64,000 nucleotides of DNA from Deltaproteobacteria bacterium. GTDB taxonomy: Bacteria; Myxococcota_A; UBA9160; PR03. This document shows, piece after piece, positions 1-64,000 of this stretch. Positions within the stretch are counted from its first letter, which is position 1. Every line of letters starts with the position of its first letter. The DNA lies in the NCBI GenBank assembly GCA_035063765.1, contig JAPSFT010000005.1, forward strand, positions 186,001 to 250,000, written 5' to 3'. Made by a program: the position numbers and the translations under genes. Under the pieces are notes generated by a model. It made no database searches and was not told where the DNA came from. It was given only the letters and a program-made list of their open reading frames with translations.

Positions 1-2711
1 CGCTCTCGGCGCCCGCGCTCGGCCTGCACTTCGGCACGAGCCACTTCCCGAGCCAGCCCGGCTGGGACCAGTTCACCGGCTACGGCCGGCCCGACGGGCG
101 GCCGCTGCTCGCGCTCGTGACCCCCACCACGATCCCGCCCGAGGCCGATCTCAGCGGCGGCCCGGCCTGGTTCGACACGATCGACCCCGCCGCGACGCCG
201 AACGTGGCGCTGGTCGGCAGCGCGCGCGCGGTGCGCGCCGGCAACGACTTCGACTGGACGCTCGAGATCGGCTGCGGCGTGCAGCCGCTCACCTACACCG
301 AGCTCGGGAGCGGCGCCAGCGGCGGCACGCCCCTCGAGGAGGCGGTGCTCGCCGCCTGGTCACCCGTCGCGACGGCGGCCGCCTGCCACTTCGACCCGTC
401 CGCACCGATGGCGGGCGATCCCGACGCCCACAGCGTGACGCTGCGCCTGCGCGTCACCGACTCCTTCGGCAACGTCGGTGAGGACCGCCGGACGCTCGCG
501 ATCCACCACGACCCGGCGCTCCGCTACCGGCGCCGGCTCGGGGGCTCCGGCGAGAGCTCGCCCGCGCTCGCCGACGTGAACCGCGACGGCGTCCTCGACA
601 TCGTGCGCGGCAGCGGCGACGGCTCGGTGCGCGCGATCGACGGCGCGAGCGGCGCCGACCTGCCGGGCTTCCCGGTCTGGACCGCGGCCTTCAGCGAGAG
701 CCTCGCCTACGGCTACACGAGCGGGCAGGTGCCGATCCCGCACGAGGCGGTGATCGCCTCGGTGGCCGCCGACGACCTCGACGGCGACGGCCACGTCGAG
801 ATCGTGGCAGCGGGCATGCAGGGCGGGCTCTACGTGTGGGACGACCACGGCGAGCTCCGCCCCGGCTTCCCGGTCACGACCGACCCGGCGCTCTCGGATC
901 CCGCGAACCGCGACCCCCTCAACGACACCGACCCCGGCATCGTGGGCGCCCCCACGCTCGTGGACCTCGATCCGCCGGGCGTCGATCCCGTGCTCGAGAT
1001 CGCGCACTCCGCGCTCGACGGGCACCTCTACGCCTGGCGCGCCGACGGCTCGCCGGTGGCGGGCTTCCCGGTGCGGCTCGCGGACCGGGCCAAGGTCTCG
1101 ATCGACCCCGCGACCGGGAAGGCCACGCCGCTGCCCGGCGTGGAGGTGCGCAACCGCGCCGCCAAGAGCCTCTCCTCGCCCGCCGCCGGCGACCTCGACG
1201 GCGACGGCCGGCCCGAGCTCGTCGTCGCGACGAACGAGGAGTATCGCGGCACGGGCAACGCCTTCGCGATCGAGTCGCCGCTGCTCAGCACGCTCGCGAT
1301 GCTCGCCGGCGATGCCTTCGACGACCTGCGCTTCGACACGACGGGCCGGGTCTACGCGGTGCGCGCCGAGGGCAACGACGCGGCGGGCGGCCCCTTCGCG
1401 CCGGGCTGGCCGGTCGCGGTGCCGGTGCTCGCGCCGGGCATCCTGCCGACCGTCGGGACCGGCACGCCGGGCTCGCCGGCGATCGTCCCGGTGGACGGAA
1501 CGCCGCGCGTCATGCTCTTCGCCTCGACGGGCCCGCCGGTGCTCGTGAACGGCGACGGGAGCCCCGCGCTCGGCACGCTCGGGGGCCTCCCGCGCGTGCT
1601 GGCCCACGACTTCCCGGGCGGCTTCCCGAACGTCCCGGCGACCGCCGGCTCGCCGGACGCGCCCTTCTTCGCCGCCTTCGGCTCCGCGGCGGTCGGCGAC
1701 ATCACCGGCGACGGCGAGCCGGAGCTGGTCGCTCCGACCGGCGGCCTGCGCATGCTGCTCGACGTCGTGGTTCCGGCCCAGCAGGGGCTCGGCGACGCGC
1801 CGGCGCCGAGCGGCTTCGTGGGCGCCGGGATCGCGCACCACCACATCAGCGCCTGGAACGCCGGGACCGGAGCGCTCCTGCCCGCCTTCCCGCGCGTCAT
1901 GGACGACATGCAGTTCATCGGCACGCCGGCGCTCGCCGACGTGGACGGCGACGGTGTCGCCGAGGTCCTGAACGGGAGCGGCGCCTACCAGGTGCGCGCC
2001 TACCGCGCCGACGGCACGACGCCCGCGGGCTGGCCGAAGTTCACCCACGGCTGGCACATCGCCTCGCCGACCGCGGGCGACGTGGACGGCGACGGGCTCA
2101 CCGAGATCGTGGCCTTCACGCGCGAGGGCGAGCTCTACGTGTGGGACACGCCCGCGCCGGCGACCGAGGCCGCGCTGCCCTGGACCGGCTTCGGGCGCGA
2201 TCGCCGCAACACCCAGAACCTCGACTCCGGCGTGTCGAGCCGCGCGCCGGCCGTGGACGCGCTCGCGGGCCTCGCCTGGGTGCTCGAGTCGCTTGCGACC
2301 GATCTCGAGGAGCTCGCCGCCACGCTTCCGCTCGCACAGGGGCGGCGGCTGCGCCGCTCGGTCGCGCCGTTCCTGATCCCGCGCGCGCTCGCCGCCGCCA
2401 CGAGCGACCGCGAGTTCCGGCTCGCGGCCACCCTGCCTGGCATCGGGTACGGCCTCCGGCTGCCGACGGCGCCGATCCCGGAGCTCGCGCCGCTCGAGGA
2501 GCGCTTCCGCGCGGCCGTGCGCGCCGCGCTCGAGCGCCTCATCGAGAGCACCACCTGCGCGCCGGCCACCCCCTCGACCGCGGCGTGCGAGAACGCGCTC
2601 GGCTGGGCGCGCGTGCTCCTCCAGTTCGGCGACTGGGTGGACGCGGGCGGCGATCCCGACAACGCGATCCGGAACTGGGCCTACGGGATCGCGCTCTTCG
2701 ACCGGTTGTAG
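1..2711 (+). CDS. Subtilisin-like (S8) protease C-terminal part with FG-GAP/VCBS repeats, 5' truncated
   Basis: The gene is cut by the left edge; the frame is open from nt 3, so the GTG at 117 is an internal codon. The first visible residues include PGWDQFTGYGRPD, which resembles the end of an S8 subtilase catalytic domain, so the catalytic triad would lie outside the window. After a domain of about 150 residues come at least six FG-GAP/VCBS-type calcium-binding cores (DVNRDG near nt 574, DLDGDG near 775 and 1192, DITGDG near 1697, DVDGDG near 1938 and 2080), typical of an extracellular beta-propeller. The last 170 residues are helical and match nothing I recognise. A secreted or surface protease is inferred. 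If the upstream part proved unrelated to S8, it would be an FG-GAP surface protein only. Confidence 0.75.
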   Translation, partial: LSAPALGLHFGTSHFPSQPGWDQFTGYGRPDGRPLLALVTPTTIPPEADLSGGPAWFDTIDPAATPNVALVGSARAVRAGNDFDWTLEIGCGVQPLTYTELGSGASGGTPLEEAVLAAWSPVATAAACHFDPSAPMAGDPDAHSVTLRLRVTDSFGNVGEDRRTLAIHHDPALRYRRRLGGSGESSPALADVNRDGVLDIVRGSGDGSVRAIDGASGADLPGFPVWTAAFSESLAYGYTSGQVPIPHEAVIASVAADDLDGDGHVEIVAAGMQGGLYVWDDHGELRPGFPVTTDPALSDPANRDPLNDTDPGIVGAPTLVDLDPPGVDPVLEIAHSALDGHLYAWRADGSPVAGFPVRLADRAKVSIDPATGKATPLPGVEVRNRAAKSLSSPAAGDLDGDGRPELVVATNEEYRGTGNAFAIESPLLSTLAMLAGDAFDDLRFDTTGRVYAVRAEGNDAAGGPFAPGWPVAVPVLAPGILPTVGTGTPGSPAIVPVDGTPRVMLFASTGPPVLVNGDGSPALGTLGGLPRVLAHDFPGGFPNVPATAGSPDAPFFAAFGSAAVGDITGDGEPELVAPTGGLRMLLDVVVPAQQGLGDAPAPSGFVGAGIAHHHISAWNAGTGALLPAFPRVMDDMQFIGTPALADVDGDGVAEVLNGSGAYQVRAYRADGTTPAGWPKFTHGWHIASPTAGDVDGDGLTEIVAFTREGELYVWDTPAPATEAALPWTGFGRDRRNTQNLDSGVSSRAPAVDALAGLAWVLESLATDLEELAATLPLAQGRRLRRSVAPFLIPRALAAATSDREFRLAATLPGIGYGLRLPTAPIPELAPLEERFRAAVRAALERLIESTTCAPATPSTAACENALGWARVLLQFGDWVDAGGDPDNAIRNWAYGIALFDRL

Positions 2712-2761
2712 GGGGCCCGACACGCGCTGCAGCCCCGGGGGCAAGGGCTAGACTGGCGCGC

Positions 2762-3868
<1,107 letters not shown>

Positions 3869-3887
3869 CCCCGGCTGTCGGCGTCGG

Positions 3888-4640
3888 CTACGGCCCGTGC
3901 AGCAGGTCGCCGAACAGGACCGGCGCAGGGCCGACGTGGCCGCGTGACGAGCGCTCCAGGTAGTCGGCGTACTCGAGCCGCTCGAGCTGGATGCGCGGGT
4001 CGGGCTCGAAGAACGGGGCCGGCAGCTCCATGTGGCTCAGCCAGTCGACGTAGTCGGTCACGACGTGGACCCCGGAGCTGCGGTCGGTGGAGTCGATCCG
4101 GATCGGCAGCGCGGATGCGTCGTCGGTGACCCAGACCTCGTGCCGGCCCATCTCGTCGGTGAGCCGCAGCACGCGCGCCTTGCGCCCGCCCACCTCCTCC
4201 TCGCGCACGAGCTCCGCGCCGCGCGCCTTCAGATCGGCCGCCTCGTTGCCGAAGGGGCGCCCGGCGTCGCGGCCGAGATCGGCGGCGAGCGCCTTCGGGC
4301 TGCGCCGCACCGCGATCCCGGCCTGGCGCAGGCCGTCGATCACGTAGTACCACTCGCCGCTCACGAGCTGCACGATCGGAACCCCCGAGAGCACCGCCTC
4401 CGCGCGCATGCTGCGGCCCGCGGACCAGAGGTTGGTCACGATCACGCCCGTGTCGCCGCGGGTCACCCGCAGCGCATACCAGCTCGCGGGTGCGCTCTCG
4501 GCGCCCTTCTCCTTCTTCTTCGCGGGCGCCTCCTTCGTCGGCGTCTTCCGCTCGCCCGGCTTGCGGGCCTGCGCCCAGGCGGCGGGCGCAGCGAGAGCCA
4601 GGCTGGCGCACAGGGCCAGCACGACCGGGCGCAGCTTCAT
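3888..4640 (-). CDS. Secreted protein of unknown function (LolA-like fold suspected)
   Basis: This 250-residue protein has a clear signal peptide (MKLRPVVLALCASLALA, cleavage near AWA-QA), a short Lys/Pro/Ala/Glu-rich linker (residues 26-50), then a beta-rich domain. The pattern of strands with 'GEWYYVIDG', 'GRKARVLRL' and 'HEVWVTDDASALPIRID' recalls LolA/DUF4412-type periplasmic proteins, in which a substrate-protein conversion is followed by 'lpirid'. That link is an inference. Its ATG overlaps the stop of the upstream phosphodiesterase gene by 4 bases (ATGA), so the two are probably translated together and may share an envelope task. Confidence 0.72.
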   Translation of the reverse strand: MKLRPVVLALCASLALAAPAAWAQARKPGERKTPTKEAPAKKKEKGAESAPASWYALRVTRGDTGVIVTNLWSAGRSMRAEAVLSGVPIVQLVSGEWYYVIDGLRQAGIAVRRSPKALAADLGRDAGRPFGNEAADLKARGAELVREEEVGGRKARVLRLTDEMGRHEVWVTDDASALPIRIDSTDRSSGVHVVTDYVDWLSHMELPAPFFEPDPRIQLERLEYADYLERSSRGHVGPAPVLFGDLLHGP

Positions 4641-5896
4641 CGTGCCGGATCCTCCGTCGCGACCGCCCGCGGCGGCGCCTGCAGCGGGATGGGACGGCCC
4701 GTCATCGCGCCGGGCTGGGGAACGTCGAGCAGGGCGAGGACGGTAGGCGCGACGTCGAGCGCGCGCACGCGGCCGGGGCGCGCGCCGGGGGCGACGCCCC
4801 GCCCGAGCGCGAAGAAGATGCCCGCCATCTCGGGCGCGTCGGGCCGGTGGCCGTGCGCGCCCTCGAGGCCCAGGCCGAGCGCGGCCGCCGGCACCGCCAG
4901 CGCGCGCGAGCCGTCGACGATCGCGGTGCCGACCGGCGCCACGACGACGAGGTCGCCGAAGCGCGGGTTCGCGGCCGGCCACTCCGGGGGCGTCGCGCCG
5001 CGCGCGAAGGCCTCGAGCCCGAGCTTGCGGGCGACCTCGACCGCGCGCCCGATCGCGGCGCGCCGCTCGGCCGGCTCGCGCTGCCCGGCGCCGCGCCCGA
5101 GCTGCACGGTCGCGAAGCCGCCGCCGCCGATCACGTCGGCGCGCACCCCCGCCCGCGCGAGCTCCGCCTCGAGGTCGAGGCTGTGCTCGACGCGCGCCAT
5201 CCCGTGGTCCGAGACCAGCAGCAGCGTCGTCGACGCGAGGAGCCCGCGCGCCTCGAGCCCCGCGACGAGCGCCGTGAGCGCGGCCTCCTGTTCGGCGAGC
5301 GCCACGTCGGACAGGGGCGTGCCCGGGCCCAGACGATGGCCGCTGGCGTCGGCGCCCGGCAGCCAGCAGGTGACGAAGCGCGGCCGCTCGGCGGGCTCCT
5401 CGCGATCGAGCCAGGCAAGGATCCGGTCCACCTTGCGCTGCGCGGGCACGCGTGCGTCGAAGCGCTCCCAGTCGCGCGGGCCGCGCCCGTCGCGCCAGGG
5501 GCCCTCCGAGCCGACCCAGTGGTAGGAGGCCGAGGGGAGGCCCGCGCGCGCGAGCAGCGACCAGAGCGGCTCCGCCTCGAGCCAGGTGGGATCGTCGTCG
5601 TAGCGGAAGCGGCCGCGCTTCGGGTCGCGGAAGGTGTTGTTCACGATCCCGTGCCGGTCGGGCTCGACGCCGGTCACGAAGGTCACGTGGTTCGGGAAGG
5701 TGTTCGAGGGGAAGACCGGGACCAGGGCCTCGGCGGCGGCGCCACGCTCGGCGATGCGGCGGAAGAGCGGGAGCTCCGCCACGTCGGCGGGGCGCGTCCC
5801 GTCGAGCGAGACCAGGAGTACGGTCGCCGGCGCCGCCGCCGCGGCGTGGCTGCACGCGAGGAGCGCGGCGAGGAGGAGTCCGAGGAGCCCCGGCAT
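4637..5896 (-). CDS. Secreted type I phosphodiesterase/nucleotide pyrophosphatase (alkaline phosphatase superfamily)
   Basis: This 419-residue protein starts with a signal peptide (MPGLLGLLLAALLACSHA). The metal-dependent phosphodiesterase core shows LLVSLDGTRP (metal Asp), PSNTFPNHVTFVTG with the nucleophilic Thr, the family segment DRHGIVNN, and LLVSDHGMARVEH with the second metal Asp/His pair. These are hallmarks of the NPP/ENPP family, which cleaves phosphodiester or pyrophosphate bonds outside the cytoplasm; the substrate cannot be read from the sequence. The ATG at 5896 is chosen because it begins the signal peptide; an upstream in-frame extension is arginine-rich and unlikely to be coding. 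It overlaps the next gene by ATGA. Confidence 0.88.
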   Translation of the reverse strand: MPGLLGLLLAALLACSHAAAAAPATVLLVSLDGTRPADVAELPLFRRIAERGAAAEALVPVFPSNTFPNHVTFVTGVEPDRHGIVNNTFRDPKRGRFRYDDDPTWLEAEPLWSLLARAGLPSASYHWVGSEGPWRDGRGPRDWERFDARVPAQRKVDRILAWLDREEPAERPRFVTCWLPGADASGHRLGPGTPLSDVALAEQEAALTALVAGLEARGLLASTTLLLVSDHGMARVEHSLDLEAELARAGVRADVIGGGGFATVQLGRGAGQREPAERRAAIGRAVEVARKLGLEAFARGATPPEWPAANPRFGDLVVVAPVGTAIVDGSRALAVPAAALGLGLEGAHGHRPDAPEMAGIFFALGRGVAPGARPGRVRALDVAPTVLALLDVPQPGAMTGRPIPLQAPPRAVATEDPAR

Positions 5897-5916
5897 GGAC
5901 CGTCGATGGTAGGGGC

Positions 5917-7005
5917 TCACCAGCGGTGCGCGAACTCCTCGGCCCAGCCGATCAGCCCGTCGACCGCGATCTCGCGCCCCTCGACCCGCACCCGCCCGCG
6001 CCAGCGCCCGAAGGCGCAGACGCCGCCCGTCGCGAGGACGCCGAGGTTCGCCCGCGGCGTGTGCGCGACGACGGGCTCGAGCACGAGGTCGAGCGCGCCC
6101 GAGTGCTCGGCGACCACGCGCCAGGGCTTGCGCCACTCGACCGGGTCGTAGTCCCAGCGCAGGTCCTCCATCACCTTGTGGAGGCGCCCGTCGCACAGGA
6201 TCCCGTTCTCGTTGGCGCCCGTCCCGGTGGTCCACTTCGCGCCGAAGTTCACGCCGAGGAGCACGTCGCCCGCGTAGCCGGTCGCGACGCCCCAGTTCCA
6301 GAAGGAGCGGTAGGGCCAGATGCCGCGGCCCCAGTCCTGGACGGCGAAGCCGGTGCGCGGGTCGAAGCGGTAGCGCCGCGCGCCGGCGCGCACCTCGCCC
6401 TCGCAGGGGAGCGCGGCGTGCTTCGAGTTGCACTGGAAGCGCGTCTCGCTCCAGGGCACCACGACGTTCAGGCTCTCGTGGCCGGGCGGGCGGCGCACCG
6501 TGAACTCGGCCGCGAGCTCGGTCCGGTCGCGGGCGCGGCCGCGGAAGCGCACGGCGAGGTCGGGGCCCTCGATCCGGTTCTGGTAGTCGGCGCCCCCGCC
6601 CGCGAAGGCGACGCTCGCCTCGACCTGCTCGGGCAGCTCGATCCGCCCGGGCCCGCCGAACGAGCCGCCGCTCCAGTGCGTGCCGTCGCGGAGGTCGGTG
6701 AGCGTGAAGGCGCACATCGAGGCCAGGTCGAGGTTCGCGAGCGTGACCGAGAACACGAAGTCCGGCGCGATCCAGTTCCAGAAGTTCCAGCGCTTCTTGC
6801 GCGGCCAGTGGCCCGAGAGGTTGGCGCGGAAGAGGGGCTGGCGCGCGAAGCCGCGCGCCGCCGGGTCGAGCCGCCCGCGCGCGTCGCACAGGTCGACGGG
6901 CGCGGTGATCTCGCGCTCGAGGTAGGTGGCCTCGCGCACCCGCTGCGCACCCGGGCGGTCGAGGATCGGGAGGTGGTCGGGCAGTCGGGCCATGGCCACC
7001 GGCAC
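5917..7005 (-). CDS. DUF2804 domain-containing protein
   Basis: This protein of 362 residues (358 if it starts at the second Met, nt 6993) matches the DUF2804 family in its order of motifs: ARGFARQPLFRANLSG, the Trp-rich KKRWNFWNWIAPDFVFS, and C-terminal NENGILCDGRLHK. Members are soluble, beta-rich proteins distantly resembling tocopherol cyclase and hydroxysteroid-binding folds. Their function is unknown, with lipid modification proposed. No signal peptide is visible. The gene lies 20 bases upstream of the phosphodiesterase gene and may be its operon leader. It is divergent from the M28 peptidase gene, with 32 bases between the two start codons. Confidence 0.85.
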   Translation of the reverse strand: MPVAMARLPDHLPILDRPGAQRVREATYLEREITAPVDLCDARGRLDPAARGFARQPLFRANLSGHWPRKKRWNFWNWIAPDFVFSVTLANLDLASMCAFTLTDLRDGTHWSGGSFGGPGRIELPEQVEASVAFAGGGADYQNRIEGPDLAVRFRGRARDRTELAAEFTVRRPPGHESLNVVVPWSETRFQCNSKHAALPCEGEVRAGARRYRFDPRTGFAVQDWGRGIWPYRSFWNWGVATGYAGDVLLGVNFGAKWTTGTGANENGILCDGRLHKVMEDLRWDYDPVEWRKPWRVVAEHSGALDLVLEPVVAHTPRANLGVLATGGVCAFGRWRGRVRVEGREIAVDGLIGWAEEFAHRW

Positions 7006-7037
7006 GATACCAGCGACGGCTTGCGGCGTCGCGCCGG

Positions 7038-8315
7038 ATGGGGTCGAATCCCCGGATGCTCCGCCGAACCCTTGCGCTCGCGCTGCTCTTCGCTGCTACC
7101 CCGGCTTCCGCCTTCACACCGGAGGAGGTGACCGCGGCGGCCGCCGTCGCCCGCGAGGTGGAGGCAGACGTCACGCAGCTCGCGGCCGACGCGCTCGAGG
7201 GGCGCGGCAGCGGGACCCCGGGCGGCGCCGCCGCGCGCGAGCTCCTGATCGACGAGCTCGAGCAGATCGGCCCTGGCCTCGACACGGCGGCCAGCGGCCG
7301 CGAGGCCTACCAGCAGCCCTTCGACGGGGTGCGCACGAACCTGCTGGCCGTGATCCCGGGCGGGGCCCGGGCGGACGAGTTCGTGATCGTGGGTGCCCAC
7401 TACGACCACATACCGCCGGGCGGGTGCACGAACCTGGGCGACGCGATCTGCAACGGCGCCACCGACAACGCCGCCGGGGTGGCGGTGGTGCTGGCGATCG
7501 GACGCGCGCTGCGGGCGCTGCCGGCGCCGCCGGAGCGATCGGTCGTCCTCGCGCTCTGGGACGGTGAGGAGATCGGGCTGCTCGGGTCGAGCCACTTCGT
7601 CGCGCACCCGCTGGTCCCGCTCGCGGACGTGGTCAGCTACGTCAACTTCGACATCCAGGGCGCGAACCTGATGCCGAGCGTGCGCGAACTGAGCTTCGCG
7701 ATCGGGACGGAGACCGGCGGCGCGCTGCTCACCTCGCTCACGAGCGCCGCGATCGACGCGGTCGGGCTCGACACGCGGCTGCTCTCGGTCGTGTTCGGCC
7801 AGCTCCGCAGCGACTACGTCGGCTTCCACGTGGGCGGGGTGCCGATCGTCTTCTTCAGCGACGCCACCAACGCCTGCTACCACACGAGCCGCGACGACCT
7901 CGCCGTCGTCGACGTGCGCAAGCTCGCCCGCCAGGCCGAGATCGGCTTCCGGCTCGTGCTCGGGCTCGCCGAGGACGAGCAGCGTCCGGTCCTCACGCCA
8001 CCCACGGCGCTCACCACCTTCGACGACCTGCTGGCCATCTCCGACGTCCTGACCCGGAGCCTCGCGGATCTCGATCACGTCTCCCCCGGGTACCGCGACC
8101 AGCTCGTGGCGCTCGAGGCGCAGGCGCGCGGGAACGTCGGAGAAGGCCCCGAGGCTCTCGACGAGACCGAGACGATCGCGATCGCCACCGGGGCGATGGA
8201 GATCACGACCTACGGCTTCCCCTGTGACCCGCAGCTGCTGCCCGAGCCCGGCGGCGGGGCGAGCGCCGTGCTCGCGGCGCTCGCGCTGGCGGCGTGCGCG
8301 CGGCGCGGGCGCTGA
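7038..8315 (+). CDS. M28 family zinc aminopeptidase, secreted, with PEP-CTERM-like tail
   Basis: This 425-residue protein has a signal peptide (best start possibly the second Met at nt 7056, MLRRTLALALLFAATPASA). The M28 di-zinc peptidase domain follows, with VGAHYDH (zinc His/Asp), GATDNAAG (bridging Asp), LWDGEE (catalytic and zinc Glu), NFDIQG and a late zinc His in CYHTSRDD. The last 25 residues read PEP, then GGGASAVLAALALAACARRGR: a PEP motif, a hydrophobic stretch and basic residues. That is the PEP-CTERM layout recognised by exosortase, which would process and anchor the protein. The exosortase itself is not in the window. The gene ends exactly where the convergent mpl gene ends. Confidence 0.88.
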   Translation: MGSNPRMLRRTLALALLFAATPASAFTPEEVTAAAAVAREVEADVTQLAADALEGRGSGTPGGAAARELLIDELEQIGPGLDTAASGREAYQQPFDGVRTNLLAVIPGGARADEFVIVGAHYDHIPPGGCTNLGDAICNGATDNAAGVAVVLAIGRALRALPAPPERSVVLALWDGEEIGLLGSSHFVAHPLVPLADVVSYVNFDIQGANLMPSVRELSFAIGTETGGALLTSLTSAAIDAVGLDTRLLSVVFGQLRSDYVGFHVGGVPIVFFSDATNACYHTSRDDLAVVDVRKLARQAEIGFRLVLGLAEDEQRPVLTPPTALTTFDDLLAISDVLTRSLADLDHVSPGYRDQLVALEAQARGNVGEGPEALDETETIAIATGAMEITTYGFPCDPQLLPEPGGGASAVLAALALAACARRGR

Positions 8316-9758
8316 TCACGAGGCGCTGCGGCCGAGCCGCTCGAGCAGCTTGCCCCACAGGCCCCCGAAGTCGCCGTTGCTCATCACCAGGACGACGTCG
8401 CCCGCGCGGCTCGTCGCCCCGAGCCGCTCGACGATCGCCTCGACCCCCTCGATCGCCTCGGCGTCCACGCCGCCGGCGCGCAGGTCCTCGGCGAGGCGCC
8501 CGGCGTCGAGGTACTCGGTCACGACGCCGGTGTTGCTGTAGATCGGCTCGTGCGGGACGACCGCGACCACGGCGCGGTCGGCACCCGCCAGCGCCTCGGC
8601 GAAGTCGGCCTGGAAGAGCGCGCGGCGGCTCGTGTTCGAGCGCGGCTCGAGTACCGCCACCAGGCGCCGGCCGGGAAAGCGCGCGCGCATCGCGGCCACG
8701 GTCTCGCGCACCGCCGTCGGGTGGTGCGCGAAGTCGTCGAGCACGGTGACGCCGGCCACGGTGCCGCGCACCTCCTGCCGGCGGCGCACGCCGCGGAAGC
8801 GCGCCAGGGCCGCGGCCGCGGCCTCGACCGGCGCGCCCAGCACCACCGCCGTCGCGAGCGCGCCGAGCGCGTTGGCGACGTTGTGGCGGCCGTAGAGGGG
8901 CACCCGCGCGCGCGCCACCTCCGTGCCGTCGCGGAGCACGCGGAACGCGGTGCCGGCGGGGCCCGGGTCGAGGTCCACGGCGCGGAAGCCGTGCTCGGCC
9001 GTGCCGAGCCCGTAGCCGACGACCGGCGGCGGCGCGCCGGCCAGCACGTCGCACACGTTCGGGTCGTCGAGCGCGGCCACGATCGCGCCGCCGGCCGGCA
9101 TCCCGCGCACCAGGGCGCGGAAGGCCTCCTGCACGTGCGCGAGATCGCGGTAGATGTCGGCGTGGTCGAACTCGACCGAGGTGAGGAGCAGCGTGCGCGG
9201 GTGGTAGTGCAGGAACTTCGGGGTCTTGTCGAAGAAGGCGGTGTCGTACTCGTCGCCCTCGACGACGAAGTGCGGGCCGGAGCCGTCCCGGAACGGGCCC
9301 TCGAAGTCGAGCGCTACGCCCCCCACCAGGACCGACGGATCGAGGCCCACCCCGGCGAGCAGCGCGCCGAGCAGGCTCGTCGTGGTGGTCTTCCCGTGCG
9401 TGCCGGCCACCACCACGGCGTGGCGGCCTGCCATCGCGAGCTCGTGGAGGGCGTCGGGGAAGGAGCGGTAGGGGATGCCGCCCTCGATCGCGGCGCGCGC
9501 CTCCGGGTTGTCGGGGCGCACCGCGTTGCCGATCACGACCAGGTCCGGGCGCGGCTCCAGGTGCGCGGCCTCGAAGCCGAGCGACACCGGGATGCCCCAG
9601 CCGGCCAGCATCTCGCTCATCGGGGGGTAGAGCGCCCGGTCGGAGCCGGTGACGCGCAGGCCGCGCGCGCGCAGGAAGCCGGCGAGTGCGCCCATCCCGG
9701 TGCCCGCGATCGCGATCAGGTGGACGTGCTCGAGCCGCGCGGGCAGGGCAGCCCTCAC
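8316..9758 (-). CDS. mpl: UDP-N-acetylmuramate:L-alanyl-gamma-D-glutamyl-meso-diaminopimelate ligase
   Basis: Mpl joins the recycled tripeptide L-Ala-gamma-D-Glu-mDAP to UDP-MurNAc, letting old wall peptides re-enter peptidoglycan synthesis in the cytoplasm. This 480-residue protein shows the Mur ligase order: N-terminal nucleotide fold (IAIAGTGMGALAG), ATP-binding GTHGKTTTTSLLG, the Mpl-type VEGDEYDTAFFDKTPKF segment, then NVANALGALA and a C-terminal domain with FAHHPTAV. The last motif separates Mpl from MurC. The start is the GTG at 9758, overlapping the stop of the C26 hydrolase gene (GTGA). It is the last gene of the block that also includes ldcA. Confidence 0.95.
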   Translation of the reverse strand: MRAALPARLEHVHLIAIAGTGMGALAGFLRARGLRVTGSDRALYPPMSEMLAGWGIPVSLGFEAAHLEPRPDLVVIGNAVRPDNPEARAAIEGGIPYRSFPDALHELAMAGRHAVVVAGTHGKTTTTSLLGALLAGVGLDPSVLVGGVALDFEGPFRDGSGPHFVVEGDEYDTAFFDKTPKFLHYHPRTLLLTSVEFDHADIYRDLAHVQEAFRALVRGMPAGGAIVAALDDPNVCDVLAGAPPPVVGYGLGTAEHGFRAVDLDPGPAGTAFRVLRDGTEVARARVPLYGRHNVANALGALATAVVLGAPVEAAAAALARFRGVRRRQEVRGTVAGVTVLDDFAHHPTAVRETVAAMRARFPGRRLVAVLEPRSNTSRRALFQADFAEALAGADRAVVAVVPHEPIYSNTGVVTEYLDAGRLAEDLRAGGVDAEAIEGVEAIVERLGATSRAGDVVLVMSNGDFGGLWGKLLERLGRSAS

Positions 9759-10468
9759 GCGGCCCTCCGGGCCTCGGCCAGCAGCCAGCCGTAGACGGCC
9801 GGCGCCGTGGCGTCGTGCTCGGGGTGCCACTCGACCCCGAGCAGGCCCTCGCCCTCGAAGGCCTCGAGGACGCCGTCGCGGGCGCGCGCCACGGCCCGCA
9901 GCCCGAGCGCGAGCCGCGCCACCGCCTGGTGGTGGGACGACGCCACCCGCGCGCGCGTGCCGAGCACGGCGCGCAGCGCGCTCGCCTCGTCGAGCGTCAC
10001 CTCGTGCTCGGCGATGCGCCCCGAGCCGCCGTGGTCGATGGTGGTGCCGGCGGCTCGCCGCAGGTCGGCGTGGAGCGTGCCGCCCAGGCGCAGGTTCAGG
10101 AGCTGCATGCCGTAGCAGACCCCGAGCAGCGGCCGCCGGCGCTCGCGCGCCGCATCGATGAGCGCCAGGTCCCAGGCGACGCGCTCGGCAAGCTCGGCGG
10201 GAGCGCCGGCGGGCCCGAGGGCGCGCTCGTCCCCGGGGCTCGGACCGCCGAGGGCCGCCGGAAGCTGCGCGCCGCCCGTGACGACGAGGCCCGCGCACAG
10301 GGCCGCGGCGCGCTCGGGCGCGAGGTCGGGCGGGAGCAGGACGGGGGCGCCGCCGGCCGCCTCCACCGCGCGGGCGTAGGCGCGCCCGACGTAGAGGTAC
10401 TGCTGTCCGGGCCGGATCCGCTCGCCCGGGTCGATGCTCACCGTGATGCCGATCACCGGACGCGCCAC
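9755..10468 (-). CDS. Class I glutamine amidotransferase-like gamma-glutamyl hydrolase (peptidase C26 family)
   Basis: This 237-residue protein has the class I amidotransferase triad: the nucleophilic Cys in GVCYGMQLLN (near residue 120) and the His/Glu pair in GVEWHPEHD. It is closest in layout to PuuD/C26 hydrolases, which cut gamma-glutamyl bonds. The usual G-G-x-D oxyanion-side motif reads VTGGAQLP, so the Asp is replaced. It sits between mpl (4-bp overlap) and a serine hydrolase, with LD-carboxypeptidase beyond. A muropeptide substrate containing gamma-D-Glu is therefore plausible, but this is inferred from position only. The alternative is ordinary gamma-glutamyl-GABA or polyamine breakdown. 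Confidence 0.85.
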   Translation of the reverse strand: MARPVIGITVSIDPGERIRPGQQYLYVGRAYARAVEAAGGAPVLLPPDLAPERAAALCAGLVVTGGAQLPAALGGPSPGDERALGPAGAPAELAERVAWDLALIDAARERRRPLLGVCYGMQLLNLRLGGTLHADLRRAAGTTIDHGGSGRIAEHEVTLDEASALRAVLGTRARVASSHHQAVARLALGLRAVARARDGVLEAFEGEGLLGVEWHPEHDATAPAVYGWLLAEARRAA

Positions 10469-10489
10469 GTCTGCCCTGGGCCCCCCGCG

Positions 10490-11692
10490 CTACTCCGCCA
10501 GGAACGACTCCATCACCAGATCGTGCACGACGGCCCGGAGCTTGAACGGGCTGCGCTTGGCCACCAGGTGGACCCGGTTGGTGAGCATCACCACCACGGC
10601 TTCGCGCGCGAGGTCGATCCAGAGCGAGGTGCCCGTGAAGCCGAGGTGCCCGACCGTGGCGCCCGGCGTGAAGTAGCGGCCGGAGCTCGAGGCGCCCGGG
10701 GTCGGCGTGTCCCAGCCGAGCGTCCAGGTGGCCGGTGCGGAGCCCGCCGGGTCGAGGGCCTTGCCCTCCTGCCGGGTGAGGAAGCGGTGCAGCCACTCGC
10801 GCGGCAGCACGCGCGCGAGGACGGGATCGGCCTCGCCCCGGCCGTGCCAGGCGTCGAGCACCGCGCCCGCGAAGCGCAGCACGTCGTCGGCCGGCGCGAA
10901 CAGGCCGGCGTGGCCGGCGACGCCGCCCATCGCCCAGGCGTTCGGGTCGTGCACCTCGCCCCACAGGATGCGCCCTCGCCAGGGGCAGTTCTCGGTGGCG
11001 GCGAAGCGGCGGCGCAGGGCGTCCGGGAGCGGCGGCTGGCCGTCGCCGAGCCGCACGAAGCGGGTGTCCGCGAGCCCGAGCGGGGCGAAGATGCGCGCGG
11101 CGCAGAACTCGTCGAGCGGCTGCTTCGCCACCGTCTCGACCAGCTCGCCGAGCAGCATGAAGTCGAGGTCGCCGTAGACGGCGGCCTCGCCGGGCTCGTG
11201 CACGAGCGTCGAGCGGTGGATGCGCTCGAGGATCGCCTCCTTCGCCGCCGGCGTGCCGAGCAGGCGCTCGCCCTTCTTGCGCTCGCGTTCGAGCAGCGCC
11301 TCGTGGAAGGGACGCCAGGGCCGCAGCCCCGCGCTGTGCGTGAGCAGGTGGCGCACCCGCACCTGCTCCTTGCCGCGCTCGCCGGCGGCGGGCACGTACT
11401 TGGCGAGCGGCTCGTCGAGGTCGATCGCGCCCTCGGCGACGAGCAGCAGGACCGCCGTCGCGGTGGCGATCGGCTTGGTGAGCGACGCCAGGTCGAAGAC
11501 CGTCTCGCGCGCCATCGGGATCCGCTCGGGCCGCACGGCCGCGAGCCCGCGCACCGAGCAGTGCTCGAGCCACTCGCCGTCGCGCCGCATGCGCGCCAGC
11601 ACGACGGCGCCCGGGATCTCGGCGTCGGCGATCGCCTTGTCGAGCGCGCGGTCCACGCGCGCGAGCTTGCGTCGGATCCGCGCGTGCTTCAT
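10490..11692 (-). CDS. Serine hydrolase of the class C beta-lactamase family
   Basis: This 400-residue protein has the penicillin-recognising fold: FDLASLTKPI carries the SxxK nucleophile (near residue 70), AVYGDLDFMLLG the Tyr motif (YxD instead of YxN), and HLGFTGTSLW the third motif (HxG). Such proteins include DD-peptidases, esterases and AmpC-like enzymes. No signal peptide is seen, so it may act in the cytoplasm, unlike a true beta-lactamase. The ATG at 11692 overlaps the stop of the LD-carboxypeptidase gene (ATGA), placing it inside the wall-recycling block. A role in trimming recovered wall peptides is inferred; the substrate is not shown by the sequence. Confidence 0.87.
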   Translation of the reverse strand: MKHARIRRKLARVDRALDKAIADAEIPGAVVLARMRRDGEWLEHCSVRGLAAVRPERIPMARETVFDLASLTKPIATATAVLLLVAEGAIDLDEPLAKYVPAAGERGKEQVRVRHLLTHSAGLRPWRPFHEALLERERKKGERLLGTPAAKEAILERIHRSTLVHEPGEAAVYGDLDFMLLGELVETVAKQPLDEFCAARIFAPLGLADTRFVRLGDGQPPLPDALRRRFAATENCPWRGRILWGEVHDPNAWAMGGVAGHAGLFAPADDVLRFAGAVLDAWHGRGEADPVLARVLPREWLHRFLTRQEGKALDPAGSAPATWTLGWDTPTPGASSSGRYFTPGATVGHLGFTGTSLWIDLAREAVVVMLTNRVHLVAKRSPFKLRAVVHDLVMESFLAE

Positions 11693-12612
11693 GGCCGGTC
11701 GCTCACCCCCCGCTCGAGAAATTGCAGCTCGGCCCGCGTGCCGTCGAGGCGCGCGCGGGCGCCCACCGGCCAGGGCAGGTTCGGCGCGCCGTGGCCGAAG
11801 GGGAGGCCCGCCACCCACGGGACGCCGAGCTCCTCCACGACCTCGCGCAGCACCTCCCAGGCGCTCACCGAGCCGTCCGGCTCGTCGCAGCGCTCGAAAC
11901 GCCCGAGCCCGATCCCGGCGACGCGCGCGAGCTTGCCGGCGCTGCGGAGCTGCGCGAGCAGGCGGTCGAGGCGATAGGGGCGCTCGCCCACGTCCTCGAG
12001 CAGGAGCAGGGCGCCGCGCGTGTCGATCTCCCAGGGCGTACCGAGCGAGGCCACCACCATCGTGAGCGAGCCGCCGGTGAGCCGGCCCTCGGCACACCCG
12101 CCGCCGCCCGCGGCGCCCTTCCAGGCCGGGCGCGCGGGCCCGCCGCCGCCGAGCGCGGCGACCAGCGCGGCGAGCTCCTCGTCGCGCAGGTCGCCGCCGC
12201 GGTCGAGCATCGGGCCGTGGAAGCCGACCAGGCCGGCGGCGCGGCGCTGCCAGAGCAGGAGCGCCGTCACGTCGCTGAAGCCGACCAGCGGCTTGCGCGC
12301 CGCGCGCACGGCGGCGGCGTCGAGGCGGTCGAGGATGCGCGGCGTGCCGTAGCCGCCGCGCGCGCACACGATCGCGCCGACGCGCGGGTCCGCGACCAGC
12401 TCCATCAGCTCGGCGGCGCGCCGCGCGTCGTCGCCGGCCAGGTAGCGGTGGCGCGCCAGCAGGTCACCGCGGCGCACCACGGCGAAGCCCGCCTGGCGCC
12501 AGCGCTCCTCGCCGGCCGCGAGCGTCTCGGGGTCCACGGCGGCCGCCGGCGCCGCGATCCCGATCGCCGCGCCGGGCCGCAGCGCGTGGGGCTTCAGGAG
12601 CGCGGGCGGCAC
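11689..12612 (-). CDS. ldcA: LD-carboxypeptidase (peptidase S66)
   Basis: LdcA removes the terminal D-Ala from the murein tetrapeptide in the cytoplasm, giving the tripeptide that Mpl uses. This 307-residue protein has the family motifs CARGGYGTPRIL, VGFSDVTALL (catalytic Ser), LLEDVGERPYRLDR (Glu) and GLPFGHG (His near the C-terminus), matching the Ser-Glu-His triad of S66. No signal peptide is seen, as expected. The GTG at 12612 shares one base with the dnaB stop codon (TAGTG), so it is translated right after dnaB. It heads a four-gene run ending in mpl. Confidence 0.93.
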   Translation of the reverse strand: MPPALLKPHALRPGAAIGIAAPAAAVDPETLAAGEERWRQAGFAVVRRGDLLARHRYLAGDDARRAAELMELVADPRVGAIVCARGGYGTPRILDRLDAAAVRAARKPLVGFSDVTALLLWQRRAAGLVGFHGPMLDRGGDLRDEELAALVAALGGGGPARPAWKGAAGGGGCAEGRLTGGSLTMVVASLGTPWEIDTRGALLLLEDVGERPYRLDRLLAQLRSAGKLARVAGIGLGRFERCDEPDGSVSAWEVLREVVEELGVPWVAGLPFGHGAPNLPWPVGARARLDGTRAELQFLERGVSDRP

Positions 12613-14081
12613 TAGAGGAAGTCGCCCGGCTCGCTGCCGTCCTCGTCGGGCGGCAGGAAGCCGCTGCCGCCGCGCGGCGGGCCCTGGTCGTCGGGGACGA
12701 AGGCCGAGCGGTCGCGGAACTGCGCGAGGCGCGACAGGAAGGTGAGCTCGATCGTGCCGGTCGGGCCGTTGCGCTGCTTCGAGATGATCAGCTCGGCCAG
12801 GTCCTCCTTGCCCGGGTCGTCACGGTTGTAGAACCAGTCGCGGTAGATGAAGGCGATCACGTCGGCGTCCTGCTCGATGGCGCCCGACTCGCGCAGGTCC
12901 GCCAGCATCGGGCGCTTGTCCTTGCCGGGCCGGTTCTCGGGGCCGCGGTTGAGCTGCGAGAGCGCGATCACCGGGATCTCGAGCTCCTTCGCCATCGCCT
13001 TCAAGCCGCGGCTGATCTCGGAGATCTCCTGCTCGCGGCGCTCGTTGCGCCCGTCGCCGTGCGCGAGCTGGAGGTAGTCGACCATCACCAGGTCGAGGCC
13101 GCGGTCCTTCTTCATGCGCCGGCACTTCGCCTTCATCTCGAGCACGGTGATCATGCCCGAGTCGTCGATCCAGATGTCGGCGTGTCCGATCGCGCCGGCC
13201 GCGTCGCGCAGGCGCTTGTAGTCGTGGGTCGTGAGGTAGCCGCTGCGGATCCGCGACTGGTCCACCTCGGCCTCGGCGGAGAGCATGCGCAGCACCAGCG
13301 CCTGTGCGGTCATCTCGAGCGAGAACACCGCGACCTTCTTGCGGTGCAGCACCGCGGCGTTGCGCGCGATGTTGAGCGCGAGCGCCGTCTTGCCCATGCT
13401 CGGGCGGGCGGCCAGGATGAAGAGCTCCCCGGGCTGGAGCCCGCCGGTCTTCTCGTCGAGCTCCTTGAAGCCGGTCGGCACGCCGGTGAGCTCGCCCCCC
13501 CGGCCCATCACCGCCTCGACGTAGTCGAAGGTGCTCTGCATCTCGTCCTGCAGGCTGCGGAAGGTCTCGCGCGCGTTCTGGCGCCCGATGTCGAGGATGC
13601 GCCCCTCGGCCTGGTCGAGCAGCGTGTCGGCGCGGTCCCCGCCGTCGAAGCCCATCTCGACGATCTCGGTGGCGACCCCGATCAGGCGCCGGCGGATCGC
13701 GCGGTCGCGCACGATGCGCGCGTGGTGGACGACGTGGGCGGCGGTGGTCTCGAAGTCCGCGATCTCGGCGAGCGCCACCGGCCCGCCGATCCGGTCGAGC
13801 AGCTTGTGCCGCACCAGGTGGTCCGAGAGCGTGCGCAGGTCCACCGGCGAGCCCGCCTCGGAGAGCGCGTGCATCGCCTCGAAGAGCGCGCGGTGCGCGG
13901 GGTGGTAGAAGTCCTCGGGCTTGCACTCGAGGTACACCGCGTGGATCGACTCGTTGCGCAGCAGCAGGCCCGAGAGGACCGACTTCTCGGCATCGAGGTC
14001 GTTCGGCGGGACCCGGCCCGAAGAGCCGAGCGCAGGAGCGCCGTCCTCTTCGCGTCGCGACCGGCCCTGGGTTCGCGCCAC
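12612..14081 (-). CDS. dnaB: Replicative DNA helicase DnaB
   Basis: This protein of about 489 residues contains the N-terminal DnaB domain (PPNDLDAEKSVLSGLLL) and the RecA-like helicase domain: Walker A ARPSMGKTALALN, DnaB motif VFSLEM, Walker B LVMVDYLQL, then SQLNRGPENR and LRESGAIEQDAD. It unwinds DNA ahead of the replication fork. The start at GTG 14081 is preferred because an AAGGAAG ribosome site lies 6 bases upstream. An in-frame GTG at 14126 adds 15 residues but has no such site. It follows rplI in the usual rpsF-rplI-dnaB order. The C-terminal 30 residues are Gly/Pro/Asp-rich and unlike typical DnaB ends. Confidence 0.97.
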   Translation of the reverse strand: MARTQGRSRREEDGAPALGSSGRVPPNDLDAEKSVLSGLLLRNESIHAVYLECKPEDFYHPAHRALFEAMHALSEAGSPVDLRTLSDHLVRHKLLDRIGGPVALAEIADFETTAAHVVHHARIVRDRAIRRRLIGVATEIVEMGFDGGDRADTLLDQAEGRILDIGRQNARETFRSLQDEMQSTFDYVEAVMGRGGELTGVPTGFKELDEKTGGLQPGELFILAARPSMGKTALALNIARNAAVLHRKKVAVFSLEMTAQALVLRMLSAEAEVDQSRIRSGYLTTHDYKRLRDAAGAIGHADIWIDDSGMITVLEMKAKCRRMKKDRGLDLVMVDYLQLAHGDGRNERREQEISEISRGLKAMAKELEIPVIALSQLNRGPENRPGKDKRPMLADLRESGAIEQDADVIAFIYRDWFYNRDDPGKEDLAELIISKQRNGPTGTIELTFLSRLAQFRDRSAFVPDDQGPPRGGSGFLPPDEDGSEPGDFL

Positions 14082-14131
14082 GCCGTCTTCCTTCGCGTCG
14101 TTCGGGATCGAGCCGAACTGTACCACGGAGG

Positions 14132-14587
14132 CTAGGGCGCGGCGGTGACCTTCACGGTGATCGTGGCCTGGATCTCCCGGTGGAGCTTGATCACGACCGG
14201 GTGCTCACCGACCTCCTTGATCGGGTCGGCGAGCGCGATCTTGCGGCGGTCCACCTCGAGACCGCGTTCTGTGAGCTGCTCGGCGATCATCACCGCGGTG
14301 ACGGAGCCGAAGAGCTTGCCCTCCTCGCCGGCCTGGGCGGTGATCTCCACCACCTGGCCCTCGAAGCGGGCCTTCTCGCCCTCGAGCAGCTTGCGCGCAC
14401 GCGCCACCTTCTCGGCGATCACGCGCTGCTGGTGGGCGAGCTGCTTCTTGCTGGCCTCGGTGGCGGCGACCGCCAGGCCGCGCGGCAGGAGGTAGTTGCG
14501 GGCGAAGCCCGGCTTCACCGCCACGAGCTCGCCGGCGTCACCCAGGTTCGGGACGTCCTCGCTCAGGATCACCTGCACGGAGCGCAT
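14132..14587 (-). CDS. rplI: 50S ribosomal protein L9
   Basis: This 151-residue protein has the L9 N-terminal domain (VILSEDVPNLGDAGELVAVK, PGFARNYLLPRGLA), the long connecting helix (residues 42-75) and the C-terminal rRNA-binding domain (LFGSVTAVMIAEQL, DRRKIAL, PIKEVGEH). The length is normal for the family (about 148). It is 6 bases downstream of rpsF, leaving no room for rpsR, which often lies between them, and is followed by dnaB. Confidence 0.97.
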   Translation of the reverse strand: MRSVQVILSEDVPNLGDAGELVAVKPGFARNYLLPRGLAVAATEASKKQLAHQQRVIAEKVARARKLLEGEKARFEGQVVEITAQAGEEGKLFGSVTAVMIAEQLTERGLEVDRRKIALADPIKEVGEHPVVIKLHREIQATITVKVTAAP

Positions 14588-14593
14588 CGGCTG

Positions 14594-15127
14594 CTACTCC
14601 CCCGCGGGCGCGCGGTCGTCGCCCTCGTCGTCGTCGTCCTCGTCGCGGCTGCGCGGCTCGCGCACGCCGTACTCCTCCTCCTCCTCGCCACCGCCTTCGT
14701 CGACCGGCTCGCCGGCCAGGCGCGCGGCCTCGCGCGCGGCACGCTCCTCGGCCTCGCGGGCGGCGCGCTCGGCGGCCTTCTCGTGGCGCACCTTCTCGAG
14801 CTCGACCGCCTTCGCCCTGCGCGCGTCGAGGTCGCCGACGTCGTCGGCGCGGCGCACCGTCAGGAAGCGCAGGATCGACTCGTCGATGCGCAGCGCGCGC
14901 TCGAGCTCGGCGACCGCCTTGCCGCTGTCGGCGTAGAAGAGCGAGAGGTAGTGGCCCTTCTGGAAGCGCGCGATCTCGTAGGCGAGCTTGCGCTTGCCCA
15001 TGTCGTCCACCTCGAGCGGGACCGCGCCGGAGCGCTCGAGGACCCCCTTGAGGCGCCCGATCAGGGTCTCGCGAGCCTCCTCGGAGATCTCGGGCTGGAC
15101 GATGAAGGTCGTATCGAATTCCCGCAC
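14594..15127 (-). CDS. rpsF: 30S ribosomal protein S6 with long acidic C-terminal tail
   Basis: The first 95 residues are a standard S6 domain (FDTTFIVQPEISEEARE, VDDMGKRKLAYEI, KGHYLSLFYAD, ILRFLTVR). The rest, up to residue 177, is a charged helix rich in Ala/Arg/Glu followed by an acidic end (GGGEEEEEYGV, then DEDDDDEGDD). S6 is commonly 95-135 residues, so the tail is unusually long; in E. coli the S6 tail is glutamylated by RimK, and here a comparable acidic tail is genome-encoded. The start is GTG at 15127, chosen because the ribosome site GAGGAGGC is 3-10 bases upstream and the S6 domain begins there. Confidence 0.95.
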   Translation of the reverse strand: MREFDTTFIVQPEISEEARETLIGRLKGVLERSGAVPLEVDDMGKRKLAYEIARFQKGHYLSLFYADSGKAVAELERALRIDESILRFLTVRRADDVGDLDARRAKAVELEKVRHEKAAERAAREAEERAAREAARLAGEPVDEGGGEEEEEYGVREPRSRDEDDDDEGDDRAPAGE

Positions 15128-15321
15128 GGAGCCTCCTCGCGGACGGAGCGCCGGCCCGATCCGGTCCGATCGGAGCGATCCCGGTGCCGGCGCTTCGGGC
15201 TCCCGTCCGCCTGGCATCGGGGCGGGGGCCGCGATGCCGCTGCGGGAGCCGAGGTGGGTGATCGAAGGCGCGGACGGATAGCAGACCCGGCGAGGGCTAG
15301 CGAGGCGCCCGGGGCCTCGGG

Positions 15322-16392
15322 CTAATCCTGACCCTCGGGGCGCCGGCGGGTCCGGGCCGCCTCCGCCAGCTCCGCGAGGAGCGGCTCGGTGCGCTCCCAG
15401 CTCATGCAGGCGTCGGTGATGCTCTTGCCGTAGGTGAGCGGCTGCCCCGGCTTGGCGTCCTGGCGACCCTCCTCGAGGAAGCTCTCGAGCATGAGGCCGA
15501 TGACCGCACGGTTGCCCTCGGCCACCTGGCGGGCGACCGAGCGGCAGACGCCGGCCTGGCGCTGCGGGTCCTTCGCGCTGTTCGCGTGCGAGCAGTCGAT
15601 CACGAGCCGATCCGGGAGGCCCGCCTTGCCGAGGGCCGCACCGATCCGGGCCAGGCTCTCGGTGTCGTGGTTCGGGCCGTCGCTGCCGCCCCGCAGGATG
15701 AGGTGGCAGTCGCGGTTCCCGCGGGTGCTCACGATCGCGGCCACGCCCTGCTTCGTCACGGACAGGAAGTTGTGCGGGTGCTGCGCCGAGAGGATCGCCT
15801 CGATCGCGATCTGGACGTTGCCGTTGGTGGCGTTCTTGAAGCCGACCGGCATCGACAGGCCCGAGGCCAGCTCGCGGTGTACCTGGCTCTCCGAGGTGCG
15901 GGCGCCGATCGCGCCCCACGAGACCAGGTCCGCGATGAACTGGGGTGAGATCGGGTCCAGGAACTCGGAGCCGGCCGGCAGGCCCAGCTCGGAGATCTCG
16001 AGCAGCAGCCGGCGCGCCTTCCGCAGGCCCTCGTTGATGGCGAAGCTCTCGTCGAGGTGCGGGTCGTTGATCAGGCCCTTCCAGCCCACGATCGTGCGCG
16101 GCTTCTCGAAGTACACGCGCATCACGACCAGCAGGTCCCGGGAGTGGCGGTCCGCGGCGCCCCGCAGCCGGCGGGCGTAGTCGAGCGCCGCCTCCGGGTC
16201 GTGCACCGAGCAGGGGCCCACGACGACCATCAGGCGATCGTCCTCGCCGTGCAGGACCGCCGCGATCTGCTCGCGGCCGCGCGCCACCGTCTCGGAGCTC
16301 TTCTCCCCGATCGGGAGCTCCTCCATCAGGATCGCGGGCGGGATCAGCGGCCGGAGGCCGGCGATGCGCAGGTCGTCGGTCTGGAAGATCAT
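15322..16392 (-). CDS. 3-deoxy-7-phosphoheptulonate (DAHP) synthase, class I
   Basis: This enzyme condenses erythrose 4-phosphate with phosphoenolpyruvate, the first step of the shikimate pathway to aromatic amino acids. The 356-residue sequence matches the AroF/AroG/AroH type along its whole length: VVVGPCSVHDPEAAL, RVYFEKPRTIVGWKGLINDP, AIGARTSESQVHRELASG, GFKNATNGNV, ILRGG, IDCSHANSAKDP and a metal-binding end with MSWERTEPLL. The N-terminal region resembles the feedback-regulated forms, but which amino acid inhibits it cannot be told. The ATG at 16392 has GAGGA upstream. It is probably a single-gene unit, 194 bases from rpsF. Confidence 0.95.
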   Translation of the reverse strand: MIFQTDDLRIAGLRPLIPPAILMEELPIGEKSSETVARGREQIAAVLHGEDDRLMVVVGPCSVHDPEAALDYARRLRGAADRHSRDLLVVMRVYFEKPRTIVGWKGLINDPHLDESFAINEGLRKARRLLLEISELGLPAGSEFLDPISPQFIADLVSWGAIGARTSESQVHRELASGLSMPVGFKNATNGNVQIAIEAILSAQHPHNFLSVTKQGVAAIVSTRGNRDCHLILRGGSDGPNHDTESLARIGAALGKAGLPDRLVIDCSHANSAKDPQRQAGVCRSVARQVAEGNRAVIGLMLESFLEEGRQDAKPGQPLTYGKSITDACMSWERTEPLLAELAEAARTRRRPEGQD

Positions 16393-16486
16393 GGGACGGT
16401 CCTCGCGGGCGGAGAAGGCTAGCCGGCGCCGGCCGCATCCGCCTCTTCGACCAAACGGCGTTCGCCTGGAAGCGCGGGCCAGGAGC

Positions 16487-17596
16487 TCAGTCCAGGAGCT
16501 CGATCGAGCGCTCGTCGAAGCGGGGCTCTTCCCGCCCGAGCCACACGAAGAGGTAGCGCTGGGGGGAGGCCTTCGGATGGGACTCGAAGTAGCCCACCCC
16601 GTCGCGCAGGCCGTAGGGGCCACAGATCATCGCGGTGGGCTCCGCGGCCCGCCACTTGGCGGTCTCGTCCCGGTACTTCTCGGTGGGCGCGATCGTCCAG
16701 GTCTGCTTGGCCGGGTCGCCGAGATCGACGCCGCCCCCGCGCCGCACCACGCAGCCCTTGCGGATGCGGGGCACGAGCTGCGGGAAGAAGCGCTTGCGGA
16801 TCGCGTCGCCGACCGTCTCGCGGGGCTTCTTCGCGAAGACCTGGAGGATCGGGGTGCCGCGCGCCGCGGCCGAGGCGTTCCGGACGTCCACGATCTCGGC
16901 GCCGCGCGCGGCGAAGTGCGGGCCGCCGGCGCCGCAGCTCTCGACGAGCAGGCGCACGCCGAGGGTCGCATCGGCGAAGGGCTGCCAGTGGCAGCCCGGC
17001 CGCGCCGGGCGCGAGGCCTCCCAGCGGGTGAGGGTGAGCCCCGCTGCCCCCCAGCTCCCGGGATCGAAGTGCGAGGGCACGAGCTGGTTGCCCGCGCGCA
17101 GCCAGGTCGTCGGGCCGGGCAGGGCGCCGCTCGCGTCGGGCGTGTCCCACTCGACCCGCAGCTCCGTGCCGGACGCGCCCCAGCGGCCGGGCCGGCGCTC
17201 GACGCCACGGCCGAGGCGCACGATCTCGAGCTGCGCCGTCCCGTCGGCGCGCAGCTCGAGCGTGGTCGGAGCGGCAGGGCCGCCCGGGTCCGGGGCGGAG
17301 TCGGCCTGCGGATCGGCCGCGGCGCCTGGGCGCGAGCCCGCCCCGGTGTCCGCCTTCGCGGCCGCACCGGGCCGTGCTGCGAACACGCCGACGAAGCCCG
17401 ATGCCTCGCGAGCGGCGGCCTGTGCCGCGGCCCGCGCGGCGGCTTCGTCGGCAGCGCTCGGCGCCGGGGGCGCGGTCGCGGCCGCACAGCCCGTGGTGAG
17501 CGCGAGCGCCGCCAGGATCGCGAGCGCGCGCCGGGCGGCGGGCCGGTCGCGCCGCGGGGGCGGGACGCTACCGTTCGCGGCGTCGTGGGGCGGCAT
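16487..17596 (-). CDS. Putative lipoprotein of unknown function
   Basis: This 369-residue protein begins with an Arg-rich n-region, a hydrophobic stretch and the lipobox LTTGC near residue 37, so it is likely lipid-anchored. An Ala-rich spacer with several 'GAAAD' and 'PDPGG' low-complexity runs follows. A beta-rich domain then carries paired cysteines (PGCHWQPF, LLVESCGAGG, KGCVVRR, MICGPYGL). The C-terminus has FVWLGREEPRFDERSIELL. I do not recognise the family. It is divergent from, and overlaps by 12 bases, the next gene on the plus strand, so the two share one promoter region. Confidence 0.68.
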   Translation of the reverse strand: MPPHDAANGSVPPPRRDRPAARRALAILAALALTTGCAAATAPPAPSAADEAAARAAAQAAAREASGFVGVFAARPGAAAKADTGAGSRPGAAADPQADSAPDPGGPAAPTTLELRADGTAQLEIVRLGRGVERRPGRWGASGTELRVEWDTPDASGALPGPTTWLRAGNQLVPSHFDPGSWGAAGLTLTRWEASRPARPGCHWQPFADATLGVRLLVESCGAGGPHFAARGAEIVDVRNASAAARGTPILQVFAKKPRETVGDAIRKRFFPQLVPRIRKGCVVRRGGGVDLGDPAKQTWTIAPTEKYRDETAKWRAAEPTAMICGPYGLRDGVGYFESHPKASPQRYLFVWLGREEPRFDERSIELLD

Positions 17597-18232
17597 CGGG
17601 AGGGCAACGTAGCGGGGAGCGCGCGGCTGCGGTGGCGGCGCGCCGCGCTGGGCGCCCTCGTGGCGCTCGCGCCGGTGCTGCCCGCGCTCGACGCCGCGGC
17701 CCAGGGGGCGCGCGGCCGCAGCGTCGCGCGGAGCCCCAGCGGGACCAGCCGCACGATCGTGGTGATCGAGGACCTCGACGACGCCCGCGGGTACTCGACG
17801 ATCGTCGACCGCAAGCGCCCCGCCCTCGACCGTATGGACGGCACCCTGCGCTCGCACGGCAGCGAGGCGCGCGTGGCGGCCTTCCTCGAGAACGGCGACC
17901 TCCAGCTCGTGGACGAACGCGTCCGCTACGGCGACGACGGCGGCACGGCCCGCAACCGCTACTACGCAAGCGACGGCAAGCTCGTGTACTTCGAGTCCGT
18001 GCGGGTGCGCCCGCGCGAGGTCGGGAAGGGCGAGCTCCCGGCCCGTGACGAGGTGATCACCGTCCTCGCCTTCGCCAGCGACGGGCGGCTCGTGGGCAGC
18101 GAGAAGACCGTGAACCGCGAGAAGATTCCCCTGCCCTCCACCGACGAGACCGGCATCCGCAGCCGTTTCGCGGCGCTCGTGGCCGAGGTCGCCGCGGGGC
18201 GCGCCACCCAGGCGAAGGCAGGCCAGCGCTGA
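17585..18232 (+). CDS. Secreted protein of unknown function
   Basis: This 215-residue protein starts at GTG 17585. It has a signal peptide (hydrophobic ALGALVALAPVLPAL, cleavage near DAAA-QG) and then a compact domain with IVVIEDLDDARGYSTI, RNRYYASDGKLVYFES and a Gly/Arg-rich strand pattern. The 'YYASDGKLVYFESVRV ... FASDGRLVGSEKTVN' pair looks like two copies of a beta-hairpin motif. I do not know the family. The start is uncertain: the frame stays open upstream, but the sequence there is arginine-rich and opposite the lipoprotein gene. It may form a unit with the amphi-Trp gene 44 bases downstream. Confidence 0.6.
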   Translation: MGRHREGNVAGSARLRWRRAALGALVALAPVLPALDAAAQGARGRSVARSPSGTSRTIVVIEDLDDARGYSTIVDRKRPALDRMDGTLRSHGSEARVAAFLENGDLQLVDERVRYGDDGGTARNRYYASDGKLVYFESVRVRPREVGKGELPARDEVITVLAFASDGRLVGSEKTVNREKIPLPSTDETGIRSRFAALVAEVAAGRATQAKAGQR

Positions 18233-18275
18233 CCGCACCCGCGCCTCGCGGCGCGCGAAGCCCGAAGGAGACCCC

Positions 18276-18575
18276 TTGGCCCAGCGGAAGAAGAAGGCCG
18301 CGCGCGACGTCGAGAAGGACTATCCCCGCGCGCAGTTCGTCGCGAAGCTGCGCCGGCTCGCCGATGCGCTCGAGGAGGGGCGGCGCTTCCAGATCCGGAT
18401 CGCGGGCGAGCGGGTCTCCATCCCCTCGACGGCCTCGATCACGCTCGAGCACGAGCGCGGCGACGGCGAGGAAGAGGTCGAGTTCCAGCTCGCGTGGCGG
18501 CTCGACGATGCGCCGGCCGGCCCGAGCGCCCGCCGGCGCCCGGCGAGCCGCCGGCGAGCGAAGCGCCTCCGCTAG
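18276..18575 (+). CDS. Amphi-Trp domain-containing protein
   Basis: This 99-residue protein has the small amphi-Trp domain: FVAKLRRLADALEEGRRF, IRIAGERVSIP and the closing VEFQLAWR strand with its conserved Trp. A basic Arg/Ala tail follows, which might contact nucleic acid. Family members are short soluble proteins of unknown function, found in archaea and bacteria. The start is TTG 18276, chosen because the ribosome site GAAGGAG lies 5-7 bases upstream and the domain begins soon after. Confidence 0.78.
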   Translation: MAQRKKKAARDVEKDYPRAQFVAKLRRLADALEEGRRFQIRIAGERVSIPSTASITLEHERGDGEEEVEFQLAWRLDDAPAGPSARRRPASRRRAKRLR

Positions 18576-18592
18576 GAAGCGGCGCGGAGGTG

Positions 18593-19183
18593 TCAGGCGC
18601 CCCGGCGCCGGCGCGCGGCGCCGACGAGCAGCGCGTGTACGCGCGGGTCGTCGCCGAGCTCGGGGTGGAAGGTCGCCGCGAAGCGGTCGCCCTGGCGCAC
18701 CAGCACCGGCTCGCCATCGACGCGCACCAGCACCTCGACGCCGGGCCCCGGCTCGCGCAGGCGCGGCGCGCGGATGAAGACGCAGCGCAGGCCCGCGAGG
18801 CCGGCGGCGGCGCCGGCGTCGGCGGGGGCGATGAACGAGTCCACCTGGGTGCCGTAGGCGTTGCGCACCGCGACGACGTCGACGAGGCCGAGGCTCGGCA
18901 CCGGGTGGTGCTCGACCGCGCGCGCCAGCAGGATCGCGCCGGCGCAGGTGCCGAGCACGGGGTGCCCCGAGTCGGCGAAGGCGCGCAGCGGATCGAAGAG
19001 CCCGAGCCGCTCCATGCCCTTCGCGATCGTCGTGCTCTCGCCGCCCGGGAGCACGAGTGCGTCGAGGCCGTCGAGCTCCTTCGGCTCGCGCACGAGGCGC
19101 GCCTCGGCGCCGGCGCGCGCGAGCGCCTGCGCGTGGGCCGCGAAGTCGCCCTGGATCGCGAGGACCCCGATCACCGGCTTCAC
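18593..19183 (-). CDS. pdxT: Pyridoxal 5'-phosphate synthase glutaminase subunit
   Basis: PdxT releases ammonia from glutamine and passes it to PdxS, which builds pyridoxal phosphate from ribose 5-phosphate and glyceraldehyde 3-phosphate. This 196-residue protein shows IGVLAIQGDFAAH, LVLPGGESTTI, the nucleophilic Cys in VLGTCAGAILLA, RNAYGTQVDSF and the His/Glu pair in ATFHPELGDD. All triad residues are present and the length is normal. It lies 16 bases downstream of pdxS on the same strand, so the two subunits are made together. Confidence 0.97.
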   Translation of the reverse strand: MKPVIGVLAIQGDFAAHAQALARAGAEARLVREPKELDGLDALVLPGGESTTIAKGMERLGLFDPLRAFADSGHPVLGTCAGAILLARAVEHHPVPSLGLVDVVAVRNAYGTQVDSFIAPADAGAAAGLAGLRCVFIRAPRLREPGPGVEVLVRVDGEPVLVRQGDRFAATFHPELGDDPRVHALLVGAARRRRGA

Positions 19184-19199
19184 GGCGCCGCGCCCTTGC

Positions 19200-20114
19200 T
19201 CACCAGCCGCGGTTGGCGAGCCGCTGCTCGTCGCCGAGGGTCGACATCTCGATGCCCTCCATCGCCTTGCCGAGCCCGCGGCAGGCCTCGAGCACCTGCT
19301 TCGGGTCCTCCCAGTGGGTGCAGGCGCGCACCACCGCCCGGGCGCGCGCGGCGGGGTCGGCGCTCTTGAAGATCCCCGAGCCCACGAAGACCGCCTCGGC
19401 GCCGAGCTGCCGGCAGAGCACCGCGTCGGGCGGCGTCGCGATCCCGCCGGCCGCGAAGTTGGGCACCGGGAGCCGCCCGTTCTCGGCCACGAAGCGCACC
19501 AGGTCGAGCGGCGCCTGCAGCTCCTTGGCGCGGGTCGGGAGCTCCTCGGGCGCGGTCGTGGTGAGCCTGCGGATCTCGCCGTTCACGGTGCGCAGGTGGC
19601 GCACCGCCTCCACGATGTTGCCGCTGCCCGCCTCGCCCTTGGTGCGGATCATGGCCGCCCCCTCGGCGATCCGGCGCAGCGCCTCGCCGAGGTTGCGGGC
19701 GCCGCACACGAAGGGCGACTTGAAGTCGTGCTTCCAGACGTGGTGCTCCTCGTCGGCCGGGGTCAGCACCTCGCTCTCGTCGACGAAGTCGACGCCGAGC
19801 GACTCGAGCACGCGCGCCTCGGCGAGGTGCCCGATCCGCACCTTCGCCATCACCGGGATCGAGACCGTGCGCTGGATCGCCTCGATCACCTCGATCGACG
19901 CCATGCGCGCCACCCCGCCCTCCTTGCGGATGTCGGCCGGCACCCGCTCGAGCGCCATCACGGCCGCCGCGCCGGCGTCCTCGGCGATGCGCGCCTGCTC
20001 GGGGGTGGTCACGTCCATGATCACGCCGCCCTTCAGCATCTCGGCGAGGCCGACCTTCAGCGCGAAGGCCTCCGCGCCGCTGCGCCCGTTCGAGCCGTTG
20101 CCCTGGTTGCTCAT
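19200..20114 (-). CDS. pdxS: Pyridoxal 5'-phosphate synthase synthase subunit
   Basis: This 304-residue TIM-barrel protein is highly conserved: [62 protein letters not shown] with the active-site region, [14 protein letters not shown], and near the end FVGSGIFKS and [13 protein letters not shown]. It makes the vitamin B6 cofactor in one step with PdxT. The ATG at 20114 is preceded by AGGAGGAACG. The presence of the PdxST route means this organism does not rely on the PdxA/PdxJ pathway alone. Confidence 0.98.
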
Positions 20115-20170
20115 CGTTCCTCCTGGCCTGGCCGCTGCCGCTCGGGCAGCCGCCGCCGTCTCCGTCCTTC

Positions 20171-21667
20171 CTACACCCTCGCGTCGTCGCCGACGAGATG
20201 CGTCGCGCCCGCCCGCAGCCGCTCGCGCACGACCCGGCCGAGGGCGGCCACCCCGCGCCGGATCTCCTCCTCGCCGGCCAGCGCGATCGAGAGCCGCAGC
20301 CCGCTCGAGGGGCGCGGGTCGCTGCGGAACTGGAAGCCGGGCGCGAAGAGCACGCCGGCGCGCACGGCGTCGGGCAGCAGCTCCGCGCTGTCGACGAAGC
20401 CGGGCAGCTCGACCCAGAGCTGGAGGCCGCCCTCGGGCTCGGTCCAGCGCACGCCGTCCGGCATCTCCCGCGCGAGCGCCTCGAGCAGCGCGTCGCGCCG
20501 TCCGCGCAGGGTGCGGCGCACGCGCGCCAGGTGGCGCTCGTAGCCGCCGTTCGCGACGAACTCCGCGAGCGCGGCCTGCAGCACCCCGGCGCCCCCGAGG
20601 TGGCTCGCCTGCTCGAGCGCGAGCAGCGCCTCGACGATCCGCCCGCGCGCCGCGATCGAGCCGACGCGCGCGCCCGGGAAGAGCGACTTCGAGAACGAGG
20701 CGAGCTGCACGACGAGCCCGCGCTCGTCGAGGGCGGCCAGCGACGGCACGGGCTTGCCGGCGTAGCGCAGGTCCATCTCGAAGGCGTCCTCGACGACGGG
20801 CTTGCCGGCGCGCCCGGCCGTCGCGAGCAGGGCCCGGCGGTGGGCGAGGCCGGTGCTCGTGCCGAGCGGGTTGTGGAAGGTCGGCATCGTGTAGAAGAGC
20901 TTCACCTCGGGCCGCTCGAGCACGCGCTCGAGGACGGCGAGGTCCGGCGCTCCGTCGCGCACCGGCACCGGGACGGCGCGCAGGCCCTGCGCGGCGAGCA
21001 CCGAGAGCACGTTGTGGTAGGTAGGCTCCTCGACCGCCACCACGTCGCCGGGTGCCGCGAACAGGCGCAGCGCGAGCGCGATGCCTTCGCTGGCACCCTG
21101 GGTGACGACGACCTCGTCGGCCGAGATCTGCAGGCCCGTCTCGCGCAGCCGCGCGGCCAGCACCGCCCGCAGGCCGGGGTGCCCCTGCGGCGGGCCGTAG
21201 CGGAGCAGCTCGCCGCCCTCGCGGGTCAGCACGCGGGCGAGGGTCTTGCGGAACTCGTCGGCGGGATAGAGGGCGGGGTCGGGCACCAGGGAGTGGAGCG
21301 GCACCGCCCCGGCCGGCGCTGCGTAGCGCACCCGGGCACGCTCGAAGTCGAGCAGGCGATCGACGAGCGGCGAGAGCACCGGCTCGAAGGGAACCGCCGC
21401 CGGCGCGTGCTCGGGCCGGCGCACGAAGCTGCCGCGCCCGACCGTGGACTCGAGCCGGCCGTCCCGCGCGAGCGCGTCGTAGGCGAGCGCCACCGTGTCG
21501 CGGTTCACGCCGAGGGTGCGCGCCAGGGCGCGGATCGTCGGCAGCCGGTCACCCGGACCGAGCCGGCCGGCTTCGATCTCGGCCCGGAACCAGGCCGCGA
21601 TCTGCTGGTAGACCGGCCCTGCCCGGCCGCTGCCGCTGTCGTCGCGTTCGAGCGGGATCTGCACCAC
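20171..21667 (-). CDS. MocR-type (GntR/aminotransferase) regulator, probably PdxR-like
   Basis: This 498-residue protein fuses an N-terminal GntR winged-helix domain (residues 20-85, [22 protein letters not shown]) to a fold-type I aminotransferase domain with [27 protein letters not shown] and the PLP-binding Lys in [16 protein letters not shown]. MocR proteins of this type sense PLP; the PdxR subgroup activates pdxST. Here it is on the same strand as pdxST, 56 bases upstream, whereas PdxR is often divergent. That suggests it sits in its own operon, with feedback. The start is GTG 21667 (or GTG 21664). A role other than B6 control is possible. Confidence 0.88.
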
Positions 21668-21741
21668 GGGCGGCAGGGTAGTAGCGGGACAATGATCCAG
21701 TCAATCAGGCCAATGCAAGAGTTTCATTGCCCATTTTTTCT
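21668..21741 (-). promoter_or_regulatory. AT-richer spacer with dyads upstream of the MocR/pdxST genes
   Basis: This 74-base spacer between nhaA and the MocR gene is clearly lower in GC than its surroundings. It holds the dyad CAATG-10 bases-CATTG and nearby CAAT-containing repeats, plus a TTGCAT hexamer that could be a -35 element; no convincing -10 was found. A promoter with a regulator-binding dyad for autoregulation is the simplest reading, but the sequence alone does not prove it. Confidence 0.35.
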
Positions 21742-23091
21742 TCATCGACCGCAATTGACCTGCCTCGGAAGGGCCCGGGCCAGCAACGCGACGCCGAGGG
21801 CGGTCGCGGCCGCCGAGCCCACGAGGATCCCCACCTTGGCGCCGGCCTTCAGCTCCGGCGCCTCGAAGGCGAGCGCCGCGACGAAGAGGGCGACCGTGAA
21901 GCCGATGCCGGCGAGGCAGCCGGTCGCCACGACCTGCAGCCAGCCGACTCCCCGCGGCAGCTCGGCCACCCCAAGCCGCACCGCCAGCCAGGCGAACAGC
22001 GTGATGCCCGCGGGCTTGCCGGCGACGAGCCCGAGCGCGACCCCGATCGCCACCCGCAGCGGCAGCGGCTCGGCGAGCTTCGCGAGCTCGATCGGCACGC
22101 CCGCGTTCGCGAGCGCGAAGACGGGCATGATCACGAACGCCACCACGGGGTGGAGGCGCTGCACGAGCTCGTCGAGGGGCGAGAGCGACGCGCGCGCCGC
22201 CCGGCTCACCTGGCGGGCCAGGTCGTGGCGCCGGTGCCCGTCGGGGTCGCCCTCGCCCTCGAGGAGGTCGCCGCCGCGCTCGAGGAGCGCGACGGCGCGG
22301 CGCACGAAGCCCCGGCGCTCGGCCGGCGGATCGAGCGGCCGCGCCGGGGTCAGGAAGCCCAGCGCCACCGCCGCGATCGTGGCGTGCACGCCCGAGGCGT
22401 GGACCGCGAGCCAGACGCCGATCCCGGCGGCGAGGTAGACGCCGTAGGCGCGCACCCCGGCGCGGCCGAGCCCGGCCACGAGCGCGAGCCCCGCGGCCGC
22501 GGCGCCGAGCCACGCCATCGACAACGACTCGGTGTAGAAGAGCGCGATCACCGCCACCGCGCCGATGTCGTCGGCGATCGCCAGCGCGAGCAGGAAGACC
22601 TTCAGCCCGGGCGCCACGCGCGCGCCGAAGACCGAGAGCGCGGCCACCGCGAAGGCGATGTCGGTGGCCATCGGGATGCCCCAGCCGCGCAGCGCCGGGC
22701 CGTCCCAGTGGAAGGCGGCGTAGAGGCCCGCCGGCACCACCATGCCACCGGCGGCGGCCACCACCGGCAGGAGCGCGCGGCTCGCCGACGAGAGCTCCCC
22801 GACCGCCAGCTCGCGCTTGATCTCGAGCCCGACGACGAAGAAGAAGACCGCCATCAGGGCGTCGTTCACGAAGTGCTCGAAGCCGAGCGCGAGCTCCCAG
22901 GGGCCGATCCGCAGCGCGAGCGGCACGTGCAGCAGGGCCTCGTAGAGCGGCGCCCACGGCGAGTTGGCCCAGACGAGCGCGACCCCGGTGGCGGCGAGCA
23001 GCAGGATCGTGCTCGCCGCCTCGAGCTCGAGGAAGCGCTGGAGCGGCGCGCCGGCGCGCTCGAGCAGGCGCGGCGCGGGGCGCTCGCTCAC
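21742..23091 (-). CDS. nhaA: Na+/H+ antiporter NhaA
   Basis: This 449-residue membrane protein has the NhaA signature along its length: LEAASTILLLAATGVALVW, FFFVVGLEIKRELAVGEL, MATDIAFAVAAL, LALAIADDIGAVAVIALFY with the paired Asp residues of the ion-binding site, and MPVFALANAGV. It swaps internal Na+ for external protons, protecting against salt and alkaline pH. A long cytoplasmic loop (about residues 260-300) is rich in Arg and acidic residues and is larger than in E. coli NhaA (388 residues). The start is GTG 23091, sharing 4 bases (GTGA) with the pth stop. Confidence 0.95.
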   Translation of the reverse strand: MSERPAPRLLERAGAPLQRFLELEAASTILLLAATGVALVWANSPWAPLYEALLHVPLALRIGPWELALGFEHFVNDALMAVFFFVVGLEIKRELAVGELSSASRALLPVVAAAGGMVVPAGLYAAFHWDGPALRGWGIPMATDIAFAVAALSVFGARVAPGLKVFLLALAIADDIGAVAVIALFYTESLSMAWLGAAAAGLALVAGLGRAGVRAYGVYLAAGIGVWLAVHASGVHATIAAVALGFLTPARPLDPPAERRGFVRRAVALLERGGDLLEGEGDPDGHRRHDLARQVSRAARASLSPLDELVQRLHPVVAFVIMPVFALANAGVPIELAKLAEPLPLRVAIGVALGLVAGKPAGITLFAWLAVRLGVAELPRGVGWLQVVATGCLAGIGFTVALFVAALAFEAPELKAGAKVGILVGSAAATALGVALLARALPRQVNCGR

Positions 23092-23681
23092 GCGCCGGCC
23101 TCCTCGGCGCGGCTGGCGTTGTGGCGGTTCATCGCGCGTGCGACGCCCTCGACGAGGATCGCCTCCACGGCGTCCGCGGCGCGCCCGACGTGCGCGTCGA
23201 GCGCCGCGCGCTGCTCGGCGTCGAAGGGCGCGAGCACGTAGTCGACCGGGTCGGCGCCGGCCGGCGGCCGGCCGATCCCGAAGCGCACGCGCGGGAAGTC
23301 GCTGCGGCCGAGCCGCTCCTGGATGTCGGCGAGGCCGTTGTGCCCGCCCGCACCGCCGCCGGGCCGCACGCGCAGGCGGCCGAAGGGCAGATCGAGATCG
23401 TCGTAGACGACGACGAGACTGCTCGCGAGGTCGCCGAGCGGCAGCGCGTCGACCGCCGCCACCACCGCCTGGCCCGAGCGGTTCATCCAGGTCTGGGGCT
23501 CGAGCAGCCCGACCGCGACCCCGCGGGCGTTGCCCTCTCCGAAGAGGCCGGCGAAGCGCCGCTCGCGCCGCAGCGCGATCCGGTGCCGCTCCGCCAGCCT
23601 TTCGACGACGCGGAAGCCCGCGTTGTGCCGGGTCTCGGCGTACTCGGGCCCGGGGTTGCCGAGCCCGACCACGAGCTTCAC
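23088..23681 (-). CDS. pth: Peptidyl-tRNA hydrolase
   Basis: Pth cleaves peptidyl-tRNA released from stalled ribosomes so the tRNA can be reused. This 197-residue protein has VVGLGNPGPEYAETRHNAGF with the catalytic His, EPQTWMNRSGQAV, VYDDLDLPFG, RPGGGAGGHNGL with the catalytic-site Asn/His, FPRVRFGIGRP and VDYVLAPF. It is in the common block ispE-prs-rplY-pth, downstream of rplY by 13 bases, and runs into nhaA. Confidence 0.97.
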   Translation of the reverse strand: MKLVVGLGNPGPEYAETRHNAGFRVVERLAERHRIALRRERRFAGLFGEGNARGVAVGLLEPQTWMNRSGQAVVAAVDALPLGDLASSLVVVYDDLDLPFGRLRVRPGGGAGGHNGLADIQERLGRSDFPRVRFGIGRPPAGADPVDYVLAPFDAEQRAALDAHVGRAADAVEAILVEGVARAMNRHNASRAEEAGA

Positions 23682-23694
23682 GCCGCCGCCGCCG

Positions 23695-24363
23695 CTACTC
23701 GGCCTTCTTCTCGGGGGCCGGTGCCGCCGCGCCCTCGGCCGGCGCCGCGGCGCCCTCGGCCGGCGCCGCCGCCGCGGCCGCCTCCTCGGGCGTCGGCTCG
23801 GCCTGCGGCAGCGCCACGTGCACCACGCCGAGGTCGCCGTCGGTGACCAGCGCGACGCCCTCGGGCAGCACCAGCTCGCGCACGTGGATCACGTCGCCGA
23901 CCTCGAGGTGCGACACCTCGACCTCGATCGCCTCGGGGATCGCGCGCGGCAGGCACTCGAGCGCCACCTCGCGCAGCGTGTGCTCGAGGATGCCGCCGAA
24001 GTCGAGCCCGCGCGGCTTGCCGACCAGGTGCACGGGCACGTCGACCGTCACGGTCCGGTCGAGGTCCACCGCGTAGAGGTCCGCGTGCACGATCGTGCCG
24101 CGCAGCGGGTGGCGCTGGAGCTCCTTCACGAGCGCCACCGTGTCCTTGACCTCGGGATGGCCCTCGACGGTCAGGTCGAGCAGCGTGTTGGCGCCGCCGG
24201 CGCGCAGGATCCGGTCGAGCGCGCGCGGATCGAGCGCGAGCGCGAGCGAAGGCCGGCCGCGGCCGTAGAGCACGGCCGGGATCCGGCCGGCGGCGCGCAG
24301 CTTGCGGGCGACGCCCTTTCCGGTGCCCTCGCGGGCCTCGACGACGAGTGCGGTCTCGGACAC
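23695..24363 (-). CDS. rplY: 50S ribosomal protein L25/general stress protein Ctc
   Basis: This 222-residue protein is the long, two-domain Ctc form of L25, which binds 5S rRNA. The N-terminal L25 domain (residues 5-95) has REGTGKGVARKLRAAGRIPAV and LVKELQRHPLRG with VHADLYAV. The TL5/Ctc C-terminal domain follows (VDVPVHLVGKPRG, LEHTLREVALECLP, IEVEVSHLEVGD). The last 35 residues are a low-complexity Ala/Pro/Glu repeat (PAEGAA repeated). The start is GTG 24363. It is 10 bases downstream of prs. Confidence 0.95.
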   Translation of the reverse strand: MSETALVVEAREGTGKGVARKLRAAGRIPAVLYGRGRPSLALALDPRALDRILRAGGANTLLDLTVEGHPEVKDTVALVKELQRHPLRGTIVHADLYAVDLDRTVTVDVPVHLVGKPRGLDFGGILEHTLREVALECLPRAIPEAIEVEVSHLEVGDVIHVRELVLPEGVALVTDGDLGVVHVALPQAEPTPEEAAAAAAPAEGAAAPAEGAAAPAPEKKAE

Positions 24364-24373
24364 GGTCTCTCTC

Positions 24374-25312
<939 letters not shown>

Positions 25313-25337
25313 CGCGCGCCTCGATGGTGGAGGGCCC

Positions 25338-25411
25338 TGGCTGGGGCGGGAGGACTCGAACCTCCACACACGGCTCCAAAGGCCGCTGTCCTACCGTTAG
25401 ACGACGCCCCA
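25338..25411 (-). tRNA. tRNA-Gln (anticodon UUG)
   Basis: The minus strand folds into a full cloverleaf: acceptor stem TGGGGCG/CGCCCCA, D arm with AACGGTAGGA, anticodon stem GCGGC/GCCGT with loop CTTTGGA (anticodon TTG), T arm GGAGG-TTCGAGT-CCTCC, and an encoded 3' GCCA. The U1-A72 pair is typical of bacterial tRNA-Gln. It lies between ispE and prs, as in many proteobacteria. Confidence 0.97.
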
Positions 25412-25437
25412 AGTCGCCGGAAGGCTACGGAAGTCGG

Positions 25438-26373
25438 TCAGGGCGAGCCCGCGGTCCGGCCGACGTGGACGCGATCGGTCGGCTGCCAGGGGATGCCGGC
25501 GGCCGCCGCCCGCGCTGCGTCGAGGTCGTCGAAGACGCCGAACACGGTCGGCCCGCTGCCCGACATCCCGACGGCCCGGGCCCCTGCCCGCCCGATTTCC
25601 ATCCGCAGCCGCACGATCGCGGGGGCCAGGCCCGCCGCCACCGGCTCCAGATCGTTTCCGAGCAAGCTGGCCAGGAGCGTCTGCCCCCGGGCCGCCGACG
25701 GGTCGAGCCCCGCCAGCCGGACCGGAAGCGGCGGCATCCTACGGTTCGGCTCCGGGGGCGTCAACGCGCCCGAATCCTGCGTCGCGCCGCGCGGATGCGC
25801 CCGGTCCCAGGCCCCGAAGACGGCAGCCGTGGCGAGCCCCGGCGACGGGGTCGCCACGACCACGGCAAGCGGCGGGACGCCCGCGAGCGGCTCGATCTCG
25901 TCGCCGATGCCGCGGACGAGCGCCGGGCGGGGGTCCAGGAAGTACGGGACGTCCGCCCCGAGCGAGACGGCGAGAGCCCCGAGCCGGGCCGCGTCGAGAG
26001 CTCCCGGGAAGCGGCCGGCGAGGGCGCGCAGGACGGATCCGGCGTCGCTGGACCCACCCCCCATCCCGGCCCCGACCGGGATGCGCTTCGCGAGCGCGAT
26101 CCGCACCTCGGCCGTGAGGCCCGCGGCGGCGAGGAAGCCCTCCGCTGCGCGGCTCGCGAGGTTGCGCGCGCCGGCCGCGAGCTCCGCGGGCCCGCCCTCG
26201 ACGCGCAGCTCGACGCGCGTCGCCCCGGCCGCCTCCACGTCGATCACGAGCGAGTCGCACAGGTCGAGCGGGACGAAGACGCTCTCGAGCTGGTGGTAGC
26301 CGTCCGCCCGCACCCCGGTGACGCGCAGGCCGAGGTTCAGCTTCGCGGGCGCCTCGACGCGGATCGGGCTCAA
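25438..26373 (-). CDS. ispE: 4-diphosphocytidyl-2-C-methyl-D-erythritol kinase
   Basis: IspE is a GHMP kinase of the MEP pathway to isoprenoids. This 311-residue protein has EAPAKLNLGLRVTGVRADGYH, the ATP-binding Gly-rich loop IPVGAGMGGGSSDAGSVLRAL, LGADVPYFL and the C-terminal MSGSGPTVFGVF. The start is TTG 26373, overlapping the stop of the DUF1844 gene (TTGA), and the conserved N-terminus begins five residues later. IspG of the same pathway is encoded at 30679. The gene is 26 bases upstream of the tRNA. Confidence 0.95.
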   Translation of the reverse strand: MSPIRVEAPAKLNLGLRVTGVRADGYHQLESVFVPLDLCDSLVIDVEAAGATRVELRVEGGPAELAAGARNLASRAAEGFLAAAGLTAEVRIALAKRIPVGAGMGGGSSDAGSVLRALAGRFPGALDAARLGALAVSLGADVPYFLDPRPALVRGIGDEIEPLAGVPPLAVVVATPSPGLATAAVFGAWDRAHPRGATQDSGALTPPEPNRRMPPLPVRLAGLDPSAARGQTLLASLLGNDLEPVAAGLAPAIVRLRMEIGRAGARAVGMSGSGPTVFGVFDDLDAARAAAAGIPWQPTDRVHVGRTAGSP

Positions 26374-26759
26374 CCCCGGGGCGCCCGGCTCGCCTCCACG
26401 AAGCGCATGCGCAGCTCGTAGAGCACGGCCTCGAGCATCCGGCCCTCCTCGGCGTCGAGGTTGCCGCGCGTCTTCGCCTGGAGCAGCTCGAGGATCTCGA
26501 TGTCCTGGCGCGCCGCCGGCAGGTTCGGCGCCGGGGGCGCGCCGGCCTCGGGATCGGCGGCGAGGCCCAGGTGGTAGAGCGCGGTCACGAAGAACGAATG
26601 GACCAGCGTGGCGAAGTCCACCTGCGGCCCAGGCGCCGGCGCCTGGGCGGGCTCGGGCTCCGCCGTCGGCCCGGCCGGGCGGGCGGGCTCCTCGTCGCTG
26701 GCGCCCGCGCTCGCGCGCTTGTCGACCACCACGAAGCCCTTGTCCGAAGGCTCGCTCAT
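26370..26759 (-). CDS. DUF1844 domain-containing protein
   Basis: This 129-residue protein has a disordered N-terminus rich in Ala/Pro/Glu (residues 1-48), then the DUF1844 helical core: VDFATLVHSFFVTALYHLGL, NLPAARQDIEILELLQAKTRGNLDAEE and MLEAVLYELRMRFVEA. The family is common in deltaproteobacteria, Acidobacteria and Planctomycetes, and its function is unknown. It overlaps the genes on both sides by 4 bases (ATGA upstream, TTGA with ispE), so it is translated as part of one operon. Confidence 0.9.
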   Translation of the reverse strand: MSEPSDKGFVVVDKRASAGASDEEPARPAGPTAEPEPAQAPAPGPQVDFATLVHSFFVTALYHLGLAADPEAGAPPAPNLPAARQDIEILELLQAKTRGNLDAEEGRMLEAVLYELRMRFVEASRAPRG

Positions 26760-27370
26760 CCGGCCGTCCCCCCCGTCGGCGAGCCCGGCTCGAGGCGGGC
26801 GAGCTCGCGGTAGGCGAGCGAGAAGCGGTAGGCGACCGTGGCGACGCCGAGCACGGCGAGGATCCAGAGCGCCTCGACCAGGAAGCCCGACACCGCCCCG
26901 ACGCCCAGCACGAAGAGCCGCTCGCCACGCTCGAGGAGCCCGCCATGGAACGAGCGCACCCACTGCTCGGCGCGGGCCTTCGCGTAGGAGGTGAGCACGG
27001 CGGCGATCAGGGCGATGCCCGCGAGCAGGACGGTGCCGGCGTCGCCGTGCGCGGCGAAGTGCAGCATCACGCCGAGCAGGATCGCCATGTCGGCGAGGCG
27101 GTCGAGGGTCGAGTCGAGGAAGGCGCCGAACGGGGTCGCCGTGCCGTGCCGGCGCGCCACCACCCCATCGACCAGGTCGAACAGCCCGCCGGCCAGGATC
27201 AGCCAGGCGCCGAGCCCGAAGCGGCCGAATGCGAACGCGGTCGCAGAGCCCAGCGAGATCAGGGTGCCGGCCACCGTCAGCACGTTCGGGTTCACCGGGT
27301 GCCGGACCAGGAACGGGAAGGCCGCAGCGATCCAGCCGTCGATCCGATCCCCGAACTTCGCCTTGATCAC
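26756..27370 (-). CDS. CDP-alcohol phosphatidyltransferase family protein
   Basis: This integral membrane enzyme family joins a CDP-diacylglycerol head to an alcohol acceptor. The 204-residue sequence contains the exact signature D-x2-D-G-x2-A-R-x8-G-x3-D-x3-D, seen as DLVDGVVAR ... GAFLDSTLD (residues 65-91), and about six membrane helices. The acceptor (glycerol 3-phosphate, inositol phosphate or other) cannot be decided; it might be PgsA-like. It begins a run of overlapping genes leading to ispE. The pgpA product encoded at 41949 works on phosphatidylglycerol phosphate, so the two could be functionally linked. Confidence 0.92.
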   Translation of the reverse strand: MIKAKFGDRIDGWIAAAFPFLVRHPVNPNVLTVAGTLISLGSATAFAFGRFGLGAWLILAGGLFDLVDGVVARRHGTATPFGAFLDSTLDRLADMAILLGVMLHFAAHGDAGTVLLAGIALIAAVLTSYAKARAEQWVRSFHGGLLERGERLFVLGVGAVSGFLVEALWILAVLGVATVAYRFSLAYRELARLEPGSPTGGTAG

Positions 27371-27394
27371 GGCCGGCTCCTCAGCGGGCGGCGC

Positions 27395-27586
27395 TCAACG
27401 CGGCTCGCCCTTGGCGTCGGGAGCCGGGCTCTCGCCGGGCTCGGGGGCGTCCTCGGTCGGCGCGACCTTCGCCGAGACGTCCGGCAGCTCGGCCAGCGCG
27501 CGCTCCAGGTCCTTCTGCCCGATCCAGCCGCGGCGATCGAGCATGCGGCGATCCAGGCGCAGCTTGCGCAGGGCGGGGTCGATCAA
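27395..27586 (-). CDS. Small protein of unknown function (63 residues)
   Basis: It starts at TTG 27586, which has a strong ribosome site (GAGGAGG) 7 bases upstream. The sequence begins LIDPALRKLRLDRRML and continues with DLERALAELPDVSAK, then an acidic, Pro-rich tail. The first 40 residues look like two helices with conserved Arg/Asp spacing. I do not recognise a family. It lies 24 bases upstream of the phosphatidyltransferase gene on the same strand and is divergent from bamD, so it probably leads this operon. A longer upstream frame to 27817 lies on top of bamD and is unlikely. Confidence 0.6.
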   Translation of the reverse strand: MIDPALRKLRLDRRMLDRRGWIGQKDLERALAELPDVSAKVAPTEDAPEPGESPAPDAKGEPR

Positions 27587-27628
27587 TGGGGGCCCTCCTC
27601 GGTTCAAGCGGGCGCGCAACCTAGCAAA

Positions 27629-27656
27629 TTGACAGCAGGAGGGCGTCTGGTAGGGT
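27629..27656 (+). promoter_or_regulatory. Sigma-70-like promoter for bamD
   Basis: TTGACA at 27629-27634 is a perfect -35 element; TAGGGT at 27651-27656 is a weak -10 with a 16-base spacer. Transcription would begin near 27663, giving a leader of only about 6-9 bases before the bamD GTG/ATG. It lies in the AT-richer spacer between the divergent small gene and bamD. Confidence 0.5.
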
Positions 27657-27668
27657 CCGCGGCGACCT

Positions 27669-28520
27669 GTGATGAAGGGGTTCGCGATGGGGTGCCAGCG
27701 CTCTGCGAGCGTCGTCCGATGGGTCACGAGGAGCGGTCGAGCGGCCGGGCAGGTGGCCGGCGCCCTGGCCGGAGCCGGATTCGCGCTGGCCTGCGCGAGC
27801 TCCCCTCCGCCCCCCACCTTCGAGGACCTGCCCTCCGCCGAGGTGCTCTACGAGCGGGGCCAGGAGGAGATGGCCGAGGGAGGCGGCGGCTTCTGGTTCC
27901 TCTCCGGCGACTACACCGACTCCATCGAGACCTTCCAGGACATCATCGACAACTACCCCTACAGCGAGCAGGCGGTGCTCGCCCACCTCGCGATCGGCGA
28001 CGCCTACTTCAAGCAGGGGAAGTACGAGGAGGCCATCTCCTACTACCGCGACTTCGTGGAGCTGCACCCCGAGCACGACCGGGTGCCGTACGCGATGTAC
28101 CAGACCGTGATGTCCTACTACAAGCAGAGCCGCGACGCCTCGCGCGACCAGACCGCGACCCAGGAGGCGCTCACGCACCTCGACCGGCTGCTCGCCCGCT
28201 TCCCGAGCTCGCAGTACGCGCAGGAGGGCGAGACGCTCTGGAAGGAGCTGCGCACCCGCCTCGGCGAGCACACCATGCGGGTCGCCGACTACTACTACGA
28301 CAACGACGAGTACGGCTCGGCGGCCGAGCGCTACCGCCAGCTCCTCGACCAGTACCCCGGGCTCGGCCTCGACGCGGAGGCCCTCTACAAGCTCGGTGTC
28401 TGCTACCAGAAGATGAACCGCACCGAGGAGGCGCGGAAGATCTTCCAGGTGATCCTCGACAACTACGAGGGCACCGACGTCGCGGAAGCCGCCGCGGATC
28501 TCGTTCCGGCCGCGAACTGA
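27669..28520 (+). CDS. bamD: Outer membrane protein assembly factor BamD
   Basis: BamD is a lipoprotein of the BAM complex that folds beta-barrel proteins into the outer membrane. This 283-residue protein has a lipobox near residue 41 (FALACASS) after a hydrophobic stretch, then five tetratricopeptide-like helical repeats with YSEQAVLAHLAIGDAYFKQ, KYEEAISYYRDFVELHPEHD, FPSSQYAQEGE, YGSAAERYRQLLDQYP and ALYKLGVCYQKMNRTEEA. This is the BamD/YfiO pattern. The start is GTG 27669 or ATG 27672. Its 3' end overlaps the oppositely directed oxidoreductase gene by 58 bases. Confidence 0.9.
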   Translation: MMKGFAMGCQRSASVVRWVTRSGRAAGQVAGALAGAGFALACASSPPPPTFEDLPSAEVLYERGQEEMAEGGGGFWFLSGDYTDSIETFQDIIDNYPYSEQAVLAHLAIGDAYFKQGKYEEAISYYRDFVELHPEHDRVPYAMYQTVMSYYKQSRDASRDQTATQEALTHLDRLLARFPSSQYAQEGETLWKELRTRLGEHTMRVADYYYDNDEYGSAAERYRQLLDQYPGLGLDAEALYKLGVCYQKMNRTEEARKIFQVILDNYEGTDVAEAAADLVPAAN

Positions 28521-30130
28521 GGAAGACCCCCGCCTCGGGTGCGGCGTGAGCGCAGGATCTCGCGGGCCGCGTTGCGGCCGCAGGCGCCCATGACGCCGCC
28601 GCCCGGGTGGGTTCCCGCGCCGCACAGCCAGAGTCCCGCGATCGGCGTTCGATAGCGCGCCCAGCCCGGGAGCGGGCGCAGGAAGAGCAGCCGGTCGAGC
28701 GTCATCGCGCCGTGGAAGAGGTTGCCGCCGGTGAGGCCGAAGACCTCCTCGAGCTCGGGCGGACCGAGCACGTCCCGATGCAGGACGCTCGCCGAGAAGC
28801 CCGGCGCCACCTCGTCGACGAGCGCGAGCACGCGGTCGGCGAAGCCGTCGCGCTCGCGGGCCCAGCGTTCGCGCGCGAGCGCGGGCGGCACGTGCTGGAC
28901 GAAGAGCGAGGCGACGTGGCGCCCGGCCGGCGCGAGCGAGGGGTCGAGGGCGGAGGGGAGCGTGAGCTCGATCATCGGCCGCTCCGCCAGGCGGCCCCCG
29001 GCGGCCTGTGCGAAGGAGCGTTCGAGCGCGTCGAGGTCGTGGGTGCCCACGTGGATCGTGCCCGCGTGCTCGGGGCCCGGGCCCTGCGCGGCCGGGGGGC
29101 CGCCCCGGAAGACCGGCAGCCGATCGAGCGCCAGGTTGATCTTCACGACCGGGCTGCGGAAGTCGAGCGTCGCGAGCTCGCGCGTGATCTCGGCGGGCAG
29201 GGCCTTCGCGCCGACCAGGCCGAGCAGGGTGTGGGCCGGGTCGGCGCCCGACACGACGAGCGGCGCTTCGAAGGAACGCCCGTCGGCGAGCGTCACGCCC
29301 CGCACGCGCCCGTCGTGGACGTCGATCGACGCCACGGGCGCCCCGGTGAGGATCTCGGCGCCGGCCGCACGCGCGGCGCCGGCGATCGCCTCCGAGAGCG
29401 CGCCCATCCCGCCCTGCACGTAGGCCCATACGCCGCGCGCTCCGCCCGTCTCCCCCATCACGTGGTGGAAGAGCACGTAGCCGGTGCCCGGCGTCGAGGG
29501 TGCCGCCCAGGCGCCGATCAGCGCGTCGGTGGCGAGCGTGGCGCGCAGGGGCTCGCTCTCGAACCAGGCGGTGAGCGTGTCGCGCGCCGGTGCGAGCAGG
29601 AGCCGCGCCACGCGCGCGGCGTCGCGGCGCAGGCCGAAGGCGCCGCGCGCGAGCCGCGCGAGCAGCGGAAGGTCCGCGGCGCGCAGGCGCGCCGGGTCCG
29701 GCGGCGGCGCGTCGAGCAGCGGCTCGAAGGCGCGGGCCGCGCGATCGAGCAGGGCTTCGTAGCGCGGGTAGGCCTCGGCGTCGCGGGCCGAGAAGCGCGC
29801 GATCTCGCGCCGGCACAGGGCCGGATCGGAGCCGAGGAGCAGGCCGCGGCCGTCGGGCAGCGGCGTGAAGGAGGAGGGGTCGCGGCGGAGCAGGTGGAGG
29901 CCGCGGCCCGGGAGCCCGAGCTCCGCGACGACCGCCGGGCGCAGCAGGCCGGCGACGTAGGCCGCGCGCGAGACCCGGTAGCCGGGCCAGAGCTCCTCGG
30001 TGACGCAGGCCCCACCGACGCGATCGCGCCGCTCGAGCACGAGCGTGCGCAGCCCGGCGCGCGCCAGGTAGGCGGCGGTCACGAGGCCGTTGTGGCCGGC
30101 GCCCACCACGATCGCGTCGGTTCCGGGCAT
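28463..30130 (-). CDS. FAD-dependent oxidoreductase, phytoene desaturase/PYROXD2-like
   Basis: This 555-residue protein starts with a dinucleotide-binding fold (DAIVVGAGHNGLVTAAYLARAG, LVLERRDRVGGACVTEEL), has a second FAD segment VWAYVQGGMGALSEAI and ends with the family FAD-contact motif LWLCGAGTHPGGGVMGACGRNAA. It resembles the PYROXD2/carotenoid desaturase-like family. Such enzymes dehydrogenate or isomerise lipids, but the substrate is unknown; no carotenoid genes are nearby. The last 25 residues (after EILRS) are low-complexity and lie opposite the end of bamD, which suggests a stop-codon loss. The start is ATG 30130. Confidence 0.88.
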   Translation of the reverse strand: MPGTDAIVVGAGHNGLVTAAYLARAGLRTLVLERRDRVGGACVTEELWPGYRVSRAAYVAGLLRPAVVAELGLPGRGLHLLRRDPSSFTPLPDGRGLLLGSDPALCRREIARFSARDAEAYPRYEALLDRAARAFEPLLDAPPPDPARLRAADLPLLARLARGAFGLRRDAARVARLLLAPARDTLTAWFESEPLRATLATDALIGAWAAPSTPGTGYVLFHHVMGETGGARGVWAYVQGGMGALSEAIAGAARAAGAEILTGAPVASIDVHDGRVRGVTLADGRSFEAPLVVSGADPAHTLLGLVGAKALPAEITRELATLDFRSPVVKINLALDRLPVFRGGPPAAQGPGPEHAGTIHVGTHDLDALERSFAQAAGGRLAERPMIELTLPSALDPSLAPAGRHVASLFVQHVPPALARERWARERDGFADRVLALVDEVAPGFSASVLHRDVLGPPELEEVFGLTGGNLFHGAMTLDRLLFLRPLPGWARYRTPIAGLWLCGAGTHPGGGVMGACGRNAAREILRSRRTRGGGLPQFAAGTRSAAASATSVPS

Positions 30131-30172
30131 GCCGGCGATTGTTACACTTGCCGCGCGTTTCGAGGGGGGGGA

Positions 30173-30682
30173 ATGCCGGGCGTGGGCGCACAATTGCCGC
30201 CGGGCATCGTCGATCTGGCCGCCGCCGCGATCCTGGTGGCTGCGATCGTGCGCGGGCTCTGGATCGGCCTGGTCCGCGAGGCCTTCTCGCTGGCCGCGCT
30301 GGCCTGCGCCGTCTTCGCCGTGCGCCGCTTCGCCGAGCCGATCGCCGGCGACCTCGCGGCCAGCTACCAGCTCGACCCCCTGCTCGCGACCGCGATCGCC
30401 GGGGCCGGCGTGGCGGTCGCCGCGATCCTGCTGGTGGCGGCGGTCGGCTTCGTGATCCGCCGGCTGATCCGCGCCTCGGGCCTGGGCCTCGTCGATCGCG
30501 TCGGCGGTGCCGTGCTCGGGGCCTGCGAGGGTGCCCTCTTCGTCGCGCTGATCCTCTTCGGGATCATCACCGTGACGGGCCGCAACGACCCCCTGATCGC
30601 CGGCACCCGCAGCCTCGCCGCCTTCGAGGCGCTCGAGGGCTCGTTCGGGCCGCCTCCGGCCGCTCCCGCCGAGGAGCGCTAG
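30173..30682 (+). CDS. cvpA: CvpA family membrane protein
   Basis: This 169-residue protein has four predicted membrane helices and the CvpA pattern: IVDLAAAAILVAAIVRGLWIGL, REAFSLAALACAVFAVRRF, VAAVGFVIRRLIRASGLGLVDRVGGAVLGACEG and LFVALILFGI. CvpA was named for colicin V production in E. coli; its exact role in the envelope is unsettled. The ATG at 30173 directly follows a G-rich ribosome site (GAGGGGGGGG). It converges with ispG; the stop codons overlap. Confidence 0.9.
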   Translation: MPGVGAQLPPGIVDLAAAAILVAAIVRGLWIGLVREAFSLAALACAVFAVRRFAEPIAGDLAASYQLDPLLATAIAGAGVAVAAILLVAAVGFVIRRLIRASGLGLVDRVGGAVLGACEGALFVALILFGIITVTGRNDPLIAGTRSLAAFEALEGSFGPPPAAPAEER

Positions 30683-32724
30683 CCGGGGTCCACCCAGCGC
30701 CCGTGGCTCCGGATCAGCTCGACGAGCCGATCGGGCGCCTCCGCCTCGGGGACGTGCCGCTCGATGCAGGCGTGGCCGACGTAGAGGTTCACGAGCCCGG
30801 GCCCCGAGCCGACGTAGCCGAAGTCCGCGTCCGCCATCTCGCCAGGCCCGTTCACGATGCAGCCCATCACGGCGATCTTGACGCCCTTCAGGTGTTGCGT
30901 GCGCTCCTGGATGCGGGCGGTCGTCGTCTCGAGGTCGAAGAGGGTGCGGCCGCACGAGGGGCAGGAGATGAACTCGGTCCAGGTCGTGCGCAGGCGCGCC
31001 CCCTGGAGGATCCGGTAGGCCGTCTCGAGCGCGTCGCCCGCGCGCTCGAAGCCGGCGCGCAGGGGCAGGGCGATGGCGTCGCCGAGGCCGTCGCAGAGCA
31101 GCGCGCCGAGGTCGAGCGCGGCATCGAGCAGCGCCTCCGCGTCGGAGCGGCCCGGATCGTCGCGGTGGACGAGCACCAGCGGGGCGCCGTCACCGCGCGC
31201 CCGCAGCCCCGCGGCGACGAGCCGGACGGCCGCGACCGGGCGGGGCACGTCGACCGAGAACGCGATGCGCTCGAGCCCGGCAGCGCGTGAGGCCGCGAGC
31301 GCCCGGTCGAGGCCCGCGAGCAGCGCGGCGGGGGCGCCGGCGAGCGACCACTCGACGGCGACGCCGGCCGCCTGCGCGGCGCGTGCCGCCGCGGCGAGCC
31401 CGTCCCCGGAGCCGTCCACGGGCAGGACCCAGCACGCACCGGTGTCCTTCGCCTCCGCCGCCAGCTCGAGGGGCAGGCGCAGCGCGAGCGGGGCGCCGAG
31501 GCCGTGGCGCGCCAGCGCGGCGGCGAAGGCGCGTACGCGGTCGAGCGCGGCGTCGCCGGCGACGTCGAGGCGCAGGCCCTCGCAGGTGATCTCACGGCGT
31601 GCGGCGAAGGCGTCCGCGAGCAGCCAGGCGGCGCCCTCGGGCTCGGCGGGCGGCGCGCCGAGCGCGAGCTCTGCGCGCACCGGCTCCGTGGCGCCGAGCG
31701 CGAGCGGGCCGAGCGCGAGCGCGCTGCTCGGGCGGCGCGCGAAGGCGAAGGGACTCTCGACGAAGGGGGCCGCGGGATCCAGGTCCGGATCGACTTCGCC
31801 CGGCGCCGCCGCGCGGCGCGTCACCGGCAGCGCGCGGCGTGCCAGCGCCCGCGCGACCGGGATCTCCTTCACGGGGTCCTCGGTGAGCGACACCCGGATC
31901 GTGTCGCCGAGGCCGTCCTCGAGGAGCGAGCCGATCCCGATCGCGCTCTTGATCCGGCCGTCCTCGCCGCCGCCCGCCTCGGTGACCCCGACGTGGAAGG
32001 GGTAGTCGCCGCGCCCGGCGCCCCGGGCGGCGCGTTCGGCGAGCCGCGCGGCGAGCATCCGGTAGGCGTGGATCGCCACCTGCGGGTTGCTGGCCTTCAT
32101 CGAGAAGACCACGTCGAAGTAGCCCTCGTCCTCGCACACGGCCACGAACTCGAGCGCGCTCGCGACCATGCCCTGCGGCGTGTCGCCGTAGCGGTTCATG
32201 ATCCGGTCGGAGAGCGAGCCGTGGTTGGTTCCGATGCGCAGGGCACGGCCCAGCTCCTTGCAGCGGCGCACGAGCGGGCGGAAGCGCTCGGCCACGCGCT
32301 CGAGCTCCTCGGCCCACTGCGCGTCGTCGTACTCGCGGGCCTCGAACCTCTTCTTGTCGGCGAAGTTGCCGGGGTTGATGCGCACCTTCTCGACCCAGCG
32401 CGCCGCCTCCAGGGCCGCATTCGGCGTGAAGTGGATGTCGGCGACCAGCGGCACGCGCACGCCGCGGCGCGTGAGCTCGGCGCGGATCTCGCGCAGGGCC
32501 TCGGCGTCGCGCAGCGAGGGCGCCGTGATGCGCACGATCTCGCAGCCGGCGGCTGCCAGCCGCTCGCTCTGCGCCACGGTCGCGGCCACGTCCTGGGTGT
32601 CGGTGGTCGTCATCGACTGGACGCGGACCGGGTTGGCGCCGCCGATCCCGACGTCGCCGACCTTCACCTCGCGCGTCACCCGGCGGCGCGGCGCGAAGGG
32701 ATTCCCGGGGAAGGGGAGGCTCAC
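30679..32724 (-). CDS. ispG: 4-hydroxy-3-methylbut-2-en-1-yl diphosphate synthase (large, three-domain form)
   Basis: IspG reduces the cyclic diphosphate MEcPP to HMBPP, the next-to-last step of the MEP pathway. At 681 residues it is much longer than the 370-residue E. coli enzyme: an insert of about 250 residues lies between the TIM barrel (RRVTREVKVGDV, VRVQSMTTTDTQDV, ADIHFTPNAALEAA, VRINPGNF) and the Fe-S domain (FISCPSCGRTLFDL, VAVMGCIVNGPGE-like KIAVMGCIVNGPGE). The cluster Cys residues are present. The insert resembles the plant, Chlamydia and Bacteroidetes forms, which carry an extra TIM-barrel-like domain. The start is GTG 32724, overlapping the alaS stop (GTGA). Confidence 0.95.
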   Translation of the reverse strand: MSLPFPGNPFAPRRRVTREVKVGDVGIGGANPVRVQSMTTTDTQDVAATVAQSERLAAAGCEIVRITAPSLRDAEALREIRAELTRRGVRVPLVADIHFTPNAALEAARWVEKVRINPGNFADKKRFEAREYDDAQWAEELERVAERFRPLVRRCKELGRALRIGTNHGSLSDRIMNRYGDTPQGMVASALEFVAVCEDEGYFDVVFSMKASNPQVAIHAYRMLAARLAERAARGAGRGDYPFHVGVTEAGGGEDGRIKSAIGIGSLLEDGLGDTIRVSLTEDPVKEIPVARALARRALPVTRRAAAPGEVDPDLDPAAPFVESPFAFARRPSSALALGPLALGATEPVRAELALGAPPAEPEGAAWLLADAFAARREITCEGLRLDVAGDAALDRVRAFAAALARHGLGAPLALRLPLELAAEAKDTGACWVLPVDGSGDGLAAAARAAQAAGVAVEWSLAGAPAALLAGLDRALAASRAAGLERIAFSVDVPRPVAAVRLVAAGLRARGDGAPLVLVHRDDPGRSDAEALLDAALDLGALLCDGLGDAIALPLRAGFERAGDALETAYRILQGARLRTTWTEFISCPSCGRTLFDLETTTARIQERTQHLKGVKIAVMGCIVNGPGEMADADFGYVGSGPGLVNLYVGHACIERHVPEAEAPDRLVELIRSHGRWVDPG

Positions 32725-35372
32725 GACCCCGCCTTCTCCCGCACCAGCGCGCGCAGCCGCTCGAAGGCCTCGTCGATCTTGCCCGGGTCGCGCCCGCCGG
32801 CCTGCGCGAAGTCGGGGCGCCCGCCGCCCTTGCCGCCGACGATCGCGGCCGTCTCGCGGATCAGGTCGCCGGCCGCGAGCCGGCCCTTGAGATCGGGCGT
32901 CACGCCGAGCGCCAGCGTCACACGGCCGTCGGCGGGCGCCGCGAGCAGCACCACGCCGCTGCCGAGCCGCTCGCGCAGCTCGTCCACCATCGCGCGCAGG
33001 CCGTCGCCGGCCACGCCCTCGACCTTCGTCGCCAGCACCTTCACGCCGGCGATCTCCTCGACCTGCGCGAGCAGGTCGCCCGAGGCCGCGCGCCGCTGCT
33101 CGCCGCGCAGCGCTTCGAGCTCGCGCTCGAGCGTGCGGCGCTCGTCGAGCAGCTTCTCGACGCGCTGCTCGAGGTCGCCGACCGGTGCGCGCAGGAGCTC
33201 CGCGGTGCGTTCGAGGGCGTGCTCCTGCTCGCGCCAGCGGCGCAGCGCCTCGGCCCCGGTCAGCGCCTCGACGCGCCGTACGCCCGAGGCGACACCGCCC
33301 TCCGAGACGATCTTGAGCACGCCGATGTCGCCGCTGGCGCGCGCGTGCGTCCCTCCGCAGAGCTCCTTGGAGAACTCCCCGAAGCTGACCACGCGCACCT
33401 CGTCGCCGTACTTCTCGCCGAACATCGCGATCGCGCCCGCGTCGATCGCGTCGCGGTAGGAGAGCTGCTCGACGCGCGCGGGCGCGTTCTCGCCGATCCA
33501 GCCGTTCACCAGGTCCTCGATCGCCTCGAGCTGCGGGCGCGTGAGCGGCGCGTCGTGGCTGAAGTCGAAGCGCAGCCGGCCCGGCGTCACCAGCGAGCCG
33601 CGCTGGGTGGCGTTCGGGCCGAGTACCTCACGCAGCGCGCTGTGCAGCAGGTGCGTCCCGGAGTGGTGGCGCACCGCGCCGAAGCGGTGCATCGAGTCGA
33701 CCACGAGGCGCACGGGCTGATCGACGTGGAGCGTGCCGCGCACCACCTTGCCGCGGTGCACGACGAGCCCGCCGGCGGGCCTCTGCACGTCCTCCACGTC
33801 CACGCGGCCGGTGGCGGTCTCGAGGAGGCCGCGGTCGCCCACCTGGCCGCCGCTCTCGGCGTAGAAGGGCGTCTCCTCGACGATCACCTCGACCGTGTCG
33901 CCCGCGCGCGCCTGCTCCACGCCGGCGCCGCCCGACACGAGAGCCAGGACGCGCGAGTCGGCGGCGAGCCGGTCGTAGCCGACGAAGCGCGTCTCGAAGT
34001 CGGCGGCGAGCTGCCCGTAGAGGGGGCCCACGGCCGCCGTGCCGCTGCCCTTCCAGGCTGCGCGCGCACGCTCGCGCTGCTCGTTCATCGCGGCCTCGAA
34101 GCCGGCGTGGTCGAAGCCGAGCCGGTGGCCGGCGAGGATGTCCTCGGTCAGGTCGACCGGGAAGCCGAAGGTGTCGTAGAGCTTGAAGACGACCTCGCCG
34201 GGCAGGGCCTCGCGGCCCCCGGCGCGCGCCTTGCGCAGCTCCTCCTCGAGCAGCGCCAGGCCCTTCGCGAGGGTCTCGCCGAAGCGCTCCTCCTCGCGCC
34301 GCACGCGGTCGGTGATGTAGCCGCGCCGCTCGACGAGCGCCGGGTAGGCGTCGCCCATCTCGTCGATCACGGCGTCCGCCACCGCGAAGAGGAACGGGCG
34401 CTCGAGGCCGAGCAGCACGCCGTGGCGCGCCGCGCGGCGCAGGACGCGGCGCAGCACGTAGCCACGGCCCTCGTTCGAGGGCAGGACGCCGTCCGCGATC
34501 AGGAAGGTCACCGCGCGCGCGTGATCGGCGACCACGCGCAGCGAGACGTCCTTCTCGGGATCGCTCCCGAGCCGCACGCCCGAGAGCTCCTGCGCGCGCG
34601 CGAGGATCGGCTGGAAGAGATCGGTGTCGTAGTTCGAGCGCACGCCCTGGAGCACGGAGGCCACCCGCTCGAGGCCCGCGCCGGTGTCGATCGAAGGCTT
34701 CGGCAGCGGGGTCATCGTGCCGCCGGCGTCGCGGTCGAACTGCATGAAGACGAGGTTCCAGATCTCGAGCCAGCGCCCGCAGTCGCACGACGGGTCGCAC
34801 GCGCCGCCCTGCGGGCAGCCGGCCTGGGGGCCCCAGTCGTAGTAGATCTCGGAGCAGGGGCCGCAGGGGCCGGTGTCGCCCATCTGCCAGAAGTTGTCGG
34901 CCTCGTCGAGGCGCGTGATCCGGTTCGCCGGGATGCCGACCTCGCGGGCCCAGAGCTCGGCGGCCTCGTCGTCCTCGCGGAAGACCGTGACGAAGAGCTT
35001 CTCGGGGGGGAGCTTCCAGGCCCCGGTCAGCAGCTCCCAGGCCCAGACGATCGCATCGCGCTTGAAGTAGTCGCCGAAGGAGAAGTTCCCGAGCATCTCG
35101 AAGAAGGTGTGGTGGCGTGGCGTGCGGCCCACGTTCTCGAGGTCGTTGTGCTTGCCCGAGACGCGCATGCACTTCTGGGAGGTGACGGCGCGCCGGTACT
35201 CGCGGGTCTCCTCGCCGAGGAAGAGGCGCTTGAACGGGACCATCCCCGCGTTCGTGAAGAGGAGCGTCGGGTCCCCCTCGGGCACGAGCGGGGCGCTCGG
35301 GACCACCCGGTGGCCCCGCTCCTCGAAGAAGCGCAGGAAGGACGCGCGGATCTCGCGGCTGGACGGGGGCAA
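32721..35372 (-). CDS. alaS: Alanyl-tRNA synthetase
   Basis: This 883-residue protein charges tRNA-Ala and edits mischarged Ser/Gly. The catalytic core has TLLFTNAGMVPFK, HHTFFEMLGNFSFGDYFK and GRWLEIWNLVFMQF; the editing domain has HSGTHLLHSALREVLG with the zinc-binding His residues and the C-x3-H motif in ELCGGTHA; a C-terminal DHHA1-type domain follows (AAPADGRVTLALG, IVGGKGGGRPDFAQAGG). A zinc cluster (GCPQGGACDPSCDCG) sits inside the aminoacylation domain. The start is TTG 35372, since no ATG or GTG fits the conserved MPPSSREIRASFLRFF beginning; GGAG lies upstream. Confidence 0.97.
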   Translation of the reverse strand: MPPSSREIRASFLRFFEERGHRVVPSAPLVPEGDPTLLFTNAGMVPFKRLFLGEETREYRRAVTSQKCMRVSGKHNDLENVGRTPRHHTFFEMLGNFSFGDYFKRDAIVWAWELLTGAWKLPPEKLFVTVFREDDEAAELWAREVGIPANRITRLDEADNFWQMGDTGPCGPCSEIYYDWGPQAGCPQGGACDPSCDCGRWLEIWNLVFMQFDRDAGGTMTPLPKPSIDTGAGLERVASVLQGVRSNYDTDLFQPILARAQELSGVRLGSDPEKDVSLRVVADHARAVTFLIADGVLPSNEGRGYVLRRVLRRAARHGVLLGLERPFLFAVADAVIDEMGDAYPALVERRGYITDRVRREEERFGETLAKGLALLEEELRKARAGGREALPGEVVFKLYDTFGFPVDLTEDILAGHRLGFDHAGFEAAMNEQRERARAAWKGSGTAAVGPLYGQLAADFETRFVGYDRLAADSRVLALVSGGAGVEQARAGDTVEVIVEETPFYAESGGQVGDRGLLETATGRVDVEDVQRPAGGLVVHRGKVVRGTLHVDQPVRLVVDSMHRFGAVRHHSGTHLLHSALREVLGPNATQRGSLVTPGRLRFDFSHDAPLTRPQLEAIEDLVNGWIGENAPARVEQLSYRDAIDAGAIAMFGEKYGDEVRVVSFGEFSKELCGGTHARASGDIGVLKIVSEGGVASGVRRVEALTGAEALRRWREQEHALERTAELLRAPVGDLEQRVEKLLDERRTLERELEALRGEQRRAASGDLLAQVEEIAGVKVLATKVEGVAGDGLRAMVDELRERLGSGVVLLAAPADGRVTLALGVTPDLKGRLAAGDLIRETAAIVGGKGGGRPDFAQAGGRDPGKIDEAFERLRALVREKAGS

Positions 35373-35462
35373 GCCCGGGGACTCCTGTGCGCAAGGGCAC
35401 GGGGAGTCTAACGGAATCCCCCGGCGGGCTGCGCGGCGGCGGGGCTCGTGCGGGGCGCCGGG

Positions 35463-36665
35463 CTAGAAGCGCTCGAGGTCGATGTCGCCGCCCGGGGCGT
35501 CGTCGGGCTCGGGCTTCTCGGCCTCGGCCTGGCCCCGGTCGCCCTCGCCGCCGTCCTTGTCGAAGTCGTCCCAGGTGCCGTCGGAGGTGGAGGCGATGCC
35601 GCGGAAGCGCAGCGCGAAGTCGTCGGGGTTGGAGACGTGCTTCAGGGCCTCCTCGTAGGTCACGAGGTTGCCCTTCACGAGGTGCATGAGCGACTGGTCG
35701 AAGGTCTGCATGCCGTAGGTCGTGAAGCCCTTCGAGATCGCGTCGTGGAGCTCCTTGGTGCGGTCCTTGTCGGCGATCAGCTCGCGCACGCGCGCCGTGG
35801 TCACCATCACCTCGAGCGCCGGCACGCGGCCCTTGCCGTCGGCGCGCGGCACGAGCCGCTGCGAGATCACGCCGCGCAGGATCGAGGTGAGCTGGAGCCG
35901 CACCTGCTTCTGCTGGTAGGGCGGGAACACCGAGATGATGCGGTTGATGGTCTCGGTGGCGTCGAGGGTGTGCAGGGTCGAGAGCACCAGGTGGCCGGTC
36001 TCGGCGGCCAGGAGCGCGGTCTCGATGGTCTCGTAGTCGCGCATCTCGCCGACCAGGATCACGTCGGGATCCTGGCGCAGGGCCGCGCGCAGCGCGTTGG
36101 CGAAGCTCTGGGTGTCGACGCCGATCTCGCGCTGGTTCACGATCGAGCGCCGGTCCCGGATCAGGAACTCGATCGGGTCCTCGATCGTCATGATGTGGCA
36201 GGTCCGGCTCGAGTTGATGTGCTCGATCATCGCGGCGAGCGTCGTCGACTTGCCCGAGCCCGTGGTGCCCGTGACCAGGATGAGGCCGCGCTGCTCGTTG
36301 GCGACCGACTCGACCACGTTCGGCAGGTGGAGCTGCTCGATGGTCTTGACGCCGAAGGGGATCACGCGGAACACGATCCCGATCGTGCCGCGCTGCTGGA
36401 AGACGTTGACGCGGAAGCGGCCGAGCCCCGCGATGCCGTAGGCGAGGTCGCACTCGCGGTTGGTCTCGAAGCGGTCCTTCTGGACCGGGTTCATGATCCC
36501 GCGCGCGATGCCCTCGAGCTGCTCGGGCAGCAGGCGCTCGGCGTTCTTGAGCGGCACCAGCGCGCCGTCGACGCGGAAGATCGGCGGCAGGCCGGACTTC
36601 AGGTGGATGTCCGAGGCGCCGCCCTTGAGGGCGATCTTGAGGATCTCGTTCAGCTCGAGCGACAT
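35463..36665 (-). CDS. pilT: Type IV pilus retraction ATPase PilT
   Basis: PilT is the ring ATPase that pulls in type IV pili for twitching motility. This 400-residue protein has the N-terminal PAS-like domain with GASDIHLKSGLPP, then Walker A VTGTTGSGKST, the Asp box IEDPIEFL, Walker B ILVGEMRDYET and the His box HLVLSTLHT, and AIRNLIRE-like C-terminal parts. The last 50 residues after GIAS are acidic (DDFDKDGGEGD) and extend beyond a normal PilT (about 345). No other pilus genes are in the window. It is 90 bases downstream of alaS in genome coordinates but on the same strand, upstream in transcription. Confidence 0.94.
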   Translation of the reverse strand: MSLELNEILKIALKGGASDIHLKSGLPPIFRVDGALVPLKNAERLLPEQLEGIARGIMNPVQKDRFETNRECDLAYGIAGLGRFRVNVFQQRGTIGIVFRVIPFGVKTIEQLHLPNVVESVANEQRGLILVTGTTGSGKSTTLAAMIEHINSSRTCHIMTIEDPIEFLIRDRRSIVNQREIGVDTQSFANALRAALRQDPDVILVGEMRDYETIETALLAAETGHLVLSTLHTLDATETINRIISVFPPYQQKQVRLQLTSILRGVISQRLVPRADGKGRVPALEVMVTTARVRELIADKDRTKELHDAISKGFTTYGMQTFDQSLMHLVKGNLVTYEEALKHVSNPDDFALRFRGIASTSDGTWDDFDKDGGEGDRGQAEAEKPEPDDAPGGDIDLERF

Positions 36666-36897
36666 CGCGGCCGGTGCCCCTCTCGACGTCGTCCGGGGTG
36701 GCGGGACGACTCCCCGGCCGTTTCGTCCGGGAGGGGGCCGCCCTTGAGGCTCCGGGCGCCGGGGCGCTGCCGCCCCCGAGGGGTCAAGCGGGTCGCGCCA
36801 CCAGGGCCGCCGCCCCGGGCTCCGCGCGACCAGGTCCGGGGTTCTGCGGCATTCTCTCTCCCATGCAACGCCGTCCCGCGTGCCCGGAGATCTCCGC

Positions 36898-37569
36898 ATG
36901 ACCCTGACCCGGCGGCTCGATTCGATGCTCCACCACCAGCTCGCGCGCTGGGAGGAGGTCTCGCGCCGGCTCGCGCGCCGTCCGAGCGTGGCGATCGCCA
37001 GCCTGCCCGGCGCCGGCGGCGAGGCCCTCGGCCGCCAGGTGGCCGAGCGCCTCGGCTTCGCCTGCTTCGGGCGCGAGATCGTCGACCAGATCGCCGAGCG
37101 GCGCGGGATCCCCGAGGAGGTCCTGCACGGCCTCGACGAGCGGGTCCGCAGCGCCGTCGACCGCTACTTCACCGACTCCTTCCAGGGCCAGCGCTTCACC
37201 GAGGACGAGTACCTGAAGGAGGTGGAGCGCTTCGTGCTCCCGCTGGCGCGCGTCGGCGGTGCGGTCTTCGTGGGCCGCGGCACCGCCTTCGTGCTGCCGC
37301 CCGAGAGGACCCTGCGGGTGCTCGCCGTCGCGTCGCGCCCGGCCCGCGTCGAGCGCTTCGCCGCCGAGCGCGGGCTCTCCGCCGCCGCCGCGCCCGACGC
37401 GCTGCGTGCCGAGGACGAAGCGCGCATCGGCTTCATCCGCCATCATTTCCACGAGCGCCTCGAGGACGCGGGCTCCTACGACCTGTCCCTGAACGTCGGC
37501 ACCCTCGGCCTCGACGACGCAGCCGGTGTCGTCGTGGACGTCTACCGGCGGCGCTTCCCCGAGCGGTGA
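36898..37569 (+). CDS. Cytidylate kinase-like family protein
   Basis: This 223-residue protein resembles the cytidylate kinase-like family (P-loop NTPase). The P-loop is degenerate, IASLPGAGGEALGRQVAERLG, without the usual Lys-Ser/Thr. The segment FGREIVDQIAERRGIPEEVL and the later FVGRGTAFVLPP match this family better than true Cmk. Late residues FIRHHFHERLEDAGSYDLSLN resemble the family's phosphate-binding end. A nucleotide kinase or a binding-only role is possible. The start is ATG 36898, 8 bases after GGAG. It overlaps the SelW-like gene by 4 bases (GTGA). Confidence 0.85.
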   Translation: MTLTRRLDSMLHHQLARWEEVSRRLARRPSVAIASLPGAGGEALGRQVAERLGFACFGREIVDQIAERRGIPEEVLHGLDERVRSAVDRYFTDSFQGQRFTEDEYLKEVERFVLPLARVGGAVFVGRGTAFVLPPERTLRVLAVASRPARVERFAAERGLSAAAAPDALRAEDEARIGFIRHHFHERLEDAGSYDLSLNVGTLGLDDAAGVVVDVYRRRFPER

Positions 37570-37856
37570 GCGCGGCCCCGCCGACCCTCGAGATCGAGTA
37601 CTGCCCGCGCTGCCGGTGGCTCGCGCGTGCGGCCTGGCTGGCGCAGGAGCTGCTCACGACCTTCGAGGCGGAGCTCGGCGCCGTGACCCTGCGGCCGAGC
37701 CCGATCGCCGGCGCCTTCGAGGTGCGGCTCGCCGGCGAAACGATCTTCTCGCGCGCCTCGGCCGGCCGACACGTCGATGCGACGGAGCTCAAGCGCCTGG
37801 TACGCGATCGCGTGGCGCCCGGGCGCGACCTCGGGCACGTGGACCGCGGGCGCTAG
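37566..37856 (+). CDS. SelT/SelW/SelH family protein (Cys form)
   Basis: This 96-residue thioredoxin-like protein has the Rdx family start, LEIEYCPRCRWLARAAWLAQELLT: a CxxC in place of the CxxU of selenoproteins, so no UGA recoding is needed. The later LRPSPIAGAFEVRLAGETIFSR (strand with the conserved G-x-F-E-V) and Lys/Arg-rich end fit the family. It probably works in redox chemistry; the exact partner is unknown. It starts at GTG 37566, overlapping the kinase-like gene, so both are likely co-translated. Confidence 0.88.
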   Translation: MSAAPPTLEIEYCPRCRWLARAAWLAQELLTTFEAELGAVTLRPSPIAGAFEVRLAGETIFSRASAGRHVDATELKRLVRDRVAPGRDLGHVDRGR

Positions 37857-37926
37857 CGGGAGCGGGGCTCGGGCCGAGCAGGCGCCGCTTCGATCTGCGA
37901 GGATCTGCCCCGAAAGGGGGTGCTCC

Positions 37927-38838
37927 GTGGATCTACGCCAGACACTTCTGTGGTTCGCCCTGTGCTCCGGGATCGCCGGCTTCGCCGACGTACCTGCTGC
38001 CCGCGCGCAGCAGCCGTCGCTGCTCTTCTACCAGAACTCGCAGGACCAGGCGCGCAGCATCGATCTGTTCACCCTCGGCGACGGTCCGACCGTCACGGGC
38101 TTCCTGGGCGCAATCGTGGGCGCCGCTCGCAACATCCAGGCGGATGGCGACGACGGCCTCCTGTGGTACGCGGACACCTCGGGCAACCTCCGCTCCAAGG
38201 TCATCGCGACCGGCGCCGACGGGCCCATGATCGCGAGCAGCGTCTTCGCCGGGGCGAATCCGGGGGCCGATCGCCATTTCAGCCTCGATCCCTTCACGAA
38301 CCTGCTCTACTACTCGGTCACGGACGACACCGTCCAGATCATCGACGTCGACACCGCGTCCTCGGTGGGGAGCATCCCCTCGACGGCGTTCCTGGGCGGC
38401 GCCGTCGGGGGATTCCGTCACACCACGATCGATTCCGTACATGGCCGGCTCTACTACGCGTCGATCGACAACTCCATCTACTCCTTCTCGCTCGACGACC
38501 CGTCACAGGCGGGCCCCACGATCTCGAGCGCGGCCCTGGCCGGCGCCGCCGCGGGCGGCTTCCGCCACCTGCTCTACGAGCCGAACGAGGGCCTGCTCTG
38601 GTACGCGGTGACCGGCGGCAGCGTGGCGAGCATCGACCCGCTCACGGGACTCGCCGGTCCCACGCTCTCCAGCGGGCTGTTCTCGGACAACGTCGGCGCG
38701 GGGCGCATCATCACCATCCGCTACCAGGTGGTGCCCGAACCGGGCCCCGCGGCGCTGGCGGCCGCCGCGATCGGCGTGCTCGCGAGCCTGCACCGCCGGC
38801 GGGCCAGGCGCGTCCCCTTCGCCGGCCGGCCGGGATGA
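37927..38838 (+). CDS. Secreted repeat protein with PEP-CTERM sorting tail
   Basis: This 303-residue protein has a signal peptide (LRQTLLWFALCSGIAGF, cleavage near ARA-QQ), then a beta-propeller-like body with recurring 'LLWYAD/LLYYSV/LYYASI/LLWYAV' motifs about 45 residues apart. It ends VVPEPGPAALAAAAIGVLA then RRRARR: the PEP-CTERM layout read by exosortase. The start is GTG 37927, chosen because AAAGGGGG lies about 6 bases upstream. It probably reaches the outside of the cell. Base composition is slightly lower in GC than neighbours and codon use is less strict. Confidence 0.82.
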   Translation: MDLRQTLLWFALCSGIAGFADVPAARAQQPSLLFYQNSQDQARSIDLFTLGDGPTVTGFLGAIVGAARNIQADGDDGLLWYADTSGNLRSKVIATGADGPMIASSVFAGANPGADRHFSLDPFTNLLYYSVTDDTVQIIDVDTASSVGSIPSTAFLGGAVGGFRHTTIDSVHGRLYYASIDNSIYSFSLDDPSQAGPTISSAALAGAAAGGFRHLLYEPNEGLLWYAVTGGSVASIDPLTGLAGPTLSSGLFSDNVGAGRIITIRYQVVPEPGPAALAAAAIGVLASLHRRRARRVPFAGRPG

Positions 38839-38883
38839 CGACCGGCGCGCGGGCCGCGTAGGGCCACGGCCCCGCGCGGATCT

Positions 38884-38915
38884 CCGGAGGCGGCCGCGTT
38901 CGCGGCCGCCTCCGG
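38884..38915. terminator. Strong hairpin between the PEP-CTERM gene and recA
   Basis: A perfect 15-base inverted repeat (38884-38898 and 38901-38915, arm CCGGAGGCGGCCGCG) with a 2-base spacer lies 8 bases from the recA stop and 46 bases from the end of the convergent gene. There is no T-run, but its place between two converging genes fits a two-way transcription stop. Confidence 0.65.
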
Positions 38916-38922
38916 CCCGGGC

Positions 38923-40023
<1,101 letters not shown>

Positions 40024-40048
40024 GAGGGTCTCCTTGGTGTGCTCGGGT

Positions 40049-40615
40049 TCAGGGTGAAGCCACGCCGCCGAGCGCGATCTGCGCCAGCGGCGTGTAGAGG
40101 GAGCCGGCCGGCGAGGGCTGGCTGCGGAAGAGCACCAGCGACTCGACGGGGAAGGGCGCCGGCGCGGGGCGCGTGGCGGCGGGCAGGCGGACGCGGCGGC
40201 GCGGATCGCGGACGCGCCCGAGCGTGAGATGGGGATGGAAGGGCCGCGGCTCGGGCGCGAAGCCGGCCGCGACGACGCCGCGCTCGACGGCGGCGGCCAG
40301 CGCCGCGACCGGCGCGCCCGGCTCGACCGCCACGAAGACGACGCGCGGGCGGCGCTCGTCCGGGAAGGCGCCGACGGCGCCCAGCGCGAGCGCGAACGGG
40401 GCCGACCCCGCCACCTCGCCGCGCACCGCCTCGACCAGCGCGGGCACGCGCGCCGCGGGCGTCGGGCCGAGGAAGCGGAGCGTCACGTGGAAGCCCTCCG
40501 GCCGGCTCCAGCGCACGGCCGCACAGCCCGGGTCCGCCCGCAGGCACTCGACGAGCCGGGCCGCCTCGCGCCGCGCCTCGCCGCCGATCCCGATCGCGAA
40601 GAAGGCCCGCAGCAC
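40049..40615 (-). CDS. thpR: RNA 2',3'-cyclic phosphodiesterase
   Basis: This 188-residue protein is a 2H-family phosphoesterase: it has the two H-x-T motifs, HVTLRF and HLTLGR (in FHPHLTLGR), on opposite halves, plus RAFFAIGI at the start. ThpR opens 2',3'-cyclic RNA ends and was first known as a 2'-5' RNA ligase. It begins at GTG 40615, one base after the cinA stop, and lies between cinA and recA, a common order. Confidence 0.93.
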
Positions 40616-40616
40616 A

Positions 40617-41927
40617 TCAGGCCCTCGTCCCCGGCATCGCCCGCGGAGCTCCGCTCGGGCCTGCCAGCCGCGGCAGGTCGAGCGGCTCGCCGAGCAGCCG
40701 CCGCCGCACCCAGTCCATCGCCACCTGCGCCGCGAGCCGGCGGTTGCGCTCGCGGCCGAAGGCGAAGAAGAGCTCGCGCGACTCGGTGCCCGCGGCGTCC
40801 GCGAGCGCGACGAAGACCAGCCCCACCGGCTTTTCCTTCGTTCCGCCGGTCGGCCCGGCGATGCCGGTGGTGGCGACCGCGTAGTCGGCTCCGAAGCGCG
40901 CCCGCGCGCCCTCCGCCATCGCCCGCGCCACCGGCTCCGACACCGCTCCGTGCTCGGCGAGGAGCGCCTCCGGTACGCCGAGCAGCGCCGTCTTCGCGGC
41001 GTCGGCGTAGGCCACGACACCGCCGCGCAGGTAGGCCGAGGAGCCCGGCACCGCCGTCAGCAGCTCGGCGATCATCCCGCCGGTGCAGGACTCCGCCGTC
41101 GCGAGCGTGCGGCCGTGCGCGGCGAGCAGGCGCCCGAGCACGACCTCGAGCGCGTCCTCGCCCTCGCCGTAGACCAGCGACCCGAGCCGTTCGCGGAGCG
41201 CTGCGAGCGCGGCGCACAGCCTGGCGTCGGCCTCCTCCGGCGTCGCCGCCCGCGCCACCGGCCGCACGTGGTTGTCCGGGAACTGGGTGCGGAAGCCGAG
41301 CTCGACGCCCGGCGGGAGCGCCACGTCCCGCAGCCGCTCGTCGAGGGTGGACTCGCCGATCCCGAAGGTGCGCAGCAGGGCGCCGCGCGCATAGCCCGTG
41401 ACGCGCCGCCGGGCCGCGATCCGCGGCAGCACCTGCTCGTCCATCATCTGGTAGAGCTCGCGCGGGACGCCGGGCATGCAGAAGAGCAGCGCGCCGCCCG
41501 GGGACGCCTCGAGCAGGCAGCCCGGGGCGGTGCCGATCGGGTTCTCGAGCACCTCGGCGCCTTCCGGGAACCAGGCCTGCTTCTCGTTGTTCGCCGTCAT
41601 CTCGCGGCCGAAGCGGGCGAAGAAGGCGTGCAACGCCGCGAGCGAGGCCTCGTGCAGCACGAGCCTTCGACCGAAGGCCTCGGCCAGCACCTCGATCGTG
41701 AGGTCGTCGCGGGTCGGCCCGAGCCCACCCGACACGAGCACGATGTCCGCACGCGCCACCGCGCGCACGAACGCCGCGCGGATGTCGGCGCGGTCGTCGA
41801 GGACCGTCGTGTGGAAGCGCGTCTCGACGTCGATCCGCAGCAGCCGCTCGGCCAGGAACGCGGTGTTGGTGTCCACGATCTCGCCGCGCAGCAGCTCGTC
41901 GCCGATGGTCAGGATCTCCGCCTTCAT
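40617..41927 (-). CDS. cinA: CinA family protein (competence/damage-inducible, NMN amidohydrolase domain)
   Basis: This 436-residue protein has the N-terminal MoCF-type domain (EILTIGDELLRGEIVDTN, VSGGLGPTRDDLTIEVLAEA, MPGVPRELYQMM) acting on ADP-ribose-type substrates. The C-terminal PncC domain has TAESCTGGMIAELLT, VVAYADAAKTALLGV and TTGIAGPTGGTKEKPVGLV, which cuts nicotinamide mononucleotide to recycle NAD. The family length is normal. It is 21 bases after pgpA and one base before thpR. Confidence 0.96.
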   Translation of the reverse strand: MKAEILTIGDELLRGEIVDTNTAFLAERLLRIDVETRFHTTVLDDRADIRAAFVRAVARADIVLVSGGLGPTRDDLTIEVLAEAFGRRLVLHEASLAALHAFFARFGREMTANNEKQAWFPEGAEVLENPIGTAPGCLLEASPGGALLFCMPGVPRELYQMMDEQVLPRIAARRRVTGYARGALLRTFGIGESTLDERLRDVALPPGVELGFRTQFPDNHVRPVARAATPEEADARLCAALAALRERLGSLVYGEGEDALEVVLGRLLAAHGRTLATAESCTGGMIAELLTAVPGSSAYLRGGVVAYADAAKTALLGVPEALLAEHGAVSEPVARAMAEGARARFGADYAVATTGIAGPTGGTKEKPVGLVFVALADAAGTESRELFFAFGRERNRRLAAQVAMDWVRRRLLGEPLDLPRLAGPSGAPRAMPGTRA

Positions 41928-41948
41928 CCCCTCGCTCTCATCCTCGCC

Positions 41949-42686
41949 TCATCCCCGGAACGCCAGGGCCGCCGCCAACCCCGCCGCCAGTCCCGCCGCG
42001 CCGATCGCCCCGGCCAGCACGTCGTCGAGCACCACGCCGGCGCCGCCCCGCAGGTGGTCCTGGACCCAGCGCACGGGCCCCGGCTTCCACACATCCAACA
42101 CCCGGAATGCGACGAATCCGGTCACGAGCCAGCCCAGGCTCCGCGCGCGGCCGGCCGGGACGAGTGGCAGCAGGGTCAGGAGCTGCCCCGCCACCTCGTC
42201 GATCACGATCCGGCCGTCGTCCTTGCGCCCGTAGGCCCGCTCGGCCAGGTCCGCCGCCCAGATGCCGAGCGCGATCGCCCCGGCCAGGGTGGCCGCGAAG
42301 AGCGGGAGGCCGAGCGACGCCAGCGGCCAGAAGAGCAGCACGCCGACCGCCGAGCCCGCCGTACCGGGCGCGACGGGCGCATAGCCGGCCCCCGCGCCAC
42401 TGGCCACGGCCAGCGCCAGCGTGCGGACGAACCCCTGCGGCGCAGGGGTCTCGATGGGCGTCTCGAGGGGCGTCTCGATGGGACAGCGCCCGGGACCGAG
42501 GAGAGGCAGCGCCCGAGGAGGGGGGAGTCGGACGCAGGTCCGAGCGTAGCTCCGGGGCGGGTCAAGCGCCCCCCGTCGCCGGTCGATGAGGAGGGGCGCA
42601 GGAGCGGCCTTGGAGCGGGCTCCTGCGCGTGGGGGCAGGGTGCAGGCGGAACGCAAGCACGGGGAGCTCGGCGCCGGCGGGCGCAC
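41949..42686 (-). CDS. pgpA: Phosphatidylglycerophosphatase A (start uncertain)
   Basis: PgpA removes phosphate from phosphatidylglycerol phosphate, giving phosphatidylglycerol. The conserved membrane domain runs from about nt 42460 to the stop: SGAGAGYAPVAPGTAGSAVG, DDGRIVIDEVAGQLLTLL, ALRLFDIWKPGPV-like AFRVLDVWKPGPVRWVQDH and GAGVVLDDVLAGAIG. These match PgpA. The start is unclear. GTG 42407 would cut into the first helix; no normal start lies just before it; GTG 42686 or TTG 42734 add a long Pro/Arg-rich stretch that looks non-coding. The end given here is therefore a placeholder, and a rare start codon near 42460 may be true. Confidence 0.85.
   Translation of the reverse strand: MRPPAPSSPCLRSACTLPPRAGARSKAAPAPLLIDRRRGALDPPRSYARTCVRLPPPRALPLLGPGRCPIETPLETPIETPAPQGFVRTLALAVASGAGAGYAPVAPGTAGSAVGVLLFWPLASLGLPLFAATLAGAIALGIWAADLAERAYGRKDDGRIVIDEVAGQLLTLLPLVPAGRARSLGWLVTGFVAFRVLDVWKPGPVRWVQDHLRGGAGVVLDDVLAGAIGAAGLAAGLAAALAFRG
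42431..42483. repeat. Palindrome plus 3 x 12-bp direct repeats near the pgpA start
   Basis: A perfect 9-base inverted repeat with one central base (ACCCCTGCG-g-CGCAGGGGT, 42431-42449) is followed directly by three copies of a 12-base unit (GTCTCGATGGGC and variants, 42448-42483). They would translate as part of the pgpA N-terminus if the long start is right, or act as an operator-like site if pgpA starts further in. Confidence 0.55.
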
Positions 42687-44364
42687 GCCGGCCGACGTCT
42701 CGACCCTGATGGTCGAGCTCGGGCGCGCGTTCAAGGGCTGGTCGTTCTACCCGCCCGAGCACCCGGCCCGCGCGGAGCTGCTCGACCGCACCTGCCGCGC
42801 CTGGCAGGGCGATCTGCGCCGCAACGGCCCGCTCGCGCTCGAGGTCCGCCGCGGCGCCTTCTGGCTGCCCGGTGGCGACGCGCCGATCTCGAGCCGCAGC
42901 GACGACACCGCCCGCCAGCTCCAGCTCCGCGCCGTGCGCCGGGTCGTCTTCGACGGTGCCCTCGACGTGCCGACGCTCACCGGCTTCCTGGACCTCCTGG
43001 TCGACGACGCCGATGCCCTGCAGGCAAACGGCGGCTTCGAGGAGGCCTTCTACGCGGCGGCTCCCCGGCAGGGCATCCAGATCAACGACGCGGACTGGCG
43101 GGCGATCCTGGAGGAGCAGCGCGCCGAAGCCCTCGAGCAGGAGGCGGCCTCCGCGCTCCCCGAGTTCCTGGCAGGCGACGAGGTGGAGGAGGACGCCGAC
43201 CTCGACCCGCTGCTCCCGGTCGAGTTCGGAGCGACGCGTGCGCCGGCGGCGGACGCGGAGGAGCCCGAGCACACCCAGCCGGTCCGGCCGCTCGACACCG
43301 CCGCCGCCCGGGCGCACGAGCTCGAGGCGATGCTCTCGCAGCTCGAGGAGTGCGAGGACGACCAGGGCTACCGCGAGCTGGCGCGCCACGTGGCGTCTCT
43401 CGCCCAGCGCATGGTCGAGGCGGGAGAGCTCGACGGTGCCTTCCGCGCGCTCGTGCAGCTCGCCAACCACGCCGGCGACGACGCGAAGCGGAGCTTCGCG
43501 CAGCGCGAGAGCGCGGGAGGCTTCCTGGGCCAGCTTGCACGCGGCTCGGTGCTCGAGCACCTGATCGACCGCGCGCTGGACGGCGCCGCCGAGTCGAGCC
43601 TCGAGGCGACCGCCGCCCTGCGCGAGCTCGGTGCGCGGGCGGCGCCGGTCGTGCTCGACCGGCTCGAGCGCGAGAGCGATCCCGAGCGCCGCGGGCGGCT
43701 CGCGGGCGTGATCATCGCGATGGGTGAGGAGGCCGTGCCCGCGCTCTTCGAGGCGCTCCTGCAGGGCAGCAAGCGCCGCATGCGGGTCGCCGTGCGGCTG
43801 GCCGGCGAGACGCAGAACCCGCGTCTGGTCGCCTGCCTGCGTGAAGTGCTGCTCTCCGGCGAGAGCGAGGTGGCGCGCGAGGCGGCGCGCGCGCTGGTGC
43901 GGGTCGGCGACGTCGGCTCGCTCGAGGTGCTGGCCGAGGCGCTCCACAGCCTGCGGCCCGAGGTGACCGCTCTCGCCGCCTACTCGCTCGGCTCGACCGG
44001 CCGGGTCCTCGCGATCGCCCCGCTCCAGGAGGCGCTCGGGCGGGCGCTCGACCAGAACGAGCTCGCGTTCGCGCGAGAGATCGTGCGCGGGCTCGGCCGG
44101 CTCGGTCGCGCCGAGGCCGCGCCGGTGCTGGCCGCCGTGCTCGAGCGCGGCGGCTTCTTCGGGCGGCGCAAGCTGCGCGACGTGCAGCTCGCGGCGATCA
44201 GCGCGCTCGGCCAGCTCCCGGGCCCCGAGGCGGAGACGGCGCTCGCCCGCGCCGCCCGCAGCCGCGACTCGAAGCTCCGGCAGGCGGCGCAAGCGAGCGC
44301 AGCGAGCGCGCAGCGAGCCGGAGGCGAGCGAAGTCGATCAGGCCGCGTCCGGGCTGGCGCCTGA
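42586..44364 (+). CDS. HEAT-repeat protein
   Basis: This protein of up to 592 residues begins with a globular domain containing LGRAFKGWSFYPPEHPARA, a motif found in bacterial HEAT-repeat proteins, an acidic linker (DEVEEDADLDP), and then at least five HEAT-type helical repeats from about residue 330 (ELGARAAPVVLDRLE, AMGEEAVPALFEALLQ, EVAREAARALVRVGDVGSLEVL, EVTALAAYSLGSTGRV, LRDVQLAAISALGQLP). Such scaffolds bind other proteins. The start could be ATG 42586 or, more likely, GTG 42640 or later, as the first 18 residues are Arg/Gly-rich. The last 17 codons are made of the 62-bp repeat, so the natural C-terminus is altered. Confidence 0.85.
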   Translation: MRRGAGAALERAPARGGRVQAERKHGELGAGGRTPADVSTLMVELGRAFKGWSFYPPEHPARAELLDRTCRAWQGDLRRNGPLALEVRRGAFWLPGGDAPISSRSDDTARQLQLRAVRRVVFDGALDVPTLTGFLDLLVDDADALQANGGFEEAFYAAAPRQGIQINDADWRAILEEQRAEALEQEAASALPEFLAGDEVEEDADLDPLLPVEFGATRAPAADAEEPEHTQPVRPLDTAAARAHELEAMLSQLEECEDDQGYRELARHVASLAQRMVEAGELDGAFRALVQLANHAGDDAKRSFAQRESAGGFLGQLARGSVLEHLIDRALDGAAESSLEATAALRELGARAAPVVLDRLERESDPERRGRLAGVIIAMGEEAVPALFEALLQGSKRRMRVAVRLAGETQNPRLVACLREVLLSGESEVAREAARALVRVGDVGSLEVLAEALHSLRPEVTALAAYSLGSTGRVLAIAPLQEALGRALDQNELAFAREIVRGLGRLGRAEAAPVLAAVLERGGFFGRRKLRDVQLAAISALGQLPGPEAETALARAARSRDSKLRQAAQASAASAQRAGGERSRSGRVRAGA

Positions 44365-44537
44365 TTCCGGGCAGCCGAGCCGGAGGCGAGCGAAGTCGAT
44401 CAGGCCGCGTCCGGGCTGGCGGCTGATTCCGGGCAGCCGAGCCGGAGGCGAGCGAAGTCGATCAGGCCGCGTCCGGGCTGGCGGCTGATTCCGGGCAGCC
44501 GAGCCGGAGGCGAGCGAAGTCGATCAGGCCGCGTCCG
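44315..44537. repeat. 62-bp tandem repeat, 3.6 copies, with hairpin in each unit
   Basis: Copies begin at 44315, 44377, 44439 and 44501; the last is partial (37 bases). The unit starts GAGCCGGAGGCGAGCGAAG and includes ATCAGGCCGC ... GCGGCTGAT, an inverted repeat with one bulged base and a 10-base loop. Copy 1 differs from 2 and 3 by one base in the right arm. The period is not a multiple of three. The HEAT gene stops inside copy 1. It fills the space between the converging HEAT and VOC genes. Confidence 0.93.
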
Positions 44538-44560
44538 CAGCCGCCAGCTCCCGGTCCCGA

Positions 44561-45340
44561 TCAGCGGGTCGCCGAGACGAGCGCGAAGGGGGCCCCCTGC
44601 GGATCCACGGCCTGGACGATCCACTGGCCGCCCGGGACCTCGTGAGGGCCCATGAGCACCTGGCCCCCGTGCGCCCGGATCCGGGCGATGGCGGCCTCGA
44701 TGCCGTCCACCACGACGTAGAAGCCCCAGGCCGAGGCCGGCACCTGCGGCGGCTTGTCCATCATGGCGCCCATCGGCACCCCGTCGACGGCGACGATCCG
44801 GTACTGCCCCATCGGACCCATGTCCATGAGCTCGCTGGTCTCCCAGCCGAACTGGCCCGAGTAGAACCGGAAGGCGGCCTCCTGGCCGATGCTCGAGGAG
44901 AGCTCGTGCCAGCCGACGTGCCCGGGCGTCCCGGGGTCCGCCGCCGGCGGCACGTCCGGGCGCGGGAGCGGCGTCAGGAGCTGGAACCGGGCTCCGCCCG
45001 GGTCGGCCACGACGGCGAAGCGGCCGACGCCGGGGATGTCGGCCGGTGCGCTGTGGATCGCACCGCCCGCCTCGACGATGCGCTTGGCGGCCGCATCGGT
45101 GTCGGGAACGCCCACGTAGCCGAGCCACGCGGGGCGCGCCCCGGCGCAGGCGGCCTCGGCGGGCATCGCCATCACGCCGCCGATGCCGCGGTCGCCCGCG
45201 AACAGGATCGTGTACCGCATGCCGGGCTGGCCGGCGTCGGCCGTTCGCCAGCCGACCACGGCCCGGTAGAAGGCCTCGGCTGCGTCCTGATCGCTCGTCA
45301 TCAGCTCGTACCAGTCGAACCGGGGCGTCTCGCCGGCCAT
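44561..45340 (-). CDS. VOC (glyoxalase/bleomycin resistance) family protein, two domains
   Basis: This 259-residue protein holds two tandem beta-alpha-beta-beta-beta modules. The first has FDWYELMTSDQDAAEAFYRAVVGW and GRFAVVADPGGARFQLL; the second has HVGWHELSSSIGQEAAFRFY and QWIVQAVDPQGAPFALVSAT. Both ends carry the conserved acidic/His positions loosely. Similar actinobacterial proteins are called CFP30B-like, with unknown substrate. The ATG at 45340 fits the family start. It converges with the HEAT gene across the tandem repeat. Confidence 0.9.
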   Translation of the reverse strand: MAGETPRFDWYELMTSDQDAAEAFYRAVVGWRTADAGQPGMRYTILFAGDRGIGGVMAMPAEAACAGARPAWLGYVGVPDTDAAAKRIVEAGGAIHSAPADIPGVGRFAVVADPGGARFQLLTPLPRPDVPPAADPGTPGHVGWHELSSSIGQEAAFRFYSGQFGWETSELMDMGPMGQYRIVAVDGVPMGAMMDKPPQVPASAWGFYVVVDGIEAAIARIRAHGGQVLMGPHEVPGGQWIVQAVDPQGAPFALVSATR

Positions 45341-45439
45341 CGCTCCGTTCCTCCCTTCGCGCTTCCCATCCGATGTCGCCCGAACCGGGGCCGGATCGAC
45401 CGCCGGCCGAGCCAGGGCCGATTGCTAGCTTCGCCCGGC

Positions 45440-45874
45440 ATGCGACTCCTCGGCCTCGACCTCGGCGGGAAGCGGATCGGGCTCGCCGTCTCGGACGAGG
45501 AGGCCAGGATCGCGTTCCCCGCGGGTTTCATGGAGCGGAAGGGGAGGCGGCGCGATCTTGCCGCGTTGTGCGCGCTCGTGCGCGAGCGTGGGATCGGAGG
45601 GGCCGTGGTCGGGCTCCCGCTCCACATGGACGGGCGGCGCGGGCCGGAGGCGGAGGCCGCCGAGGTCTTCGCGCGCGAGCTGTCCGCAGCGGCCGCGATC
45701 CCGGTCGAGCTGCTCGACGAGCGCTGGACGTCGGTCGCCGCCGAGCGCGCGCTCCAGGAGACCGGCCGGCGCGTCGCCCAGCGGCGCGGCCGTGGCGAGG
45801 TGGATGCGATCGCGGCGACCTTGCTGCTCTCGAGCTACCTCGAGCGACGCCGCCGCGAGGGGGAGGCGCGGTGA
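45440..45874 (+). CDS. ruvX: Putative pre-16S rRNA nuclease YqgF/RuvX
   Basis: This 144-residue protein has the RNase H-like fold: LLGLDLGGKRIGLAVSDEE (first metal Asp), VVGLPLHMDGRRGPEA, LLDERWTSVAAERAL (second acidic site) and EVDAIAATLLLSSYL. YqgF completes the 5' end of 16S rRNA. The ATG at 45440 gives a normal length. It overlaps mltG by 4 bases (GTGA). Confidence 0.95.
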   Translation: MRLLGLDLGGKRIGLAVSDEEARIAFPAGFMERKGRRRDLAALCALVRERGIGGAVVGLPLHMDGRRGPEAEAAEVFARELSAAAAIPVELLDERWTSVAAERALQETGRRVAQRRGRGEVDAIAATLLLSSYLERRRREGEAR

Positions 45875-46914
45875 GCGCGCCGCCCGCCGTGACGCGCCGG
45901 AGTGGACGGCTCCTGCTGCGCGCCTTCGGCGCCCTGCTCGTGCTGGGCGCGGTCGTGGCGGCGAGCGGGATCTGGGCCGTGATCCACGCGCTCGGCCCGG
46001 CGGCCGCAGCCGCGCCGCCGGTCCGCTTCGACGTGCCCCCGGGAGCGACGCTCCGCAGCGTCGCCGAGCAGCTCGAGGCGCGCGGCGTGATCCGCAGCGC
46101 GCTCGCCCTGCGTGGGCTCGCGCGCTGGCAGGGCAGCGCCGGTCGGCTCCACGCCGGCGAGTACGAGCTCTCGCCCGGCTGGGGCACGGCGCGCGTGCTC
46201 GAGCAGATGGTCGAGGGCCGCGTCGTCACCTATCCGCTCACGCTGCCCGAGGGCATCGACGCGGGCGGGATCGCGCTGCGCGTCGAGCAGGCGGGGCTCG
46301 CTCCCGCGGCCGCCTTCCTGGCAGTGGTGCGCGACCCGGCGGCGGCCGCCGCGTTCGGCGTCGAGGGCCCGACGCTCGAGGGCTACCTGTTCCCCGAGAC
46401 CTACCACCTGCCGCACGGGCTCCCGGCGCGCCAGGTCGCCAAGGTGCTGGTCGACCAGTTCCTGCGCGTGTGGCGCGAGATCGAGCCCCAGGCGCGCGCC
46501 CGCGGCCTGTCGATGCGCGAGGTGGTGACGCTGGCGTCGATCGTCGAGAAGGAGACGGGCGCCGGTGGCGAGCGGCCGCTCGTGGCGTCGGTGTTCCTGA
46601 ACCGGCTCGCGCGCGGGATGCGCCTCGAGTCGGACCCGACCACCATCTACGGGATCCCGGACTTCGACGGCAACCTGAAGCGGAGCCACCTCGAGGACGA
46701 GGCCAACGCCTGGAACACCTACCGGATCGCGGGGCTTCCGCCGACACCGATCGCGAGCCCGGGCGAAGCCTCGCTGCGCGCGGTGGTGGAGCCCGCCGAG
46801 ACCGACTACCTGTTCTTCGTCTCGCGCAACGACGGCTCGCACGTCTTCGCGTCGAGCTTCGCCGAGCACGTCCAGAACGTGAACCGCTTCCAGAGGAGCC
46901 GCCGCCGCCCATGA
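45871..46914 (+). CDS. mltG: Endolytic murein transglycosylase MltG
   Basis: MltG cuts new glycan strands in the inner membrane and ends their elongation. This 347-residue protein has an N-terminal membrane anchor (LLVLGAVVAASGIWAVIHALG), a LysM-like part (VPPGATLRSVAEQLEARGVI, HAGEYELSPGWGTARVLEQM) and the YceG domain with LEGYLFPETYHLP, the catalytic Glu in LASIVEKETG and MRLESDPTTIYGI ... AWNTYRIAGLPPTPIASPG. The start is GTG 45871, overlapping ruvX; yqgF and mltG are neighbours in many bacteria. Confidence 0.96.
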   Translation: MSAPPAVTRRSGRLLLRAFGALLVLGAVVAASGIWAVIHALGPAAAAAPPVRFDVPPGATLRSVAEQLEARGVIRSALALRGLARWQGSAGRLHAGEYELSPGWGTARVLEQMVEGRVVTYPLTLPEGIDAGGIALRVEQAGLAPAAAFLAVVRDPAAAAAFGVEGPTLEGYLFPETYHLPHGLPARQVAKVLVDQFLRVWREIEPQARARGLSMREVVTLASIVEKETGAGGERPLVASVFLNRLARGMRLESDPTTIYGIPDFDGNLKRSHLEDEANAWNTYRIAGLPPTPIASPGEASLRAVVEPAETDYLFFVSRNDGSHVFASSFAEHVQNVNRFQRSRRRP

Positions 46915-47546
46915 GCCAGCCGCAGACGCCGCCCGCGCCCGAGAGCTTCTTCGCCGAGCGCTTCCCCGCCCAGATGAACCGCCAGCTCGCCGAGCAGCAG
47001 GACGCCGCCGCGGCCGCCCAGCGCGCGCTCGAGGGCATGCGCGCCGTCGCGGCGACGCTGCGCTTCGACGTGCGCGGCACGGGCGGCGGCACCTGGTACG
47101 TGAACTTCGCGGAGGGCCGGGCCGCCGCCGGCGCCACGCCCGCGCACCCGCCCTTCCTCTCGATCGTGCTCGACCGCGCCGACTTCGAGCCGCTCTGGCG
47201 CGAGGCCGGCGACAACGTGCTCGGCTTCCTAGGCGGCGTCTCCGGCATGGGCGCGCCGATCAAGCTGACGCGAAGTCGTGTCGAGGCGATCGGGGCCGTG
47301 AAGGGCGCACTGCTCTTCGAGCTGACCGGCGAGGGCGGCTTCCGGCTCGTGGCCCACCTCGGCGCCGCCCCGCCGGCCGAGGACGCGCCGCCGGCCACGA
47401 CGATCCGGGTCGACGCGCAGGCCTACCGCGAGCTGCGCAGCGGCGCGCTCCAGCCGCAGGACGCCTTCCTGGCCGGCAAGATCCAGATCGAGGGCGACAT
47501 GCAGCTCGCGATGCAGCTCGCGCTCGCGGTGCTCTCGCCGGACTGA
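46911..47546 (+). CDS. SCP2 sterol-binding domain-containing protein
   Basis: This 211-residue protein has the SCP2-type lipid-binding fold: an N-terminal helix, VNFAEGRAAAG, PPFLSIVLDRADFEPLWRE, and the closing pattern QPQDAFLAGKIQIEGDMQLAMQLA. That last motif is the most typical part (aflsGKlkieGDm..am.l). SCP2 proteins carry hydrophobic ligands; the ligand is unknown. The ATG overlaps the mltG stop (ATGA), and AGAGGAG lies upstream. It is the third gene of ruvX-mltG-SCP2. Confidence 0.9.
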   Translation: MSQPQTPPAPESFFAERFPAQMNRQLAEQQDAAAAAQRALEGMRAVAATLRFDVRGTGGGTWYVNFAEGRAAAGATPAHPPFLSIVLDRADFEPLWREAGDNVLGFLGGVSGMGAPIKLTRSRVEAIGAVKGALLFELTGEGGFRLVAHLGAAPPAEDAPPATTIRVDAQAYRELRSGALQPQDAFLAGKIQIEGDMQLAMQLALAVLSPD

Positions 47547-47659
47547 GCGCGCAGCGGCCGGCCTGCGGGTCGCCGAGCCCGCTCGACGCGTGCGCAGCGC
47601 TCCGCCACCCTGTCGACACCTCGCCCGCGGTCCCGTGGGTGAAGCCGCGAATGGCCTGC

Positions 47660-48202
47660 ATGGACCTGCGCTCCGTCCTCCTTGCACTCCACGCCACCCT
47701 CGACGCCGAGGGGATCGCGCACGCCCTGATCGGCGGTCTCGCGCTGGCGGCACACGGCGCCGGGCGTGCGACCAACGGCCTCGATCTCGTCGTCGACGGC
47801 GATCACGCTGCCGACGTCGATCGTGTGCTGGCGGCGCATGGCTTCGAGCCGCTCCACCGGAGTGCCGACGTCGGGAACTACGTCTCGGCCGATCCCGCCC
47901 GCGGTCGCGTCGACGTCCTCTTCGCGCGCCGGCCGCAGGGGCGGGCCATCCTCGCCCGCGCGGCTCCGATCGAGGTGCTCGGCGCGACGCTGCGGGTCGC
48001 GGACGCCTCGGACCTGATCGGCCTGAAGGTGCAGGCCTACGCGAACGATCCGACGCGCGGGCGCCGGGACCTGGCCGACATCGAGCAGCTGCTGCGTCAC
48101 GCGAAGGTCGACGGGAACCGGGTGCGCGAGTACTTCTGGAGCTTCGATCGCGAGGGCGACCTCGACGCCCGGCTCGCGATGGTCGAGCGATGGAAGCGAT
48201 GA
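47660..48202 (+). CDS. Nucleotidyltransferase-fold protein with degenerate active site
   Basis: This protein of about 180 residues has the minimal nucleotidyltransferase fold: a helix, then ALIGGLALAAHG and RATNGLDLVVDGD. Most members have R-x-T-x-D-x-D at this point; here the first metal-binding Asp is Gly (TNGLD). The third acidic position (RVDVLFARRPQG) remains. Later helices resemble AbiEii/MNT-type proteins, including LIGLKVQAYANDPTRGRRDLADIEQLL. The start may be GTG 47639, ATG 47651 or ATG 47660; the last begins the domain. It overlaps the next small gene by ATGA, forming a pair that looks like a toxin-antitoxin or tRNA-modifying unit. The exact function is unknown. Confidence 0.78.
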   Translation: MDLRSVLLALHATLDAEGIAHALIGGLALAAHGAGRATNGLDLVVDGDHAADVDRVLAAHGFEPLHRSADVGNYVSADPARGRVDVLFARRPQGRAILARAAPIEVLGATLRVADASDLIGLKVQAYANDPTRGRRDLADIEQLLRHAKVDGNRVREYFWSFDREGDLDARLAMVERWKR

Positions 48203-48405
48203 GGCGTCCCGCTCCGGACGGCGCCATCCTGCCGGCGAGCGCGCGCGAGGGCTTCGAGGCCTCGCGGCGGGCCGTCCGCGCCTGGGAGCGCGCGCACCCG
48301 CTCGGGATCGAGGAGATCCTCGACTGGATCGACCAGCTCCGCTCGCTCTTCGGGGATCCGCCGGTGGACCGCCGGCCCTGGCACGGCGACGACTTCCGGA
48401 TCTAG
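48199..48405 (+). CDS. Small protein paired with the nucleotidyltransferase
   Basis: The ATG at 48199 overlaps the upstream stop by 4 bases (ATGA). The 68-residue product has a helical body (ASAREGFEASRRAVRAWERA, IEEILDWIDQLRSLFG) and ends PPVDRRPWHGDDFRI. The Trp-rich, charged end looks conserved rather than random, but I do not recognise the family. Tight coupling suggests it binds or controls the larger protein. An ATG at 48190 adds three residues. Confidence 0.7.
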   Translation: MRRPAPDGAILPASAREGFEASRRAVRAWERAHPLGIEEILDWIDQLRSLFGDPPVDRRPWHGDDFRI

Positions 48406-48408
48406 TGC

Positions 48409-48481
48409 CCCGTCCCGGAAGACCGGCGCCGCACCGGCGGCCCGACGCCAGGGCCGGACGTCGGCGGCTTCCGGGGACGGG
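48409..48481. terminator. Large nested hairpin between converging genes
   Basis: CCCGTCCCGGAAG (48409-48421) pairs with CTTCCGGGGACGGG (48468-48481), with one bulged base, around an inner GC-rich region that can also fold. It fills the gap between the small gene (stop 48405) and aqpZ (stop 48490), so it may end transcription from both sides. There is no T-run. Confidence 0.55.
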
Positions 48482-48489
48482 AGAGCCGC

Positions 48490-49203
48490 TCAGGGCCGGC
48501 CCGTCACCGGCGGCTCGTGCTCGCCGATCACCGCGCGCGACACCACGCCCGCCAGCGCGGCGCCCACGATCGGCGCCACCCAGAACAGCCAGAGCTGCCC
48601 GAGCGCCCAGCCTCCGACGAAGAGCGCCGGGCCCGTGCTGCGCGCCGGGTTCACCGAGGTGTTGGTGATCGGGATCGAGATCAGGTGGATCAGCGTGAGG
48701 CCGAAACCGATCGCGATCGGGGCGAAGCCGGCCGGCGCCCGCCCGTGCGTCGAGCCGAGGATGATCAGCAGGAAGAAGAAGGTGAGCACGAGCTCGGCGA
48801 CGAAGGCCGAGAGCAGCGGGTAGCCGCCCGGCGAGTGCTCGCCGTAGCCATTGGAGGCGAAGCCGGCGGCGAGGTCGAAGCCCTCCTTGCCGCTCGCGAT
48901 CAGGTAGAGGACCGCCGACGCCGCGATCGCACCGAGCACCTGGGCGACCACGTAGCCGGGCAGCTCGGAGCCGGGGAAGCGCCCGCCGGCCGCGAGCCCC
49001 ACCGACACGGCCGGGTTCAGGTGACAGCCCGACACGTGGCCGATCGCGTAGGCCATCGTCAGGACCGTGAGGCCGAAGGCGAGCGCCACGCCGAGGAAGC
49101 CGATCCCGAGCTCGGGGAACGCCGCCGACACCACGGCGCTGCCGCAGCCTCCGAAGACCAGCCAGAAGGTGCCCAGGAACTCCGCCGCGATCTTGTTGCC
49201 CAT
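48490..49203 (-). CDS. aqpZ: Aquaporin Z-like water channel
   Basis: This 237-residue membrane protein has six helices and both pore motifs, [13 protein letters not shown] and [16 protein letters not shown], which match the aquaporin Z type. The selectivity-filter Arg (NPAR) is present, fitting water rather than glycerol. The start is ATG 49203, with GAGGAGG ahead. A 5-base dyad CTACA-6 bases-TGTAG (49219-49234) overlaps that ribosome site and might affect translation, but it is short. The protein is encoded alone. Confidence 0.94.
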
Positions 49204-49335
49204 GACCCCGGTCCTCCTCTACAACATCGTGTAGGGCCGATTCTGCCAGCCCTCGCGTGGGATGGGAAGCTGGAAGGCAGTCCGCCCGTCCATCGCGAGG
49301 GCATCTCCCCTCGCGCTTGCAGAGCCCTCGAGGCG

Positions 49336-50205
49336 TCAGCCCGCCAGGAGCCGCAGCCAGGGCCAGCGCGTCACCAGCAGTACGAACCCGAAGACCGCGA
49401 GGTAGGCGAGGCGCAGGCGCCGCCACGCGGGATCGCTCTGCGCGACGCCCATCGAGAGCAGGAGCCAGCCGAAGCCTGCGACCGGCGCGAGCACGTAGGT
49501 GCCGGCGCAGAACAGGAGCAGCAGCGCATGGCGCAGCGGCACGAGGAGCGCCGGCCGCGGCAGCAGGAACACGGCGGCGAGCGCGCCCTCGAGCACGAGG
49601 GTCGCCCCGGTGAGCACGGCGGCGAGCGCCCGGAAGGGCTCCGTCTCCTCGGGCATCACCGCCCAGGGCACGAACACGCCGTCGCCGTGCTCGCGCACCA
49701 GCTCGCGCAGGCTCCAGAAGGTCTCGTCGTCGAGGCCGCCCGCGAGCCGCGTGAACGCCTCCATCCGATCGTCGTCGAGCAGCGTCACCCGGAAGAAGCG
49801 GCCGTCGAGGAAGTCGGGGGACAGGGCGACCTTCCAGAGCGTCGCGAAGGCGAAGGTGAGGCCGATCAGCCAGCGGCCGTTCCAGGCCAGCGCGCGGCCG
49901 CGATCGGAGGAGCCCGTCGCGAGCGCCGCCGCCAGGCACCAGTAGGCGAGCAGGTAGGCGTGGTTGTCCGACATCGGCCAGTCCAGGACGACGCGCAGCC
50001 CCGCCAGCGCGGCCAGCGCGAGCCACAGGCCGGTGCTGCGCAGGGCGCCCGGCGCCAGGAGCCCGAGCGCCGCCAGGCCCACGAGCAGCGGGCGCAGCCA
50101 GCGGTCGCCGACCGGTGCCAGGAGCAGCGCCACCAGCAGGAGCCGCAGCGCCAGGTCGCTGCGGTCCATCCCGAGCAGATCGCGCGCGGCGCCTGTGAGC
50201 GACAC
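49336..50205 (-). CDS. Multi-pass membrane protein (HTTM-like)
   Basis: This 289-residue protein has about eight membrane helices. The segment LIGLTFAFATLWKVALSPDF followed by LDGRFFRVTLLDDDR, and the later VLEGALAAVFLL and LLLLFCAGTYVLAPVAG, resemble membrane proteins of the HTTM (vitamin K-dependent carboxylase-like) group. I would not assign an enzyme activity. The start is GTG 50205, three bases after the stop of the 140-residue partner. The pair ends the envelope cluster that runs from 55677 to 49336. Confidence 0.7.
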   Translation of the reverse strand: MSLTGAARDLLGMDRSDLALRLLLVALLLAPVGDRWLRPLLVGLAALGLLAPGALRSTGLWLALAALAGLRVVLDWPMSDNHAYLLAYWCLAAALATGSSDRGRALAWNGRWLIGLTFAFATLWKVALSPDFLDGRFFRVTLLDDDRMEAFTRLAGGLDDETFWSLRELVREHGDGVFVPWAVMPEETEPFRALAAVLTGATLVLEGALAAVFLLPRPALLVPLRHALLLLFCAGTYVLAPVAGFGWLLLSMGVAQSDPAWRRLRLAYLAVFGFVLLVTRWPWLRLLAG

Positions 50206-50208
50206 GCC

Positions 50209-50631
50209 TCAGCGCTCCTCGAGCGGGACCGAGAGCGAGGCCAGGAGCTCGCTCGAGGGTCCGAGGGTCTCCGGGTCGTACCGGGTCGCGAAGACCTGGA
50301 TCTCGATCGCCTCGGGCGGTCCCGCCTCGGGCTCGGCGCCGGCCTCGTAGGCCGCGAGCGCGAGCGCGAGCGCCCGCAGGCGCCGCTCGTCGGGCAGGGC
50401 CAGCGCGTGCCGCTCCGCGGTGCGCAGCTCCTCGGGCACGTCGAGCGCGCGGCGTGCCCCCTCCCACAACGCCCAGGCGTGCAGGTGGCGGCGCCCCCAG
50501 GCGTCGGTGGTCGAGAACATCCCGAAGCCGCCGCCCGACCAGGCGTCGAGCTGCGCCGTGCGCGCGAGCCAGATCTGGTGCAGCGCCACCACGACGAGCA
50601 GCGCCGCCGGCAGGCGGACGAGCCAGCTCAC
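50209..50631 (-). CDS. Small membrane-anchored protein, partner of the HTTM-like protein
   Basis: The start is GTG 50631, which opens a single membrane helix (VSWLVRLPAALLVVVALHQIWL). The rest (about 110 residues, with WSGGGFGMFSTTDAWGRRHLHAW and a C-terminal beta segment IEIQVFATRYDPE) faces one side of the membrane. The G-x-F-G-M-F-S motif is the most striking part. A longer frame upstream (to 50775) reads into the MITE and is not part of the original gene. It sits 3 bases from the HTTM-like gene, so the two probably work together. Confidence 0.68.
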   Translation of the reverse strand: MSWLVRLPAALLVVVALHQIWLARTAQLDAWSGGGFGMFSTTDAWGRRHLHAWALWEGARRALDVPEELRTAERHALALPDERRLRALALALAAYEAGAEPEAGPPEAIEIQVFATRYDPETLGPSSELLASLSVPLEER

Positions 50632-50675
50632 GATGCCGGCGATCCTTTCGAGCGTCGGCTGCGGGCGGCGCTCAG

Positions 50676-50832
50676 AGCCTGTGAAGGAATCGGCGACCGA
50701 GCAGCGCGCCGTCGCCGGTAGGCCAGATGCAAGGCGCGACGACGAGTCATGTCGAGATATGGCGAGGAGGGGCAACGCAGCAGATGGCCTGCCGCCGCAA
50801 GCGATGCGACCGAGCCGATTGCTTCACAGGCT
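50676..50832. mobile_element. MITE-like element with terminal inverted repeats and CTCAG target duplication
   Basis: This 157-base element has 19-base terminal inverted repeats (AGCCTGTGAAGGAATCGGC at left; the right end reads the same on the other strand with one mismatch) and is bordered by the 5-base direct repeat CTCAG (50671-50675 and 50833-50837). Inner parts are also imperfectly palindromic (for example CGGTAGGCCAGATGC and its mirror). There is no transposase frame, so it is non-autonomous. The stop codon of the gene at 50834 lies in the right CTCAG copy, so the insertion happened exactly at that stop. Confidence 0.9.
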
Positions 50833-50833
50833 C

Positions 50834-51787
50834 TCAGTACCCGGGTGGCGGGCTCACCGCCAGGTAGCGCAGGTCCCCTCCGGAGTAGGCCTTGATGTAC
50901 CACGTCCCGCCGCAGCGGAAGTACTCGGTGTCGTCGACGTAGACCTGGTAGAGCTCACAGGCCGGCTGCGAGCTCATGTCGGTGAATGCCGCCACCGTGA
51001 GCGCGGTGCCGATCGTGATCGCGCTCCACGCGGCCACGTTGCCCCACTCGATGTCGTCGTCGTCCCAGACGTCGACCTCGTTCCAGTCCACCTCGTTCCA
51101 GTCCACCTCGCTCCAGTTGCCCTCGTCCAGGCGGTCGTCCCAGAAGTCCTGGCGGTCCTCCTGCATGTCGCTCCGGTGGCTCTGCCAGTCCTCGCGATTC
51201 TGGTTCCGCCAGTCCTCGCGGTCCCCCTGCCGGTCGCTCATGGCCTGGTCGCGGTTCGCCTGGCGATCGCTCACGGCCTGGCCGCGGTTCGCCTGGCGGT
51301 CCGCCGCGCTCTGCTGGCGGTTGGCCTGGCTCTCGCCGCGCTGGGCGCCGCGGTCGGGTCGCTGCGTGGCGCCGCCGCCCTGCCCGGGCCGCAGCCCCGC
51401 CTGCTGGCCGCCGCCCTGGCCCGGGCGCGGTCGTCCCTGCTGTCCAGCGCCCTGCCCCGGGCGGGGCCGCTGCTGGCCACCTCCCCCGAGCCGGGCCGAC
51501 GACGCCGGCCGGGACTGTGCCCGCCGCACCGAGCCGAGGCCTCCCGAGGCCGGCCCCTGCCGCGAGATCTGCTGCCGGCTCGGGGCGCCACGGGAGCGAC
51601 CGCCGCCGCCGCCACCAGCGCGCGGCGCCGACATCTGCGCGCGGCCACCGCCCCCACGGCCGCCGCCGCCGCCACGGCCCCCGCCGCCGCGGCCTCCGCC
51701 GCGCGCCATCACCTCGCCCGCGCCGAACAGCAGCGCGAGCGCCACGGCGCCGATCTGGATCAGGATCCGTCGCTCGAGGAAGCTCAC
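50834..51787 (-). CDS. Low-complexity secreted protein with Gly/Arg and D-W-N-E-V repeats
   Basis: This 317-residue protein has a membrane-directing start (IQIGAVALALLFGAGEVMA), a Gly/Arg-rich part (RGGGRGGGG), a Pro-Gly-Gln region (GQGGGQQ repeats), repeats of SDRQANRDQA, then an acidic Trp-rich part (WNEVDWNEVD, DVWDDDDIEWG) and a final domain with AAWSAITIGTALTVAAF and paired Cys (PACELYQVYVDDTEYFRCGG). The last part looks folded and may sit in a membrane. I do not recognise it. It starts with GTG 51787, overlapping the DUF2092 gene (GTGA), so it belongs to the same operon; opposite-strand frames here are artefacts of composition. Confidence 0.65.
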   Translation of the reverse strand: MSFLERRILIQIGAVALALLFGAGEVMARGGGRGGGGRGGGGGRGGGGRAQMSAPRAGGGGGGRSRGAPSRQQISRQGPASGGLGSVRRAQSRPASSARLGGGGQQRPRPGQGAGQQGRPRPGQGGGQQAGLRPGQGGGATQRPDRGAQRGESQANRQQSAADRQANRGQAVSDRQANRDQAMSDRQGDREDWRNQNREDWQSHRSDMQEDRQDFWDDRLDEGNWSEVDWNEVDWNEVDVWDDDDIEWGNVAAWSAITIGTALTVAAFTDMSSQPACELYQVYVDDTEYFRCGGTWYIKAYSGGDLRYLAVSPPPGY

Positions 51788-52647
51788 TGTCCGCCCTCCT
51801 GCGCCGCACTGGCCGCCGCGCCTCGCTCCGGCAGCACGAACGGGACGCGCGTCGCTCCCCGGGGAGCCTCGAAGGCGAAGAGCCGGTCGGGCGTTCGCGG
51901 GGAGAGGTTCCAGTCGGTGAACGAGGCCCGGAACTGCGGGCGGCCGCGCGCGAGCTCGAAGTTGATGACGATCCGCTCGGGGACGGCCGGATCGCCCTGG
52001 CGGATCCAGAGCTGGATGCCGACGCCTTCGCGGGTGCGCAGCGCCACGTGGTCGCAGGGACGGTCCTCGACCGTCTGCACGTCGACGTGGCGGGCGGCGA
52101 TCACGTTGTCGACGAGCACCTGGGCCAGGTCCTCGCCGAACAGGTCTGCGAGCGGCAGGCGCAGGCCGACGTCGTCACGCAGGAAGTCGGTGAGCTGGTC
52201 GAGCGTACCGCTGCGCTCGGCGCTCGCGTAGACGTTCGGGCCGTCGTCGTAGACCGTGACCGCCCGGCCGTCGTAGAAGGCCTGCAGGTGCCGGCCGGTG
52301 CGGTCCCAGCGCTCGACGCGCATGCGGTCGGGACGGCGGATCGTCTGCTCCGAGCGCGAGCCGAACTCGATCGCCTCGCCGTCGGCCTGGATCACGTCGT
52401 AGGACTGCTCGACGGTGAACGAGAGCTGCTTCGCGCCCGTGAGCGTGGCCACCATCCGCTGGACCGGCTCGACCGCCTCCGGGTCGATGAGCGGCTCCTC
52501 CGGCTCGGCCGCCGCCGCCTCCGGCGCGGGTGCCGGCGCAGGCGCCGGCTCCTGGCCGCGCGCCCCCGGCGCGCCGGCCAGGAGGGCGGCCAGCATCAGC
52601 CCGCCCGCTGCCGCGACTCCGATCTCCGATCGCCATCGTGTCGACAA
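51784..52647 (-). CDS. Secreted DUF2092 domain-containing protein
   Basis: This 287-residue protein has a signal peptide (GVAAAGGLMLAALLAGAPGARG) and a Pro/Ala spacer (EPAPAPAPAPE), then a DUF2092 domain, a LolA-like beta-barrel half: VQRMVATLTGAKQLSFTVEQSYD, GSRSEQTIRRPDRMRVE, FYDGRAVTVYD, RHVDVQTVEDRPCDHVALRT and PERIVINFELARGRPQF. It resembles lipoprotein carriers. The TTG at 52647 is chosen because GGAGG lies 6 bases upstream; an ATG at 52710 adds 21 residues. It is in the cluster with two membrane proteins and the low-complexity protein. Confidence 0.82.
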   Translation of the reverse strand: MSTRWRSEIGVAAAGGLMLAALLAGAPGARGQEPAPAPAPAPEAAAAEPEEPLIDPEAVEPVQRMVATLTGAKQLSFTVEQSYDVIQADGEAIEFGSRSEQTIRRPDRMRVERWDRTGRHLQAFYDGRAVTVYDDGPNVYASAERSGTLDQLTDFLRDDVGLRLPLADLFGEDLAQVLVDNVIAARHVDVQTVEDRPCDHVALRTREGVGIQLWIRQGDPAVPERIVINFELARGRPQFRASFTDWNLSPRTPDRLFAFEAPRGATRVPFVLPERGAAASAAQEGGQ

Positions 52648-52706
52648 CGCTCGTCCTCCGCTGCGAAGCGTTACGGGACGGCGGGCCGCCGTCCAGTGGG
52701 ACCTGC

Positions 52707-53903
52707 TCATGCCATCGCCTTCAGGACCTCGCGCAGGAGGTCCTGGATCGGGATCCGGATCGCCACGACCGCCAGCATCGGGAGGGCGGCCGGGAGCGCG
52801 ATCGCCAGGAGGGCACCCCGGTCGAGGGGGACCGGGCGCATCGCCCGGACGGCGCCGTGGAGCGCCAGCGTGTCGGCCACCGGCCCGAGCTCGGGGGCGC
52901 CGAGCAGCGCATCGTCCGCCAGCGGCCGGCCTTCGATCCAGCGCTGATGCACGAGCCTGCCGTGGCGGCCGACGAGCGCGCCGTAGTCGAGCAGGGCCGC
53001 CCGCCGCGCAGCCGCGAGCCGAGGCGCGAAGGCGAGGAGCGGCGCCAGCACCAGCACGAGCATCAGGACCACGAACCCGATCATCGGCAGCCGCAGCGCG
53101 TCCAGCGCGAGGCCGTGGTAGACGACCTCGTGCGCCCAGCGTGCCGCCACCACCGACGCCACGCCGAGCACGACCAGCGCAAAGCTGCGTGGCAGGGTGC
53201 CGAGGAAGCCAAGTCCGCCGGCACGGTCGGGATGGGTGGGTACGATCGCGAGCGGGAGGCGCGCGACACGCGTGAGGGCGATCGCGAGCAGGAAGAGGCG
53301 CCAGAGCCAGGCGAGTGCCAGCAGCAGGTAGAGCGGCCGGACCACGTACGCGAACCAGAAGCCACCGAAGCCGAGCCGGTGCGAGCCCGCCTCCTCGGCC
53401 CAGACCAGCTCGTGCACGCCGGCGTGGGTAGGCGCCGCCAGCGTCCACGCCGCCACCAGCACCGCGAGGACGAGCCAGGGCTGCGCGCGATCGCGCAGGC
53501 GCGCGACGCCGTGCAGGGTCTCGGCGAAGCGGCCGTGGTCGGGCTCGGGGACGAGGCCGGAGTGGAGGAAGTACGGGAAGATCCGGCGCGTCGTCGTGTG
53601 TGCCATGGCCTCCGCGAGCACGAAGAGGGGGATCGCGACCAGGCAGCGTACCGACACGCCGAAGTGCTGGAGGAGGGGCTCGCCGGCGCCACCGGCGGCG
53701 CGTCCCGTCCAGGTTGCCCAGGCGGCGATCGGCAGCCAGGTGAGCGCGGCCAGAACGAGCGCGCGCCGGCCGACGCCGAGGCCGGCGCGCGGGATCAGTC
53801 CGATCGCCCGCTGGAGGCGGAAGCCCAGGTCGCCGCTCACGAGCGAGAGCGCGAGCGCGTCGGAGTCGTCGGACGCGGGCGTGGGGTCCGTGCGACGGGC
53901 CAT
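52707..53903 (-). CDS. Polytopic membrane protein of unknown function
   Basis: This 398-residue protein has about six to eight membrane helices: LVLAALTWLPIAAWATW, CLVAIPLFVLAEAMAH, PWLVLAVLVAAWTLA, GFWFAYVVRPLYLLLALAWL and PMIGFVVLMLVLVLAPLLAFA. Charged loops hold TTRRIFPYFLHSG and HPDRAGGLGFLGT. The late segment RRAALLDYGALVGRHGRLV is soluble. I do not recognise the family with certainty. The ATG at 53903 is two bases after the preceding stop. It is between a lipoprotein gene and DUF2092. Confidence 0.7.
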   Translation of the reverse strand: MARRTDPTPASDDSDALALSLVSGDLGFRLQRAIGLIPRAGLGVGRRALVLAALTWLPIAAWATWTGRAAGGAGEPLLQHFGVSVRCLVAIPLFVLAEAMAHTTTRRIFPYFLHSGLVPEPDHGRFAETLHGVARLRDRAQPWLVLAVLVAAWTLAAPTHAGVHELVWAEEAGSHRLGFGGFWFAYVVRPLYLLLALAWLWRLFLLAIALTRVARLPLAIVPTHPDRAGGLGFLGTLPRSFALVVLGVASVVAARWAHEVVYHGLALDALRLPMIGFVVLMLVLVLAPLLAFAPRLAAARRAALLDYGALVGRHGRLVHQRWIEGRPLADDALLGAPELGPVADTLALHGAVRAMRPVPLDRGALLAIALPAALPMLAVVAIRIPIQDLLREVLKAMA

Positions 53904-53905
53904 GG

Positions 53906-54886
53906 TCAACCTCCTGGTCCCGGAGCGGACCCGCCCACGCGCACGCGGGCGCCCGCCCACACGGCGTGCTCGTCGATGCGCAGCTCGCCCGTCTGGACGT
54001 CGAGCGCGAGCGGGCGGCCCCGGACGTCCACCGACTCCCGGAGGCCCGCAGGGAAGCGGAAGGGCTCGATCTTGTGCAGCGGAAGCTTCACGCCGAAGCC
54101 CTTCTCCTGCGCCTGCTCGGCCAGGATCTCCTTCACGTCCACCCGCTCGAGCACCCAGCCGCACAGGCCCTGCTTGCTCGCGAGCAGGGCGTCCACGCGC
54201 CGCCAGGTCTCGGCGGAGGGGATCACGCGCAGCCTCACCTTGGTCTCGGGGAAGCGCGGTGTGCCGACGACCTCGCCGCCCTGGGCCTCGAGGGCGAGCG
54301 TGCCCGAGAGCACGTAGCGGTCCGGCTCCACGCTGCCCGAGACCGGCTCGGTCACGTCGAGATCGCCGCACACCGGCTTCGCGAGGCGCCCGCCTCGCCA
54401 GCGCAGGTGCACGGTGGCGTCGCCCGCGCCCTCGACGACCTCCACCGGCAGGGTGAGCGTGATCTCGTTGCCGCCGAAGCGCACCTCGGGGCGGCCGGGC
54501 GCGAGCCGGCCGTGCACCTCGTCGACCAGCAGGTCGATCTCGAGCGTGCCGACCTCGACGAAGCCCTTGCGCAGGATCTTCTCCTTGTGCGCCCGGATCC
54601 CACTCAGGGTGAGGCTCACGCGGCTCGCAACGTCGCTGAAGACGCGCTCGATCAGCTCGCGCAGGAAGGTCGTGGGGACCCCGATCACGACGTCGCCCTC
54701 CGGGACCCCGGCCCGACGCGGATCGGCGTCGACCAGGGCGCGGAAGCGCTGCTCGAGGGCCGCCCCCTCGGCTTCGAGGCGCGTGAGCTCGGCCGCCCAG
54801 GCCTCGCGCTCGGCGGCCGAGGGCGTACGCGAGCAGGCGCCCGCCGCGAGCAGCGCGCAGGCGAGCGCGGCAGCGGCCCGCCTCAC
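53906..54886 (-). CDS. Putative lipoprotein of unknown function
   Basis: This 326-residue protein begins with a lipobox (ACALLAAGACSRTP, Cys near residue 19), then a coiled coil (residues 25-60), and a beta-rich body with GDVVIGVPTTFLRELIERVFSD, EITLTLPVEVVEGAGDATVH and VKLPLHKIEPFRFPAGLRESV. The last part, LDVQTGELRIDEHAVWAGARVRV, resembles lipid-binding or AsmA-like beta structures, but only loosely. It overlaps the next lipoprotein gene by GTGA, and the two have a similar overall plan (coiled coil then beta body), so they may be paralogues that work together. Confidence 0.68.
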   Translation of the reverse strand: MRRAAAALACALLAAGACSRTPSAAEREAWAAELTRLEAEGAALEQRFRALVDADPRRAGVPEGDVVIGVPTTFLRELIERVFSDVASRVSLTLSGIRAHKEKILRKGFVEVGTLEIDLLVDEVHGRLAPGRPEVRFGGNEITLTLPVEVVEGAGDATVHLRWRGGRLAKPVCGDLDVTEPVSGSVEPDRYVLSGTLALEAQGGEVVGTPRFPETKVRLRVIPSAETWRRVDALLASKQGLCGWVLERVDVKEILAEQAQEKGFGVKLPLHKIEPFRFPAGLRESVDVRGRPLALDVQTGELRIDEHAVWAGARVRVGGSAPGPGG

Positions 54887-55677
54887 GGGGCGGTCTCCGG
54901 GGCCGGCTCCGGCCGGCGGTGGAGCTCGACGCCGAGCCCCTGCTCGCCGCCCTTCACGGGGCCTACGCCCGCAGCGAACACCACCCAGAGCTTGCCTCCG
55001 ACCGCCAGCACGCGCTCCACCGAGATCTCGAGCGGCACCTCGAGCGCCGCGAAGCGCACGCCGCCCTCCTCGACCGCCGGAACCGGCACCGCGCGCTCCA
55101 GGGTCACCGGGACCTCGATCGGCGGGATCGCCTCCTCGAGCAGCTCGCGCCCCTTGCCGCCGAGGTACGAGATCACGCCGCGGCCCAGCACCCTCTCGAG
55201 GCCGCCCGCCTCGGCGATGTCGATGTGGTCGATCGCGACGCGCACGCGCAGGATCCCCGTCGCGGGATCGATCGCCGCCTCGCCGAGGCCGCCTTCGATG
55301 CGCAACGCCACCTGGCGCGCCGGGAAGCGCACGGGGTGGATGCGGCCCTCGATGCGCACGGCGCCGTACTTGTCGTCGAGCTCGATCGCGGCGCTCTCGA
55401 GGCGCACCACGAAGCGGTCCTCGAGCGGCTGCTCGAGCGGGAGCTGGGAGCGGAAGAGATCCTGGACGAGCGTCTCGCCGACACCGACGAAGAAGCGGTC
55501 GGTCGGGATCAGCGAGCCCTGCTCGGCGTCGGCCACCAGCTCGCGCAGGCCCCGCGCGCGACGCTCGAGCTCCGCCCGGCGCGCCTGGTAGCGGACCTCC
55601 TCCTCCGAGGGGCCGCAGGCCAGCAGCAACGCGGCGGTCGCGGCGAGCCAGCACGGGCGTCGAGCACGAGCCCTCAG
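54883..55677 (-). CDS. Second putative lipoprotein, possible paralogue of its neighbour
   Basis: This protein of about 264 residues has the lipobox LLLACGPS, a charged coiled coil (EEEVRYQARRAELERRARGLREL), then a beta-rich body with RFFVGVGETLVQDLFRSQLPLE and RFVVRLESAAIELDD, like the 'GVPTTFLRELIERV' part of its neighbour. The start is uncertain. A CTG at 55677 follows GGGAGGG at 6 bases and gives a normal lipoprotein start, while the nearest ATG (55797) adds 40 Arg-rich residues. It leads the envelope cluster running down to 49336. Confidence 0.65.
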   Translation of the reverse strand: MRARARRPCWLAATAALLLACGPSEEEVRYQARRAELERRARGLRELVADAEQGSLIPTDRFFVGVGETLVQDLFRSQLPLEQPLEDRFVVRLESAAIELDDKYGAVRIEGRIHPVRFPARQVALRIEGGLGEAAIDPATGILRVRVAIDHIDIAEAGGLERVLGRGVISYLGGKGRELLEEAIPPIEVPVTLERAVPVPAVEEGGVRFAALEVPLEISVERVLAVGGKLWVVFAAGVGPVKGGEQGLGVELHRRPEPAPETAP

Positions 55678-55899
55678 GCGCGACCCTCCCGATCCTTCTC
55701 GCTTTCTAGCACGAACCCGCCCGCGCCCGGGGAGCGCCCGCCGTCGACGCCTCGGAGAGGCTGCGCATGGCCCTGCCTCCAGCCGGGCCGGCCGCATCCC
55801 AAGGCGGGGGGGCCCGGCGGGCGGGAGCCTGCCGAAGCCGGGGCCACCGGATCCTGATCGAGTTCTGAGGGAGCCCGCTCGCGGCGGGGGAGGCCGGGC

Positions 55900-56934
55900 C
55901 TACTCGAAGCTCACCTGGCGCAGGAGCTCGAGGTCGTCGAGGGCCTTGCCGGCGCCGAAGCAGACGGCCGTGAAGGGGTCGTCCCCCCGGATGATCGGCA
56001 GGCCGGTGCGCTCGCGCAGGACCACGTCGAGGTCGCGCAGCAGCGAGGCGCCGCCCACCAGCACGATGCCGCGGTCGACGATGTCGGCGGCCAGCTCGGG
56101 CGGCGTCTTCTCGAGCGTGATGTGCACGCTCTCGACGATCGACGAGATCGGCTCGACCAGCGCCTCGTGGATCTCGTCGCTGGTCGCCATCACGGTCTTC
56201 GGGATGCCGGCCACCAGGTCGCGGCCCTTGATCTCCATGGTCTGCGACTTGCCGTGCGGGGAGGCGGTCCCGATCTGCACCTTCACGTCCTCGGCCGTGC
56301 GCTCACCGATCAGCACGTTGTACTTGCGGCGTACGTACTGGACGATCGCCTCGTCCATCTTGTCGCCCCCGCAGCGGATCGACGACGAGGTCACGATGCC
56401 CGACAGCGAGATCACGGCAACGTCCGTCGTGCCGCCGCCGACGTCGACGACCATGTTGCCGGTCGGGGCCGTCACGTCGAGGCCGGCGCCGATGGCTGCC
56501 GCCATCGGCTCCTCCATCAAGAAGACCTCACGGGCGCCGGCCGAGAGCGCCGACTCGCGCACCGCGCGCTTCTCGACGCTGGTGATCGCCGGCGGTACGC
56601 AGATCACGATCCGCGGCCGCACGAGCTTGCTGCGGTTGTGCGCCTTGTGGATGAAGTAGCGGAGCATCGCCTCGGTGACCTCGAAGTCCGCGATGACACC
56701 GTCCTGGATCGGGCGAACCGCGCGGATCGAGCCGGGCGTGCGGCCGAGCATCGCCTTGGCCTCGCTGCCGACCGCGAGGACCCGCTCGCCGTGTCCCTTC
56801 GGGTCGCTGGCCACGGCCACCACGCTCGGCTCCGAGCACACCATCCCCTTGTGACGGGCGTAGACCAGCGTGTTGGCCGTTCCGAGGTCGATCGCGAGGT
56901 CGTTCGAGAAGGTGCCCGCCAGGATCTTGAACAT
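55900..56934 (-). CDS. mreB: Rod shape-determining protein MreB
   Basis: MreB is the bacterial actin that guides cell-wall synthesis along the cell's length. The 344-residue sequence shows SNDLAIDLGTANTLVY (phosphate 1), VICVPPAITSVEKRAVRES, MVVDVGGGTTDVAVISLSG (phosphate 2), CGGDKMDEAI, and IVLVGGASLLRDLDVVL (adenosine). All actin-fold motifs are intact. The ATG at 56934 fits the family. It is alone; mreC and mreD, which often follow, are absent here. Confidence 0.97.
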   Translation of the reverse strand: MFKILAGTFSNDLAIDLGTANTLVYARHKGMVCSEPSVVAVASDPKGHGERVLAVGSEAKAMLGRTPGSIRAVRPIQDGVIADFEVTEAMLRYFIHKAHNRSKLVRPRIVICVPPAITSVEKRAVRESALSAGAREVFLMEEPMAAAIGAGLDVTAPTGNMVVDVGGGTTDVAVISLSGIVTSSSIRCGGDKMDEAIVQYVRRKYNVLIGERTAEDVKVQIGTASPHGKSQTMEIKGRDLVAGIPKTVMATSDEIHEALVEPISSIVESVHITLEKTPPELAADIVDRGIVLVGGASLLRDLDVVLRERTGLPIIRGDDPFTAVCFGAGKALDDLELLRQVSFE

Positions 56935-57047
56935 GCGTCCGGTCTCCACCCCAGCGCGCCGGCCGACGGCGCGGGATCCCCATCCTCTTCGGCGACGGGC
57001 CGGGGAAGGTTGAGGTGCGCGCTCGCGGCCCGCCGGCGCCGACCTGC

Positions 57048-57458
57048 CTACTCGGTGCCGCTCGCGGCACCGGCGGCCGGTACCGGTGCCGCGGCGGGGG
57101 CCGGCGCCGGCGTCGTGACCGGCGCGGTCGGGGCCTGTTCGGCCAGGCGGCGCAGCGCCGCGACCCGGGCCTCCACCTCCGCGGCGGCGCCGCGCAGGGC
57201 TTCGAGATGATGCTGGCGGGCCGTGATCTCCGCGCGGGCGGCCTCCAGGGCCGCGGAGAGCGCGTGAACCTGCGCCTCCAGGCCGGCGGCACGGCGGGAC
57301 GCGGCTCCCCAGCCCGCGGCCGCCACGAACGCGGCCAGCAGGGCCAGGGGCAGGAGCCATCTCCAGCGCGCCGGAGCCGGGGCCGCGCCGGGCGACGGCG
57401 GCGACCCTTCGTCGGGCCGGACGAGCCGGGGCCGCGACGGCGGAGTCGAGGCGGGCAT
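57048..57458 (-). CDS. Membrane-anchored coiled-coil protein
   Basis: This 136-residue protein has a Pro/Ser/Arg-rich N-terminus, one membrane helix (RWRWLLPLALLAAFVAAAGWG), a coiled coil of about 55 residues (LEAQVHALSAALEAARAEI, LEALRGAAAEVEARVAALRRLAEQ) and an Ala/Pro tail. I do not recognise a family. The ATG at 57458 gives this layout; a longer frame to 57746 is an artefact. It is 113 bases upstream of mreB. Confidence 0.62.
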   Translation of the reverse strand: MPASTPPSRPRLVRPDEGSPPSPGAAPAPARWRWLLPLALLAAFVAAAGWGAASRRAAGLEAQVHALSAALEAARAEITARQHHLEALRGAAAEVEARVAALRRLAEQAPTAPVTTPAPAPAAAPVPAAGAASGTE

Positions 57459-57571
57459 GGCAGCGAGCCTAGCGGATGGCGGCCGGCTGCCAGGCCCGGC
57501 GCGCTCCCGGCGGCCGGCGGCCAGCGGCTGGGGCACGCTCCAGCCGGGGCGGGCCGTGAAGGAGGAACCCG

Positions 57572-58582
57572 GTGCAGCTCGGCATGATCGGTCTCGGGCG
57601 GATGGGCGCGAACATGGTCCGGCGGCTGCTCCGGGCGGGGCACCAGTGCGTGGTCCACGATCTCGATCCGGCGGCGGTGGCCGCGCTCGGCCGGGAGGGC
57701 GCGATCGGCGCGGACTCGCTCGCGGCCCTCGCGGCACGCCTGACACCGCCGCGGGCCGTCTGGCTCATGGTGCCGGCCGGCGTGGTCGACCGGAGCCTCG
57801 ACGCGCTGGCGCCCCACCTCGGCGCCGGCGACGCGGTCGTGGACGGCGGCAACTCGCGCTGGACCGACGACCTGCGGCGGGCCGCCGCGCTCGCCGCCCG
57901 CGGCGTCCACTACCTCGACGTCGGCACGAGCGGCGGCGTCTGGGGGCTCGAGCGCGGCTACTGCCTGATGGTGGGAGGAGACGACACCGCGGTGCAGCGC
58001 CTCGCGCCGGTGTTCCGCGCGCTCGCGCCCGGGGTCGCGGCGGCCCCGCGCACGGCCGGGCGCGCCGGGCCGCCGGTGCCGGCCGAGGAAGGCTGGCTCC
58101 ACTGCGGCCCCGCCGGTGCCGGCCACTTCGTGAAGATGGTCCACAACGGGATCGAGTACGGGCTGATGGCGGCGTATGCCGAAGGCTTCAACGTCCTGCG
58201 CCACGCCGGCGTCGGCCGCGACGACCGCCCGCACGACGCCGAGACCACGCCGCTCGCCCACCCCGAGCACTATCGCTACGACCTCGACCTCGCGGCGATC
58301 GCCGAGCTGTGGCGGCGCGGCAGCGTCGTCGGATCCTGGCTGCTCGACCTCGCCGCGAAGGCGCTCCACGAGCAGCCGGGGCTCGAGGGCTTCTCGGGGC
58401 GCGTCGCGGACTCCGGTGAGGGGCGCTGGACGATCGACGCGGCGATCGACCAGGGCACGCCGGCGCCGGTGCTCGCGGCGGCGCTGTTCCAGCGCTTCGC
58501 GTCGCGCGGCGAGGCCGCGTTCGCCGACCAGCTGCTCTCGGCGCTGCGCTTCCAGTTCGGCGGGCACGTCGAGAAGACCTGA
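57572..58582 (+). CDS. gnd: 6-phosphogluconate dehydrogenase, decarboxylating (short form)
   Basis: This 336-residue enzyme turns 6-phosphogluconate into ribulose 5-phosphate, CO2 and NAD(P)H. It has the dinucleotide fold [31 protein letters not shown], the catalytic and substrate motif [22 protein letters not shown], the Lys/His region [21 protein letters not shown] and WTIDAAID near the end. At 336 residues it belongs to the shorter YqeC/GntZ type, which often prefers NAD. The start is GTG 57572, with AAGGAGG ahead. Confidence 0.95.
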
Positions 58583-58615
58583 GGCGCTCGCGCCGTGGCC
58601 GGCGCGGACCGGCCG

Positions 58616-60022
58616 CTACGACTGGATGACGAGCTTCGAGAGGCTGGTCTTGCGCAGGTTGGTCTTCTGGATCGTGCGCACCAGCTCGGCCACCTTCTCG
58701 GTGTCGGTCTCGAAGGGGTTGTTGCAGATCACCCGCACGTTGAGCAGGTTGCCGAGGCGGATGTTCGACCAGTCGAGGTCGTACTGGATCGCGTTCTGCC
58801 GGGCCAGCTTGATGAACTCGCCGCGCATCTTGGCGCGCGTGTCCGGCGGCGGCTCGGTCTTGGCCTTGATCACCTCGTCGTCGCTCAGGATCCGCTCGAC
58901 GGCGCCCTTGCGCTCGAGCAGGTAGTAGAGGCCCCTGCCGATCCGGATGTCGTGGTACTGGAGGTCGAGCATGAACACGCGCGGGTCGTTCCAGCTCGTG
59001 CCCTTGCTCGCCAGATACGACTCGATCATCTGGCGCTTGATCACCCAGTCCACCTCGCGCCCGAGCTTGTCGGGGTCGCTGTCGAGGCAGTCGAGCACGT
59101 GCTGCCACTTGTGGACCGCGTCCTGGAGCTCGTCCGACACCGGATACTGCTCGAGATAGCGCCAAGCCATCTCGCAGTACTCGCGCTGGATCTCGATCGG
59201 CGAGTACTCGCGGCCGTTGTCGAGGCGCAGCTTGCGCTTGCAGGTGGTGTCGTAGGAGATGTCCTTGATCGCCTTGACAGGATTGCGGAGCGTGAAGTCC
59301 TTGTTGATGAAGTTGTCCTCGATCATCTGCAGGACCACGGCGCAGGCGCCGATCTTCACGAAGTTCGTGTACTCGCTCATGTTCGAGTCGCCCACGATCA
59401 CGTGCAGGCGCCGGTACCTCTCGCGGTCGGCGTGGGGCTCGTCACGGGTGTTGATGATCGAGCGGTCGTTGGTCGTGGTGCCCGAGATCTTCTGGTAGAT
59501 GTGCTGGGCGCGCTGGCTGATGCAGTAGTGCACGCCGTCCTGGGTCTGGAAGACCTTGCCCGCGCCGGTGTAGATCTGGCGCGTCACGAGGAACGGGATC
59601 AGCTGTTCGGCCAGGTAGTAGAAGTCCACGTCGCGGTCCACGAGGTAGTTCTCGTGGCAGCCGTAGCTGTTCCCGACGAAATCGGTGTTGTTCTTGAAGA
59701 TCGAGAGCTTCCCGGCGATCCGCTCCTCGCGGATCTTCTCCTCCGCGTAGTCCTCGAGCTCCTCGAGGATCCGCTCGCCGGCCTTGTCGTAGACGATCAG
59801 CTGGCGCGGCGAGGCGCACTCGGGGGTCGCGTACTCGGGATGGCAGCCGGTGTCCTGGTAGAAGCGGGCGCCGTTCTCGAGGAAGACGTTCAGGAAGTGC
59901 TCGGTCGTGATCAGCTTCTCGAACAGGAAGCGGATCGCCTTCTCGACCGGCAGGGTCTTCCGCCCCTCGGGCGTGAAGATGATCCCGTACTCGGTCTCGA
60001 CGCCGTAGATCCGCTTCTGCAC
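58616..60022 (-). CDS. pafA: Pup-protein ligase PafA
   Basis: PafA uses ATP to join the C-terminal Glu of Pup to lysines of target proteins. This 468-residue protein has the glutamine synthetase-like fold: RIYGVETEYGIIF, NGARFYQDTGCHPEYATPE (metal and catalytic Asp), SIFKNNTDFVGNSYGCHENYL, RSIINTRDEPHAD, RLHVIVGDSNMSEY, and HDIRIGRGLYYLLERKG. It is distinct from Dop, as it lacks the Dop-specific loop after ITVKN. It is the last gene of the cluster and lies 22 bases after prcA. Confidence 0.97.
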   Translation of the reverse strand: MQKRIYGVETEYGIIFTPEGRKTLPVEKAIRFLFEKLITTEHFLNVFLENGARFYQDTGCHPEYATPECASPRQLIVYDKAGERILEELEDYAEEKIREERIAGKLSIFKNNTDFVGNSYGCHENYLVDRDVDFYYLAEQLIPFLVTRQIYTGAGKVFQTQDGVHYCISQRAQHIYQKISGTTTNDRSIINTRDEPHADRERYRRLHVIVGDSNMSEYTNFVKIGACAVVLQMIEDNFINKDFTLRNPVKAIKDISYDTTCKRKLRLDNGREYSPIEIQREYCEMAWRYLEQYPVSDELQDAVHKWQHVLDCLDSDPDKLGREVDWVIKRQMIESYLASKGTSWNDPRVFMLDLQYHDIRIGRGLYYLLERKGAVERILSDDEVIKAKTEPPPDTRAKMRGEFIKLARQNAIQYDLDWSNIRLGNLLNVRVICNNPFETDTEKVAELVRTIQKTNLRKTSLSKLVIQS

Positions 60023-60044
60023 GACGGGCCCTCGGTTCGCGCTC

Positions 60045-60740
60045 CTAGCCGAGAATAGCTCTCAACTCTTCGGCGCCGGCGCGGCGGAACTTGCGGCCCA
60101 CGCGCTCGCGATCGAGCGTGCAGACCTCGAGGCGCTCGGGCGCGATCGGCGCCGAGCCGTTGGACGCGGCCACCAGCGCATCGCGGCCCATCCGCACCGC
60201 ATCCCCGAGGGGCAGACCGGATTTGTAACGATCGCGGAGGTAGGTCTCGAGCGCGTCGACGCCGCCGCCGATCGTCGTGTAGCCGCGATGATCGGAGATG
60301 CTCCCGTCGAAGGTCACGCGGAACATCAGGCTCTCTTCGTGGCCGGCGAGGCGCGGATCGCCGACCTCGGCCACGATCACCTCCACCTCGAGCGGCTTGA
60401 GCTCGCGCGTGAAGACGTCGCCGATCGCCTGGGAGTAGGCGTTGGCGAGCGCCTTGCCACGCACGTCCTCGCGGCTGTAGGCGTAGCCGCGCACGTCGGC
60501 GAAGCGCACGCCGATCTTCCGGAGCTGGTCGAACTCGCTGAACTTGCCGACGCCGGCGAAGGCGATCCGGTCGTAGATCTCGCCGATCTTCGACAGCCGC
60601 GACGGGTTCTCGGCGACCAGCACGATGCCCTTGTCGTACTCGAGGGCGACGATGGACTTGCCGCGAGCGATGCCCTTGCGGGCATACTCGGCCTTGTCCT
60701 GCATGAGCTGTTCGGGGGAGACGTAGAAGGGCATCGACAT
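60045..60740 (-). CDS. prcA: Proteasome subunit alpha
   Basis: PrcA forms the outer gating rings of the 20S core. This 231-residue protein has YVSPEQLMQDKAEYARKGIARGKSIVALEYDKGIVLVAEN, FAGVGKFSEFDQLRKIGVRFAD and YAYSREDVRGKALANAYSQAI. There is no N-terminal catalytic Thr, as expected for an alpha subunit. It begins 6 bases after the prcB stop. It partners with PrcB and probably with ARC, whose C-terminal GQYL fits pockets between alpha subunits. Confidence 0.97.
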   Translation of the reverse strand: MSMPFYVSPEQLMQDKAEYARKGIARGKSIVALEYDKGIVLVAENPSRLSKIGEIYDRIAFAGVGKFSEFDQLRKIGVRFADVRGYAYSREDVRGKALANAYSQAIGDVFTRELKPLEVEVIVAEVGDPRLAGHEESLMFRVTFDGSISDHRGYTTIGGGVDALETYLRDRYKSGLPLGDAVRMGRDALVAASNGSAPIAPERLEVCTLDRERVGRKFRRAGAEELRAILG

Positions 60741-60746
60741 CGCTGG

Positions 60747-61547
60747 CTAGGCTCCCGCCCGGGTGCGCGCCACCACCACCTGCTCGCGATAGACGCGCTC
60801 GATCGTCTCGCGTCCCACTTCCTCGACGCCCGTCGCCGTGCACAGGCACACCAGCGGGAAGATCCCGCGGCCGAGGTCGACGCCGCCGGTGGCGCGATCC
60901 TCGTCGGCGGCGTCGGCGAGCGCCTGGACCGCGATGCGCAGCGCCTCCTCGCGCGCGAGGCCGGGCTGCCAGGCCTTCTTCACCGACTCGCGCGCGTAGA
61001 GCCCGCCCGAGCCGGAGGCGTCGTACTCGGTCTCCTCGTAGCGCCCGCCGGTCACGTCGTACTTCCACAGGCGGCCGATCCGGCGGCGCGGGTCGTAGCC
61101 GGCGAAGAGCGGCACCACCACCAGGCCCTGCATCGCCGCCGGGAGGTTCGCGCGCACCATCTGGGAGAGCTTGTTCGCCTTGCCCTCGAGCTCGAGCGGC
61201 TCGCCCTCGATCTTCTCGTAGTGCTCGAGCTCGATGCGCAGCATGCGCGCCATCTCGATCGCGGGCCCGGCGGCGCCGGCGATCGCGATGAGCGAGTGCG
61301 AGTCGGTCGGGAAGACCTTCTGCAGGTCGCGCGCCGCGACGCGGTGCCCCTCGGTCGCGAGCCGGTCGCCCGCCACGACGACGCCGTCCGCGAAGCGGAA
61401 GGCGAGCACCGTCGTACCGTGCGGCACCGACGCGAGCGCGGCGCCGGCATCGCTGCCGGCCAGGCGCGGCGCAGGCCGCAGCTCCGGATGTTCGGTCTCG
61501 AGCAGCTCGAAGAAGCTCGAGCCCTGGTACCTGCCTCGGATGAGCAC
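60747..61547 (-). CDS. prcB: Proteasome subunit beta
   Basis: PrcB is the proteolytic subunit, made as a precursor. Residues 1-44 are the propeptide; cleavage at HG/TT exposes the catalytic Thr45. The mature part has Thr1, Asp17 (VAGDRLATEG) and Lys33 (DLQKVF) in the exact spacing of active subunits, then LIAIAGAAGPAIEMAR. Length is 266 residues. The start is GTG 61547. It lies 31 bases after pup and 6 bases before prcA. Confidence 0.98.
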   Translation of the reverse strand: MLIRGRYQGSSFFELLETEHPELRPAPRLAGSDAGAALASVPHGTTVLAFRFADGVVVAGDRLATEGHRVAARDLQKVFPTDSHSLIAIAGAAGPAIEMARMLRIELEHYEKIEGEPLELEGKANKLSQMVRANLPAAMQGLVVVPLFAGYDPRRRIGRLWKYDVTGGRYEETEYDASGSGGLYARESVKKAWQPGLAREEALRIAVQALADAADEDRATGGVDLGRGIFPLVCLCTATGVEEVGRETIERVYREQVVVARTRAGA

Positions 61548-61578
61548 CCCCCGTGCCTCCGCGGCGCGTGCGATTCCG

Positions 61579-61848
61579 TTACTGGCCGCCGCGCTGTACG
61601 TAGTTCTTGACGAACTCCTCGGCGTTCTCCTCGAGGACCTCGTCGATCTCGTCGATCAGGGCGTCCATCTCCTCCTTCAGCTCCTCGCCCTTCTTGGCGA
61701 GCTTCTGGCCGCCCTTGCCCGCGCCCTTGTCCTCGCCGCCGCCGTCACCGCCGCCCTTCTTCTGCTGCTGCTGGGACTCGGCCGCCGAGACGAAGCGCAG
61801 GCGCCGCGAATCCTCGCGCTGCGGGAGGGAGGTCTCGAGGATCTTCAT
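61579..61848 (-). CDS. pup: Prokaryotic ubiquitin-like protein Pup, unusually long
   Basis: Pup is the tag for proteasomal breakdown. The C-terminal half is typical: EEMDALIDEIDEVLEENAEE, FVKNYVQ and the final Gly-Gly-Gln, which Dop deamidates. At 89 residues it is longer than the 64-residue mycobacterial Pup, with an N-terminal part (MKILETSLPQREDSRRLRF) and a low-complexity linker with QQQQKKGGGDGGG. The stop is TAA. It lies between dop and prcB. Confidence 0.95.
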   Translation of the reverse strand: MKILETSLPQREDSRRLRFVSAAESQQQQKKGGGDGGGEDKGAGKGGQKLAKKGEELKEEMDALIDEIDEVLEENAEEFVKNYVQRGGQ

Positions 61849-61888
61849 CGCGTTCTCCAGGCCGAGGCCGCCGCCCGGGCGGCGGCGC

Positions 61889-63373
61889 TCAGCTCTTCAG
61901 ATTCTTCACGAGCTCGGCGGCGCTCGGCGACGACCGGAACAGGTCGTCCACGTGGCGCTTCGAGCCCTTCAGCGGCTCGGCCATCAACACGCGCTTGATC
62001 GGCTCGTCGCCGATGCCGAACGAGATCGAGTCCCAGTTCACGCCGAACACCTCGGCGCCGTAGCGGCGCAGGCAGCTCCCGCGGAAGTACGCCCGGGTGT
62101 CCTCCGGAGGGTGGTGCACGGCCCGCTCGATCTCCTCGTCCGTCACCACCCGCTGGATCTTGCCCTGGCGCTCGAGAAGATAGTACAGGCCCTTGTCGGG
62201 TCGCAGGTCGTGGTACTGGAGGTCCAGCATGTGGACCTGCGGCGAGCTCCAGTCGGCGCCCTTGCGGGCCATGAAGCCTTCGACCAGTGCCTTCTTCGCC
62301 ACCCAGTCGAGCTGGTCCGCCAGCTCCATCGGATCGCGGGCGAGCGCGGCCAGCACCCGCTCCCAGTACGCGAGCACCTCCTTTGCGCCGGGGTCGGTCT
62401 CGCGGCCGACCACGTAGCGCTGCGCCATCTCCAGGTACTCCCCCTGGAGCTGCACGGCGTTCATGCGGCGGCCGCTCTGGAGCTCGATCTCGCGCCGGCA
62501 CGTGACGTCGTGGGAGACCTCCTTGATGGCCTTCACCGGGTCGCGCAGCGAGAGGTCGCGGTCGACGGCGCCGTCCTCGATCATCGCGAGGACCAGCGCG
62601 GTGGCGCCGTTGCGCAGGTAGATCGAGGGCTCGGCCATGTTGGCGTCGCCCACGATCACGTGCAGGCGCCGGTACTTCTCCCGGTCCGCGTGGGGCTCGT
62701 CGCGCGTGTTGATGATCGGGCGCTTCACCATCGTGTCGAGCGCCACCTCGGTCTCGAAGAAGTCCGCGCGCTGCGAGAGCTGGTAGTCGCAGGGGTGGGC
62801 ACGGTTCTCGGAGCCGACCTTGCCCGCGCCGCTGTAGACCTGGCGCGAGACGAAGAACGGCATCAGGTGCTCGACGATCTGCTTGAAGGACGTGCGGCGG
62901 TCCATCAAGTAGTTCTCGTGCGAGCCGTAGCTGTTGCCCTTGCGGTCGCTGTTGTTCTTGTAGATCAGCATCTGGGTGCCCGGCGGCAGCACCCGGTTGG
63001 CCTCGCGGCGCGACTGCTCGACGATCCGCTCGCCTGCCTTCTCGAAGATCACGAGATCGCGGGCGTTGGTCACCTCGGGGCACGAGTATTCGGGGTGGGC
63101 GTGGTCGACGTAGTAGCGCGCCCCGTTCGCCAGCGTCTTGTTGCGGGCGATGTTCTCCTGCTGGTTCGGGGTGTACTTCTCGCCCTCGACCTGGAAGCCG
63201 CGGGCGTCGGCCAGCGGGTTCTCCTGGTCGTAGTCCCAGAGGATCTTCGCCGTCGAATCCTCTCGATACGAGTTCACGAGGAGCACGCAACTCGAGATGG
63301 GGTCGAAATCACGGTCGTTCTTGACGGTGATGCCGTACTCGATCTCGGTCCCCATCACCTTGGGAATCGCCAT
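61889..63373 (-). CDS. dop: Deamidase/depupylase Dop
   Basis: Dop converts the C-terminal Gln of Pup to Glu and can also remove Pup from targets. This 494-residue relative of PafA has KVMGTEIEYGITVKNDRDF followed by a Dop-typical insert, ARYYVDHAHPEYSCPEV with the catalytic Asp, IYKNNSDRKGNSYGSHENYLM, RPIINTRDEPHAD, LHVIVGDANMAE and LDLQYHDLRPDKGLYYLLERQG. The order arc-dop-pup-prcB-prcA-pafA is the classic one. The ATG at 63373 fits the family. Confidence 0.97.
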   Translation of the reverse strand: MAIPKVMGTEIEYGITVKNDRDFDPISSCVLLVNSYREDSTAKILWDYDQENPLADARGFQVEGEKYTPNQQENIARNKTLANGARYYVDHAHPEYSCPEVTNARDLVIFEKAGERIVEQSRREANRVLPPGTQMLIYKNNSDRKGNSYGSHENYLMDRRTSFKQIVEHLMPFFVSRQVYSGAGKVGSENRAHPCDYQLSQRADFFETEVALDTMVKRPIINTRDEPHADREKYRRLHVIVGDANMAEPSIYLRNGATALVLAMIEDGAVDRDLSLRDPVKAIKEVSHDVTCRREIELQSGRRMNAVQLQGEYLEMAQRYVVGRETDPGAKEVLAYWERVLAALARDPMELADQLDWVAKKALVEGFMARKGADWSSPQVHMLDLQYHDLRPDKGLYYLLERQGKIQRVVTDEEIERAVHHPPEDTRAYFRGSCLRRYGAEVFGVNWDSISFGIGDEPIKRVLMAEPLKGSKRHVDDLFRSSPSAAELVKNLKS

Positions 63374-63414
63374 CGTCTCCCCGGTCCCTCGAACCCGCGC
63401 CGCGTCCGCGCGGG

Positions 63415-64000
63415 CTAGAGGTACTGCCCCGATCGGATGTCCTCGACCGAGCGTCCTTCGTTGCGATTGATCCCGGTGATGAGCGTCCGGACGTTGATGA
63501 TCCGTTCTCCCTTGCGGCCGGAGATGCGCGCCCAGTCGTCCGGGTTGGTGGTGTTCGGGAGGTCCTCGTTCTCCTTGAACTCGTCGCGCACCGCGTCGAT
63601 CAGGTCGTCCAGCTTGATGCCGCGCTCGTTCTGCTCGATCAGGCGCTTCACGGCCTTCTTCTTGGCGCGGTCGACGATGTTCTGGATCATCGCGCCGCTC
63701 GCGAAGTCCTTGAAGTAGAAGATCTCGCGCTCGCCCTTCGCGTAGGTGACCTCGAGGAACTTGTTGTCCTCGGTGGTCGCGTACATGTTGTCGATCGTAT
63801 CGCGGATCAGGCCGTCGACGATCTTCGCCGCGTCGCTGCCGTAGCGCTCCTCGCTCCCGCGGTGGAAGGGCAGCTCGGCCCGCAGGTACTTGGTGAAGAT
63901 GTCGAAGGCCGCCTTGGCGTCCGGACGGTTCACCTTGACCTTGAGGTCGAGGCGCCCGGGCCGCAGCACGGCCGGGTCGATCAGGTCCTGGCGGTTGCTG
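63415..64000 (-). CDS. arc: Proteasome-associated AAA ATPase ARC/Mpa, 5' truncated
   Basis: The right edge cuts this gene; only the last 195 or so residues are visible. SNRQDLIDPAVLRPGRLD is the AAA second-region-of-homology segment with the arginine finger. The lid domain and C-terminus follow, including KDFASGAMIQNIVDRAKKKAV and DDWARISGRKGERIINVRTL. The protein ends RSGQYL, the GQYL tail that opens the proteasome core. ARC/Mpa binds Pup through its coiled coil (outside the window) and threads tagged proteins into PrcAB. It is the first gene of the cluster. Confidence 0.95.
   Translation of the reverse strand, partial: SNRQDLIDPAVLRPGRLDLKVKVNRPDAKAAFDIFTKYLRAELPFHRGSEERYGSDAAKIVDGLIRDTIDNMYATTEDNKFLEVTYAKGEREIFYFKDFASGAMIQNIVDRAKKKAVKRLIEQNERGIKLDDLIDAVRDEFKENEDLPNTTNPDDWARISGRKGERIINVRTLITGINRNEGRSVEDIRSGQYL

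Follow-up and report, generated by a model that had tools for sequence, protein, structure and literature searches.

Patchwork cargo beside mreB includes a recurring gene unit with a putative two-piece relative of vitamin K-dependent carboxylase

Reading of the 64,000-nucleotide stretch of DNA analysed here (the window) confirmed seven tightly packed ORFs on the minus strand, encoding LP1, LP2, TM, DUF2092, GRW, HTS, and HTTM (Table 1). The preliminary description had placed these genes on one strand with overlaps or gaps of a few bases outside a MITE, and this is accurate: every junction but the MITE's falls between -4 and +3 nt, with 4-nt overlaps at LP1/LP2, TM/DUF2092, and DUF2092/GRW and gaps of 2 nt at LP2/TM and 3 nt at HTS/HTTM. 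It had also called the products mostly unknown, and six of the seven (all but DUF2092) indeed lacked a meaningful Pfam or NCBIfam match. LP1 probably initiates at CTG, as a candidate CTG at 55677 is preceded by GGAGG and the only in-frame ATG, GTG, or TTG upstream is an ATG at 55797. A scan for sigma-70-like sites that might act as separate promoters found 0, which is uninformative because only 0.1 sites were expected.

Table 1. Features of the seven-gene stretch and of the variable spot that contains it (window positions)
Feature	Positions	Strand	Description
Variable spot	47547..55899	.	8,353 bp between SCP2-like gene and mreB
Nucleotidyltransferase-like gene	47639-48202	plus	Inside variable spot
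Aquaporin Z	48490-49203	minus	Inside variable spot
HTTM	49336..50205	minus	289-aa polytopic membrane protein; family alignment and profile comparison
HTS	about 50209..50631	minus	Small protein; one predicted helix, then exported domain
MITE	50671..50837	.	Between GRW and HTS; inverted ends of 24 nt each (50671-50694, 50814-50837)
GRW	50834..51787	minus	Secreted Gly/Arg-rich protein; C-terminal domain of ~46 aa
DUF2092	51784..52710	minus	Periplasmic protein; Pfam 5.1e-56
TM	52707..53903	minus	Polytopic, 398 aa; matches no family model; outside the recurring unit
LP2	53906..54886	minus	Lipoprotein-like; paired with LP1
LP1	54883..55677	minus	Lipoprotein-like; start probably CTG

The stretch lies in a variable spot. 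In the same-genus genome G001 the SCP2-like gene and mreB are 5 bp apart, as opposed to 8,353 bp in the window, and other gene contents occupy the same spot in the family members G002, G003, and G004. The name nucleotidyltransferase-like is one that we presume for its gene, as are the gene names SCP2, SDR, PPK2, acyl-CoA dehydrogenase, mltG, PafA/Dop, acylphosphatase, and sulfatase. LP1-LP2 was present in 2 of 79 genomes of the order, window included, and in the second its neighbours are a PPK2-like gene on one side and an acyl-CoA dehydrogenase gene on the other; the LP2 count leaves out a short match in G146 (6.8e-4) and, in another 18 genomes, matches above 0.001. Searches of plasmid and phage collections did not find LP2. 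TM occurred in 3 of 60 relatives, again with the window included, and its homologues lie beside other genes. The "matching plans" ascribed to the two lipoproteins were only weakly borne out, since hhalign aligned 33 columns at a probability of 6% and a score of 26.1 (best of 200 column shuffles, 25.0). Structure models, each built from a two-sequence alignment, had a mean pLDDT of 39.8 for LP1 and 36.7 for LP2; Foldseek with these models returned no match at E up to 0.001, and a PDB sequence-profile search gave nothing credible for either protein. We claim no fold for the lipoproteins; a lipid-binding (TULIP-like) one was a guess.

The identification of a secreted DUF2092 protein (PF09865) holds, at 189.8 bits against a cut-off of 21.2. 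A published prediction assigns DUF2092 as LolA-like (PMC4520260, in the part of the paper available); this is the sole lipid link in the seven genes, and HTS-HTTM points instead to an enzyme. As a departure from the known family, DUF2092 and GRW form a fixed pair here, and HTS-HTTM often accompanies it. Of 27 other DUF2092 loci, 21 encode the C-terminal domain of GRW directly after DUF2092; this domain is present in one copy in the window and in up to three in relatives. DUF6515 (PF20125) weakly matched two proteobacterial GRW-type proteins (9.5e-5 and 2.8e-5), both scoring under the curated cut-off; GRW of the window had no match. A dependence of GRW on the presence of HTTM was considered and rejected, as no clear difference was seen between GRW with and without HTTM.

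Related bacteria repeatedly carry DUF2092, GRW, HTS, and HTTM as a group. HTS and HTTM are a pair, adjacent to one another in 21 of 21 loci (19 genomes); the HTTM counts leave out short matches in G034 and G081 (5.4e-4 and 7.4e-4). DUF2092-GRW lay beside this pair in nine of the 21 loci, or ten if one contig-split locus is counted, and was absent from its side in 11. On an HTTM tree built without G041, loci carrying the whole unit clustered, with 3 changes compared to a shuffled mean of 6.9. In the window, GRW and HTS are separated by the MITE, which is real: besides its inverted ends, the same genome holds another four copies, 176-182 nt long and 91-93% identical, as well as shorter pieces. 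The right end of the element contains the GRW stop codon, and the best explanation is that insertion of the MITE split the four-gene unit in this genome.

Reading of loci in relatives did not recover the same seven-gene set, and only the four genes above recurred together; LP1, LP2, and TM are scattered. The preliminary description had read the seven genes together as an undescribed system for handling lipids or the envelope, and this is partly supported: the four-gene unit does recur, but a conserved seven-gene system is not borne out. A single system of this kind would accord with the shared strand and close junctions, with exported or membrane products, and with TM and DUF2092 genes on the same plasmid in Rhizobium (one plasmid, ~2.6 kb between them) and in Eleftheria (one plasmid, ~14 kb). 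It would also accord with the resemblance between the SDR gene beside TM in G004 and that near mreB in G002. However, LP1-LP2 or TM adjoin the four-gene unit only in the window among the loci read, their homologues in relatives have other neighbours, and the whole stretch is missing at that place in G001. We regard the single system as very improbable, and as a conserved system it is already largely refuted. The separation is not clean, though: G002 too carries DUF2092-GRW close to mreB, and its SDR adjoining mreB shares 80% identity with the SDR adjoining TM in G004, so TM and DUF2092-GRW may once have shared the mreB neighbourhood. Judged from gene content across relatives, the seven genes are not one conserved system but a patchwork at a variable genomic spot, and the cargo is best explained as three pieces with separate histories, namely LP1-LP2, TM, and DUF2092-GRW-HTS-HTTM.

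The label "HTTM-like" proved correct, though only by profile-profile comparison. Pfam HTTM (PF05090) matched 0 of 20 family members, and among seven divergent HTTM-like proteins one reached 20.6 bits (cut-off, 27.7). NCBIfam carboxylase or SdpB models matched none of the seven HTTM members scanned, a PDB profile search gave nothing credible for HTTM, and neither HTTM nor a divergent HTTM-like protein was found in plasmids. Profile against profile, HTTM scored 37.6 with the HTTM membrane domain (best shuffle, 23.3). Compared to 30 carboxylase-type proteins, a 20-member HTTM profile scored 42.4 (best of 100 shuffles, 28.9) and a 30-member profile 70.5 (best of 60 shuffles, 21.5), while an unrelated polytopic membrane family used as a control scored 14.0; dropping two long-branch rows lowered the HTTM-carboxylase score to 37.7. 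For divergent members the match spans 220 columns. Five residues, N81, H82, K125, E206, and F245, are invariant in 30 of 30 HTTM members, and the first three align with N103, H104, and K163 of the carboxylase-type protein L123, which itself aligns to human GGCX at 5.1e-33. Counted by hand on the L123-GGCX alignment, these three positions are GGCX N159, H160, and K218. In GGCX, K218 acts as catalytic base, and the Glu is contacted by N159/H160 (PMC12589487, in the part available). At the level of profiles, these comparisons show HTTM to be a distant homologue of the membrane domain of vitamin K-dependent gamma-carboxylase (PF05090; GGCX in humans, with homologues in bacteria). The known enzyme is one protein whereas its putative counterpart, HTS-HTTM, is two, and HTTM differs further in falling below the Pfam threshold, in a membrane part of ~285 aa, and in a chain without an exported domain.

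Three of the seven divergent HTTM-like proteins matched MauE weakly (best, 0.00055), suggesting a broader superfamily of quinone-linked membrane proteins, across which, we assume, the Lys alone is perhaps common. HTS-HTTM might then be a quinone-linked membrane protein of DoxX/MauE type with a redox or assembly role, lacking carboxylase-like chemistry, in which the Asn-His pair and the Lys reflect a common fold only. The failure of Pfam HTTM to match any of the 20 members and the lack of a long exported domain in the HTTM chain agree with such a protein, but the invariance of Asn-His and a carboxylase-type match far above shuffles speak against it, and we consider it unlikely.

HTS, which carries the motif W-x-GGGFGMF...R, may parallel in outline the part of vitamin K carboxylase that follows the membrane domain. 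Tests of this relationship were mixed. Compared with the C-terminal parts of carboxylases, HTS scored 22.7, and the best of 200 shuffles reached 20.5; a first run had given 19.2 vs. 17.7, where two hhalign scores may repeat the preceding run, and another gave 20.8, with 1 of 150 shuffles higher. The partner of the carboxylase-like protein L127 ranked first for both models, and the gene order HTTM-HTS is that of the carboxylase domains in 8 of 10 divergent pairs. A carboxylase C-terminal HMM did not pick out HTS. A joined HTTM+HTS profile reached 57.3 when realigned and 52.8 in a fixed alignment; because 8 of 200 shuffles reached the latter score, the joined profile is not counted as support. 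HTS may thus be a detached C-terminal part of a carboxylase, a view that we consider moderately supported. Among the eleven weaker HTS places with a locus read (L231-L241), an HTTM-like gene adjoined HTS in ten, with none at L240. At divergent HTS matches this gene is a separate adjacent ORF; long ORFs there had suggested HTTM-HTS fusions, which were discarded when the upstream parts proved to be out-of-frame readings.

Adjacent genes for a small partner and an HTTM-type protein also characterize Bacillus SdpA-SdpB (TIGR04033 for SdpB) and its paralogue YitP-YitO. The small partner precedes HTTM, as it presumably does in sdpAB, for which both gene order and the SdpA motif are our assumption, and SdpB-type HTTM proteins occur in these relatives (four of nine Pfam-HTTM proteins match TIGR04033). 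On this likeness, HTS-HTTM might be an SdpA-SdpB-like unit whose small, single-helix partner and HTTM protein carry out the maturation of an exported peptide precursor, which here would be all or part of GRW. As far as the available parts of the sources go, yitPOM is a paralogue of sdpABC (PMC6818787) and an HTTM protein also occurs in a linaridin cluster (PMC9927463). However, five readable SdpB or other HTTM proteins have GGD-like residues in place of the Asn-His pair, unlike the HTTM family, and the SdpB-type relatives here lack that pair. Further, HTS-HTTM matched none of the curated models: SdpA/SdpB models, in a library that we take to contain SdpA, had no match in 20 HTS members or three divergent HTS, nor had the SdpB model in seven HTTM members or the seven divergent HTTM-like proteins. 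No cleaved GRW peptide is known, and no SdpC-like toxin gene was seen beside HTS-HTTM, where neighbours were compared for recurrence only. We hold peptide maturation of this type to be improbable.

Most likely, HTTM and HTS would form one membrane enzyme. HTTM would carry the membrane active site, with Asn81-His82 and Lys125 at the places of the human residues, and HTS would contribute the exported part together with the final helix. On the model of the carboxylase, such an enzyme would use reduced quinone, with Lys125 as the base, and modify an exported protein; GRW would be the nearest candidate substrate and DUF2092 a putative periplasmic carrier or chaperone. Taken as a whole, the account of patchwork cargo beside mreB, in which HTS-HTTM would be a divergent two-piece relative of vitamin K carboxylase in a recurring unit with DUF2092-GRW, seems to us about evenly poised between right and wrong. 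A bolder form, in which HTS-HTTM would be a split bacterial vitamin K-type carboxylase in an operon with GRW as its exported substrate and DUF2092 as a LolA-like carrier, and in which divergent HTTM-HTS pairs across the phylum would make up a whole subfamily missed by family models, is tentative and rather unlikely. A split bacterial carboxylase was not found named in the literature searched, which is no proof of absence.

Same-strand, tight packing at a variable spot can mimic a system, and it takes comparison across relatives to tell a recurring unit from genes that are neighbours by chance. To our knowledge, the substrates of bacterial relatives of vitamin K carboxylase are largely unknown. 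A two-piece subfamily that keeps the catalytic residues and often stands beside a secreted, low-complexity protein would offer a testable enzyme-substrate pair, and HTS-HTTM would serve as a model, in two parts, for a membrane enzyme of medical importance.

Seven minus-strand genes, encoding two lipoprotein-like proteins (LP1 and LP2), a polytopic membrane protein (TM), a DUF2092 protein, a secreted Gly/Arg-rich protein (GRW), a small one-helix protein (HTS), and a 289-aa polytopic HTTM-like protein (HTTM), had been regarded in the preliminary description as one lipid- or envelope-handling system interrupted by a MITE. ORF reading of the window, located on contig C5 of a 4.4 Mb genome, showed all seven to be present as described. 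Four junctions among them are 4-nt overlaps or 2-nt gaps and HTS-HTTM are separated by 3 nt; the wide gap is confined to the GRW-HTS junction, where the MITE was indeed located. Four further near-complete MITE copies (91-93%) and many fragments occur elsewhere in the genome. The distance from the GRW stop codon to the start of the HTS domain is 221 nt in the window, versus 12-90 nt in six relatives where the two genes share a strand.

Coordinates of features in the window and in loci of relatives or plasmids
Feature	Sequence	Position	Remarks
Variable spot	window	47547-55899	8,353 bp between SCP2-like gene and mreB
MITE	window	50671-50837	24-nt inverted ends; GRW stop codon within right end
PafA/Dop-like gene	window	58619-60022	near mreB
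PafA/Dop-like gene	window	61931-63142	near mreB
SDR gene	L072 (G004)	2498-3169	next to TM
TM homologue locus	L079 (Caballeronia plasmid)	1-8975	adjoins gene annotated paraquat-inducible protein A
Small partner gene	L127	upstream of 1501	before carboxylase-like gene

Besides the seven genes, the spot beside mreB holds an aquaporin Z gene and a nucleotidyltransferase-like gene. Our comparison covered the window, genome G001, and three other members of the family, G002, G003, and G004, with G005 left out. In G001, of the same genus, the SCP2-like gene and mreB are convergent with 5 bp between them and the spot is empty, while G002 carries ~9 kb of other genes there, its own DUF2092-GRW pair among them. 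The mreB-mltG stretches of G003 and G004 (~1.8 and ~1.7 kb, respectively) enclose other genes, with no SCP2-like match. Because the contents of the spot vary, the close packing of the genes in one orientation argues only weakly that they form a system. The two PafA/Dop-like genes of the window (94% and 46% identity to the G001 protein) also both lie near mreB in G001 and G003. PafA/Dop, SCP2, mltG, and nucleotidyltransferase-like are presumptive names.

LP2 was matched in 2/60 relatives and 2/79 order genomes (E up to 0.001), and in 3/377 phylum genomes, one of them marginal; the firm genomes are the window's own and G025. LP1-LP2 are also paired in G025 (38% and 42% identity), where PPK2-like and acyl-CoA dehydrogenase genes flank them. 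TM occurs in three of 60 relatives, the window counted, with neighbors SDR and acylphosphatase in G004 and sulfatase and alcohol dehydrogenase in G055 (PPK2, acyl-CoA dehydrogenase, SDR, acylphosphatase, and sulfatase being presumptive names). It was also found on 9 of 72,556 plasmids; five of the nine loci were opened, three of these annotated, and one plasmid, from Rhizobium, also carries DUF2092, ~2.6 kb downstream of TM. The SDR next to TM in G004 is 80% identical to that adjoining mreB in G002 and therefore some of these genes may once have had a common neighborhood.

DUF2092 was found in 21/60 relatives. Among the 27 other DUF2092 loci that were read, 21 encode the GRW C-terminal domain immediately after DUF2092 and in the same orientation (those without it being L041, L052, L053, L056, L066, and L059, the last of which lies at a contig edge). 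GRW-type proteins of L045, L046, L047, L049, L060, L062, and L064 have up to three tandem copies of this ~46-aa domain, and the window's own genome encodes, on contig C30 (L051), a second DUF2092 gene and a two-domain GRW-type protein with HTS-HTTM not adjacent. We also examined DUF2092 at eight loci on proteobacterial plasmids. The five from Alpha-/Gammaproteobacteria show a 4-nt overlap between DUF2092 and the gene that follows; of four products read, those of Azospirillum and Thiodictyon are rich in Gly and have a similar end, that of Neorhizobium has the similar end only, and that of Rhizobium is short and lacks it. On two of three Betaproteobacteria plasmids, a protein with the same end is encoded 377-452 nt from DUF2092, and the third has a different gene at that place.

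A seven-member HTTM profile matched 21/377 phylum genomes; removal of two short marginal matches left 21 loci in 19 genomes, and all 21 carry a same-strand HTS gene next to HTTM. DUF2092-GRW adjoins HTTM-HTS at nine loci (window, L040, L045, L046 [divergent], L048, L049, L060, L169, and L172), or ten if the G041 unit, spread over two contigs, is counted; eleven loci have HTTM-HTS without it. Frame shadows aside, one other neighbor family is common to five of 19 HTTM loci and the rest to fewer. On the HTTM tree, the label for the DUF2092-GRW-HTS-HTTM unit required 3 changes versus a shuffled mean of 6.9, a value as low arising in 1/500 shuffles.

SdpA-SdpB is a known precedent for a small partner with an HTTM protein, and HTS-HTTM shares this plan. 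The SdpB model was matched by 4/9 Pfam-HTTM proteins of relatives; neither HTS (20 family members and 3 divergent proteins scanned) nor HTTM (7 and 7) matched SdpA/SdpB-type models. Pfam HTTM was matched by 0/20 HTTM family members and the relevant NCBIfam models by 0/7. The HTTM profile scored 37.6 against the nine Pfam-HTTM proteins (best of 100 shuffles, 23.3) and 42.4 against 30 proteins of the vitamin K-dependent carboxylase type (best of 100 shuffles, 28.9; reversed, 12.6); an unrelated polytopic control family scored 14.0, and the HTTM score falls to 37.7 without two long-branch rows. An HTS profile matched 30/377 genomes, yielding loci from eleven genomes outside the HTTM list. Ten of these have an HTTM-like gene adjoining HTS; in eight it precedes HTS, and in L232 and L233 it follows. 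These divergent pairs (L231-L239 and L241) keep the Asn-His and Lys and link the family to the carboxylases. With the ten added, the HTTM score was 70.5 (E 1.8e-9), and the ten by themselves scored 85.7 over 220 columns; the best of 60 shuffles of the larger set was 21.5. N81, H82, K125, E206, and F245 are invariant in 30/30 HTTM members. N81-H82 and K125 align to N103-H104 and K163 of the carboxylase-type L123 protein, residues that all 30 carboxylase-type proteins share without exception. By our count on the L123-human GGCX alignment (5.1e-33), these are equivalent to GGCX N159, H160, and K218. One report gives K218 as the catalytic base of GGCX and N159/H160 as Glu contacts (PMC12589487). 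The window genome itself gave no carboxylase-type match.

HTS residues W34, G37, G38, M41, and R51 are invariant (20/20). HTS has a single helix, then a turn rich in Trp and Gly that ends in Met, and then a small exported domain, an arrangement parallel to that of the carboxylase beyond its membrane domain. HTS scored 19.2 against the carboxylase C-terminal part in a first test (best of 200 shuffles, 17.7), 20.8 in a second (1/150 shuffles higher), and 22.7 with 30 sequences (best of 200, 20.5); in a joined HTTM+HTS test, 8/200 shuffles were as high, and a carboxylase C-terminal HMM did not pick out HTS. At L127, where a carboxylase-like HTTM protein has His-His in the Asn-His position, the separate small protein encoded before it ranked first of ~4,200 ORFs against the model of the carboxylase C terminus (E 0.029) and against both HTS models (0.013 and 0.27). 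Its motif, ERFSWRMFSS, is intermediate between carboxylase RFSWRM and HTS GMFST. On these sequence comparisons, we give roughly even chances to a link between HTS and the carboxylase part that follows the membrane domain.

Conservation of the HTTM residues and homology to the carboxylase are the demonstrated steps of a mechanism that is otherwise drawn by analogy. HTTM would bind a reduced quinone in the membrane, with Lys125 as the base and the Asn-His positioning the substrate, and HTS would complete the exported side of the enzyme. GRW is the nearest exported candidate substrate, which DUF2092 may carry or fold.
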